This document shows positions 1 through 64,000 of a stretch of 64,000 nucleotides of DNA, piece after piece. The stretch covers positions 7,671,493 through 7,735,492 of the forward strand of contig OU612071.1 of NCBI GenBank assembly GCA_914767715.1, written 5' to 3'. Position 1 is the first letter of the stretch. Every line of letters starts with the position of its first letter. This DNA comes from Membranipora membranacea (taxonomy: Eukaryota; Bryozoa; Gymnolaemata; Cheilostomatida; Membraniporidae). The notes below the pieces were generated by a model that saw only the letters and a list, made by a program, of their open reading frames with translations, had not been told where the DNA came from and ran no database searches. Position numbers and translations under genes: made by a program.

Positions 1-740
1 ATGTCAGTGCTTTTTCTTTGATCTGGCATCAAGTATCAAACACAACATTAGATCATATGATTAGTGACAGCAACCCGGGATTAACTAATAAGACTTGAAC
101 GTAGTATGACCAGGTCATAGCTATGTCAAGGCTATGTCAGTTGTTTTTGTTTTTTATTTGGCGAATCCCTAGAGAAGTGCATCGTGGGTATTGGGTCAGC
201 TATACTAATGAACACTCTATTTTCTATGGATTGTGTGGTGTGACTATTATTGGTAATTTTGTGGATTTGCATTAGGCTGACATTGCGCTCAATTATCAAC
301 AAATCATTTTATGAGTTTTTGACGTAAAGAGCTGACTGCTAGCTATGACATTTCAGGCAAATCCTATCTTTGATAAAGTTTTGAAGGTAGGCTAGTCTCC
401 TCCCATGCTGATACCTTTTATTAACAAAGCATCGTACATTGCATCGTGCTCTGGATGATTGGATGTTGGTGTTTTCTGAGAGCTAGCATGAAAAATAAGC
501 AGACTTTGGTCTCATGGAACTTTAATTTCTGGCAGCTGAGGAATGTCTTAGCTACACGCTATGCACTAGAGTTCAGTCCGTTATGTGCTGCTAAGTTACG
601 AGGTGCCATTCAAGTATAGGTTGCGACCCAAGTTGTATTATTTAAAGACTGTGTCAATTGTTGGGCGACTCACTCAAATAAAACCGACATGATGCTTACC
701 TATCTCATTTATAATTATATTATTATTATATTACATATAG

Positions 741-808
741 ATAGAGTTTGATGAAAAAGAGCTGAGAAAAGAAATCGCAACAACTATACAAAACATCCAC
801 GGTATAAG
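741..808 (+). other. Dynamin stalk exon, canonical version (alternative a)
   Basis: A 68-nt exon between acceptor atatag and donor AAG|gtgagt. It starts in phase 0 and ends in phase 2, so its last codon (Arg) is completed by the exon at 2233. The peptide contains [11 protein letters not shown] and ends NIHGI(R), a close match to the classical dynamin stalk (known family sequence). By position the split arginine corresponds to human DNM1 Arg399, an assembly-interface residue. It is separated by only 69 nt from a second exon of identical length and phase. Confidence 0.92.
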
Positions 809-3800
809 GTGAGTCTTGTCTATATCGCCGCAGCTTTTGAGTTTTAATTTTTACCACCTGGTGATTGGTATTTTTAGGCACCGATCGACGAAATAGAATT
901 AAGAACAGAAATAAGAATGGCTATATTAGGTGCCATGGGGATCAGGTTTGTCCGTGTATCGCTTGATAACCAGTGTGTGCTTTAACATTTCTATCATGTC
1001 CGTCCATCACATCGCCTAATTGATCACACTGACTACACTATGATCATGTGTATCTCTGATCGTTAGAGTCAGTTTAGTACGAGTACCTAACATAACCCGC
1101 CCTTAATAAGTAGATTGAAACCAACAGGTCTTCACACCGAATTCCTTGTGAAGGTACTCAGGCTAAGTGAATTAGTTTACTCTTGATTAGAGATATTCAT
1201 GCAGCAGTATATCTCGTCACCAGTGTCCCTATTGCTGATACTATCTCTACATCCCAGAGACATTCTGCTTACTCTGATAAAATTTACTAAGTTGGAACAT
1301 TGTTGAAGATCACCTTTTTCCGAATTTAGGAATTTATTCATTTTTCAATTACCGCCATCTTGATGGAGTGGTGACCATGCGATTTAATACAGTATTATGT
1401 AGTTTTGACCCGCACTTTAATGGTCTAGAATTCTTACAATTTTTCTCATGTTACATTTCCAGGTTAGAGAATCAGGTCCCTATAATGCTGTCAATTAAGT
1501 TTTGATTGGCTGACCAAAGCTCTGATACGCTGATCACAACCTGTCAGATTAATACAAATTACTCAATACTGTAAAGTACAAATATAGGTACAGCTTCGCA
1601 CCTAGCAGTTTTCTAGCTTTTCACAACCTAGCTGTTATTGTATCACACTTTTTTAAGCTATCAATAAGGTTAGATAAATCTTGCTCACATAGTACAATTT
1701 ACAACAATAATTGTTATCATTGGATAAATGTACTGAGGATGAAGTCAAAATATACAGGAACTGAATAGTAGTGAAAACTAGGAGTTGTCTCCACACAATG
1801 TATGAGGGGACAACTACGCAGCATTTGAATCCATTTGGTGATCTTAGTATTCTTGAATGAGCAAACAATTACTTCGTTGCCTCGTCATTACTACATTTTG
1901 AGAGAAAGATGAATAGTGAGATATATGAGTGACCTAAATTTGCCTCAATAAACCATATACACCTCCCAAGTGAAACTAAATTATAACAGTACCATTTAAA
2001 AAATAAACAGCATTAAAATGAAATACGATTGTGCTGATCTCAAATTAAAGATGGGTATCTAAAATAGCTCTCAGCAAATAGTATTGGTAATATAAGATTT
2101 CTATGAACCAATAACTTCATCAGCATACATTAAACTTCCTTAGTATTTAAAGTCGCCCTGCTCAATAAAAAATGTGAAATATATTATGTTTTATAAATCT
2201 TTGGCTAATTTTATTTTCATTTTTATTCGCAGGTCGGGACTTTTCACACCAGATAAAGCATTTGAGTACATAGTAAAGAGACAAGTAGAGATGCTAAAAG
2301 TCCCCACTCTCAAGTGTGTGGACATGGTGATGTCTGAGTTATCCAATGTCATCAACAAATGTACTGAAAAGGTAAGAGCTGATATGATTACTTACACTAC
2401 TGCTGCCACCCAGGCAAATTTGTGCTCATTGAATTCTGTATGGCTCCCTGATAACTAATTTAGGGTTTAATCTCAGATTGTTCAGGTATGAAATTGACGC
2501 ACAGGGTGATGACGTCATTATTTTTAACTAGTAAGACGATAAATACGTCACTACATGGGGCTAGAAAATTATTTTCATACCCTGAGTTTGACGATCAGTT
2601 TTTTGCAAATTGTTTGACCATAAGGTGACAAAGCTGAGATTGCAGCCTCATTTTCGAAGTTTTGAGCTATAGAGAATTCAATAAGCACACATTTGCCTGT
2701 GTGGCAGCAGTTGTTTAAACTGACTCACTGCACCTGATGGAATACTTTGTATTGTTCTAAAGAGCAGACCTACTACGTGAATGATGTTGAAAAAATTATG
2801 AGAATTGTGGTAGAAGAACTTTTTCAAAGGTTTTGCTGTTACACCATGAAATAAATATGAGCTTATTCCCAGAATCTAATTTGCATGTAGATCTCATTTC
2901 TAACATCGTGTGATATGTAGTGTTGTGTAATTCAAAGGTGACTGTATACTAGGACGTTTTTTGGGCGCTTTTTGAGTAGCTGTCTTCGCTTTCCGACATT
3001 TTTATCGGTCGACACTGAATTTGGACAGAGAGAACTTTATTTTATGAAATTGAAAACCAGAATTGTGACATGGGAAGACAACTCGCCAAAAGGTCATTTA
3101 AGTGTTAACATTGCTTAAAACGTTCAAAAAATTTGTATTATAAACTCGTTTTTATAGAGGTGTCACTTATATATATATATACACATACACTTTTATTGTG
3201 TTATATATGATTTTTTATATATTTTTTTTATATAATATTTCATATAATTTTTTATATATTTTATTTATATATATATATATTTTTTTTTTATATTATTATA
3301 TACTTGCTTTATTATAGATGCAGAGATACCCTCGATTACGTGATGAGGTAGAGAGAGTAGTCACAGATACTATGAGAAGTTATGAATCGTATGCTAAAGA
3401 TCAACTCATGCTTCAGGTATGTCTTAATACCAGAATCAGATTTTTTAAAGTGATTGGGAAGGAATCAGGTTTTTATTTATTTAGTGCTCAGTATATTTTA
3501 GGAAATTGATAAAGGTTTATTAACAGCATGTGACCCAGTTTCAACTGATTTTCACTCAAAGTTTAGATTGGAAGGTACTATAAAGGTACTATTCTGTACA
3601 CACCATCATTAAAATAGGACCTTTCTAGTACCTTCGCATCTCAGCTTTGAGTGAAAATCAGTTGAAACTGGGTCACATGCTGTGAATAAACCTTATAGCA
3701 GTTTTCAAAGTTAGACTGAGAACCTGATTCCTTCACAATCATTTTAATAGGTGTGTGAAGGGTGGTGAGATGGCAGATGGTCGCCTTTAACTACCAGGCA

Positions 3801-6800
3801 ATCAAGGCCACAAAGGTTCCTGAATTTCATCGGGGGAAGGGGGGGGGGGGAGGGTGGTGTTTGATTGGTTGTTCAAGCATTCAGTTACATATGATGTATA
3901 TCTTGGTCAGGTTGGTGTTTGTGTGTGTCTGTGGTTGCAACGGATTTAGTATCAATGGATGGGAAAATATTGACACGTGCAAGCTTTATAGTTTTTGATA
4001 ACTATCATATGGTATAATGTCGATTTGGCGAAAGCTGAAATAGCTATTTAGTCTATTTGTCTAGTAGGACAACTTGTGCTAGAAGAGATAGTTCCTTCTG
4101 GGCTTTTGGGAATTCCAGGCTAAAATCAACCTGATGGACATGTTGGTTACATGTTGGTTACATGTTGGTTACATGTTGGTTACATGCCTTATCCTCTATT
4201 GTAGATCGATATTCAGTTAGCTTATATGAACACAAACCACGAGGACTTTATCGGATTCGCTAACGCCCAGCAGAAGAACTCAGATCCAGGTCAAGGTCAA
4301 CGCAAACTTGGCAATCAGGTAAATATCTATATATGGAGGTCCTAAGGCTAAGAAGGGCTATGATTTTGTGTAGTCGGTGGTACTCTCATAAATCACTTGA
4401 CATTTTTGTGTTGGTATTGGTTGGGTCAACCCTGGTTTCCTACTCTTGGGAGGGGGTGGCTGTCCCCCTTAAAACAAATCGTTTCACAACTCTCCAACTT
4501 GAACACCTAAGATGTCTTTCATTAAATTATGTTGCCTAAATCTTTAAGAGTTCGGCCAAGTTCTGATTCTTGGTTCTCTGGAGAAGCCTGAGCGATGACT
4601 ATTACTTCCTTCCTCTTTATAATATGGCCTTTGAACTAGCTTTAGCAATGCTATCATGTTGTCATCAGTGTTCAAATATTATATCAGAACCCTGGCCTCC
4701 CCATTGTGGCTTAGGAGTGATTTTCTTTGCACAGCTTCCAAAACCATAAATATTGTTAGTACACTCTTTACCTGTGCTTCCTTCTTCTATAGCTGTGCTT
4801 CCTTCTTCTATACCATCCATCCTTGCCCCATCCCTTAGTTACAGACTACCCAAATACCAATTCATGTTATAGCCGGGCAGTTACTTACAATACAATTTTG
4901 TCAGATCCCTCTTATTCTCTGCATTATGATGTCACAGTCTCCTGGAGGTGCTTGCTTCTTGGATTGCACTTCCTGGGAACTGTGACATCATAATGCAGAG
5001 AATGAGAGTTACCTTCCCTTACGGGAGGCACGTTTTCAACCATCAATAATGCATGCCAAGTAGAGCATTGAATTTTCTTACCATGCAAATCTGACCAAGT
5101 TTTATCATAAATGCCTGACTATAACATGCTTTTGTCTTTGGATAGTCTCTAATTTGTTTGTTTCTGTAAAAGTACTCGCAAAAGCATGTCAACAATGTTC
5201 CCACAATGCATCTTTGATGTCAATCTCACATCTATGATCATTACTGGGGAATCCAGAAGATTCCCGGTAAAATCAGCTCAAAATTGCATTGTGGTATACT
5301 CATTGACATGCTTTATTAAAATTCTGCCCTTAACGAAATTTATTTGACATAATATTAGGGGGTTTTAGCTTTTTTCGTTTTAGATTAAACATCAGGTATA
5401 TGTTGTTATTACGTGTATTCTTCATTTCCAATCCTTGCTATACAGTCCTGAGTTATGTCGACCAGGTTGAACTTTTAATCCCTGCGCAGCGTTTGAGTGA
5501 AATTTTTTGAAGCCGCTTCTGCTTTTCAAAAGCTGTTTGTTACTGCGTCCAAAAATTTTGCATGTTGCAGTGATAAATGCACATGTAATAACTTCCACAT
5601 GGCAGACTTGGTGTAAACAGTCTTTCAATCATATGTCTTGTTGGCTTGAACACAGCATCGCCTGCAGAACTTACAAAGGGTTGTTTGTACTCATGCTATA
5701 CTAGTTGTGAGGCAAAATATAATTCTCTTCAGCTGGGCCTATAATCCTACGCATAATAAATAGAATCCTATGACATGCTATAATGCCTAAGTGTGACAGC
5801 CCTTTTTTGATCAGTTCTGTTGATTTGTGTTGAGTTACAGCCTGGTTTACCCACCCTTATGGCTGAGGGGGGGGGGGGTGTGGACCCCACATTCTGCTGC
5901 ATAACATTCAAAAACTTCAAAAACATGCAACTCTCTTGCCTCGATGGTTCGGTAAACTAGACATAATAATTTTAATTTTCGGACATTCCTTCTTTGGTTA
6001 TTTTTGAGTTTAGGTTATCTTATTAAAATGTCTAGGAAAGCAAAAAACAACCTCTGTTCATATCAAGGCTTTGCCATTGCAATGAACAAAAAAAGTAAAA
6101 CCTCACGCACAAGGACATGATTGAATGATGAAACCTAATTTAAAACGCAAAAATCCATGACAGGGGAGATGACAGACTGTAGACCCTTCTAGACCCTGGA
6201 CTTTCGCACTTTAAATTAGGTTTCATCATTCAATAATGTGTTTGTGCAAAGAATATCCTTTTTCTGTTCATTGCAATGGCAAGGCTTCGATATGAACAGT
6301 AGTTGTTTTTTGCTTTCCTAGACACTTTAATAGTTAATAATGTTACGAAACACTCTTCTGTGTGTTGCATTCTTCTGCTTCTGCTGTGTATTAAGTTGCA
6401 TGCGTGGTTGCATTACATGCTGTTTAGTATCTATGCTGCAGAACTGGAAAGTTGTTTGATGGCTCTGTCGGTCTTCTCTTCTGTCGCCCCACCCCCTCAT
6501 CTCCCTGCATGGCACGCTGGCTGACCCTCAGTAGCTGTCCTTCCTGTCAGAACTTCAATGTTATCAAGAGAAAAGAGAATTGGAAATCGGTCAAACAAAA
6601 ATGACAATTTGTCTTTTAGATCGGGAGATTGCTTTTGCGTTTATAGTGGGTTTATTGAGGCACCAATGTGATTGGTCTAAGTGTAGCAGTGATGATAAAC
6701 ATGCGGTGGGGGGGGGGGGTTGTTAAAACATGAATTATGATAAGATGGTGAGATAGCCACTGCCATCACATGTATCAAACCTGCTGGATTAGGTGCATTG

Positions 6801-9800
6801 TAGGCATATTGCAGGTACTATAAAATCGCATGTAGAGTGATACGTTTCCTACGTTGATGGATAGAGAAATTGACTAGTTTCTCAAGGTTTTGACAAAAGG
6901 CAATGATTCTCCTAGTGGGTGTTTAAGAATGACTGCTAGCCATTCTGATCTGGTCATGAAAACATGTGTAGCCTTGTTATTATGAATAAAGTATTTAGGG
7001 GATTTTCATTGACAAAATCATCATTTTATTTGAAGAACCAACAGATCAGGGTTTGTCTTCCATGTGCTTGAGCCTTACTCGCTTTTTAACTGTCTGATTA
7101 TACATCACATGGGGGTAATCCCAAATCTCTTTGCTTAAGAGATATAAATGAACAATGCGCTCTACATAAAAATCATATATAGGTTCTACTCGTATATTTA
7201 AAGTGGCAGACAACCACAAAAGTTATATTTTGATATTTGATGCGTAATGATGCACTCCTTCAAAATTTGGATGTCATAAATAAATGTTAAATTTGAAAAT
7301 TTTAATTATTTCAATTACAGACTCTCTTCCACCATTTTGTTTCAGTAACTCAAATACCCGTACTCTCCAAATGAATATATTTTTTGGAAAAATTGCTGTA
7401 TAAAAGAATTTTTTTTCTTGAATCGAGGCAGTTTTCTTTTGTTGTGTCAATCGTAATATATAAACAGTCATCTCAGTTACAAAATCATCTAAAAGAACAA
7501 TCTTATTGCTTTTAATAACAACAATTCAGCATTCTCTTTGAGATTATAACAGCTTCTCAACCTAATTCAGTTTAATGCAGCCATGGGGTGGAGGGGCTAC
7601 TGACTGCCCTGTGGTGCAGATCCAAAGCTTATACTTTGCATATCTATTGTTAAGTATGATGCCTACTGGTGAAGGTTTATTGTATCTTGATACGTATTTA
7701 GTGTTGCCAGTGTTGTCTTCTACTTTAACATGATGTCTATTTAAATCTGCTAGGCTTTTGATGACAAACAAATAACTATGCATGGGATCGTCTGGGCTTG
7801 AGTGGATTGCACCTTATTCGGTAACCACAGCGATTTATTGTTGTTAGGTTATCTATAAAAACTAAAAGTATGTTGCTGGTCTGCCGTTGGGTAAAAACCT
7901 GTCCTCGCACAATACCAACAAAGCTTACATTTTAAGAAAGTAAAAACAATCAATTCTGTATGTAAGATAAAACTTGTTCATGTCTTCCAACTCTCTCTAG
8001 TTCAAGAGTCTGACTTTTTTTCACCCTCTGATCGAAATGCTTGCTCTTGAGGTTACACTCTCTTAATATACTACTAGTCTTGTCCAAAGTTCCAATTTTG
8101 ACTTTTCACAATATGTTGAGCAATTTTTGAGCACCCATTATATTCACCAGTAATTTGGCTTGCTGATTGAATGGCCTGTGTCCTCACAGGCTTGTCAATG
8201 GACAGGCCTAAACCATACTTAGTTAAAATTGTCTGTTTTTGAGACCGTAGAAAATTTGATCTATCAAGCCTTCAAATTTTGGCCTCAAATGTGCAAAAGG
8301 CTGAATAGCGAACTGCTTCTCGCTGTGCATACTGCGGGTGGCACTAGACCATCCCTGTCCGCTCATGCCCATCTCATATCCGCTTCGGCTTTTTAGAATC
8401 GCCACAACTAAGGTGATGCAGGCATAATGTTAAGCTAAATAACATGATTATAATTCAGGTGGTAGTTTTATACAGTTGATGTCCATAAAGAACGGTGATA
8501 ACATCTACAATACACAATCCACACAGCTATCGGCGTCACTATATGCAACACCATAGCATGTTATTGCAGCGCCATTTGTAGTACCATCGATCCTACTGCG
8601 TTGGCAGTGTTCTTTATGACACTTATCGATAACTTTGTTGTTTACATGTTCATCATTTGTATCTTACTCAGGTGATACGTAAAGGATGGTTACAGTTACA
8701 CAACGTAAGCTTTATAAAAGGAGGTAGTAGAGAATTCTGGTTTGTGCTGACAGCCGAGACTGTGTCCTGGTTCAAGGATGATGAGGTGAGATGCTATGTT
8801 AATCATCGGTTAAAAATTTACCAATCTATGTTATAGCTAGGAGTTTCATATACTGTTATGCAGGTAAAACTGTCCGGTGAATGAAGATAATCTAGTAAGA
8901 AGATTTGATACCGCCAGAAATTTCGTTTGAAATCAGACAAAATTTTGAAGATGCCGTTTTCACCCTTGTTGAAATCACATACATTTTATTATGCCAGTGT
9001 TAGTATTGCCTGCACAAGAATTTGTAATTGGTACCATCCATACCTGTTAGTTGCTATGAATATCTGGGAGTCTGTAAGTGTGGTCCTGACTTAACCATCA
9101 AAGTGATAAAATATACTTGTTATGATACATATTCTATGCTAGGGATTCTGTTACCATATTTACTTTTAATGTTGTTTATTATAATACATTTTTCCACTTA
9201 TTTAATTCAGGAGAAAGATAAGAAATTCATGCTGCCTTTAGATAACATCAAAGTGAAGGATCTGGATGCCGGGTTTATGTCCAAACGACACAACTTTGCA
9301 CTTTTCAATACAGAAACTCGCAACGTCTACAAGGATCACAAAGGTATTAATTTCTACTTAGACAACAAGCCACATCATGTACCATCTCATACTGACACTT
9401 CTCCAGGCCCAATAATTAATTGGTGCTTCGGAATTCATTGAATCTTTAACCCACATCCCAGCGTGAAAAATACTTCCTATTCAATATCGAGATGAGGTAG
9501 ATTGAAATGCCCTAGATACTGATCCAAGAGAGGCAATTCTATAACCAAATTCCCAGATATATCAGTTCTAAAATAGTTGCCCCAGCACTTCTTAATCTTA
9601 TAAATAATGCTGATGATAGCATCTGGCAAGAGGTGCATTACAATTAATTGATGTTTGCCTCTTCAAATATGAATTTTGTTCAGGATTGCACTTTACTGCT
9701 CCCAAAGGTTATATCTGGTTTACATTTAAATTAGTTGGTTTTAGCCTGTTCTCTAACATTTCTGAAATTGTTCAACTCACAATGAACCAGTTCTCTCTGA

Positions 9801-12800
9801 ATGACAATGAAACGTTACAACTCAGACAACAAATGGCTTTGTATACAGACACCGAACAATACAGACACCAAATGCGATAATGTCAAATCTTTCTCCTTTT
9901 CCGGTAGGTGTGCTATTGGTGAGTTACACTGTGGGATTAACAAGGCAGATTGACATGTGATAGGGTTGTTATTGTAGAGTTACAGCTGTCATGTGAGACC
10001 CAAGATGAGTTGGATTCATGGAAAGCCTCACTACTCAGAGCTGGAGTTTACCCAACAAGAGACGCAGAGGAGGGAGAGAGCGGTGGGGGTAACAGAAAGG
10101 TATGTGTCCCTCAGCACTTCATGTGCATGCACTGTTTCATTTTTTCCTCAAGTACTCAAGTAATATTTCATTCCATTTGAAAAATAAATCTTTAAGACGA
10201 ACTTGGTGAAATTGAAGTGAAGTTACAACTGTTGATTTTATCTGGCAAGGGCACCTCTCATATTTGATCACAAGAGTGATATTGCCAATCCTACAGTGCC
10301 TCATTGCCAGCTTCTATGACATATCATTATCTGGCTGAATGTAACCAAGAGGCTGGAATGTCATTCCTTCTTTGTCTGACTTGGGAGCTTTTCTCAGGAA
10401 CCTGGCATATCGCATGTTTTTCCCAGCGCCCATTAGGATGACATTTTAACCCCTCTAGCTGATACTTAAACATAATAAATGGATTCTAATTTGTTTCAGT
10501 TTGGGGTAAAGTAAGATTTTGCAGAGTGTACTTTGGTTTGATACTGCGTCTAATTGAAAAATGTGTCTCATTTGGCGGATTTGTAGCTTGCCCTCTGATT
10601 GGCTCCTTGAAAATCAATGAGCCAATCAAAGGAAGTGTTACACTTTTGTTTTATAGAGAACACAACTAACACATTTCAAGTGACTTGTGCCGTGATTTCT
10701 CAGTCTAAACTGCAATATCTTAGTTGTTGTGTTGTGACTTCAAACTGTGTGTAAGTGAGGATTTATAAATTTATCTTTTCTTTGTTTCACTTTCTGTAGG
10801 CTGTATATTTTGTATGTAATGGTATACCAAATCCCCAAACTAATTCAACTTCCACGCTGATGAATGTTATGCAGCTGTTTCCGATATATAGCTAATATCC
10901 ACAGAATGTTAGTTCAACAGTCCCTAATGTGTGCGTTTAATTGATACAGATTGATCACCGAATTAATTAGTCTGCTGAAAATGCATGTTGTACCCAAAAG
11001 ATAGAACAATTTCGTGCGCATGTTAAATACAGCAATGCTTCCCTTTGATTTTAACGTTACCACTACCTTCTTCCATATGCTTTCTGTTCCTTCTCAATTA
11101 TGACTTATTTATTTATTTATGATACTGGTTTTTGTTCACAGGGTAGAGACCACGGGTCGATGGATCCCTTGCTGGAGCGTCAAGTGGAGACAATTAGAAA
11201 CTTAGTCGATTCTTACATGAAAATAGTCAATAAAACCACCAGAGATATGGTGCCCAAAACTGTCATACATCTTGTCATCAACAAAGTAAGTAACTAGTCA
11301 GTCATGGAGGGAAATCACTTGACATTCATCAGCTGTGAGCAATAAAATTCGATGAGTTGTCTTGGTGAAAACTGGCTGTTCCACCATTGCAGTTGATAGA
11401 AACTATTTGCTGAGACAGGGATGTAATTTTTTGCATTCAGCATTCATTCTTTTTCAGAATATTTCCCTTGCTTTTTACATTTACCAATATACCAATATCT
11501 GCTATTGATGCCTGTATATTACTTTTAAAAGAGCTCTTTTTTCTAATCGCGATTTGTAGACTAAAGACTTTGCTATGAGCGAGTTATTATCACATCTCTA
11601 CTCAGCGGCCAATCAGGACGATCTGATGGAGGAATCTGCAGAAGAGGTCGACAAGCGAGAGGAACTGCTCAAAATGTACCATTCCACTAAAGAAGCTCTC
11701 AAAATTATCAGTATGTAGCACACCATCTTCTATTTATGTTTCAGCTCTGTTTTTCACCATCGAACACATTTCCAGCAATCTTTTGTATGACTTGTCAGTT
11801 TGCATATCTTGGAACCTCATGATTACCATTTGTCAGTAGATGATTGTGTAGCCTCTTGATACACCACTTATGGAATCAACCTTTGAGAAATTTGTTAATT
11901 GACATGCATGTCGTATTTGGATTCAGAATTAAGTCTGAATGTCTTACTACAATCTCAAAGTTGTGACCTACTCTCCACCAATCAAGTGTCTCTAAGAGCC
12001 ACAGGTATGCTCACAATCCGCCCATCAACTGATAAATGCGCAGAGAGCATGCATTTATTCACTGCTCAACAAAGCCCATATTGCTCAGTCTTTTTACTAA
12101 GCCAAGTGCACAAATGGAACCTCATGTCTTAATGTTACCACAATTCCCATCTCTCACTCTTTCTACAGGCACAGTAAGCACACAGACAGTGAGTACATCA
12201 CTACCACCACCTGTCAATAATGATTGGCTGAAAACAGAAGAACATCGAGGGCCCTCTCCTGTCAGCCATAATGCGTAAGTAGTGTATCAAGTTTATATAG
12301 TGTGCTACACACATGTGATGGACGGGAGTCGGGTTGGCCGTCCGATTCAGGTCATTGGACCCACATAGCTCAAGCTTTTCATTGAAACATGTGGTTTCGT
12401 AGAATGTTAGACAAAAATAATGAAGCCATTTGTATGCACTGATACCGTTTTGCTTGGCAAACCACTCTTGGTACTAATTTGCTGTCACGACGAAGGTGAT
12501 AAATTTTCACCCGATTAGTTTTAAAATATTCTGCAGGATTAATTCGAGCCACAGGTATGTTTGTTTGCTTCAATGATTATGCAAGATAAATCGGTCTTGT
12601 TGTCCAGAGAAGTACCTACTAGAGAGACTTTTATTAGAATCAAAACCATTCACATCATATGCCAGCTCTTCCCTCCTCTCATAATGAGACTTATGTTTCT
12701 ACTACAGCCGAGCTGCATCACCATCGCCTGCACCAGCTGGAGCCAGTATGAGGCGACCTGCTCCATCTCTACCCAACAGACCAGCGCCAGGACCTCCAAG

Positions 12801-15800
12801 TAGGTCAGCGCCAAGCATCCCCGCAAGACCCGGCTCATCTATGCCACAAAGTGTCGGAGGTCTACCCGCACCACTTATACCAATGTGAGTAGATAACTTC
12901 TAGTATTACACATGTTGCTATCAACCTGTCAAATCGATTTGCTTTGCAATTAGATTTAGTCCCGACAAACGTTTTAGAGCATTTATTCAATCATGTTTCT
13001 GTGTGTTGTGTTTCAAACTGCCCAAACCAAAGCTAATCAGGTATAGTCATCAACCAAGCTTCATAAGTTTGGTCTGCTATAAAAAAAACTCGACTGATCT
13101 TTAAAAATTTCGGTCAATAGGAGAAATCTGCACCTTTCCACAGTGTGATCTAACCAGGATATCCGAGTGTGTTTCACCTGGGTATGTGAGAGAATAATAT
13201 ATCCCATTCCAAATAAATCACCCATTGTTAAACCTCCCAGCCACACTGACATTGAGACTACACTATTAACATGTGTATATCTGTTCGTTAGAGTCAATTT
13301 AGTACAATAACCTAGCATGCACCCATCCCTAGTTGTGGCAATTGAACTCGGGTCCTCACACCGGATTCCTCGTGACAATACTCATGCCAAGAGAGTTGAT
13401 TCACTCACTTTCGATCAAAGATATACATGCAATAGTATATCACTTTATCAGTGTGCCTCCCAGCTCCTTTTTATGCGTTTCGATGTCACAAATCAACGTT
13501 TGAACAAAATCCACTGTGGATCCAAGGAGCCACACTGATGATGTGATATACTATTGCAGATGTATCTCTAGTTGGTAGAGAGTGAATAAATTCACTGAGC
13601 ATGCATACCATCACAGGGAATTTGGTGTGACGGTTCGGGGTCAATTTTAGTAATTAGGGGCGGATACGTGTTAGGTACTCATACTAAACTGACTCTAACG
13701 ATCTGAGAAACACATCCTGAATAGTGATATCTTGATGTCAGTGTGCCCAAGAGCTTCCATGGGATTGCCTCTCACATGCCCAAAGTCGTTTTGTTGTCTC
13801 TAACATCCGAGCAGATTTGACTATCCTTGTCTGAAATAATTTAAAGGGCGGCTAATATGATGGCAGATGGAGCTAAGTATGTATTAAGTATATCTTCATA
13901 TGTTGTCTGACATCATAACATTTATATAACCCCTCTAAAAACATACCCATAGACATGTCTATGAACATACCTATCACCCATGGATAGCAGGCTGCTCGCT
14001 CATTTTACGTATGATTTTGATGATTGGGCTGTGCGGTTGGATTTTGTGATGCCATTACCTCCAGGTGGAGAGGGGTCAGCCAGAAGACTGTCAGAGAGAT
14101 AGATATCCCCAATGTGTGACATAACTTCTCCCTACAGATAAAGCTGACTTTTTATGACAAGAAAATAGTACCTGATCGCCCAGGTCGGCTTGCAAAGCGC
14201 AAAATCTATCCGCAAAACCACAGCTGTGTAAACACTCACTCAACAAAATCAGTTTGAAAAGGAGGCAGCATCCTGCTGTTCATGCTATCACTTATGCTTG
14301 CTGGGTATTGTCATTTTATTCGGTGCCAAGTTGGCAAAATGTGCCTGCTCGGTATAGCTCAGAGACATCCCCTAAGTTGGAGCCAAAATTGAAAGCAAAT
14401 TGGAGCCTACATTAATTAGTAAAGCTTGATATATCTTGCTCTTTCCCGTACTGCAGTAACACATACTCTAAGATAACAAAGGTTTTCTTTTCGGTAATAT
14501 CTTATTCTAGTGCTCATGAGGCTTATTATTTGAATACAAAATGTGACTAATAGATATTTGAGCTAGTACCAGAAAAACAAATTTGTGAGGGTTTCTCTTT
14601 TTTTATTCTCAGTAGCAGTCATTGCATGACTTATTGTTGTTGCTAGCCATTAAAATCGCTAACATAACCGGGATGGTGACCTGCTATTTTACATACATCC
14701 CAATTCTTCTTGGTGTAGGGAGGCATGCTTTACCCTCTTATTGGCAAGGGTTCTTAATTCTTTATAAGGCTATTCCAGCGAGTCCATTATTGACAAAGGT
14801 TCATACTTGTTCATAAGGTTATTGTAGCGAGTCTGCTCACTTTTGTTTGACCTAGTACATACTCTATGCATTTATAGTGGTATTGATGTTGTATCTATGT
14901 TGTCATGGGAGGTGGATCCAGTCACACAGGAGGTGGTATTTGTGTCTCGGCTTCATGAAATCCCTACCATCCTCTTCTGAGAGCCTTGCATTCTGCTATC
15001 TGTTTATTGGGTCCATGGCTCTCTGAAGGATTGGCTGCCTATAGGGGGAGACAATTGTCATAGGTAACAACTCAATAATTTTTACCATCCCCTCAGCTCA
15101 ACCCTAGAAAGCAGGTACAAGAATGAAGAAACATCAAAGCGGCTGCATTTGTGGTACTACTTTTGCAAAGGGAATATAAAATGAGCTGTCATCTACCTTT
15201 AGCTTGTCTTGCTTTCTTAAGGTCGACCAGTAAGGGACACTTGGGTAGTATTTTTCGTTAAGTTAGGCCAGGGCTGGGTTATTCTTTTTATTAGATTGAT
15301 TCAACCATTATTTAATTCCCTGATGAACACTGATTTTACCTGCTTCAGATCGGCGGCTAAAAAAGCCCAACCACTGATCAAGTTTTAACTTGATACTCAA
15401 TTCGTAAGTCATAGCCAAACATGATTTAGTAATATTAGTGTTAAAAGAGTCGGCAGTGGGAAAGTGCAACGGCGGTTCTTTTTAGGGCAGTAATTACCAA
15501 CAAACCCATATCCCACAATATTTTGTTAACGAACATCTCTGTTTTCTGGATGATTTAACTTGAGAGTCAACCATACACACTAATCCTATTGTCACAGCGT
15601 AAATGAGTGCAAAGTCAAATATCTCTTACTGGAGCAACAACTTGTGCTAATTCTACCGAAGATCATTCCGTTGCACTTTTCCATCGTTCGGATATTCGCT
15701 TGTCTCCTAATTTTTGAAGTACTGTGTCTAGAAGTGATTGGCTTTGAGTTGATATTGTTGTATAGTGTGAGTTTCGGCACCCAAATCCAGGTTTTGTAAA

Positions 15801-17481
15801 GCTTAACCTCATTGGCTTAAATTTATTTGGATCTCCCAATCAGGATTTAGCCTAGCTAACTCATTTTATTAGAAATCAAAGTGGGATTTTTTCTTGTATC
15901 AATATAACCAACGAAATGCAGCATGGAATTTAAGAATTTATTCCAGAAAAAAATCAAAACTGACTTGTGCTCCCATGGCCAATGTACCGAATACAAGATC
16001 AAAGCTCGCCTGGAGTTTATGTTTTTATAAAATTTTGTAAAGTCAGCCATACAAAATGGAGGTTAAGTGGGTCAAACTAGAACTAACCTATCACAGTTAT
16101 CGTTTATTTGTATCCAATCAAACAGCACGTCAAGTACCCTACTCTTTCCATTATCCAGTTTTGTGACTAACTTATTCCTTTTGCAACAAAAAAAGGAAAG
16201 CCAGCTGCACGTAATCATCTCTTTGAGGTGTCTTGTCTAGCAAACAAGGACAAGCAACAAATCCTCCCTACCAACAAGCATGGAGCAACATTGATTGCGA
16301 CCAAGTTTTATTAGAAAAGTAAAAAAATTAATCTGTCTTTGCATTGGTTCCATAAAAAAAAATTCATTTTCGAATTGCTCTCAATTTATTTCAGGATCGT
16401 AGTATCTCCCACGACGCAGTGAGTTTGGGTATTTTAACCTTCACTTGACCTCGACCTATATTGCTGCAGGGTTGGGGAATGCTTATAGTACATTCTTCAA
16501 CCATGTCAAATAAGTGTTGTGCTCTGAAGTACAAATCATAATTAGTCCTGATATTAGTAACAGATAAATATGGCCTTTTTATGAGTTCTTTCCCAAGCAT
16601 CGTGATTGCACTCTGGTTTTCATAAGTTGTAGCTGTTGTTGTTTTAAGTCCTAAGTTGTAAATTTCATTTCCTGTATTCTTTGACATCTGGATAACCCTT
16701 GTTGTCGTGAGGAGGGTTTATATTTTAATTGTGTAGTGTTAGATTAGGAACTACCCACGTCAGATATTTCATGTTCTGAGAGGCCTTGCTACATTTTGAG
16801 CATCATTTTGAGCATCATTTTGAGATTAGGCTATATATCCTATTTCCAGGCGCACCTATCATGTGATTGGTTATCATAGATCAGTAAGAAAGTTTCCATT
16901 TTTGTGTGATCTTAAGCGAATATTATTACCTTAGCAAACCAGTGACTTGCCATGTGTTTCTATCAAACATCAATGTAAATATATGAACGGCCTTCTAAAA
17001 AGTTTGAAATATTCAGGTTCAGCTACGAATTGAAACTAAAGACATATCCACCATTAAACAGGCCAGATTGAATCACTCGTACAGCGACGCCCTGATGGTG
17101 AACGGGTAGATGATATTTCGGTTCGCTATTTTTATCGTTCGGGTCCTGTTAGATTTCTCTCAGGTGTAAACTGTAAATGTGTTTAGTTAGCTTTCGATAA
17201 GGTTGCCAGTGGGTTAAGCTGATTGAACACACTTACACGTTTATGTGAAAATTTCCGACCTAATAACTGCACTTTGTAATCACGCCTTTCTTTATTCTCT
17301 AAAACTTTGATTGCTGTTGAATGTTGTTTTTATTGCATGGTAAGAATGTACCCCATTTCTTTTCGCAGTGACAAAAGTTAGATTTTCGTAAAATTGCATT
17401 TCCTTTCTTGTTTTCAGGAGACCTCAAAGTTCTGCACCACGAATACCGGGGCGACCGGGTATCCCAGCGCGTCCTCAGTGA
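741..17481 (+). CDS. DNM: Dynamin (classical dynamin-1/2/3 type), 3' part, multi-exon
   Basis: Large GTPase that assembles on the necks of budding vesicles and cuts them in endocytosis. Coding exons by splice site and frame: 741-808 or 878-945 (alternatives), 2233-2371, 3318-3416, 4205-4318, 8672-8785, 9211-9343, 9978-10099, 11142-11285, 11560-11710, 12169-12274, 12708-12884, 17418-17481 (stop TGA at 17479). Stalk signatures are [40 protein letters not shown] and [15 protein letters not shown]. The PH domain ([29 protein letters not shown]) spans 8672 to about 10050. The GED follows ([35 protein letters not shown]). The tail is proline/arginine-rich ([14 protein letters not shown]), as needed for SH3 partners. 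All junctions keep frame. The GTPase domain is not in the window. The PH domain and proline-rich tail distinguish it from Drp1/Vps1 relatives. Confidence 0.95.
878..945 (+). other. Dynamin stalk exon, divergent duplicate (alternative b)
   Basis: A 68-nt open segment between acceptor gtatttttag and donor CAG|gtttgt, in phase 0 to phase 2 exactly like the exon at 741-808. Its peptide keeps the pattern (DEIELRTEI, then GAMGI(R)) but differs at about half the positions. Including both exons would add 136 nt and shift the frame, and the 69-nt spacer is short. The pair therefore looks mutually exclusive. In vertebrate DNM1 the known alternative exon (10a/10b) is the next one downstream, so this would be a different choice point. 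Use of this exon in mRNA is inferred. Confidence 0.7.
1025..1240. repeat. Dispersed repeat, single arm of the 13.2-kb foldback family
   Basis: This intronic stretch matches the left arm of the foldback at 13242-13746. Shared words include cgttagagtca, tttagtac, cctaaca/cctagca, cacaccg and cagtatatc. It lies in the dynamin intron between the alternative exons and the exon at 2233. It has no open reading frame. It is a non-autonomous mobile repeat by inference from the second, inverted-arm copy. Confidence 0.65.
3163..3300. repeat. AT-rich simple-sequence tract
   Basis: Runs of (TA)n and T-rich tracts lie directly upstream of the dynamin exon at 3318. They end 17 nt before that exon and so form part of its polypyrimidine and branch region. 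Confidence 0.85.
3441..3748. mobile_element. Foldback (MITE-like) element, about 310 bp
   Basis: The outer ends are inverted copies: gtgattgggaaggaatcagg near 3450 and its near-complement cctgattccttcacaatca near 3724. The inner arms share a long inverted stretch containing cagcatgtgacccagtttc and tgattttcactcaaag. Arms of about 150 bp meet at a short centre near 3600. It starts about 25 nt after the donor of the exon ending at 3416 and contains no coding sequence. Confidence 0.85.
4140..4186. repeat. 11-bp tandem repeat, four copies
   Basis: The unit atgttggttac is repeated four times without mismatch. It sits 19 nt upstream of the dynamin exon that begins at 4205, so copy-number change would alter the spacing of the acceptor region. 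Confidence 0.9.
4914..5003. repeat. Short inverted repeat with 25-bp arms
   Basis: The left arm contains ctctgcattatgatgtcaca and the right arm contains its exact complement, tgtgacatcataatgcagag, with a loop of about 40 nt. Intronic and non-coding. Confidence 0.85.
5181..5313. repeat. Inverted repeat with imperfect 30-bp arms
   Basis: The left end aagcatgtcaacaatgttcc and following ccacaatgca are mirrored by tgcattgtgg and cattgacatgctt on the right. It probably is a small foldback element in the dynamin intron. No coding content. Confidence 0.6.
6020..6334. mobile_element. Foldback (MITE-like) element, about 315 bp
   Basis: The ends are inverted: tattaaaatgtctaggaaag on the left and ctttcctagacactttaata on the right. 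The complementarity continues inward through gttcatat/atatgaac, ttgccattgcaatgaac and aatgatgaaacctaattta. Arms are about 130 bp. It lies in the 4.3-kb dynamin intron and has no coding frame of its own. Confidence 0.88.
13242..13746. mobile_element. Foldback element, about 505 bp, with 210-bp arms
   Basis: The ends are cacactgacattgaga on the left and tcttgatgtcagtgtg on the right. The arms also mirror cgttagagtca/tgactctaacg and atgcaatagtatatca/tgatatactattgca. It lies in the last dynamin intron. One arm of the family is also present at 1025-1240. Long complementary arms without an ORF indicate a non-autonomous DNA element; the superfamily is not resolved. Confidence 0.85.
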
Positions 17482-18685
17482 TAGACTACACCAACTACTA
17501 CTAGTTATATAACAGGGAGCCTGACTGACCAATCGTTCCACTTACACCATCAAGTGTATGTGAGCCATGCATACCAGGACTTCTTTTTTTTGTGACGCTA
17601 ATTCTCATTGGCTGTGACCGGTCAGTCAGATCGACACGTGATATTTTGGAGATATGTTAAACCTTTGCAACATCTTTCTGCTACCCAAGCTTTTTTTAAT
17701 ATGAATCTTCAAGCTGTAAGCTGTGTGCTCACCTATTCCGTGTTAGGCCTGTAAATGGGATCGCTGACATGGGTGGCAGAAATATCATTTATTATTACAA
17801 ATCTTGGATGACTCATTTTGCAATCAACTAGGCCATAGGAAGCTAGCTGTAAGAGTTATGTAAACTTTTAAAATGGTATCTTTACCCATATTTTTTTCTC
17901 ATATGCTTTCAAAATTAATTGTAATACTTATTCCCATCCTATCTGGATAGTTAGCCACTGTTATGAGACTTTTTTTTTACTTTTTGATTTGTATGTATGC
18001 CTGAAAGATTATTATTTTTCAACTGTATTCACGTTGTTTGAATGACTTTGAAAAATTAGTTCGGATTTTACTTTACTAGTTGAGGACGGTATTTTTTTTG
18101 TTACAAAGCTCTGTATGTTCCTTTATGAATGGTTTTGTATAGTTACTAGGACAACCTGATGTATAACAATGATAACACCCCTCCCCTTATGATGCATCTG
18201 GTATCCTTGGCAACTTTGCGTTTGGCAGTTTTTTGTGTCAAACAAGTTCCCTAGAATCTGGTGTTGTCGCAAAACTGTTTAGTGACCCGTAAACGCTGAC
18301 ACCCTACCTGGGGATTGTTATTATCACACAAAAGAATATGTTTTATTTTTATTTAAATCATTATGTTATCTTTATTGCTATAATTGTATTGTGTACTTTG
18401 AGATATCTAACGATAGTTGTAATTTATTTTTTGATCAAAAACATGACAATTGCAAAAAAAAACTTCCATGATTTTGTTGACTGTATTGCTAAGCTGGGAT
18501 TGTTTGCCGAGTTCATGTCTGAGTATGGGAAACTCAATATGTAAGGGTGCAGTCTTAATGTCTTGGGAACAAAGCAAGGTGTTGTCTGTTACCTCGGAAT
18601 TAGATCATGACTGGTTTTCTCCATCAGCAGGAGAGTTTCTTCATTCTTGAAGTTAAATCCCACTTATAGGAACGGCTAGTCTGTC
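17482..18685 (+). other. Dynamin 3' UTR and downstream DNA
   Basis: No credible coding frame. The 3' UTR must begin here, but I see no canonical AATAAA close to the stop codon. The first clear one lies inside the foldback that follows, so the transcript end is unresolved. Confidence 0.6.
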
Positions 18686-18876
18686 GTAGAGGATTTTAAG
18701 GGGGTTACCCTAGGCCTAGATCAAGTTCGATCAATTTGCTTGCATTCAACTTGCTTTCTTCTACTGGTCACACCGCATGCCTTTACCTGCGGTGTGACCA
18801 GTGGATTAGGAGCAACTCCGAATGCAGGCAAAATAAACCAAACTTGGTCTAGGGTAACCCCCTTAAAAGCCTCTAC
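18686..18876. mobile_element. Foldback (MITE-like) element, about 190 bp
   Basis: The left arm begins gtagaggattttaaggggg and ttaccctagg. The right arm ends with the complement (tagggtaacccccttaaaag, cctctac). The central part is also palindromic: actggtcacaccgca faces tgcggtgtgaccagt. Compact and non-coding. Confidence 0.87.
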
Positions 18877-19326
18877 CCTAAGGCTTCAGAGGTGTCTTGT
18901 AAACATTATTCAGTTGAAATTTTGATATGAACCATTGTATTTGCACCACATCGTCATTAAAAATCATCCGCAAAGGCGATTATCCTGCCTTTTATCAATA
19001 TAGCACAACGCCATGACATGACGTCATGCTGAAAACACTATTTTCTGAATCAGTGTTCCATTAGCTTTCCAAAGATAGGAAAAATGTCCGAACAGGTCAA
19101 CAATGGTATCACGCAAAACTTCACTCTTAAATAGGATGAAGCACTAACTGATTCTTAGCGCGATATGTTTTCTACCTCCACCACCTCCTACCACCTCAGA
19201 CAATTATTTTAAAATTGCATTCACTAGGTTTTAGGCCATATCAATACATTAAGGTTGACTTGCTAACGCATTTGTACTTTCTTTATTCGAAGGCAGATAC
19301 CGTTTTAATTCACAACAATTGTGTAT

Positions 19327-19404
19327 GCCGGCAGGCATAGATGAATAGATAGCGTCATGATAACATAGATTCTGCGAGGGTGATGGGTTCAAATCCCTGC
19401 CGCG
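19327..19404 (+). other. tRNA-like sequence, probable SINE head
   Basis: A segment of about 78 nt with a B-box-like ggttcaaatcc and ends that pair over five bases (cggca with tgccg). An A-box-like stretch (tagatgaatagatag) lies where expected. The T stem is imperfect and no clean anticodon arm forms. A decayed tRNA-derived SINE promoter is more likely than a working tRNA. Confidence 0.35.
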
Positions 19405-19999
19405 ACAGATCTCTTTTCATGGTTTTTCATCATGTAATGTATGAGCATTCAACTTTTGACATAAAAGTGAACCACCCATTCTAAGCGTTGAACCATGGTA
19501 TTTTTCGTTTTCTTTCTCTTATTGTATTTGCAGTCAACAATTGAACCAACAATTATGCAATTTGATTATATTTATAGGGTTATTATTAGGTGATTGTCTC
19601 TTATATGGTGTTAATTAGTTTTAAATATCTGAATATGATCTGAAGAAGATAAAACCACACATGTATTTATATAATCATGAATACAAAGGGCGTTGACAAA
19701 TTTAATAAGACAAGACAAACCTCTCTATCATATCACAGACATGATACTCAAGCCTTGATACTCGATTTATTCTTTATTCCTGAACTATTTTCCCAGAAGT
19801 CTAAACAAATTTGAAAGAAAAATCAGCTGCAACAGCAACACAGCTGATCAGTTTTGGCTGTTGATCAAATTAGTAAATTTATCTGCCAGTGACATTCCCA
19901 CCACATTAATTTACCAGATTAAAATCATTTATTGACACCAGTGGTGTCTGTTTTGACAATTCAAAATGTTCATTAGATCAGCTACAGTTACAGACACTC

Positions 20000-21287
20000 A
20001 GATTTGTTATGCTTTACTCAGATGTTACATAATTTCTTTCGAAAGGTTGGGTGAAAAATCTGTACAGCAAAATTGAACAATCTCACTTCGTTTTATTAGT
20101 GAAGACACTCATTTGTAAGGGTAGCTCACTGCTTGGTCATAATCAAGTTAAACTTCAATGCTTTCAAGCACTAATTTCAATGGCAATGAGTTATTTAAAA
20201 GCTTAGTTGTTGTCCATTACACCTATTATACATGGTAATGTCTATTACTTGCAAATTGTTGATAGATTTAGTGGTATGCTGTATGACGGTAAAAGATGCG
20301 CACTCTTTCCTATGATCTGAAATGTCAAAATTGAGGGCACAAGGCTGTATGTGCCTATTTTAAAGATCTTCCATAATTATTTCTGTTATCACTTGCAGTG
20401 TTGAACAAAAGTGACATAAAAATACCATGGCATGTCTTGGCAAACAGATATTGCTGCTGTTCGGCATTCAGCGTTGGCTCATGTGAGGATAGCTAATGAA
20501 GTCTTTCTTCTTACAAAGCATAGTATGGAATGTAGAGCGCTGTTGGATTATTTTATGATTGCATTGCTTCTTATTAGCTAGATGTCTGACTTATAACTTT
20601 CAGATCGATCAATTTATAGTCAAATATCAGAAACATAATTCAGGTAAAAAATAGGGATTCAGCAAAGCATGAGGCTTGGCAAGCCAGAGGGTAACACTTG
20701 CTTAATTTTGGGTACAGTATGGATTTGGCCTAATAATTTAAAAATACATGTAAGGGAGTAAAAATCATCACAAAGCTTTTACATGAACATATTCTGTCGT
20801 GGTCCTTTGCAATCAATGGGTTTTTAGGCCATATTATTTAACTTACTAGGGTGCGGGGGTGGCCTGCCTTACATCCCTGAGCATGGGGCTGTAAGAAGAC
20901 AGTCAGTGTTTGGATCATTGTATACTCTGCAGATTTAACGTAAGATTTAACATAACTATATATTGTGTTATAAATTGGAAACATCGAGTTTCTCTCATCC
21001 CGATTAAATCACGCCATAAACTATCCTATTAAAACCTTGAGAGGAGAAAAATATAATAATATTATTTGATTAACTGTATACATTTTGTATTTGGCAGACA
21101 ATATCATCCTGTTAGAATATTTTCCATAAGCTTGCTGGTTACCTCAAAATTTTCGAGGAGATGTTGAAATGGGCCAAAAAGTAGACTACATGACATGCAC
21201 CAAGATTTCAGACAAATTATTCAGACAGAATAGAAGCTTGCAATCTGTATTCAACGCTTGCATAACAGTAGACTCATCTATTTATAG
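20000..21287. other. Intergenic DNA, nothing recognised
   Basis: Frames are short and closed, with no family resemblance on either strand. No strong repeat structure is visible by eye. Confidence 0.5.
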
Positions 21288-21670
21288 CCAGCTTTTTTAC
21301 ATATATGAATAACAAAAGAGCCAAGCTCAGCTGTTAGATATGTTATTGGAGCATAACAAGAAAGCTACGCAGAATAAAACTGTACTGATAAAGTGATTAG
21401 GTCCACCTGAACAGAATATTCTGACACTAGGCAAGGTCACAAATTTGCTCACAGACAGCTTAGACTATCTGTGTTGATTGACCAGCTTTTTTTTCGGATT
21501 TATAAGAAACAAAAGAGCCAAGCCGTTAGATTGTGTCATTGCAGCATTTCAAGAAAGCTGCACGGAATAAAACTGTACCAATAAAGTGATTAGGTCCACC
21601 TTAACAGAATATCCTGACACTAGGTAAGGTCACAAATTTGCTCACAGACAACTATCCGTGTTGATTGACC
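21288..21670. repeat. Tandem duplication, two units of about 190 bp
   Basis: Units 21288-21481 and 21482-21670 share ordered blocks such as acaaaagagccaagc, gaataaaactgtac, aaagtgattaggtccacct, ggtcacaaatttgctcacag and gtgttgattgacc. They differ by scattered substitutions and small gaps, so the duplication is not recent. Non-coding. Confidence 0.88.
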
Positions 21671-23638
21671 GCAAAACTACTGAATTCAGGAGAATTAATA
21701 AACAGGAGACAGTGATCTAAGAAAGGCTCCATACCATAACTGGAACTTCACAAACAAAGGTTGGTTAATTTAAGCACAGCAAGTTTTCATTGCAAGCTTA
21801 TGTCTGGACTATGTATACATTTTTTTTAAAAGATTGAATATTCTTGAATGTGGCAAAATATTGTTAAAGCAGAAATGAAAAGTGTATAGGGTCACCATAA
21901 AGGGATGAAATTAAAGGGCTCAAAAAGTTATACAAGCTTGTATGTTCTCAAGATGCTGACAAATTCCTTGAACTTATAAGAATATTTTGAAAAATTTAGT
22001 TTTGATTTTGAAGTTGTCCCTCATCCATAAGCTCCAAGTCTACTGTGGAGGCAGTAAGCTTAGAAATGCTTTAATATTATAAGGCGTTTATGGATGGTAG
22101 CTCTCTTTTTTGTTGCGCATGATTCATTCCCTTGATTCCGCATTCAGGACTGCACTTTTTAATAGATTTATAACTTGAATCATATGTGGCAGGTTTGGTG
22201 CACACTAGGTCCCTATATTACTTCCCACAGTATTATGATCATTCAGATGATGCAAAAGCAATGTACATCTATCATTTCCGTTTTAAATGATGCTCAATTC
22301 TGTCTACAACTTGGACATTACAATGGTTCGCTCATCAAATACAAAACTTGTTTTCAAGAATTTGCTGATTGGAGTTAAAATTAAAACTTTGACTGTGATA
22401 GTTCAAGCTCTCGTTAAATATTGCTTCGTCTGACTGAGTGAATGATAGGTCGATAGTCTTCATTCCTTGATATTAGTTTACTTAGCTTCGGATATTTTGT
22501 GGAAAACAATATTGCTTTGCAGGTCAAACTACATGTGTCCTTCTTCACATTTGTTTTTGTGCCTAGCATTAATTTTTTCGCAATTAATAAGCAATTTTCC
22601 TGGCTCTTTCAACCTTTTGGTCATCAGAATAATTTTGTTTTCTTTTGAAAGAAAAAAAATTTTCACAGAGAATAATAATGGGGTGAAAAACAACTTAATT
22701 GTCGGTTAAATCAGAGCAGTGCAAACTTCAGTTGAAACAAGCACATATTTTGCTCACAATGTTGTTACAATAAGAGTAAAGTCATGTTAGCATGAGAATA
22801 TTTGTAGAAAAAGAGCGAAAATTGCTTATTTGCTGGAACAGCGTAAAATCAGAGTAACCGAAATGAGATAGAGCAGTCATATAAACATTTGACTGATTGA
22901 ATAGTTGACCATCAAGCTAGCTAGCGCATTGAACATGTGAAACAAATGATAATGTAAATGATGGTGTTTGTTTGCTTTTAACCATGTGATATACTGTGTT
23001 TTGCTGAAATGGTCCACACCAATAAACTATCAACTAAGTTAGGTAATATGTGCTGCACTCATGTGACTCATGTTTAACATCAGGTATTGCCATATACATA
23101 CACTGGGTGGCCAGCCGGCTCGCTGAAACTGATGTATGACACCAGTGCCTACGATCATCCCCGCTTCAAGATGGCCAGCTAAAAGTGCAGTATGCAGTAG
23201 AATTTGTCTCCTACCATGCTGATAATTGTTAATATCTGAGTTTTGAGACATAGCTGATAACTACCTCAAATTACTCTGCTGGCTGGTCGTACAGGTGTAA
23301 TCATCCTTTAAAAACACCTGTCGACAGAACACTCTGGATTAAACCATTTATTGGGTGAATCATGTTCCTACTTAAACAGAACAATTGGTACTTCTTTAGC
23401 TTCATTGCAAGCGCAAAATTAACTCTGAAATCAACCAATGTTTAACCCTTAAAGTAACAGCCACTAACGCTCCCAAAATAACTCTTAAAAAAGGTCAAAT
23501 ATCATTGCAATTTACTCCCTTATTTTTCTCTGGGTAGTCTGGAAACGGCTTCCTGAAACTGGCTATGCGATTTGTGTATGGAAAAATTGCTTGCTCTGTT
23601 TTCCGGTATAAACATTCTTTTCAATCATTTAATTTTAG

Positions 23639-23716
23639 GTGGAGAGTGAAGGAAGACGTTGAAGGCGTGCCATCACCATATTCTACAGACATTTACCACA
23701 TCTACAGACTGTCAAC
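23639..23716 (+). other. Tyrosinase 5' leader (possible non-coding exon part)
   Basis: A possible acceptor (attttag at 23632-23638) precedes a purine-rich stretch that runs without a GT donor to the ATG at 23717. If used, there is at least one further upstream leader exon that I could not locate. Otherwise this is the 5' UTR next to the start of transcription. Confidence 0.35.
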
Positions 23717-26475
23717 ATGTCTATCAATCCACCAACAGGGTAAGCTACAAACACTTCTGTGTAACAAACATTGGGTTAAACCATAATGATTTAGCAAACA
23801 TTGTTCTGTATCACACAGAAATTCATGGTAGAACATTGTATTGTTTGCCAATGTGTTTCTTTGCCAGACAATTCGGGAGACTTATAAAAAAATATTTTAA
23901 AACTCAGCTTAGAGAGGGTAAAAATACTAAATTGCTGATACTGAAATTTTGGCTGCCAGAAATCTTGATGTTATGTTGCCAAGTGGTCTCATAATGAACC
24001 GTTAATTGATTATAAGTTTTAATGATATTACCACACTCTTAGGCAATTTTCTATCGGTACTAATGACCCCGGGCATTATCGAAATCATCTTTCAGACAAA
24101 ATGATAAATGTGGTGACACCTTTGTGTTAGTAAGGGATATGCGTTGCTTTTATCGCAAAAAGTTATTTGATACCCTAGGAGTGAATATATTCAGCTTGTG
24201 TTGTGTGTAGCTAGTTTGAGAATGGCTTCATTATAGGTATTATTAAGCTAGCTAGGGGCTCCTTTGAAAAATATATGGTCGACTTTATGTTGGCTTGCAC
24301 CAATTTTCACTAGCTATCTTGGAGTTGTATAAAAATATTACGTAGAGTAGATGTCAGCTTACTATAAACTTCACAACTTCAAGCCTGTGTGAAAAAGCCC
24401 GTTATTCATCCTCGTTTATCAACATAAATGCGTAATTTTGACAGTAACCTGGAACTCTGGCAAAGTTTGGATAAGGAGAATATGTTTGTCAACTGAGCTG
24501 TTGCTGTTAATGTCAATAACAAAATTCCATATTATCGATTTTTCAACGATGTCAGTTTTTCATATGTTGTAGAGTAAAGAAGCGGATGTCATTGAGAGAA
24601 TTGGATCTGGCTGAAAACAAACAGAAAAAGAACGACTTCCTCAAAGCTCTGAGAAATGTGAAACGGTTACCTGCAGATGATCCTTCTTCCTACTGGTCGA
24701 TTGCCTCTTATCATGGAATGCCCTACAAGAAACGGCAGGTCCCTCCTTATCAGATCCCACCCAATGATGAAGGCAACGCTGCATGGAATGGCTATTGCCA
24801 GCATGGCAACATTCTTTTCCCCACATGGCACAGATTCTATTGTTTAAAGTTGGAGCAGTCCTTGCAGGCAGCAGTACCAGGCGGTGATGTCATGTTGCCA
24901 TATTGGGACCAAACTAGTAAGGCTAACCTTGCCTCCGGGTTGCCCCCTATTCTGCTGCAGAAAACAGTCACTATTGATGGTGTGTCTGATATTCCAAACC
25001 CTTTGCTCAACTTCATTCTTCCTGAATGTATTACCGAACCTGCAAAGGAAGACAATTCCGATGCTAATGCTGAGTTTTATGTCAAACCCAAGGGCTATAC
25101 CACTATTCGCTATCCCTACTCCGGTATTAAAAACCCTGCTGCTGCCAAGGTTACTGCTGATAAACACAATCAGTATATCGATGGCCTCAACAAAGATCCT
25201 GATACCATGCTCGCTGACAACGTTCGCTATTGGCTAACTGTAGGGGGAGTTGGACATAACATCCGTTCATTCAACAGCATCTCAGATGAGTACAAGAAAG
25301 CTCTGGAGCTGTCCTCCTACAATATGTTCTCAAATACTTCCTCATCTGCAGGTTCCCAGTTTTGTTTGGAGCAGGCACACAATGAAATCCATCTGTCTGT
25401 TGGTGGTTTTTCTCAGCCATTTGTTCAAAAGGATGGCAGTGTCAAGGTTGATGATGATGGAGATGTGAAGTACTTTGGCTTGATTGGTGGAAGCAATGGA
25501 GACATGGGTGAGAATGAAACGGCTGCATTTGATCCTTGTTTCTTCATGCATCATTGTAATGTCGATCGTATGTTCTGGGTTTGGCAGAAGAAATGGGGGC
25601 ATACTACCAGTATCCCTCTCGATCCACCTAGATGTCCCAAAGACCCTAAAGATCAAGGATTGACTAATGAGGGTCAAGGCCCCACCCCTTACCAAACCGT
25701 AAATCAACAGCTAAACTTCCAAACACCCCTGTACCCCTACACCAATGCTTCAACTGGAACCAAGATGACATCTGCTGATTGTTTCAACATTGAGAGTCTA
25801 GGCTACCAATACACCATCGGATCCCTTGACCAAGATATGTGGCCAAAAACTGTACCAATACAGCATTTTGTTGAGCTTGAAGGCCAATCCTGGGAGGATA
25901 TCATTCCAAGACTAGAGAATGCAGTGCAAGCCGCCGATTCACCTGTTGTTGCATCTTTTGACACCACCTACTTTGCTCCTCCCACTCCGGACTCACCCAT
26001 TGTACCTATGCAGTTCCAGTACGCTGACAAGGATGAAGATGAACCAGAATTTGTCAAGATCCGCAATGATATGTTCAAAGTAAGAAAGTACCTAGCTGTG
26101 AAAGACATGAACAAGAACAGCATCAATGGATCGTTCGTAGTTCAAGCCTACTACAAAAAGGCCGAAAAGCTTTACTATATCGGTCAACGAGGTGTTCTTA
26201 GTCGATGGAATAGAGAAGTCTGCACAAACTGCATGCAGCGCCCAAACATGGCAGTATGCTTTGCTGTCGATCACATCCTCCCTAACCTCAAGGATAAATT
26301 GTCCAACATCGTTATCATCATAGCCAGCAAAGACCCTGAGACTGGCAAACTTATCCAGACGAAAATTGTCCAGGGCGACCCCGTGGTGTTTGCGGCAGAT
26401 AAGGGAAGCTTCAAACCAACAATCCATCTCATCACATCTTACGAACAGAGGCTTCTCGCAACGGCAGTAGCCTAA
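23717..26475 (+). CDS. Tyrosinase, fungal-type cytosolic (type-3 copper), two exons
   Basis: Oxidises monophenols and o-diphenols to quinones (melanin, cross-linking or defence chemistry). Exon 1 codes 23717-23739 (MSINPPTG) and exon 2 is 24573-26475, giving 641 aa. The upstream ATG is preferred because the splice keeps frame and the resulting TGVKKR-MSLREL segment resembles the N-terminus of fungal tyrosinases; 24586 is the alternative start. CuA ligands by position are His55 (SYHGMP), His85 and His94 (HGNILFPTWHR). CuB ligands are His277, His281 (AHNEIH) and His335 (MHHCNVDR). Cys83 two residues before His85 (CQH) is the fungal thioether pattern, and Asn follows the first CuB histidine. A YxY motif (GYQY) ends the core. 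A C-terminal domain follows, with a CxxC (CTNC) like the copper-loading motif of Aspergillus tyrosinase. No signal peptide or membrane segment is visible. Confidence 0.93.
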
Positions 26476-26703
26476 GCCTGTTGACTCGTAAATTATTGAC
26501 TGTTTAACTTGCTAACAGAAAATCCAGCAGTTTTTAGCTTTCGATTTTCAAACCATGCTTGTTGTAGCAAGCGTTGACTAGCTGAGAACTTTGATGCTAA
26601 AATTTTGTTCATTTTTCTATACTTGCCGCCGCCGATAAACTTACAAAAAATTAAGTGGTATATTATTCATCAAAATTAAGTTTTTGTTCTGGTTGATTTA
26701 TGT

Positions 26704-26709
26704 AATAAA
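26704..26709 (+). promoter_or_regulatory. Polyadenylation signal of the tyrosinase gene
   Basis: A canonical AATAAA lies about 230 nt after the tyrosinase stop codon, followed by a T/G-rich stretch (gtctctgtcactctgttg). Both fit a normal animal 3' end. Confidence 0.6.
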
Positions 26710-28690
26710 GTCTCTGTCACTCTGTTGAAATCAATTAATCAATTGCATTCATCAACCAATCGTCATGGTAGCAGAATGATCGTTTGAATTCATGTTCGTA
26801 TTATCAAACAAGCGGAGTGTGGTCATGTTAACAACAGAAATCTCTCGTAATATCAATACATACAGTGTGGTTAATTGCTCAGCAGTTGTTCCAGAAACTC
26901 GTTAGACTGCAAATCATTCAAACTGATTGACTGTTAGTGTGAAATCCTAATTGGCACATGGTTTGATGCTAATTATGATGGCCAACCTAAAAAGATCTTA
27001 TCAATAAAAACATTGTTTCTTATCAATCAGATGCAGTACAGCCATTGTTATTTATCATCATCGTTGGTAAAATTTATCATAATGTCTTATCAGATATGTG
27101 CTCCAGCAGATCACTATTTACCATAAGAAACTGGTGTCCCTGATTTGAAGATCATCATTTGACCAGAATAATTGGTTGAAAAAGCAACCGATAATTGTGG
27201 TAAGCTTGTAATCAATTACACCGCAATGTTTGTCACTGTCTATGCCAAAATGCCTCAGCATACATATTATATAAAACTCCTGTTTCAATTAGAACAGTCG
27301 CTAACTAGTCGTTCACTCATAGCATTGTGTTATGCACAATGTCATACAGATTGTATAGAAAACATAAGTAATTATTTTGTGTGTGCTGTGCCTATGCAAA
27401 TGCAAGATAAAACTGATTCAATAACCCTGGTTTATTAGTGCTAACTTTTAAGAGCCCCCTTCTAAGTGGATACGTTTTCAATAGCAGTCACTATGGTTAT
27501 TGATTTATCTTATATAATTTACTATTTAACGACAGATCTTAGTGACCATTGCTAGCGACTGTTCTAATTGAAACCATTCCCCGGGCTACTTTTTTATTGC
27601 TGCTCCCTATATGTCACATACTTTGATTGTGACAATTTCGCCTTCGTATCATTGCATCCGGAGCCATAACTTGATTTACTGGTAAATAGCACTTGATAGT
27701 GATTTAATGTTAGGACAAGGGTTGATCAGTAACTTCGCCCGACATGTGTTGTCAAAGGGTTTCTTGTGTGAACATTTGTGTGTATCAGAAATTGACATTC
27801 TCCTTGCTTTGATATGAGTATTTTAGTGACAATTTTCAGACTTTGGAAACTGTAATGGCAGGGAATGAATTACACTCATCATGTAGCAAATTTATGAATT
27901 GATGATCAAAATGCAAGGTCTCAGTAGGACTCGAACCCATATCCACCTGTTTGTTAGACAACTCTTCCTACCTCTATACTATGATGCCAGATGACACCTG
28001 CTAACGAAATTAAGTTAATAACAGTTAGAAATAGAAAAACAACAAATATCAAGCTATCGAGTAACAAATAATGGCTATGATTTAAAGTTGACAGTTAGAT
28101 GGCTTTCTAAATTTTTCCTCTCCTTTTTTCCAATCATTCTAGCTCATGATCACAGTGTAGTGGTAGATTACACACTGATGTGATTGACCTGCGATTTTTT
28201 CAATCTTCATTTTCTGTGCAAGATAACTAGCATTCTGAACTTCTTGCACTCCATACAATTTGTACTATCGTCCTCTGGACACTGCTGCCTGACCAGTACC
28301 TAAAAATTTTGAGAGCCTTTAACATCACCAATTTAAGATTTTTGATCTAAAACTTGCCCAAATTCTAGATCAAAACATGGAGAATAACATATGTGGTACA
28401 TGAAAATGTTCATACTAGTAAGCCATTATGCGATTTTCCCTTTCAACATACTATCAAGATTAGCAGAATAGTCAAATACTTTCATCGTGCTGTTTTGAGT
28501 TTTAAAGCACACATTCTTACAGTTTCTTACAATTGGAGTTGTCCCATTGTTGAGTAAGGAAATCTGACTCTCAACTGTCAGAAACATGGTTCAAATTATT
28601 TGAGCTTTAATGCTCTTTAATAATAGGGTGTTAGATGTTTCCTTAATCAATTGACTCAATGCAAGACTTCATGGTTATGTGCTATGTAGT
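26710..28690. other. Intergenic DNA between tyrosinase and lectin-like gene A
   Basis: No protein family is recognisable. The frame at 27172-27438 is unsupported. An imperfect inverted repeat lies at about 27473-27575 (attttcaatagcagtc-like sequence facing gactgttctaattgaaa-like sequence). A tRNA-like sequence is listed separately. Confidence 0.5.
27917..27988 (-). tRNA. tRNA-Val(AAC)-like sequence, probably decayed or SINE-derived
   Basis: The minus strand gives exactly 72 nt that fold roughly as a tRNA. Acceptor GGCATCA faces TGAGACC (5 of 7 pairs). The anticodon loop is CTAACAA (anticodon AAC). The T arm is ATGGG-TTCGAGT-CCTAC (4 of 5 pairs, one of them wobble), with a good B box (GGTTCGAGTCC). 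Mismatches in the acceptor and anticodon stems suggest a pseudogene or SINE head. Confidence 0.4.
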
Positions 28691-29390
28691 TTAAAAATAA
28701 AAGCAATGCCAGTAAATGTAACTTGATCTTGGTTGACAAACAAGTAAACAGTTCAACTCAATTTTATCGATGTGGTTTCTCCATTTAAAAATAACAGAAA
28801 GTGACATTAGTCAATACCCAAACAGTTTCAAATTAAGATATATTGGGGAGATTTTCATCTTTACTTTCTAAGTTTTCGCTGTTTCGTTCCTGACAGTATG
28901 TTGTAGTGAGGCAAATATTCATATTGGTTTAAGTTTGTAAACTCAATATTGACAAACATTAAACCAATGGTTTATCTTGAGTGTTGAAGCTGCTTCGTAA
29001 CATTTTCCTAAAACATTAAGCAGGTTGATGCGTTATAAATTCAAAAGTACACCAGTCCACCAGCAGTAATCTAAGATGTCATAGTGCTAAGTATGACGAT
29101 GTCAGAAATCCAAACTTGTTGTGTTAATTAAGAAGCGTTTATCAGCTGTTATATTGTGTTACGTTGTGTCATTTTGTGACATGTCAGTGGGATGTAAATT
29201 CAGCCAAGGATGGATGAAGTTGATGTTGAAATTATAAACCCAATATGACTAATGCAACCAATATAAGTTTAATATTCGAACAGAGCAGATATACTTAATC
29301 AGATGCCAAACTTGTCAAAGACCATCAATTTGTATCGTCTTCAACAGTTAGGTTTTACTTTAATGAGCACTGCAATTTCCTAACGAGGCA
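28690..29390 (+). promoter_or_regulatory. Upstream region of gene A, also present in decayed copy D
   Basis: This non-coding stretch aligns with 51600-52080. Shared words include ttggttgac, cagttcaactcaatttta/cacctcaatttcatc, tgtgtcattttgtgacat and caaacttgtcaaa. The duplication that produced copy D therefore took the promoter side with it. No TATA box can be placed with confidence. Confidence 0.55.
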
Positions 29391-32377
29391 ATGGATTCAT
29401 ATCACACTGCTTATTTTTGGTTCACCTTTCTCACAGGTAAGATAATTGTACACCCCTTACCAACATACTGCTAATGAATATGCATTGAGAGGGGCGGACT
29501 AACACATCATTAAACTACCTTTTTTTCTGACTGCAGAAGAGAGTAAATGATTAAAGGAGAAATTTGGCATCAAAGGATTCGCTATCAGACTTCAACAAAG
29601 TGGCCCAGCCAGACATGTTCTCTAAAAAGTGATTAACCTTAGTTTTTTTTTGTAGTAGCCTGCAATGCAATGATCATAAAACAGACCTTCGAAGCTGTCA
29701 TCAACTACCAAACCTTCTATGAGGATCACATTGCTTCTTTAAGTAGCACTACGGCTAGATCTGTGGTAGTGTGCGGTTCGTTTTGTACAGATGATGATAT
29801 GTGTGTAGGAATTAAGTTCAATGAAGCAACTTTGACGTGTGAATTCTACAAAGGATGTTTAACAATTTCGGATACAAAGAGCAACAAGAGTAATAAAATC
29901 AAGGTTTATGTCCAACAGCTCCGCGAAGATCTAGCATTGGGTAAGTTTCTCTCGAGAGAAGCTAAATGATAGCATCCACCAATCTAACAAAACTGAGGAC
30001 TCAATTACTGATATTCCTGACTGGAGGCTTAAGCTTTGTTCATGAGTGTTTTTTTTTTCTTAATTGAGGGCTGTGATAATGTAACAGAGGTTTTCTTCAA
30101 AAAATCTTGTCAGAATTATGAAAAATTTTGAAAGCCAGAAATACTGTGAAATGACTAGCAACAGGAGGAAAAGGAATTAGACCGAAACATGTATGTAAAT
30201 CTCTTGAATTAGATGAGACAGATTATGGTTAACATTTAAAATTATGCGGAAAGCCCTCTTTTGGAGCGAGTATATTCTTTCAAAAATACCTTGTGCTGAT
30301 AGGTTGCCATGTATGTAGATACCATATATCATATGACACAAGACATACCGGAAATAGCCGTCTAGGAAGGCCCTGAATTTCTGGAATAATGTCAAACTTT
30401 TATTGACATTGATGCAAAGTTGGTCTACGTGATACTACCACGTTAGCGAGTTGTTCAAAGTAAAACAAAAACGTTTGGTATTGTCATTTCGAATAAGTTT
30501 CTTGTTGTTAATCTGCAGATCTTATTCTAGAAATGTGGCCCTGTAAAAAGGTTGTACAAGAATATTTATAGTTATATGTTTTCATGTTCAGCAACATTCT
30601 ATTTTTCCTACACCAATTATCTATCAAGTGAAGATAACTATGACATAATTATCAGTTATCAGATTTCGACATGCAAACTTTATAGTTCTTGTCGCAGTTA
30701 TTGTTCTGTAATGATAAAATAACACTTTATGTTTCCCTACGATATGCGACACTTTTGAAGTAAAGTAGATTAAAGACACGGTGACTTGATGACTACGGAA
30801 ATTCCGATTCCATACTTACCTTATTTATATATAAACAACAAACCGATGCCAGTAAAGAAAAGAAAGTAGATATATTATATCTACTTTCTTTTCTTTACTG
30901 GTATCGGTTTGTTGTTTCAATTTTAAACATTTTCTAGATAAGCAAGTGAGCTCACCTCTGATGCACGGAGGAGGATATGGTAACATAACTGTAATAACTG
31001 ATGGACAGTGGATGGATTCTTATGAAAAAGACAGTCCAGTTGAACTATCGCAGGTACATTTCACTTCATATGCACTGGAAGATATGTGGTTCAACATTGA
31101 TCTTGAATTGGAGCATGTGATATGTGCTGCAAATTTGCTCATCAGAAATGGTGAGTAAATTAAACATCAAATACTAGAATATATTCAACTGCTCCTCATG
31201 TTGAAGATTTGAATGATATAGACTGGATTGCACTATCCCAATGAACTACAATTATTGTATATACTCTTGATTGCAGCTTAGCCTCAAATTCCCCAAATTT
31301 GTCCCAAACAACATATTGGCAATGTTAGGTGAGGTTTATTCCGTAGCAGATAACCTCAGAAGTGGCAGTTTGGTGGGTGTGTACAGTACAGTCAACAGAG
31401 AGCCATGCATATTCATCATTCGTGAAAGGAGGGACATTTTCTGACAGAACCAACTATTGTGTTCTCTGTCAGTTTTTAAAATATCTCACAGTGATGTAGA
31501 TGTCTGTTCAACTCTCTCGCAAGAAGTTTTGAATTATTTCGCGTCTGTACCACTATTGTTCCAGAACTGCGAGTCAGCAGATATCATTGTCAAAATAATG
31601 ATGGTTCAATACTTTTATTTAAAAATACGCACAAACATAAAACTAGATTACATATATGTTACTGGGAAGGGGTGAAATTTGTTTGATGATCTCTTCATCC
31701 AGTTCATCCAGAATGGGAGACCCTATAGCATACCTTTTTTGTTAATCGGTCTGACCAGTATTTGCCCGGCTATACAAAGTGATACCTGGCAACATCAAAA
31801 CAATGTACCATTTCGATCATAGAACCACTCTTGGTTCTTAAGCGTTATCATACATAGGCCCAAGTTGATATAAAATGCCTATATATTTAGGAAGGTGTCC
31901 ATTTTAGACAGAGCGACAGAAAGTAATTTGCACCGCTGAATCCGAAAGTTGTATTTTGCTACTTGTTTAGACCTGAAGCCAGTTGAGACCAAAGTAGCTA
32001 GCTGCAACAATTTCAGTGCAATTGGAGTCAGAGACTGATGTATTCATGAATGGTTTTTTATGACACTTTTATGAAAAATTATCAGACACTGAAGCAAAGT
32101 TGCTGATTTTAGATTTTCAAGGAATGAAGATAATTCTTTTTTTCTTTTAGGAGTTGGCAGAAGTGATATGAGAATATCTGTGAATTCTGATCTTATGCTT
32201 ATGACCGACCCTTCTGTTAGCCAATGTGGATATCATGATGGGGACCTTGCAACGGGATGGCAGCTTATCAAGTGTGACAGACCAATGAGAGGTAGATATG
32301 TAAGAGCTGATCTCCTTTCTCTCAGTGGCACGGGAATGAGACTGGCGCTTTACGAAGTTCTAATATATGGCTATTGA
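29391..32377 (+). CDS. Secreted PAN + fucolectin/discoidin-like protein, gene A
   Basis: Four exons: 29391-29436 (signal peptide), 29656-29940, 30938-31150, 32151-32377; 256 aa. All introns are phase 1, typical of shuffled extracellular modules. Exon 2 encodes a PAN/apple-like domain with cysteines in VVCGSFCTDDDMCVG, TCEFYKGC. Exons 3 and 4 form a jelly-roll carbohydrate-binding-type domain: ITDGQWMDSY, MWFNIDLELEHVICA, CGYHDGDLATGWQLIKC, GRYVRADL, ending LYEVLIYGY. The family usually binds sugars in immunity or matrix. The HxRxD fucose-contact motif is not clear, so the ligand is unknown. It is the most divergent of the three copies and the only one on the plus strand. Intron 2 ends in a long hairpin. 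Confidence 0.88.
30833..30917. repeat. Near-perfect 85-nt palindrome with 42-bp arms
   Basis: The arms 30833-30874 and 30876-30917 are complementary except for one position (gatgcc versus gatacc), around a single central T. The right arm ends 20 nt before the first base of exon 3 of gene A (30938). In RNA it would form a very stable hairpin next to the branch point and acceptor. Non-coding. Confidence 0.95.
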
Positions 32378-32702
32378 TATCCCCGATCTTAATCCAGACA
32401 TAACCAGTACCAAGATGAATATGGTTTATAACATGGTCTATGGCTTTCGTTTTTAAATGTTAATGTTTTTTTCATAATTTTGTATATGTTTGAATCACAT
32501 TTTTTATTTGACACTGAAAAAATCATTTGAGATTTAATGACAAATGTTTGTTCCCTTTGAGCAACTATAATCTGATCATTTTCACTAAAAGTAAAAGCTC
32601 TCTAAGCATCTGCAAGTGTTACAAAATTATACCAGATTATTCAATATATAGTCAACATGAAAGAGTTTATCAAATACTGTAAATGCCTGTTGTTGTTATT
32701 CC

Positions 32703-32708
32703 AATAAA
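32703..32708 (+). promoter_or_regulatory. Polyadenylation signal of gene A
   Basis: A canonical AATAAA lies about 325 nt after the stop codon of gene A, with no competing signal nearer that I can see. Confidence 0.55.
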
Positions 32709-33924
32709 AAATAACCTGAGTGTTGAAATCAAACCTCCGCTTATTTCAAAGTACCATTGCTACCAAAGACAAGTACTTTGACACATCATTTAAAATCAAT
32801 GAACAACATTACACCTGGTATTGTTTTAGAAAGTACAACTGATTGGAGAGCGTAAAGCTTCACATCTTAGAACTAGGGGAAACCGCAGTGCGTGAAAAGG
32901 CAGATACAAATATATTATAATGTCTATGTCATTTGTATAGCCAAACAGGCCCCAGCTTTCTTATATTTATTGATTAGCATGGAAACATACTCGGCAAAAG
33001 AAGATAAATGACATGACATTATACCAGTTCACAAATAATGATTTTGTTATATTGAATGGTATCAATGTATGTTTGAATGATTCTGATTCCATTCACCAAA
33101 AAGTTTCTTTATTTTCACTAACTTTTCTTTTGGCGAACATGTTAGTTTCACCATAATAAATATGCTGTAGCGTTGAAAAATCAGCGTCTAAGGTTATTTA
33201 TATTTTACAAACATGCCTCGCATTTAATGGATGTGCAATAAATCTAAAATCATAACCAATCTTCAGTGCACATCAGAGCAGGATTATTGATTGACAGATT
33301 AGCCCTACAGACCAAAATTTTTTAAGGTGTTAAAAGAAAGTTGGTTATTTATCAAAAATAGTAAATTATGCTTGTCTGATTCTTTTCTAACAGTGACAGT
33401 TCATTTATTGGCCTCAGACAAGTGTTAGTTTTGGAAGCTGTGTGACTATTTGTCAAATGGAAATATAGAATTGATTGACAAGGAAACTTTAACCAAAGAA
33501 AGAAGAGAAATAATGCAACCTCATACCAGTCGATAAACAACTTGTTATTTTGAGAGGATTACGTGATAACAGCAGAGAAAAGCTTGTACGACCAGTTGAT
33601 ATGTACAATTAAACTTTGTAGGGCTGCATTTGAGAAATAAAAAAATTGTCCGGCTCAATATGGATGTACACAGCATCGAGTCAGAAATACTGTTTCAATT
33701 GTGTTAACACTGAGAAAACTCTGTATGATCAACTCTAGTTTTTGGTGTATGAACTATGAATACATCCCAATACATGAATCAGTGATTCGAGTTGATAAGG
33801 CAATTATTGATATATATATACATCCAAGGCTGCTGGAAATTGCAAAAACATCATTCAAAGCCCCCCCCCCCCAGTGGGACTCAAATTACGACCCTATAGC
33901 AGAAGTAGCTTAGCAGTTAAATTC

Positions 33925-34197
33925 AGGCGTCCAAACCACAATTCCTCCTCTGCATGCTACCGTAGTAGTGTGTCAAACCTCAATTACTCAGATGAGTGTT
34001 ATCTAAATTTGGATTTCTATATCAAAAATGATGTTGCCCAACCCATGGGAATGTATCTCATATCTCTTTCTCAGGTACCACTAAATGTCCTGTGCATCAC
34101 CGGACTTTTTCTGACAAAACAACTTGAACAGATGGGCATCATCTTTGCTGTCAAGCGTGGTTTACTTTCTAAGCTGACAAATCATGGAGATTTTTAA
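33925..34197 (+). pseudogene. Open frame possibly encoding a death-effector-like domain, R1 copy
   Basis: About 90 residues are open and shared with 56727-57072. The pattern VSNLNYSDECYLNLDFYI, then LFLTKQLEQMG and GLLSKLTNHGDF resembles DED helices 1-2 and 4-5 (compare SVSSSLSSSELTELKFL in FADD). The frame ends at a TAA where the other copy continues (RSAFVTLAKYDY). A putative acceptor (tttctcag) sits inside, at about 34074, so two exon pieces are possible. It may be an exon carried by the repeat. Assignment is tentative. Confidence 0.3.
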
Positions 34198-35020
34198 AGT
34201 GCGTTTGTTACTTTAGCATAATATGACTACTGCAGATTGATAGATGAGCAGCAATCCAAGCAGTCAAACATACATCACCAAAAAAAGAATGTCAACTGCA
34301 GTCTGGTTGAAGATAACTAGGAAGAGAGTTTTTCCATTGTTAATAGGCTGTGCCTACCTCCTGAAAGCCATCAATGTCAAAAACATTACCAGCATGATCT
34401 CGAACATCATCACCACACTCACATGACTATCTGGTAAACAAAAAAGTGCTAAAATCATTCTTTGTGTGGACTTTGATCACCTGGATATGTTGATAGTCTC
34501 ATTCAAAATAAAACGAAATTTCTTGACATGATGCTTATCTAGCCAATATCTATACCACTATGCCGGAATACACAAAGCATTTTTAGCTCCTAGAAAAAAT
34601 ATTTTAAAAGCTAGCCTGTCTTGAAAGATACACTGATCACCTTCGCTCTTTTTGTCTTTCAATCAGGCAAATTTTCTCACACAGAACGTTTATAATATAT
34701 GTGACAGGTTTTGTTTTACACATTTATATTATTTTTATTGCCAAATGTGAATTGGCTGCCTCTGTTATCACAATAAAAATTGCAATAATACTTCATTGCT
34801 TTGAGTGACAATGCGCATTTGCGTCGCGATTCACATCCAAATATTCAGAGGATATAGCCTGACAGCTCAAATCAGGGGACAATCCATGGCAAAGGCTTCA
34901 TTCTTTTGGTGTAGAAAGAATGACAAACTGTTTAACACAGTGAATATGGTCATCCATGTTTGCACCACAACCAGGACATGAGGGCTCATTGGCTCATTAG
35001 TCAGGTGATACCTGAACTGT

Positions 35021-35530
35021 CTATGGCCTGTGATTATATTGATTGTGTGTGAGATAAGTGGTTTGCATAGATTTTGTTATTTTGAAAGGCTCTTCATATT
35101 CATTGTGAGCAAAAAGTGGCTTTACATTTTTGGGTTTGGAGCCATTTCGAATGCACCTGTTCCTGCATCCATTGCTTTGTTTTATCTTTATGTAGCATAA
35201 AGGGACTAGAGGTTCAGGGTCAGGACCCATGGTGTCAAGCGCCACACAAGTGTTAGCAAGTTTATCAGCGTGCCTATCACCCTGGATACCTGTGTGACCA
35301 GGCACTCATAAGAGGTCTAGATTGTTAGTTTGGGCCAGTTTGTTTGTACTTTCATACAGTCTAGTTTAGTCTCAATTCTTATTGCTGGATCTTGAAGGGA
35401 TTGTAGTGCTGGCCTGCCATCAGATATAATGGAAAGTATTTTAAAATCATGTTTCAAGAGATTAGCAGCAGCAGTTGCTATTGCAAGCATATCAGATTGA
35501 AAAGCAGTTAATGTAACAGAAAGAGAATTG
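35021..35530 (-). pseudogene. LINE RNase H domain remnant (R1 copy)
   Basis: The minus strand reads TAFQSDMLAIATAAANLL, then SDGRPALQSLQD, then in another frame PGHTGIQGDRHADKLAN. This is the ordered RNase H signature of non-LTR retrotransposons (AFQAE..AI, SDS..AL, VPGHxGIxGNexAD). A stop and a frame change separate the pieces, so it is inactive. A second copy lies at 63283-64000. Confidence 0.8.
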
Positions 35531-36485
35531 GAAAAATGTTGGTTTGCATTTTGGTAAATATGCCCACTCCAACCCCATAATATCTTGATTCAATAATTAC
35601 TTTCAGAAAGAAAGATATTATCTTTCATAAAGCAGTAAAGATTGGTATAATGATTGTTATGTGTTACTATCATTATGAAAGGGTGCAGCAAATCTTTATT
35701 GATTGACATGAGAAACAGGACTAGCAAAAAACGACATTTGATGTAAACTCATACCTGTTCACAAATTATAATTTTGGTATATTAATTTCATCTGGAATAT
35801 GTTTCTGTGACCTCATTAAGTGTACTGTTTAATGTTTTGGATACCACAATATATTCATGTTTATAAACATGCTCAACTGTTCAAAATGCTGTGCTACAAA
35901 TACAAGCTTCATGCGTACCCTAAAACCCAAGTATTTCTAATATGATGAGTTTCAATGTTGCTTCAACCTTATTATGAGTTTACTCTAACACATGCAGGGG
36001 TTTGTTGAAAGAGCTTTCCATTTATTCTATTCCTTTTTCACAAGACAAACTTAGCAGTGAGGAAATTTTAAGACGGATATATATAATACAACAAGTTCTC
36101 CTCTACAGAAAACTATGAACTCCTTTTAAAACTGATTGGATCATAAGCAATTTCAATAACAAAAAGTGATGAGCCAGCAACATTGAAAGGTTTTAAATTT
36201 TGACACTAAACACTTGTAATACTACCATAGAATGCCCATTCCCAATAATTGATTCTAATACGATATCTCATCTGAAGCTGGTAGATACAGACAGAGCTCA
36301 ATGAAGCCGAAGTCAACAATGTTATGGGATTGACAATCGGATATATAATATCTGATCTCGTTCTAACAAAGATGTAGGTAGTGATTCATCTATGTGAATA
36401 GAACAGACATGTTGATACTTCCAAAATCATGAAATATGAAAGGTCTATTATCAATGGCATTATTAAGCAAAACTGTTGTTGTAGA

Positions 36486-38169
36486 TTAGTAGCCGTAAAT
36501 GAGGAATTCATAAAGCCCTAGTCTTACAGCTGCATATTTTTCGACCCAGAACAGTTCAGCTCTCACATAACGGCCTCGCCGTGGCTTGTGACATTCGATA
36601 AGTTGCCAAGGAGGTGTGAGTTGTCCGTGATGGTAACCACATTCGATATCTGATCGTTCATTCAGAAATGAGTCATTCTTATATACAGATATCTTCATAT
36701 CTCCACCTCGGTCTAAAAGCGAAAAAAATTAGTTAAATACTGGTGTTATTCACTGAAGTTTACAGCTAATTTGTTTGATTGCAAGCCAGTTAAAATATGA
36801 CTCAGACATTTGCCATCAGGTTTAAATTAATTGTGATGTAATTTAGTGAAACCAGCTGAAGGTGTAAACTTAAAAATTACATTAGTCAAAACATTCTTAT
36901 ATATTTTTCTATTCATACCGTGTCGGCTGTAGATGTTCACAGAGCATATAACATATTCATTCCTCAAGTCCACCTCAAACCACATTTCGGTAAGTTCCAG
37001 TGAGGACACATATGACTCAGATTTTTCAAGCTCAGTACCACTGGTATAAGAATCCCTCCATTGACCATCTGTTATGACACTGATGTGTCCGTGTTGAGAA
37101 ATTTGCATTAACGGTGCAGTGACCGATTTATCTGAGAAAAATAAGTGTAATCTTTATAGATGGGTGCATTGTTTTAGATGATTACTACCATTAATTATTT
37201 AGTTTTTCTCATAGAGTTATTTGCGGTGAATGCCACAGTTTTGAACAATTTTTTGGTTCTTGTTTTGCGTATTGGGATAAGCCATAAAATTGAAGACAAT
37301 AATTTAATATTCTTGTCATCAGGAATTTTTTATTACATGTGGTCTTGTGATAGTCAGATACAACAGTAACCATCAGAAATGCTGTCAAAAAATGCAAGAT
37401 AACATATCAGTCAAGTTTTAAAATTTCTTGCTGATGAGTTGATTTCAGCACTGCCTATGATCATTTAGCGCCATGTCAGAAATTCGTTCTAGCTGCTACT
37501 ATACAGCTCATGATCACAACTGTGACGTCAGTATTGCACAAACATATCCTTAAAAATATGCTTACTGTAAGCCAGATCTTTGCGGAGAGAAAGAGCGTAG
37601 GCTTTGACATTCGCAGCACTTTCAGATGTGTTGAGTATCGTCAAACATCCTTGATAGAATTCACATCTCATGGATACCTCATCAAATTTGAATCCTGCAC
37701 ATGTAACATCAGTTGTACAGTGTGTTCCACATTCTACCGCAGATCTAGCTTCAGTAGATGTTATATTGACAGAATCAAGTGCGTAGGAAGATTTGTAATC
37801 ATCCACTGCATGAAACTTTTTCTTATTCGCTTCTGTGTCACATTTAGCTAAAAAAGAGGCAAAAATCTTATAATTCTAGATAATCTCCTATATCTATTTG
37901 TTTATCATGTTTTTAGAAAAACAATTGGCATCATTTAAGCGTAAAACTTATTTGATAAACCAATAACTTGTAAAATAAAATTCAGACTTATGGGTTTTGA
38001 AATATCTAACATTAATTCTGATTATTGTCTTAATTTATGTTTACTTGTTTTTGTAATTTCATATCAGTTTTTAATGCAAGTAAAGGATTATCCACAAAGA
38101 GATGTTCAGAAGCTATCACTTACCAGCGACCATGATGAGAAGGAAATGGGCACCGCATTTTAACTCCAT
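36486..38169 (-). CDS. Secreted PAN + fucolectin/discoidin-like protein, gene B
   Basis: Four exons on the minus strand: 38124-38169 (signal peptide MELKCGAHFLLIMVA), 37566-37847, 36919-37131, 36486-36712; 255 aa. Exon sizes 46, 282, 213 and 227 nt and phase-1 introns match genes A and C. PAN-like part: VECGTHCTTDVTCAGFKF, MRCEFYQGC. Lectin-like part: ITDGQWRDSY, MWFEVDLRNEYVICSVNIYS, ECGYHHG, PPWQLIECHKPRRGRYVRAE, ending YEFLIYGY. It is expected to be secreted and disulphide-bonded. It is close to gene C in sequence, and both carry the long repeat on their 5' side, so B and C arose as one duplicated block. Ligand unknown. Confidence 0.9.
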
Positions 38170-38494
38170 ATTCACTTTTTGTGACTTTTAAATAGCTTTA
38201 AAATTTGGCTGTTGTACTAAATCTGCTGTTTTAAATTACAGAAGCTAATGAACAGATGAAGTTTTGTGTCCGAATGAAAAGGTTTGAAGCATAATAATGT
38301 ATTTATCGTTTGCAAAAAAGTACAGCTCTCTCTAAATTGATTGAAATTGGAAATAAGCCGACCAAAGATATCTTCAAATGTAACCTAATAGCATTTAATA
38401 AATATGATGTCATAAAAAATCGATCAATATTTTATTTGAAAACCAGTATTGTTTCTGTACCTAGTATGATGAACAGGACAGAGGAGTGTTCTAA

Positions 38495-40027
38495 ATATAA
38501 TATGTCTAGCCAAACAGGCCGCAGCTTTCCTCTCTTTATTGATTGACATGGAAACATGACCAGCTAAAGAAGATAAATGACGTGACGTTATACCAATTCC
38601 AAATAATGATTTTTTTATGTGAAATGGCAGTGTTTGAATGATTCTGATTCAATCACCGAAAATTTTCTTCGACCTGCTGATAGGTACTGTCAAATTTTTA
38701 CAGTAACATTTGTTTTGGAGACCATGTTAGTTTCACCATTATAAATGTGTTACAGCGTAAAGAAATCAGTGTCTAAGATTATTTATATTCTACAAACATG
38801 CCTTGCATTTTAAGGGGTGTGCAATAATTCATAAATCATAACCAATATTCAGTGTACATCAAAGCAGGATTATTGATTGAGAGATAAGTCCCACAGACCA
38901 AAGTTATCATGCCAAAAGAAAAAAAATACTAAAATATGATGCTTAAGTCTGATCTTGATTCTTTCTGAACTGTGATAGTTCATTTATTGGCCTCAGACAC
39001 TGGTTAGGTTTTGGAGATGTGTGACTATGCCACTATTCACATTTGTAGCCTTCTTAAGTTTGCAAAATTTTAACCATAACTAGTTAATCCACTGAAAAAA
39101 CTTACAATGTCACTTTTGAATTCGTTGACGAATAGAAAACAAATTTGTCGAATGGAAATATAATACACTAGGACTGTTTGAGAAAGTGCGTCTGCATCTT
39201 TATTGATTGACAGGGAAACTTTAACCAAAGAAAGAAGACAAATTATGCAACCTCATACCAGTTGATAAACAACTTGTTATTATGAGATGGTTAAGTGTCG
39301 TTTTGAAACAAATTGATAACAGCAGAGACAAGTTTGTACGACTAGTTGATATGTACTATTAAACTTTGGAGGGCTGCATTTAAAAAATAAAAAAAATTGT
39401 CTGGCTAAATATGGATGTGGGACACAAACACAGCATCGAGTCGAATCATTCGAATTGATAAGGCAATTATTGAGATATATACATCCAAGGCTGCTGGAAG
39501 TGGCAGAAGCCATCATTAAAGGGCCCCCCTCAGTGGGACTCAAATTACGACCCTGTAGCAGAGTAGCGCAGCAGTTAACAGCAGGAGAGCAAACCATGAT
39601 CCCTCCTCTGCATGCTCACATAGTAGTTTGTCAAACCTCAATTACTCAGATGAGTGTTATATAACTTTGAAGAGAGTTTTTCCATTGTTAAAAGGCTGTC
39701 CCTGAAAGCCACCAATGTCAAAACCAGTAACAACATCATCTAGACCGTCATCACCACCCTCACATTACTATCCGGTAAACAAAAAAGTGCTAAAATCATT
39801 CTTTTTGTGGACTTTGATCACCTGGATATGTCAATTGTCGGTGAAGCATTCAAAACGGGAAAGAGATTAGTATGCTCATGCTCATCTAGACAATATCCAT
39901 ACCAATATACCGGAATACACAAAGCAATCTCCTAAAAAACATGTTAAAGGCTAGCCTGTCTACAAAATACATTGATGACCTTCGCTCTTTCCTTCTTTCC
40001 ATCAGGCAAATGTTCACACACAGAGAT
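38495..40027. repeat. Long segmental repeat, copy R2
   Basis: Aligns with R1 from agccaaacaggccgcagctt onward, but has lost the DED-like segment: it jumps from gatgagtgttatataactt to gaagagagtttttccattgt near 39670. It still shows the uninterrupted site gttaaaaggctgtccctg near 39680, the empty counterpart of the element inserted at 58041. It lies upstream of gene B, as R3 lies upstream of gene C. Confidence 0.85.
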
Positions 40028-40350
40028 GCAGGGTAGGCCTGAAATATACAACGGTGCCCATCCTAACTACTATTCAAAAAGGCAGGAGAAGTTTTCTGAT
40101 TTGGGAGCTATTTTCAAGATGACAGGTTTGAGAATGAGAAGCATTTACTCCCGGTCCTTGGAGAATGGGGCATGCAAATGCTTTATAACAATAATATATA
40201 TATACTTGTTTTAGTGTTTTTGTTGATAATAAAACTATTGACAATAAAAATAATAATATTTCTTCAGTGAGTGACCGTTTATGTGTTACTGTTATCAAGA
40301 AGTAACTGTTATTCCTTGCACTTATGTTCGATGTTATTTTTGTCTTCCAG

Positions 40351-41876
40351 GTAAACAGGCTAATACTAAATACAGTTCGATCAGGACACAGTACGTAAAA
40401 GCAAAAAATAAGATCGAATCTGAGACAAGATCTGGGGCAGGTTCGAAGTCGATAAAAGTTTGGGCATATTATGATGTTGAGGTTGCCTCCCAAGCTGACT
40501 CAATTCATCGATCACCTCTATCAGATGTAACTAATGACCAGTTGGCTGAGGTAGGAATACATCTAATGTACTTTTGGAGTAGGCCTGCTATACTTCTCAT
40601 CTCAACTACACAACAACAAAACGCCTACAAAGCTGCAATATATGCAGTACCTATAGACACATTACCCTTCATTACATTCAAAAGAGTAAGCAAAGGCTGT
40701 AATTTCTACGTTAATCAATCAAGACTAGCCGTGGCAGGTTCAGTGTGCGCATACACAGAGTCTGTCCTAACTTAATTGAGCTCATTTCTTCCAAAAATCA
40801 ATCGTGATACTACATGTATATGACTCAGTTAAATCACCATTGTGTTTCGTAGGAAGAGGCCATTCCAGCACTGGACTATGACTTGGTATCGGAAGTATCC
40901 ACCACTCCACACCACGCCACACCACGCCACACCACGCCACACCACGCCGCACCACACCGCACCGCACCGCACCGCACCGCACCGCACCGCACCGCACCGC
41001 ACCGCACCGCACCACACCAAACCACACCACGACACACCAAACCACACCACACCACTACCACACACACACCAGCAACATCCAGACCAGGTAAAAGGAAATC
41101 AAGTGAGGATGTTTACTCTAGTATCCTGAAGCAAGCCTGCGGGCAACTTAAACAGCTAGGTGAAAACATGATTCAACAGAAGAAGCCATCACATCCAGCT
41201 GAGCAGGATGACTGCCACCCAGTGTGAATTAAATTTTTCCCCAGATAAGGGCTGAGCGTTGCAATAGATATTTTTCCCTTTGGTATTACGTTTTGAAACA
41301 AAATGGAATTTAGACTTTTTCTATAATTGGTGGTTATTGAAATTAGCGTCCAAAAGTATATAAGCAATGTTCAATGGGTTTTGAGTGACTTGCACGGTAT
41401 AAGTAGAATAGGATTTTGGTATTGGCGCAGCCCTAAAATCAGGAGAAATGGAAATTTAGTCTTAAGAGATGTTTTCAATAGTTTGTCAATAACTCAAAAA
41501 AGTCCCCTACAAGAGTAAGTAGCTAAGAAGATTTGGTCAAAAGTTTGTGTGCTTAGCTGAAGCAGGACTGGAAATATTGGAAAGAAAAAAATCATATATG
41601 TTAACCATTGGCAATGATAGCGTTTTATTTCACTGTGTGCACTTTTATGCAATGCATAATGCCGAAAATCTGCGTCAAATTAAAGACCCCCGAAACAGGG
41701 CATCATGTAAACTGAAAATTGAGGAAGTGTTATTTCAAGCTCAATGTTTTTCTACTCAGCAACCTAACACCCCTCCCTTCATGGCATCATCACAATCTTA
41801 TCAGCCGCCACCACCAGCAGCTACTTCAAGGTTCCTACCCCTTATTTACCATGATATGGACATTGGTTATTAAATA
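40351..41876 (+). pseudogene. Harbinger-associated MADF/Myb-like gene (partial)
   Basis: Exon 40351-40550 encodes the second half of a MADF-type DNA-binding domain (SSIRTQYVKAKNKIE, SGAGSKSIKVWAYYD). Exon 40853-41227 continues in frame (EEAIPALDYDLV) through a low-complexity Pro-His-Arg-Thr-Ala tract into SSILKQACGQLKQLGENM. A further open stretch at about 41650-41876 (IKDPRNRASCKLKIEEVLFQ) matches the usual C-terminus. This is the second protein of PIF/Harbinger transposons, which guides the transposase to DNA. The first half of the domain was not found. It runs towards the DDE gene on the minus strand. Confidence 0.65.
40903..41060. repeat. Pentanucleotide/decanucleotide microsatellite (CACCA/CGCAC)
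   Basis: About 150 bp of caccacgcca and ccgca units inside the second exon of the MADF-like gene. On the plus strand it reads as repeated PHRTA and PHHT-like peptides without a stop. The several long frames on both strands here are by-products of the repeat. Confidence 0.95.
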
Positions 41877-42483
41877 CTAAGCGTTTGCTCTGATATTATT
41901 TTCGGCAACCTAAATTGTAATAAAGTGTTATTAAGACAGCAATTTGATATAAGTATTGTATAGGATGGCATGTCATGTTCACTAAAGTCATTCATTTTCA
42001 TTGTTTTTTTTCTTTCGATACACAAGAATTTTATTATCATTGAAATGACATCGAACAAAAGAGACAAACAAACCAATACATAACACATTAGGGTAGAGCA
42101 TTGTAAAATAGAACCAAAAAAATCGCTATTTAGCCTAGCTGAATATTTTTATGCACAACATATATATTTACAACAACAGTCGCAACTAAGTTCTAGCCAG
42201 AACAGGCTCCTCTTCTCAGTTGATAATACTCGTCACTGATACGTCATGATACGATAACTAACATACATTATTTACATTTTGTTTGCTCACCATAGAAGAC
42301 AATTATTCACTCGCTGACTTTTTGTAATCAAAATTAAGAAAAACAATGTATAGTTAGTTATGTTCTCGTGTAAAAAGGGTGGACAACCCCTGAAATAAAA
42401 CAAGCTACGATTAGATCATGTCTTCTGGCCAACCCACGGCTCCCTCATTGTTGACATAATGACAGAATCCATCACGTACTGAT

Positions 42484-44610
42484 TTAGAGTCCCGTCTGTG
42501 TGGACGCGGGACCACAGATATCTGGCCCATCCCACATGCCAAGGGTGGGTTTTTCTTCATTGTGTTGAATGGTTATTGTTGGGCATATCTGTCTGTTCGC
42601 GATTAAGTAGTTGTGAAGAACACACGTTTCTAATGTCAATTTCTCAACTTTCTCAGGCTGGAGGGCTATTTTAATGCCACATATTCTCCATGTCGCCGCC
42701 ATGATACCATACACATTCTCTATAAGGCGTCTTGATCTGGATAAACGGTAATTGAAGATCTGAAAGTAAAAATGGAAATGGAATAATCATAAAATTTTGT
42801 ATTTTAAAACCAGGTTTAAATTGGGCATTATTACAACAAATTAAATGTCTTCACCTCTATTACCACCCTCATATTGAATTTTAATACCAATCATATTTTG
42901 CTTTGGAGTCGCCCCACACACATTTACAAAAACCGCCAAAAGCCAGTCAGTCAAGTAGCGGCAAACACATGTTCAGACTAGTATTATATTTCGTACTCAG
43001 TAATCATATTATTATACCTTTGTAACAACTACACATATATATATTATTAAATATTGTGGATCCAAGCAAAAACACAAGATTAATTAAGATCAATCAAGAT
43101 TACACATATTATGAGGATTATACTTGTAGAGTCACCCAAAAGGCTGGCAGCTAGTAGAGAGGACAATATACCGATAGCTCTGTACTGAGAAGATCTTGCT
43201 TGAGCAAGTCAGACATTTGTAACAGTGCTTTGAGGTGGGCCCGCTCTATCGATTGTATTGAGTTCAATTGTACTGGTTATCCTGACACCCCTAGTTTGAG
43301 ATACAATAACACTATTGGCTGAATAAAGACAGATGATATATGTGGGGTCTGTTGAAAGTTAAATACTGTGGTGTGAATCATGTAATGAACAGAATTCATT
43401 GAAAATATAGCACTATATTTGAAGATTTAGTTGTCACTGACATAAATGTGGTCAACTTACCTTCTGATTATGATTTGGCTCTCGGCGTCGGTATGGTCTC
43501 ATGAGGCATTACTTGAGAGGGAAGGAATGCTTCGTCACCCAGGATGACATGGGGCAGCACTTTATCTGAACCTGGCAGCTGAGCAGACGGAGGCACATTT
43601 AGAGTTCCTGTCTCGAGGGCACGTGAAAGTGATGAGGCTGCAAACACTCTGCCGTCCGACACTCTTCCATTCGCACCAACACTAACAGAGGTCAATCTGC
43701 ATTAGATAAAATACAAGTGAAATAGTAAACACAAAAATGCATGGTAGAAGAACCTTCCCATCACTGTTTGACTAGTACTGCTGACAGACAAACAATTGCT
43801 TGTTTCATTACTGTGTATCTCCTTGTATACTACATCACACATGATCAGTCATTGTTTGTTGCCTTCGACGCTTTTTTGCGAACAGCAGGACCCTTATCCT
43901 GCTATGTGCGATTGATTCAAGTACTAGTTTTCAATATACATCACCATGTCTTTTATATTATAAAGGATGAGGCATTATATACTGCTATGCCCTATTTATA
44001 GTTCATTACTCTTGAGGAAACAAGTGCTCACAATCTCAGCTCTCAACAGATTATTTGGTTTTGGACACTAGATAACAACCAGTTTTAGGCCTACTACAAT
44101 CAACACATTATGGGCTACCTGTAATCAGCATCACATAACGCCAAAAGGACGATGCTCTCACTTCCTTTGTAGTTGTGGTAGTAGCTTCCTGCATGCCATG
44201 GTTTGACCATCACCACATGTTTGCCATCTAGAGAGCCAATACAGTCGGAAACTGCCAGCGGTCATTTAACTTTTCGATGATAGATCTCCACTGCACCACG
44301 GTGTTGGGTGTGTTGAGGTATTCCTCTTTCAAGCAAGTAAATATTGCCTCACAAGTTTCAGGGATAATACAGCTTAGGGAAGATATAGATATGCGAGAGT
44401 TATAATACAGCTCTGTAAAAGTTCATCCAGTGGCCAAGTATTTTAGTGTGACAGCCAATCGTTGAGCTGCAGGGAAAGCTGGTCTTAGGTGTGTATCTTG
44501 TCTGGTGATTGCTGGGCCGACTTTACTGAGAATGTCTTCAAAACACCTTTCATCTATCCTGATGAAATTAGAGAGTGTCCCAGCAATTCTTCTTCCTGTG
44601 GTCACCTTTG
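42484..44610 (-). pseudogene. PIF/Harbinger (HARBI1-like) DDE transposase, broken
   Basis: Exons on the minus strand: about 44610-44119, 43696-43461, 42759-42484. Piece 1 has RPAFPAAQRLAVTLKYLATG, then an in-frame TGA, then RISISS and, after a one-base frame change near 44240, [13 protein letters not shown] and [18 protein letters not shown]. Piece 2 has SVGANGRVSDGRVF, LPHVILGDEAF, then a second frame change before REPNHNQK. Piece 3 has FNYRLSRSRRLIENVYGIMA. These are the DDE_Tnp_4 blocks in order. Two frame changes and a stop make it inactive. The N-terminus is missing where the LINE begins. Confidence 0.85.
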
Positions 44611-47600
44611 GTCACCTTTCACCGCCGTGGTCCTGCTCGGGTGGCGGGTTTCTGCTTGATCCCAAGTTCTACCAAACTCCTCCATCGCCCTCGATATTCA
44701 GCATCTGATCCTTCTAGATCAAGCCATCTCAGGTCTGAGTTCACTGTGTCACACCATCTTTGTTGCGGTCCACCCCTAGGTCGCACTCCTTCGACTGTCA
44801 TCTCTGACACTCTCCGGATGTCGTCCTCACTTTCTCTCCGTCTAACATGCCCATACCACTGCATTCTCTTTCTCCTCATCAGATTTTTAATTGGCATCAC
44901 TCCGGCCTCTGCTGTTATTTCCTCATTTCTCTTGTGGTCCTCTAGACTTATGCCCATACAATATCTCAACATTCACATCTTGCAGGATGACATCTTATCC
45001 GCCAGAGATCCTGTGATTGGCTATGTCTCATTTCCATATAGCAGAGCTGGTCTGATAGCTGTTTTACATATCAGTACTTCCAGTTGAGTAGGCATTTTCT
45101 TGTCACAGAACACACCAGTCAGTTCTCTCCACTTATTCCAAGCCTTGGAAATTCTCAGCTTTATCTCCTTGCGGCAACCTCCATCTTGGTGGATTGTTGT
45201 GCCCAAGTACTTGAACTAAGAACATTAAGGCAGGCTTTCCGCTTCTTGACTTCCATACTTCTTCATCCTGATGTTCTCTGGGTCTCCAACTGCTGGCAAA
45301 TGCTCTGTTTTCTTACGGCTTATCTTCAATCCAGCTGCCTCCATCTTCTCTCTCCAGATCTCTAACCTTCTCTCTAGTCACTCTCGATCACTATCGCAAA
45401 GGGCCAAATCATCAGCAAATAACATTGCCCATGGGCTGTCCTTATTTATGTCTTCTGTTATAACATCCATTATTATGATGAAAAGCAGCGAGCTTAGTGC
45501 CGATCCTTGATGTAATCCAATTTCAATGTGGATCTTGTCTGTCAGTCCGGAGTCCGTCCTAACACTGGCGCTACAGTCGTCATACATGTCTTTGATGATG
45601 TCGATGTACTGCTCTGGATCCATTCGCTTTCGTAAGCAAAACCATATCAGCTCACGTGGTATGGTATCAAAGGCTTTTTCAAGGTCTACAAACACCCTAT
45701 GAAGAGCTTTGTTGTACTCTCTGAAGAATTCTGAGGAAGAACATGGGCTCTGTGGTTGATTTTCCCTTTTGGAATCCATACTGGTTTTCCTTGATTGTGA
45801 CTAACTCTCTGATTCTCTGCTCAATTATCCTCTCCTGTAGCTTAAGGCAGTGGCTCCGCAGTCTAGAGGGTCTCCTTTCTGCTTATATAGTGGTGTTATT
45901 GTGCTCTCCCTCCAGTCTGGTGGTATCCTTTCAGAGATGATGTGATTTAAACACGCTGTCACGGTGTTTCCTCTCTCTTTCAACAGCTTTATGATGTCTA
46001 TTGGTAATTGGTCTGGCCCCGTGGCTTTGTTGGGTTTCATCTTTCCTATCTGGATGTTAACTTCCTCTTCATTGATTTTGGGTACTGGCCCTTGTACTGG
46101 CAACTGCAGAGGCAGTTCCTCCCTGCTGTTTTCATTATTTAGTAGACCATTGAAATAATTTTTCCATCACCTCTTGATTTGCTCATCTTCACACCAAATC
46201 TTTCCATCTATGTCCTTGACAAAAGGTATTCTGTCAATATCCTTAGATCTCCGATGTCTAGTTTTAACAAGGCGGTGGATGATATTTGGTCCATCCCTTT
46301 CTATGTCATCGTATAAGTTTTCTGATGCTGCTTCTTTTGTTATGGCCACCATTTCCTTGCTTGTCTTGTTCAGGCTGGTGTACCATTCTCTTGCTTCTTC
46401 TTTGTTATCTTCACTTGCTCTTTTCCATTCTTTCCATGCATCTTTCTTCTCTTTTACTGCTTTTTGTACATCCTCATTCCACCACCAGGACTGTATCTCG
46501 AAGTACTTTCCTGCCACTGACTCTCCGAGTATCTCCTTTGCTGCCTCCATAACCATCGGATAAGTCTCCGCCAACTGCAATCCTTCCTCAGTATAGATTC
46601 CATTTAGCTTTTCACTCAGCTTCTCTATCAGTTATTCTTCTTCGTGCTTTCTGAGCTTCCACCAGCTAATCTTCTTTTCCCTTTTTCTGGATCTTCTCTT
46701 ATTCTTCTTAGCTAAAATTTCAACCACCAGGAGCCGATGTTGTGACGCTACAGATTCTCCCTTGATCACTTTACAGTCCTTGATCTTGCTTATACTTTCT
46801 CTTCTTATCCCGATGTAGTCAATCACGGTCTGATTTTGTCAACTCTTGAATGTGTAGGTCTGAGCATCACTTCTACATTGATGTTTCCACGTGTCTTGCC
46901 ACCATTCCATCTTTCAAATCCATCTCTCTCTACTCCGACATGTCCATTGAGGGCTCCGGCAACAATCAGTTCTTCAGATGTAGGCATTCTGTCCGATACC
47001 GCCCCGAGTTGTGTCCAGAATCTTTCCTTCTCTTCCTCTTGACATCCCTGTTGTGGCGCGTAGGCTGACACTATGTCATAAGTCTGCCAAGGCGTCACCA
47101 GCTTCATACTAATTATCCTATCTGACTTCCTCTCTACTGCAATCACTTTGTCCTGCCATTCCTCTTTCAAGCAAATAGCAACTCCATTCTTCGGTCTTCC
47201 TCCACCACTGTAGTATAGCTTGATGCCTTCACCGATGTTTCTCGCCTTGCCTCCGGATTTCCCTCCCATCCATCTTGTTTCCTGCAGACATAGTATGTCA
47301 ATGTGTCACCTCACCATCAAATCGGCAATCTCTCGACTCTTACAAGTTAGCGTACCGATGTTTAGGGTCGCTATCCTGATCTTCTGTAGCCTCCCTAACA
47401 TACATCTGACAGGGTCAGCAAGGCAATCTAACCTCTGCGCATCGCTTAACACGGGGATGCCCTAGCATGGTCTGGTATCTGTTAGTTTATAAGCATATTG
47501 GTTTGTGGCTGGGGTGTTTCATCGGCCGAATGCTCTTTTTGTCTCTGTCTTCATCCGGGCTTGGGACTGGCTGCGTATGGCACTGGCTTGTACACTCCAC

Positions 47601-47650
47601 AAGCGACATTTAGGTTCTAATAGTTTGTCCTACAATAAAAAATCTCGTAT
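44600..47650 (-). mobile_element. Dead RTE-like (BovB/CFDP2-type) LINE
   Basis: The minus strand from about 47430 carries the apurinic endonuclease (RIATLNIGTLTCKSREIADL, DILCLQETRWMGGKS, VSAYAPQQG, LNGHVGVERDGF). The reverse transcriptase follows (NKATGPDQLPIDI, PPDWRESTITPLYKQKGD, YNKALHRVFVDLEKAFD, GLHQGSALSSLLF, LFADDLAL), then a C-terminal part with KRMQWYGHVRRR. Stops and at least four frame changes interrupt it. It ends at 44600-44618 with a short tandem tail (two copies of aaggtgacc), as RTE elements often do. The tail abuts the Harbinger transposase frame directly. The 5' limit near 47650 is uncertain. Confidence 0.85.
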
Positions 47651-47746
47651 TTTCAAAGCTACACCTTGATGTATCATTTACCATCGACTTTAACAGCGTT
47701 CTAAGTTATTTGTTTCGGTCAGTCAATTCTGTTTCGTTTTACTTAG

Positions 47747-49434
47747 TCCCTGAAGCTCCAATCGGTCTCAGAGCTGTGGCCCGTATGTCCACCTCAGGCC
47801 CATTGGACTGGAGTCATATTGGAGGATATAATGATGCAATAATCACAATTTATCAGGTGATTGTTATCAAAGCCATCAACAACCTTGCTTTTACTTTCAT
47901 CGAAAAAAATGAAATGCCACATGTTCACTTTGCCTCAATGATATGATTTTGCTTTGATATTTGGGATTTCTAAATTTCACTGAAGAATGACCTTTGTTGC
48001 CCCATATATGTGTGGTACTATTGGAGAATGTGCTAATCGATCAATCTGAGCTTTAAATTTGCATCAAAAAGATAAAAACTTGACTAGTCTGAATCTGATT
48101 TTGATTCTGTTGCAGGCAGATTGCAGGTTAACAAACAGCACCTTCAATCTGGATGCAACTTTCCCCATGCACTGGTCTCCGCGACCGGTGCAAATGATGA
48201 CGTGACTGGACTTCTCCCTCAGGTCCAGTATGAGTGCCAAGTTACAGCTTTACTTGACAATAACGGCTATGGCTTCAGCTCAAGTTTGATGTCACTATGG
48301 ACTAAACCTGAATGAGGGTAACTCATATTAAAATAAACTATAGTTAAGTTGACTCTGTACCATTCAACCCATTATTTCAGTCAAATTCTTTCAATTTCCA
48401 CTCTGAACTTGATTTCCTGACAATAACAGATTAGCATTTAACATTTATCAAAACAAATTACCAAGTATAACTACAAAACTTCCTAAGAAATCTCAAGAAG
48501 GTGAACAAGGTTTAATTCAAACTGCAAGTTGTCAATTCTGAGAACTGCTGTGATGTGCTGCTTGTACCTTATTGTCTATTCTTATTTTTGGACTAAACAT
48601 CCCTACCAATACATGGTAGACAGTGACTTATCTGTGTATCATTGTAATCTTTGAAGCAGAGAGAGTTATCCTCTCTAGAGTACAGGAACTGGGACACGTA
48701 GTACTCATTCCGCACCACAACCCATGCCCATCGGAAACCCGGGTACTCTTAGATCAAAGAGGCAGAGGTGTTCTTTTTGGGGTGCGCAAACACACAGTTG
48801 ACCTCCGGTATTTTAAGTCCCATTCCGCAAGGACCTAGCTAGGATGAATGGTGTGCCAGTACCAAATCAGAGATGACGGCCGGCGCCGGGAATTGAAACT
48901 TGACTTCATCTGTGTATTGACAGGGTGCTTTCAATAATATGAAGAACAAGGTGTTGTGTGTTGATTGTGACAACAGAGCCGACATAATACCCTTTCCATT
49001 GAAATAGTAAGCTTTTAAAAATGTTCAATATGCACTCATAATGTGTCTGGTGTAGACCCTGTGCTGAACCTGGAGACCACAGTGTATGATAGCAACATCA
49101 CCATCACACTGCCTGATATCACAGCACTCAACAACTTTGATCAGAGATTCAACATCATCTGGATTGTGGTGCAGCTGGGTTTTAACCGACACAGTGAAAG
49201 ATCCACCACAACGACCACCCTTACCATTGATGGAACAATCACCTATATTGCTGCGAAACTTGCCCTGAAGGTTCTAACAGCACATTTTTTGTTGGGGATG
49301 GCAAAATGTATGGGGGGTGCAAGAATAGAGAGCTTTCGCCAGGAAGCTTTACTATACATGTCGGCTACCAGGCTGTCACGGAACAGGGAGTCACAGAATT
49401 CTATCAGCTCAATGAAGAACCCCTGAGGGGTTTG
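47747..49434 (+). pseudogene. FN3 / receptor-phosphatase ectodomain-like gene fragment
   Basis: Exon-like piece 47747-47856 (PEAPIGLRAV, DAIITIYQ) splices in frame to 48116, but the frame must change near 48160 to read VSATGANDDVTGLLPQVQYE and then GYGFSSSLMSLWTKPE, the end of a fibronectin-III domain. A third piece from about 49055 (LNLETTVYDSNITITLPDIT, NIIWIVVQL) changes frame near 49265 to SNSTFFVGDGKMYGGCKNR and SPGSFTIHVGYQAV, which resembles the membrane-proximal region of receptor tyrosine phosphatases. Two frame changes and no membrane segment or phosphatase domain point to a relic. Confidence 0.6.
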
Positions 49435-50463
49435 TAACCTGCTTTGAGGAATCAGTTCAAAACATGTCACCTCTGCTTGAATTTCAATCAATTTCCAAGG
49501 TGGTTTTCACTCACACCAATGCAACTGTGGCCCATATTCAAAATATTTATCATCATTTCTGTACTTTTCAAATTGATCATAACTTTTCAGTGAACATATT
49601 CGTTGTTTTACCTGATACTCACAAACCTATCCCTCCAAGTATGATAACACCAATTTCTCCTGGTGGTGGGCCAAATCGAGATGGTTTTATTGATGCCAGA
49701 CTGCTATTTGGTGAAATTTTCTCACATCGCTTCTTACTTAACCATACTTTGAGAGCAAGAATAATTGATTTAAATAAGTCTATCCATTTTTAATTGACCA
49801 TTGTTTTGGTGTATATTTGTCAAAATAATGGGACAAGCCTTGGAAAACTGTTTGAGTGTTTTTACACACCCAGAAATAATTATATAGATACTTTTTTTTG
49901 CTTGCATTACTCCTTTATCACCTATCATCACTGAAAATAAGAAATTATACCATGAAGTTTCTGAAAAGCTGTCATTTTTATTTTGGAAAATCGAACAAAT
50001 CTATGTAAAACAAATCGTGGTTGTTGGCTCATCTGTGAATGATTTGCACTCGCACTGCCAAAATTCTATGTGGCAAGGACATAATTTTTGTTGAATTAGA
50101 CTTCAGTACGTGGGATCAGCTTTATTCAAGTCTAAGAACAAGACTGTGAAAAAATGATTTGTAAGATATGGCATCAAGTTAACAAATGGCATTCAATGTT
50201 TTGAAGGGTTGAAAATTGCATTGTTTTATCCCGCACGGTGGTGACTGTCAACTGTAACATAAGCGCTCAAACTGTAGCCTGCTGGACAAACTTGCTCAGG
50301 GCTTTTTCGTAGAGCTTCTAGACCACAATCAATTATAATACTCTTATCGGAAGTAATGGTGTATAATTGCAAAATTGCTTGTTACCAAAACTAAGTATAA
50401 GAAATACACTTCACAGTTTGAATGAGACATTTGAAGCTAGTTTTTTCTGCTATGAGAAAGTAA

Positions 50464-50790
50464 TCAAAAAATTTTTGATGGGCTGAGCATGACTCCTGTC
50501 TGCGTCTTATCACCAGTACTATTTACACTGTATGTTGATGATACTGTCATTATCGAAAGACTGTGTAACAGCACGTCATCGGCAATGCAAAATGAACTCA
50601 ATGACATTGTCAAGTGGTGTGACACAAACCTACCTAATATCAACTCGACTAAGACCAAGGAAATGCTTATAATCAACACTCATCATTTCCACGCTCCAAC
50701 AACCTTATAAATTGATGGCAATGAAGAGGACAGAAACCATCTCTAGCAGCTGAAAGAAACTGCAATACATCTTAGTGGCAACATTTATGA
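50464..50790 (+). pseudogene. Reverse-transcriptase fragment of another LINE
   Basis: An open stretch reads TPVCVLSPVLFTLYVDDTVI, then NELNDIVKWCDTNLPNINST and KTKEMLI. This is the GxPQG(C)VLSP..Y.DD block and following region of CR1/Jockey-type LINEs. The catalytic aspartates (YVDD) remain, but the element is truncated on both sides. Confidence 0.75.
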
Positions 50791-51599
50791 ATGTAAAACT
50801 GTCCAGACTCTATATGAAAAACATTTTAGAACCGGAGCTCTATGCATGATTTCGAGTCCTGACCCCAATTTATCCAATCCTGTCAATGGAATGTGCAATG
50901 GAGGTGGCATCAAACGTTGACATAATATTGTGAAAATTTCCTCCAATAAAGTATTCGTTACTCTGATCTGTATCACCACGATGGAGCAGCAAACGATTCA
51001 TCTTTAAACTCTAGAATGAAGTTCATCTCCTCTCAATGTAGTAACTGTTCCAAGAAGTCGTTGGCATTGCTTTGTATCAATCTGTAAGCTAGCTTTAATT
51101 ATTAATTAAGTTTTGTTGCTTGAAAGTTCAAAAGAAAATGAATACAGCTGTTTCAATGTAAGTTACCACAGAATCGGTCTCATTTGTGGCAGAAAATAGT
51201 GATAATGCCGTGATAGCCTCACTGAAATGCGTACATGTGACGATAATTGACTAATAGCAGAAACAAAAAATCCAAAAGACCAAAAGAATTCTTGTGGCAA
51301 AAACTTTTTAACATTCAATTGTTGTATTTAGCAATTTTGCACTTGGAGCTCATAAGCTTGTTGGATATCACTGTTTGTAACCTACCTAACAAAGCTGTAA
51401 AGATTAAACTTGAAAGATTTTATAGCTGAACTCGAATCCACAACTACTGCAAAACCATTATGCCTGACGATTATAAGCAAGCGGAAACGCCGTTCTCAAA
51501 AGAAGATATGCTTTTTAGAAGGCCTGCTATTCACTATTAGGAGTTGTGCAGTCACGTCCCACAAACTCCGGTGAATACTTGTCCCTCTGACTGTTGAAA

Positions 51600-52575
51600 A
51601 AAAGTTGATGGTGATGTGTAATCAAAAAGCAATATCAGTTAGTATTACTTTATCCTGGTTGACTACCAAGTTGCCTGTTCACCTCAATTTCATCCATGTG
51701 TTAACCTTGGTTCATAACACTCACCATTCAGTTAGATGTGTAAAAATCTTAAAATACACCACTTGAGCAGCAGTAAATCTACCTTGTCATCAAGTTAAGA
51801 TTGATTATATCAAAAAGCCAAACTGGCGATGTCAATAAAACCACCTTTCATCTACTGGTGTTACGCTGTGTCATTTTTGTGACATTTAAGTAGGAGGAAT
51901 ATTCAGGCATGCAACTGCAATAATGTTGACATGAGAAGAATGTGGACATCATTAGCCCACTATGACTAAGGCAGACAATGTTGACTTCACAACCATGCAT
52001 AACAGATTTAATCACATTGCAAACTTGTCAAAAGATATCAATTTCTATTGTCCTCAGGTTTATCTATAATGAGCAGAGCAATTTCCAAAACCCACTATTC
52101 ATTATTAACTCATAGCTTATTTTTTGATGATGATACAGCTTCAACTCAGAAGGTTCTCTCATCTTTATAGTCATAGGTAATAGATACTCATTGAGAGGGG
52201 CTAACCAACGCAACATCTATCCATCTTGTTTTTCTGACTAAAGAAGAAAGTAATGATAGAAGAAGAAATTTACAAACAAATAGTTGTTATATCTGATGTG
52301 AAACAGCCTGTCCCAGCCAGACAAGCTTTCTGTAGGAGCCTGTCATGCAAAAATCATTTGAGAGGCCTTCAAAGATGTTGACAACCACAAAACCTTCCAT
52401 GAAAAGCACACTTTTTCCTTAACTGATACCATGTTAACAGCCCGTGATAGGGTCCGGATCACACTGTAAAGCTGTTCAATAAAGCAACTTGGTCATGTGA
52501 ATTCTATGTAAGATGTTCAAGATTTGTTTAATATCAAGAGCAATGAGAGTAATGGCATTAACGATTAAATTCTTA
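51600..52575 (+). pseudogene. Decayed copy D of the PAN/fucolectin-like family
   Basis: Aligns in order with 28690-29950 of gene A (upstream region, exon 1, exon 2). Near 52330 it matches the exon-2 start (gtaggagcctg versus gtagtagcctg), then ccttccatgaaaagcac and tgtgaattctatgtaagatg. An internal deletion, stops and loss of the start codon disable it. No exon 3 or 4 is present, so the duplication was partial or later truncated. A fragment of the long repeat's leading motif follows at about 52670-52900. Confidence 0.75.
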
Positions 52576-52899
52576 ACATTTTTCTCAATCATTCTTTTTA
52601 GAAACAATCACGATTTAGGTTTTGATAAATGATGAAAAACTAGTTTGAGTGCAACATGCAACTTATCATGTATCTTTATTGATTGGCATGCAAGATGCCA
52701 ATTGGTGTAACTTGATACCAGTTCACAAATAATAATCATGGTATATTCAAAACCATCATTAGCCTTTTGTATAGTTCAGACTATAAAAAATGTTTCCTTC
52801 ACTTGTAAAACGTTTTTAGAGGTGCCTTGGCGACCATGTTAATTTCATCATTTTTAAAACCGCACACATTCTGAGTTGCATACTGCTTTGTCCATACTG

Positions 52900-53960
52900 C
52901 ATTCTTCAAGACCCAATTATAAATTCATCGGATTTATGAATGAGGGTTACTCATGAACTGATACATATAGTTTTATCACTGAATCATATCATAATGTATG
53001 CTACCTTCTTCTCTGGATTGCAGATGGAAAAGTTCCCAGGCCTGCAAATAATTTGTCAATTAAGGTTATCAAGATTTTTGCTAAGCGACTGTTGGGATTT
53101 TTTGTTATTCGGTATGCACAAATATCAAATGAACTGTTTAAACCCATAATATTGATCATGGGAGTAAAAAACTAAACAAGATTTCTGTTATAATGATTCT
53201 CAATAACTTATTTGAAATTTTGTTTTTTTGAGTCATGCAAGCCTTCGGTAGTTTTTCAGGTTTTAATTCCTCACATGACAAATCATCCGTGCAGATATTC
53301 CAAGTATGATGTGTGTTTTATAATGAATTTATTAGATAATCCAGGTAAAAGAAAATATTATAACTATGACGTAGTAACAATATCATAAAGACCCCAAAGA
53401 AACTTGGCTGAAACAAGTGATAATTCAATCGATAATTGACATATTAAACATGGAAAAGTGACAGCATACAGCTCTAAGTCTCTTAATTGACGGATGCTAC
53501 ATTATACTGCCATCTTATCGAAAACTGATTGATGCAGAAAGAGCTCACAAAAAGAGAGTTTAACAAAGTAGACAGATTGACCAAGAAAATTGATCCCATA
53601 TACCACATTTGTTCTTGTCCAAAAAGTAATGTAGGTAGGGGTTCAAAAAGAAATTTAAATACATATTTTGACATTTATACTTGCGAAGAACAAACCCTAT
53701 TACAATATAATGGAACATGAAATTACTTTGATATGTAGCCGACCATTTGTTTTGCTATTATCCATGCCATTGGTATGTAATATCAGTGAGACAGGTTTAC
53801 AAAACCTAGCCGAAAGTTTTTTTCTAACTTACATTTCAAACAAAATTTGTACTGGAAAGTATTTTCCATAAGAGCACTCTATTGACTTTGGGTGTTTGAA
53901 GCGGGACTAAACTTTAAAAGTCACTTAATCAAGACTCACATGGTCATTAAGCGCGCACAA
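52900..53960. other. Intergenic DNA downstream of gene C
   Basis: No recognisable protein or repeat. The frames at 52940-53149, 53483-53720 and 53668-53871 are AT-rich and match no family I know. The 3' UTR of gene C must extend into this stretch from 53969 leftward. Confidence 0.5.
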
Positions 53961-53968
53961 GCTATAGA

Positions 53969-56027
53969 TCAGTAGCCATAAATCAGAATTTCATATAGAG
54001 CTAGTCTATCTTCATATTCTTCAACCCAGAGCAAGTCAGCTCTCACATAACGGCCTCGTCGAGGTTTGTGACATTCAATGAGTTGCCATGGAGGTGAGAG
54101 GGGTCCTTGATGGTAACCACATTCACTATCTGATGTTTCATTCAGATGTGAGGTATTCTGATACACAGATATCTTCAGATCTCCCCCTCTTCCTTAAAAG
54201 AAAATAGCAAAGGATATTATATAGGGTTCTTTTCAACATTCTGTCAAACTCCAACCAACCGATTTTGTCATGTGAATTTGAAAATCATGTGTCATATTTT
54301 CGTCATAAATAATGAGTTGTAAATATGATTGAGAACATAAAACCAAGTCATGTTATGCAGTGAGTGGGAGATGAATTAATTATTTCTTCTCTTTGAGTTA
54401 AAAAAATAGTCATTTTTCTGCGTACCGATTTGAGCTCTGTTCTCTCACCATTTGGTTTTTCTTTATCCCTCATAGTATTTTGAAATCTAGTTGAAAGGGA
54501 TAGTATGAAGCAACCACATAAAATAGGATGAATATGATCATTGATTCAGTGTCTGCACAGTTGAATACCCATTTGGATATTGTCCGGGAAATGATTTCAG
54601 TAACCAGATACTCATTAATGAAATCAATATCTGCCTGTTTCGTTGGCACTAAAATGATTTGAGATTGAAAAGAATATGCTTATCATGATAAACAGTGCCA
54701 TTTGGAGAGAGACCAACTCAGGACATAGGCTGAAATCTCTAACCCAAAAAGCTTTTAATCCCGAGTGATAAATTTTTGTCTTTACCATGTCTGCTGTAAA
54801 TATTCACTGCACATATCAGATGAACATTCACCAAATCCACCATGAACCACATTTCGTCTAGGTGAAGCGAAGCAGTGTACACTTGTGACCTCTCAAAATT
54901 ACTATTGAATATATAAGAATCCAGCCATTGAGCATCAGTTATGACACTTATATGTCCATGTCCATCTCTCTGCATCAGTGGAGCAACTACAGATTTATCT
55001 GAAATACAATGGTGAAATTGTTGATGAAATATTTATCTAGTTAGATTGTTAAAAGACAATGTAGCTTGCCTCCAATTATCCTTATTTTGTTTGGATATAA
55101 ATTTCACAGTCATTGGGAAACATAATTGTAATTTTCACACACAGCAACAATTTCACCTGACTAATAAACAACAATAATTGTATTCTTTGCTATAATAAAA
55201 TTTGGCATTATGATAGTCAACAGACAATTACTATATGAACTGCTGTCATGATGATCATCAAATGACCATTTAAACAAGTTGTCAAATCTTGATAACTTCT
55301 GCAACATGAAATGTCAGTTCATATTGCTAACTGCTGCTCTACAGTTGGGCATCACATTGATTTCAACATCATGTTTTATACAGACGAAAATACATGTAAC
55401 TCACTTACTGTGAGCTAAATCTTTGCGGTGAGATAGAACGTAGGCCTTGACATTCTCAGCGCTATCAGTTGTGTTGAGTATCGTCACACATCCTTGATAG
55501 AAATCACATCTCATGGTTATCTCATCAAACTTAAATCCTGCACACATATTGTCAGTTGTACAGTGAGTTCCACATTCTACCACTGATCTAGCTTCAGTTG
55601 ATGTCATATTGACAGAATCAAGTGCGTAGGATGATTTGTAATCATCCACTGCATGAAACTTTTTGGTGTTCACTTCTGCGTCACATGTAGCTAAAAGAGG
55701 GAAATTCCTATCATTCCAAATAATCTCTCATATCTTTCTTCTCATTTATCATGTTTGAGGTAAGCAGAGATCCTTGGTGATGATGGTAACATCATTTAAG
55801 CTTATATCTGATTGAACAAAACAATGAATTTCTGAATGAAATTCAAACTGATGGATTTCAAATTATCCAAAATCAGATCAAATTGTTGCTGTGATTTATA
55901 GTTCCAAGTTTTTGAATTACAGATGAGTTTTGAATATGAGTAAATAAACAACCACAGACAGATGCGAAAATGATGTCTTACCAGCAAATATGATGAGCAG
56001 GAAACCGGATCTACCTTTAAACTCCAT
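53969..56027 (-). CDS. Secreted PAN + fucolectin/discoidin-like protein, gene C
   Basis: Four exons on the minus strand: 55982-56027 (signal peptide MEFKGRSGFLLIIFA), 55409-55690, 54786-54998, 53969-54192; 254 aa. Exon sizes are 46, 282, 213 and 224 nt; introns are phase 1. PAN-like part: VECGTHCTTDNMCAGFKF, MRCDFYQGC. Lectin-like part: ITDAQWLDSY, MWFMVDLVNVHLICAVNIYS, ECGYHQG, PPWQLIECHKPRRGRYVRAD, ending YEILIYGY. It matches gene B more closely than gene A, with the same orientation and the same repeat on its 5' side. Intact frames in all exons suggest continued selection. Sugar specificity cannot be read from the sequence. Confidence 0.9.
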
Positions 56028-56254
56028 ATTCACTTTGTGAGACTGTTGAGCAGCTTTGACATTTGACAGTTTTACCAACAAGGTAAATTACAAAGTTTTG
56101 TGTCCGAATGTAAAGTTTTGCAGTGATGTAGAGTATTTATCATCTAAAAAAGTACAGCACACATGACGTCACAATAAACGGTTCAATATTCATTTGAGAA
56201 CCAGTACTGTTTCATTACCTGATGCGATGAAAAGAACAGAGTAAGCTTTGTCAT

Positions 56255-58040
56255 ATAATATGTCTATGTCATTTGTGTAGCCAAACAGGCCGCAGCTTTC
56301 TTATATTTATTGATTAGCATGGAAACATACCCGGCGAAAGAAGATAAATGACGTGACATTATACCAGATGACAGATAATTTTTTGTTCCACTGAATGGCA
56401 TCAATGTATGTTTGAATGATTTTGATTCCATTAGCGAAAAGTGTATTTGTTTTCACTAACTTTTGTTTTGGAGAACATGTTAGTTTCACAATAATAAATA
56501 TGCTGTAGCGTTAAAAACTCAGCGTCTAAGGTTGTTTATATTCTACAAACATGCCTCGCATTTAACAGATGTGCAATAAATCTAAAATCATAACCAATCT
56601 TCAGTGCACATCAGAGCAGTATTATTGATTGGCAGAATAGCCCTACAGGCCAACATCTTTTAAGGTGTTAAAAGAAAGTTGGTTATTTATCAATAATAGT
56701 ACATTATGCTTGTCTGACATATGCAGGCGCCCAAACCACAATTCCTCCTCTGCATGCTACCATAGTAGTGTGCCAAACCTCAATTACTCAGATGAGTGTT
56801 ATCTAACTTTGGATTTCTATATCAACAATGATGTTGCCCAACCCATGGGAATGTATCTCATATCTCTTTCTCAGGTACCACTAAATGTCCTGTGCATCAC
56901 CGGACTTTTTCTGACAAAACAACTTGAACAGATGGGCATCAGCTTGGCTGACAAGCGTGGTTTACTTTCTAAGCTGACAAATCATGGAGATTTTCGAAGT
57001 GCGTTTGTTACTTTAGCAAAATATGACTACTGCAGATCGATATTTTTGCACTTCACACAGTTATTTAGATAGATGAGCAGCAATCCAAACAGTCAAACAT
57101 ACGTTGTAGCGGCTTTCTCGGATTAATCGAAGTGCTTTAGTTTTACAGATGTGGCATAAATTGTTGTTTATTCGTTTCTCACTATCCATGTATAACACTA
57201 AAATAATAAGGTTAACATATAAAATTTTTCGTAAAGGATTTGAGAATTTTGATACAAAATGAGTCATGTAAAACAAAATAATCTTGAGAACAGCACATCT
57301 GTAAAACAATTGTAAGACTAAACAATAAATAACAATGGCTCAAAATTAGTGCAAGTTATTCTAAATATAATTACGCAAATTACAAATGAAACAGGTTATT
57401 CCTGGATTGTGAAATATATTACGACAAAATGGTAAAATGTAAATTTACCTTGATTACACCATCCAAGGAGAGGCTATTTATTGGTTGCTGCTTATGTTAG
57501 GGCAGCTGAGTATAAGTATTGAGATATAAAATATTATTCGTATAGTTCAGAATAATATATTATATGTCAGAGAAGTACCAGAATAATTCTGATTTTACAA
57601 TACTTTGTGTCCAGATTTCACATGTTGTATGTTGTGCTGCTGGAGACGTCACGATGAAAAATTGCCGAAAACTTAGTTAAAAACAAAATGAATTGGGTCC
57701 TTCACAATCAGACCATCTCTGGATTTACTGCAGTGAAATCATGCAGTGCAGTGTATTGAAATTTGGGTTTTAAAGATGCTTGATAAGAAGAGTTTGTTAT
57801 TGTTTGCAATTGAAATATTTCAATGGAAATTTAGTTCTATAAAAATGTTTATTTATACTAGGGTTTGTTCCATACCACAGAACTTAGATTTATCAACATA
57901 GGGACAGTAAACAAGCCTGGATAAACTTGATGAAATTTAACTAGTTATTGATAGAACATTACATATGTCATCAAATAAAGAATGTCAACTGCAGTCTGGT
58001 TTAAGATAACTAGGAAGAGAGTTTCTCCATTGTTATTAAG
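56255..58040. repeat. Long segmental repeat, copy R3 (left part, interrupted)
   Basis: Aligns with R1 from gtagccaaacaggccgcagc. It has a deletion at 56718 that joins tgcttgtctga to the segment before caggcgcccaaaccacaat, and an extra 860 bp or so at about 57100-57960 (between tcaaacatac and caaataaagaatgtcaactg). It then resumes up to ccattgttattaag, where the large transposon is inserted. It continues at 63247. Confidence 0.85.
56727..57072 (+). pseudogene. Open frame possibly encoding a death-effector-like domain, R3 copy
   Basis: Same frame as 33925-34197 but longer: after KRGLLSKLTNHGDF it continues RSAFVTLAKYDYCRS to a stop at 57070-57072. A possible acceptor (acatatgcag) lies just before it at 56721-56730. 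The order of hydrophobic and charged residues fits a death-effector fold, including an R(S)AF..L.KY ending. No neighbouring exon was found. Real exon, relic or chance frame are all possible; retention of the frame in two copies argues weakly against chance. Confidence 0.33.
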
Positions 58041-58109
58041 GGAAAATGCCCAAAACGGCCCGCGGCCCAAAACGGCCCGAAGCCCAAAACGGCCCGCGGC
58101 CCAAAACGG

Positions 58110-59500
58110 CCCAGCATGATTTATGAGTTCTCCAAGTCCCAAAAACTCTAAAAAATGAGTTAAGTCAACGAACTTAAGTTTTTGGGAAAAAAATTAAGTT
58201 TTCAAATTTTTCAAAAAAACGGCCCATCTTGGTTTTTGAGTTATCCAAGTCCCAAAACCTCTAAAAAATGAATTAAGTCAACGAACTTAAGTTCTTGGGA
58301 AAAAACTTAACTTTTTGGGAAAAAACTTCAGTTTTCAAACTTTTCGAAAAAAACGGCCCATCTTGGTTTTTGAGTTCTCCAAGTCTCAAAACCTCTAAAA
58401 AATGAGTTAAGTCAACGAACTTAAGTCTTTGGGAAAAAACTTAGGTTTTCAAATTTTTCAAAAAAACGGCCCATCTTGGTTTTTGAGTTCTCCAAGTCTC
58501 AAAACCTCTAAAAAATGAGTTAAGTCAACGAACTTAAGTCTTTGGGAAAAAACTTAGGTTTTCAAATTTTTCAAAAAAACGGCCCATCTTGGTTTTTGAG
58601 TTCTCCAAGTCTCAAAACCTCTAAAAAATGAGTTAAGTCAACGAACTTAAGTATTTGGGAAAAAACTTAAGTTTTCAAACTTTTCGAAAAAAACGGCCCA
58701 TCTTGGTTTTTGAGTTATCCAAGTCCCAAAAACTCTAAAAAATGAGTTAAGTCAACGAACTTAAGTTCTTGGGAAAAAACTTAAGTTTTTGGGAAAAAAC
58801 TTAAGTTTTCAAACTTTTCAAAAAACGGCCCATCTTGGTTTTTGAGTTCTCCAAGTCTCAAAACCTCTAAAAAATGAGTTAAGTCAACGAACTTAAGTTT
58901 TTGGAAAAAAACTTAAGTTTTCAAATTTTTCAAAACAACGACCCATCTTGGTTTTTGAGTTCTCCAAGTCTCAAAACCTCTAAAAAATGAGTTAAGTCAA
59001 CGAACTTAAGTATTAGGGACAAAACTTAACTTTTTGGGAAAAAACTTCAGTTTTTAAATCTTTCAAAAAAACGGCCCATCTTGATTTTTGAGTACTCCAA
59101 GTCCCAAAAACTCTAAAAAATGAGTTAATCAACGAACTTAAGTTCTTGGGAAAAAACTTAAGTTTTTGGGAAAAAACTTAAGTTTTTAAATTTTTCAAAA
59201 AAACGGCCCATCTTGATTTTTGAGTACTCCAAGTCCCAAAACCTCTAACAAATGAGTTAAGTCAACGAACTTAAGTTTTTGGGAAGAAACTTAAGTTTTC
59301 AAATTTTTCAAAAAAACGGCCCATCTTGGTTTTTGAGTTCTCCAAGTCCCAAAACCTCTAAAAAATGAGTTAAGTCAACAAACTTAAGATTTTGTGAAAA
59401 AAAAAGTTTTGAAACTTTTCAAGAAATTGGCCCAGCATGATTTTTGAGTTCTTCAAGTCTTGAAACCTCTGTAAAACAACAAGTCAACAAAGTTAAGTAA
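58110..59500. repeat. Left minisatellite arm, about 113-bp units
   Basis: About a dozen units contain cggcccatcttggtttttga, gttctccaagtc, aaaaaatgagttaagtcaac and gaacttaag. Period 113 bp where measured (58467 to 58580). Longer units carry an extra 20-bp block, aagtttttgggaaaaaactt, itself a sub-repeat. Units near the inner end are more diverged. No coding function is evident. Confidence 0.92.
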
Positions 59501-59749
59501 ATTCTAACCTGATAGAAATAAATGTAACAGTTGACATGGCTTAGGACAATAAAATACTATGTAAATGCAAGGGTGTCTAACTTACGTGCAGAATGTGTTT
59601 GTTTTCGTAGTACATTTCTCAATGTAGTTTACACCAGTGTATATTTCGTTTATTTTTCATCAGAGCACTCACAGAACAATGATTGGATAATAAAATATTG
59701 ACAAAGATTGAACTAGACTATGACAAACATACAGTGCAGTGATGATTAA

Positions 59750-60564
59750 CTAATCATATTCCGTTTCTTCCATCGTAATTGCAGATATGCCTAGCTCATC
59801 AGCCTGATATGCACTGAACCGTAGTAGGTCTTTGAGGTTTTTCGTACGATTAAATTTATCAAAGGCTGAAAAAATTGACCTATTTATTTTAAGAAAACGT
59901 TTATTCCTGATCCTGGTGGCCTCTCCCACCTTCACCAGCTGCACCTGTCTCAAGGCCTCCTTGGCCTCTAAAGCAAGCCTTGCCATGAGCTTCCACGTGT
60001 TTGATTTTGCTTTGGTCAGGTCATTCAGCCGTTTGTGGTAGCCTATGGAAGAATGTTACAACCAAATGACAGTATACAAATTGGCAGTTAATCACAAAAT
60101 TATTAATACCAACACACCGGCAGATCGTCAGGTCCTCAGTTACTTCAGCATTGTTAGAAAAGATGCTAAATATTATTATTGTGTTGATCTGGAAGGTGTT
60201 CAGTAAAAAATAAACAAATCAAATCATTTTTTGGAATGAGAAAAAAAACACTTGTAGATAAATACGCAACAAGCATTGTAAACATGCGTTGCATTCCCTT
60301 TGATGATCCTTGGATTTTCCCTACCTTCCAAGTCATTATTGGTACGTATCTTTCGGCCAAATACTGAAACCTCTGATGGCTTCCATCTCCTTGTCCAAAC
60401 ATTTTCATAATACAACAGCAATTCCTTGGCAGGGGCTGACTTTGCCATTTCTCTTAGCCAACCTAGTGCTGGAACCACTCCCTCAGGTGGAAGTAGCGCT
60501 AGTCCCATTACCATCTGGACAAATTGTTTGGTCTCGCTATCCTGGCAATATTTCCTGTACCATC
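59750..60564 (-). pseudogene. MULE transposase C-terminal fragment, two exons
   Basis: Exon 60325-60564 reads CQDSETKQFVQMVMGLALLP, PEGVVPALGWLREM and FGRKIRTNNDLEG. It splices in phase 1 to exon 60042-59750, beginning YHKRLNDLTKAKSNTWKLMA, to a stop at 59750. RTNNDLEG(x)H..LN is the hallmark of animal MULE transposases just after the catalytic core. Both exons are free of stops. The DDE core and zinc finger expected upstream (minus strand, 60565-61550) were not found, so the protein is truncated and presumably inactive, or its upstream exons are too diverged to see. Confidence 0.72.
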
Positions 60565-60978
60565 CTGTGTTTCAAAATATAGGGGATGTTTAGTTTTAAG
60601 CGTGACCAGTTATAACATAATCCGGGCTAGGTGTTTGATTGATTTTGTACCTGTTGATAACTGCTTTATAACTGGCACAGGCTTATCTATGACCAGAGCA
60701 GCATAGATTAGGCCCAGCGACTTAACATATAGGTTACAAACCTTTAAGTTTTTGGAAAACTGCATTCTACGATCAGTAATTAGATTTTGGCGTCGTATTT
60801 AAATGGGACTACTGGATTGTAAACCAACACTGAGTACCAACATTTCCAGTCGATGATGTTGATAGGGTGCTACCATAGATATAAAAACTGTTTTTATGTC
60901 TATAGGTGCTACATATAATACTTACATTATTTTAATATAATGTTGATTCAAAAAGAGATAAACCTTGCCGTCTATCAT

Positions 60979-61564
60979 AAAAACATAACCTCCTTGTGAA
61001 AGTTTACGTTTAGGTAATCAGGTTCAAAGTAAGGCAAAATAAATCACTTAAGGACTCTGGTCTCTCTTAGCCTGTAATCTTAATAGACTCACAATATAAG
61101 AGGCCAAATCCTAAATTAACAACAACTACAATCATCAAATACATATTTGATTTGATTAGTTTTCAATATTTTAGCATTTTTTAAAGTATATTTGATTCCT
61201 TTGAGAAATTCAATGTGTGATATATATCTGTCTATGAAGACCATGATCTTTCCATTTCTGTCTCACTTATACCAAGTGGGCCGCAAGCATTTATTGTGAA
61301 ACTAGGCATATATACATATTGTACTATTCAGTATCTTTCTAAAAGCCCATCATCTATTGTATACACACCATACATGTGTTCTATCTAATTAATTATTGGT
61401 TTAGGTTATAGGTTTGGGTTTGGACTGGGCGGTTGGTGTTCAGGTTTCAGGAAATATTACATCTGGTCGACTATGTCTCTGATGAACTTCACATTAATTA
61501 TCATTTCTGTTACATATAACTGTACTTTAAAATAAAAATTCTTTCACAAGGAGGTTATGTTTTT
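60979..61564. mobile_element. Possible nested element with 24-bp terminal inverted repeats
   Basis: aaaacataacctccttgtga(aag) at 60979-61002 is mirrored exactly by ctttcacaaggaggttatgt(tttt) at 61541-61564. The 540 bp between show no coding frame. It is either a short DNA transposon nested in the larger one, or the inner boundary repeat of the large element. No clear target duplication is visible. Confidence 0.5.
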
Positions 61565-63170
61565 TAAGTTTGTTAAGCTTTTTCCCAAAAACTTAAGTTT
61601 TTTCCCAAGAACTTAAGTTCGTTGACTTAACTCATTTTTTAGAGGTTTTGAGACTTGGAAAACTCAAAAACCAAGATGGGCCTTTTTTTTGAAAAATTTG
61701 AAAACTTAAGTTTTTTTCCAAAAACTTAAGTTCGTTGACTTAACTCCTTTTTTAGAGGTTTTGGGACTTGGAGAACTCAAAAACCAAGATGGGCCATTTT
61801 TTTGAAAAATTTGAAAACCTAAGTTTTTTCCCAAGAACTTAAGTTCGCTGACTTAACTCATTTTTTAGAGGTTTTGGGACTTGGAGAACTGAAAAATCAA
61901 GATGGGCCGTTTTTTTGAAAAATTTGAAAACTTAAGTTTTTTCCCAAAAAGTTAAGTTTTTTCCCAAGAACTTAAGTTCGTTGACTTAACTCATTTTTTA
62001 GAGGTTTTGGGACTTGGAGAACTGAAAAATCAAGATGGGCCGTTTTTTTGAAAAATTTGAAAACTTAAGTTTTTTCCCAAGAACTTAAGTTCGTTGACTT
62101 AATTCATTTTTTAGAGGTTTTGGGACTTGGATAACTCAAAAACCAAGATGGGCCGTTTTTTCGAAAAGTTTGAAAACTTAAGTTTTTTTCCCAAAAAGTT
62201 AAGTTTTTTCCCAAGAACTTAAGTTTGTTGACTTAATTCATTTTTTAGAGGTTTTGGGACTTGGATAACTCAAAAACCAAGATGGGCCGTTTTTTCGAAA
62301 AGTTTGAAAACTTAAGTTTTTTCCCAAAAACTTAAGTTTTTTCCCAAAAACTTAAGTTTTTTCCCAAAAACTTAAGTTCGTTGACTTAACTCATTTTTTA
62401 GAGGTTTTGGGACTTGGATAACTCAAAAACCAAGATGGGCCGTTTTTTTGAAAAATTTGAAAACTCAAGTTTTTTCCCAAAGACTTAAGTTCGTTGACTT
62501 AACTCATTGTTTAGAGGTTTTGAGACTTGGAGAACTCAAAAACACAGATGGGCCGTTTTTTTTGAAAAATTTGAAAACTTAATTTTTTTCCCAAAAAGTT
62601 AAGTTTTTTCCCAAGAACTTAAGTTCGTTGACTTAACTCATTTTTTGGAGGTTTTGGGACTTGGATAACTCAAAAACCAAGATGGGCCGTTTTTTTGAAA
62701 AGTTTGAAAACTTAATTTTTTTCCCAAAAACTTAAGTTCGTTGACTTAACTCATTTTTTAGAGTTTTTTGGACTTGGAGTACTCAAAAATCAAGATAGGC
62801 CGTTTTTTGAAAAATTTGAAAACTCAAGTTTTTTCCCAAAAAGTTAAGTTTTTTCCCAAATACTTAAGTTCGTTGACTTTATTCGTTTTTTGGTGGTTTT
62901 GGGACTTGGAGAACTCAAAAACCAAGATGGGCCGTTTTTTTGAAAAGTTTGAAAACTTAAGTTTTTTCCCAAAAACTTAAGTTCGTTGACTTAACTCATT
63001 TTTTAGAGGTTTTGGGACTTGGAGAACTGAAAAATCAAGATGGGCCGTTTTTTTGAAAAATTTGAAAACTTAAGTTTTTTCCCAAAAAGTTAAGTTTTTT
63101 CCCAAATACTTAAGTTCGTTGACTTAACTCCTTTTTTAGAGGTTTTGGGACTTGGAGAACTCATAAATCA
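61560..63170. repeat. Right minisatellite arm (inverted)
   Basis: About thirteen units in the opposite orientation to the left arm: ggttttgggacttggagaac, aaaaaccaagatgggccgtt and aacttaagttcgttgactta. The 20-bp sub-block aagttttttcccaaaaactt is repeated up to three times in a row near 62320-62370. Units are more uniform than in the left arm. Confidence 0.92.
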
Positions 63171-63246
63171 TGCTGGGCCGTTTTGGGCTTCAGGCCGTTT
63201 TGGGCCTCGGGCCGTTTTGGGCCGCGGGCCGTTTTGGGACCGAACC

Positions 63247-64000
63247 TTATTAAGCTGTCCCTAAACATTACCAGCATGTTCTCGAACATGTTTAACACAG
63301 TGAATATGGTCATCCATGTTTGCACCACAACCAGGACATGAGGGCTCATTGGCTCATTAGTCAGGTGATACCTGAACTGTCTATGACCTGTGATTATGTT
63401 GATTGTGTGTGAGATAAGTGGTTTGCATAGATTTTGTTATTTTGAAAGGCTCTTCATAATCAGTGTGAGCAAAAAGTGCCTTTTTTGGTTTGGAGCCATT
63501 TTGAATGCACCTGTTCTGCATCCATTGCTTTGTTTTATCTTTATGTAGCATAAAGGAACTAGAGGGTCAGGGTCAGAACCCATGGTGTCAAGCGCCACAC
63601 AAGTGTTAGCGAGTTTACCCTGGATACCTGTGTGACAAGGCACTCATAAGAAGTCTAGATTGTTAGTTTGGGCCAGTTGGTTTATACTTTTCATACAGTC
63701 TAGTTTGGTTTTAGTTCTTATTGCTGGATCTTGTAGGGATTTTAGTGCTGGCCTGCTATCAGATATAATGGAATGTATTCAATAATCATGTTTCGAGAGA
63801 TTAGCAGCAGCAGTGGCTATTGCAAGCATATCAGATTGAAAAGCAGTTAATGTAACAGAAAGAGGACTGGAAAAATTTTGGTTTGCATCTTGGTAAATAT
63901 GCCAACTCCAACCCCATAACATCTTGATTCAATAATTACTTTTAGAAGCAAAGATAAATCATCTATCATAAAGCAGTAAAGATTGGTATAATGATTGTTA
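63247..64000. repeat. Long segmental repeat R3, right part, with LINE RNase H remnant
   Basis: Resumes after the transposon with ctgtccctaaacattaccag, then jumps to the block matching R1 at 34925-35660 (tttaacacagtgaatatggt onward) and runs off the window. The minus strand again encodes RNase H pieces (HTGIQGKLANTCVALDTMG), with a deletion relative to the R1 copy. Inactive. Confidence 0.85.

Follow-up and report, generated by a model that had tools for sequence, protein, structure and literature searches.

A gene of the bryozoan Membranipora membranacea for dynamin, which severs vesicles from membranes, carries two adjacent, divergent versions of exon 9, here called A and B, each of which encodes the start of the stalk loop L2. 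The best explanation of their sequence, and one that we consider likely, is that A and B form a genuine pair of mutually exclusive exons that arose by tandem duplication of exon 9. Actual use of each exon in mRNA is something we infer from the genomic sequence. The pair lies in a stretch of 64,000 nucleotides that was analyzed as a whole (the window), and the sections below set out its structure, the evidence that B is more than a chance or decaying copy, the way in which the choice may be enforced, and the part of the protein that it would change.

Structure of the gene and of the exon pair

The window apparently begins within an intron of the dynamin gene, whose exons run along the + strand from position 741 onward and are, in our model, all bounded by AG and GT (Table 1). 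The exon that precedes A and the GTPase domain would fall before the window start; none of three dynamin queries found a match in positions 1 to 740, and only the human query reaches that preceding exon. In the spliced product the stalk (Pfam PF01031, Dynamin_M; 126.3 bits with exon A and 119.3 bits with exon B) is followed by a PH domain (PF00169; 49 bits, residues 141 to 243 of the product), a GED (PF02212; 85.8 bits, residues 275 to 364) and then a proline-rich tail. Judged from these four parts, the gene is a classical dynamin.

Table 1. Features of the dynamin gene within the window
Feature	Position	Strand	Details
Exon A (exon 9 type, canonical), corresponding to DNM1 residues 377-399	741-808	+	68 nt, phase 0 to 2, AG/GT
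A/B intron, with YTNAY branch-point candidates	809-877	+	69 nt
Exon B (divergent copy of exon 9 from a tandem duplication)	878-945	+	68 nt, phase 0 to 2, AG/GT
Intron 3' of B, ending at the acceptor common to A and B	946-2232	+	
Next exon, common to A and B and homologous to vertebrate exon 10a/10b	2233-2371	+	46 aa; single copy within the window
Stalk exon	3318-3416	+	
Stalk exon	4205-4318	+	
PH-domain exon 1	8672-8785	+	
PH-domain exon 2	9211-9343	+	
PH-domain exon 3	9978-10099	+	
GED exon 1	11142-11285	+	
GED exon 2	11560-11710	+	
Exon between the GED exons and the proline-rich tail exon	12169-12274	+	
Proline-rich tail exon	12708-12884	+	3' end is a donor (not the last exon)

Re-reading the sequence reproduced exactly the original prediction of two 68-nt segments that have the same phases, each with an acceptor and a donor, and lie 69 nt apart. 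The acceptors read atatag for A and ttttag for B, and the donors gtgagt and gtttgt, respectively. Both exons are read in phase 0, and the final two bases of each belong to a codon that is completed by the exon at 2233 (AG plus G, Arg). The peptides that they encode are related, as had been proposed, with 11 of 23 residues identical (38 of 68 bases). When A and B were joined, a stop was reached five residues beyond the junction codon; when both were skipped, a stop followed after seven residues. Inclusion of both exons or of neither thus breaks the frame and leads to stops within eight codons, so that a functional mRNA needs exactly one of the two. The predicted break on using both is therefore correct and applies to skipping both as well. 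The pair had also been placed one exon upstream of the vertebrate choice point, and this position is borne out by the common next exon, which encodes 46 aa, the same length as the vertebrate region 399-444.

Outside the dynamin gene, the window holds an intronless open frame of 651 aa with a tyrosinase domain (24520-26475, + strand; PF00264, 134 bits). There are also PAN-like open frames on both strands, at 37528-37875 on the - strand (PF00024) and, recognized by eye, at 55401-55727 on the - strand and 29643-29969 on the + strand; these are perhaps a local gene family, to go by their sequences. A simple-sequence stretch at 40833-41098 contains open frames of HTTPHH/VVWCGV-type repeats on both strands.

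Resemblance of exon B to dynamin exon 9

To place B among comparable segments, we collected every AG-68-GT segment on both strands of the window. There were 433, of which 108 were open in frame, and the ranking given here covers these open segments, by their scores against three dynamin exon-9 peptides. Exon A scored 90 and exon B 49, while the third best segment scored 6, so that the window contains no third open exon-9 copy scoring above that value. The Dynamin_M model gave a similar picture: the 117 aa encoded by the next three exons had a baseline score of 105.9 bits, which rose to 126.3 bits upon addition of A and to 119.3 bits upon addition of B, a gain of 13.4 bits for B. When another copy of exon 2233-2371 was sought by ungapped comparison, the next best score was 23, versus 235 for the exon itself, and a scan of intron 946-2232 found no additional copy of exon 9 or exon 10.

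On the ranking of segments and the rise in Pfam score, we reject the idea that B is a chance open reading frame. More broadly, we regard it as extremely unlikely that B is either a chance open stretch between AG and GT or a piece of a paralogue placed beside A by an assembly error. Although B is only 68 nt long, its score of 49 compares with no more than 6 for any other of the 108 open segments apart from A, and a matching phase and length beside an intron of only 69 nt would be surprising in a paralogue fragment put there in error.

We also compared the pair with dynamins retrieved from a protein collection clustered at 90% identity, using the best 120 of 5,867 matches and the best 120 of 5,532 matches. 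Apart from proteins with a doubled exon 10, the nearest among the best 120 of 5,532 were the dynamins of Bugula neritina (P0029) and Watersipora subatra (P0129); every protein that ranked higher carries two exon-10-like copies in one sequence, which inflates its score. Exon A is identical to the Bugula dynamin at 20 of 23 residues and to the Watersipora dynamin at 20 of 23 residues. A B-type exon, defined by a score of at least 60 where B itself scores 110, was found in none of the 209 retrieved proteins, 200 of which include the exon-9 segment. Bugula and Watersipora are represented by one protein each among the 209 and, given clustering at 90% identity and the use of the best 120 of 5,867 and of 5,532 matches, B isoforms may be hidden. 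A protein search with exon B embedded in a 50-residue region yielded five candidates and no match; the region was probably too short to bring up dynamins, which makes this search little informative. Scans of contigs described as viral and prokaryote gave no match in the viral contigs (viral_contigs) and 28 pattern matches, none of them confirmed, in the genome contigs (genome_contigs), a result with no bearing on animals.

Some of the retrieved proteins have unusual arrangements of their own. Two exon-10-like copies in one sequence occur in 45 of the 209 proteins, 43 of which are vertebrate by name; the other two come from a moth and from the sea louse described below. The moth protein (P0001) contains an identical repeat of the region, including two identical exon-9 copies, and is the only such case among the 209. 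In the Watersipora protein (dynamin isoform X3, from a cluster of nine member sequences), the segment AFGGTVLGTD at about residues 378-388 replaces the single residue 377 of other dynamins; by its sequence, exon 9 or a neighboring exon may have alternative splice ends in Watersipora.

Constraint on B and age of the duplication

A comparison of A with B by the Nei-Gojobori method gave a dN of 0.50, a dS of 2.19 and a dN/dS of about 0.23, a rough value that comes from 23 codons with saturated dS. We then set B against the exon-9 peptides of the retrieved proteins, 26 different sequences each scoring at least 60 against the vertebrate exon, with the word "invariant" being relative to that choice. 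B retains eight of the nine invariant positions and has the consensus residue at 4 of the 14 other positions (Fisher P = 0.009, with the retained counts made by eye). The invariant residue lost from B is Asn394, which every one of the 26 peptides has; B also lacks I395 and H396, both of them near-invariant. At residue 391, B has Ala, as do 22 of the 26 peptides, and A has Thr.

Simulated neutral decay rarely produced a sequence like B. An open frame with at least 11 identities arose at a frequency of 0.0016 in a one-lineage simulation and of at most 0.022 in a two-lineage simulation held near the observed base identity, and both figures leave the intact length and splice sites uncounted. Against our reading, the two-lineage neutral simulation gave much higher values when base identity was left free: 0.41 with 20 mutations per lineage and 0.09 with 30. 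The copies in these cases still shared a mean of 48 and 42 identical bases, respectively, versus 38 observed. With a constraint of 0.3 on B and the same conditioning as above, the frequency was 0.06 to 0.64 at 40 to 130 mutations; this model had no case in the conditioned range at 20 or 30 mutations.

The alignment of exon A with exon B was matched by only 25 of 2,000 shuffles. The 3' flanks of the two exons (184 of 2,000 shuffles) and their 5' flanks (1,072 of 2,000) do not stand out, though a faint remnant of homology may persist in the 3' flanks. Exons that still align between flanks that no longer stand out indicate an old pair. A recent duplication was rejected on this ground and on the low base identity of the two exons, as well as on the finding that the six residues that set A apart from the consensus of the 26 peptides (I377, K386, A389, T390, T391 and Q393; compared by eye) are all absent from B. 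Some of these six departures also occur in other species.

These results are what one would expect if B is an old copy that selection has maintained for the peptide it encodes. The rival reading, which we consider unlikely, is that B is a dead or dying duplicate, a pseudoexon that is skipped and whose frame and splice sites have survived by chance. Loss of the invariant Asn394 would be in keeping with such decay, as would the absence of a B-type exon from the retrieved proteins and the far greater divergence of B, which matches the Bugula and Watersipora dynamins at 11 of 23 residues compared with 20 for A; moreover, 28 to 55% of neutral duplicates retained an open frame in simulation. However, an open frame combined with 11 identities is improbable under neutral decay, and the exact length and both splice sites add to this; B also keeps eight of nine invariant residues, and the exons stand out in alignment where their flanks no longer do.

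How the choice may be enforced

The intron between A and B is the shortest in the gene model, the next shortest being 274 nt. Downstream of the last upstream AG, it contains YTNAY branch-point candidates with the branch-point A at 847 and 853, which are 38 and 44 nt from the donor of A, respectively. A looser match (TGA, with the A at 864) lies 55 nt from that donor and only 14 nt from the acceptor. One study counts a distance of less than 50 nt between donor and branch point as potential steric interference (PMC5740500). The combination of candidate branch points less than 50 nt from the donor of A and the frameshift makes steric exclusion plus frameshift the likely means of enforcement. With the probable branch point for the acceptor of B less than 50 nt from A's donor, splicing of A to B would be impeded, and transcripts that include both exons or skip both would be frameshifted and then discarded.

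Predicted U1 duplexes differed between the two donors. The donor of A formed a duplex of -10.7 kcal/mol, the best of the 12 donors in the gene, while that of B, at -7.5 kcal/mol, ranked seventh of 12. With the strongest donor on A and a weaker one on B, A is likely to be the default exon and B the regulated choice. Competing RNA structure was rejected as a mechanism of exclusion on the strength of the local fold, which around the pair was no better than that of shuffled sequences (z = +1.79; 97 of 100 shuffles folded at least as well).

Introns of 69 nt can be spliced in many animals, which lends something to a different account in which A and B are genuine exons whose use is not always exclusive, and transcripts that include both reduce the amount of dynamin through frameshift and NMD, in the manner of a switch. 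We consider this account quite improbable. The A+B transcript does reach its stop five residues past the junction codon, the loose branch-point match does lie 55 nt from A's donor, and exon-joining reads were reported for 22% of human clusters with exon lengths not divisible by three in the same study (PMC5740500). Yet the better branch-point candidates are only 38 and 44 nt from the donor, and NMD alone needs no dynamin-like peptide from B, yet B retains one.

Predicted effect on stalk loop L2

Taking A and B as mutually exclusive exons, we asked which part of dynamin the choice would change. Alignment with DNM1 in the PDB equates exon 9 with DNM1 residues 377-399. The end of the exon, with G397 and R399, falls within L2, which is described as the core of stalk interface 3 (PMC12550548). 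The original prediction had the exon leading into the Arg399-type assembly interface; the location was right, but the relation is closer than this wording suggests, in that the exon itself encodes the start of L2 (IHGIR395-399). The L2 sequence is NIHGIR in A and GAMGIR in B, so that G397, I398 and R399 are kept while N394, I395 and H396 are changed. Within the preceding helix, B matches the animal consensus at positions 380, 381, 383 to 385, 387, 388, 391 and 392 but not at 382, 386, 389, 390 and 393. Going by the sequence, these changes come at intervals of three to four residues, a spacing that would place them on the same side of the helix. A structure model of the Bugula dynamin was poor (mean pLDDT of 64.5 and pTM of 0.39, from 25 sequences), and no conclusion rests on it; it showed two helices, 382-394 and 396-400, interrupted at 395, in Bugula numbering, which equals DNM1 numbering plus 1.

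The importance of these residues is known from mutants. Two structural studies describe IHGIR395-399AAAAA and G397D as assembly-deficient mutants used for crystals (PMC8437954 and PMC9653092), and another states that R399 mutants fail to self-assemble, with R399A being mainly dimeric (PMC6051998). The two isoforms would be expected to assemble via interface 3 with different strength or geometry, and the choice between them would tune the readiness of dynamin to polymerize or the tightness of constriction.

Relation to known exon pairs

The closest known system is the vertebrate exon pair 10a/10b. According to the report on this pair (PMC2916854), it encodes residues 399-444 and was observed in vertebrate DNM1 and DNM2, lamprey included, but not in invertebrate dynamins; the fitful mutation in exon 10a impairs self-assembly. 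The two systems share the gene family, an L2 located at an exon junction, and tandemly duplicated exons of which one is used in frame. They differ in the exon that is doubled, which here is the preceding one (residues 377-399), exon 10 being single within the window. Since the exon for the vertebrate region 399-444 is single within the window, the exon-9 pair is, by its sequence, a separate event from the vertebrate exon-10 pair rather than its orthologue. Both choices nevertheless touch L2, from opposite sides of one splice junction.

Another protein among the 209, DNM1_3 of the sea louse Lepeophtheirus salmonis (P0022; 566 aa), contains two different exon-10-like segments with an apparent translated intron between them. 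Judged by its sequence, this copepod may have an exon-10 pair, which would go against the statement of a single form in invertebrates. Like the bryozoan gene, it is an invertebrate dynamin with a duplicated stalk exon at the same interface; unlike it, P0022 doubles exon 10 rather than exon 9, and one predicted protein carries both copies.

Substitution between tandemly duplicated exons is also known from other families, such as the tropomyosins, and one survey reports independent duplication in orthologous genes for 27 human/fly gene families (PMC9741552). The bryozoan pair resembles these cases in that homologous adjacent exons vary one region of a protein, but differs in that two lineages have been hit at neighboring exons of one interface. 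The main text of that survey does not mention DNM1 or DNM2. Within the abstract starts, passages and sections of the literature searched, no dynamin was described as having an exon-9 pair.

Significance for dynamin regulation

Dynamin polymerization depends on interface 3, whose L2 spans two exons, the second of which is swapped in vertebrates. The authors of the report on exons 10a and 10b tied the vertebrate exon choice to complex neuronal function because invertebrates had one form (PMC2916854). If a selected pair at the first of the two exons does exist outside vertebrates, the assembly contact would be a repeated target of splice regulation, and B would be a natural variant of a motif that has so far been altered by disabling mutations (IHGIR to AAAAA, G397D and R399A). 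We raise tentatively, as an idea more doubtful than the pair itself, that a choice between alternative exons at L2 has arisen several times independently among animals, with vertebrates and a copepod each using exon 10 and this lineage using exon 9, and that the B form assembles more weakly or differently and so may serve as a built-in brake on fission.
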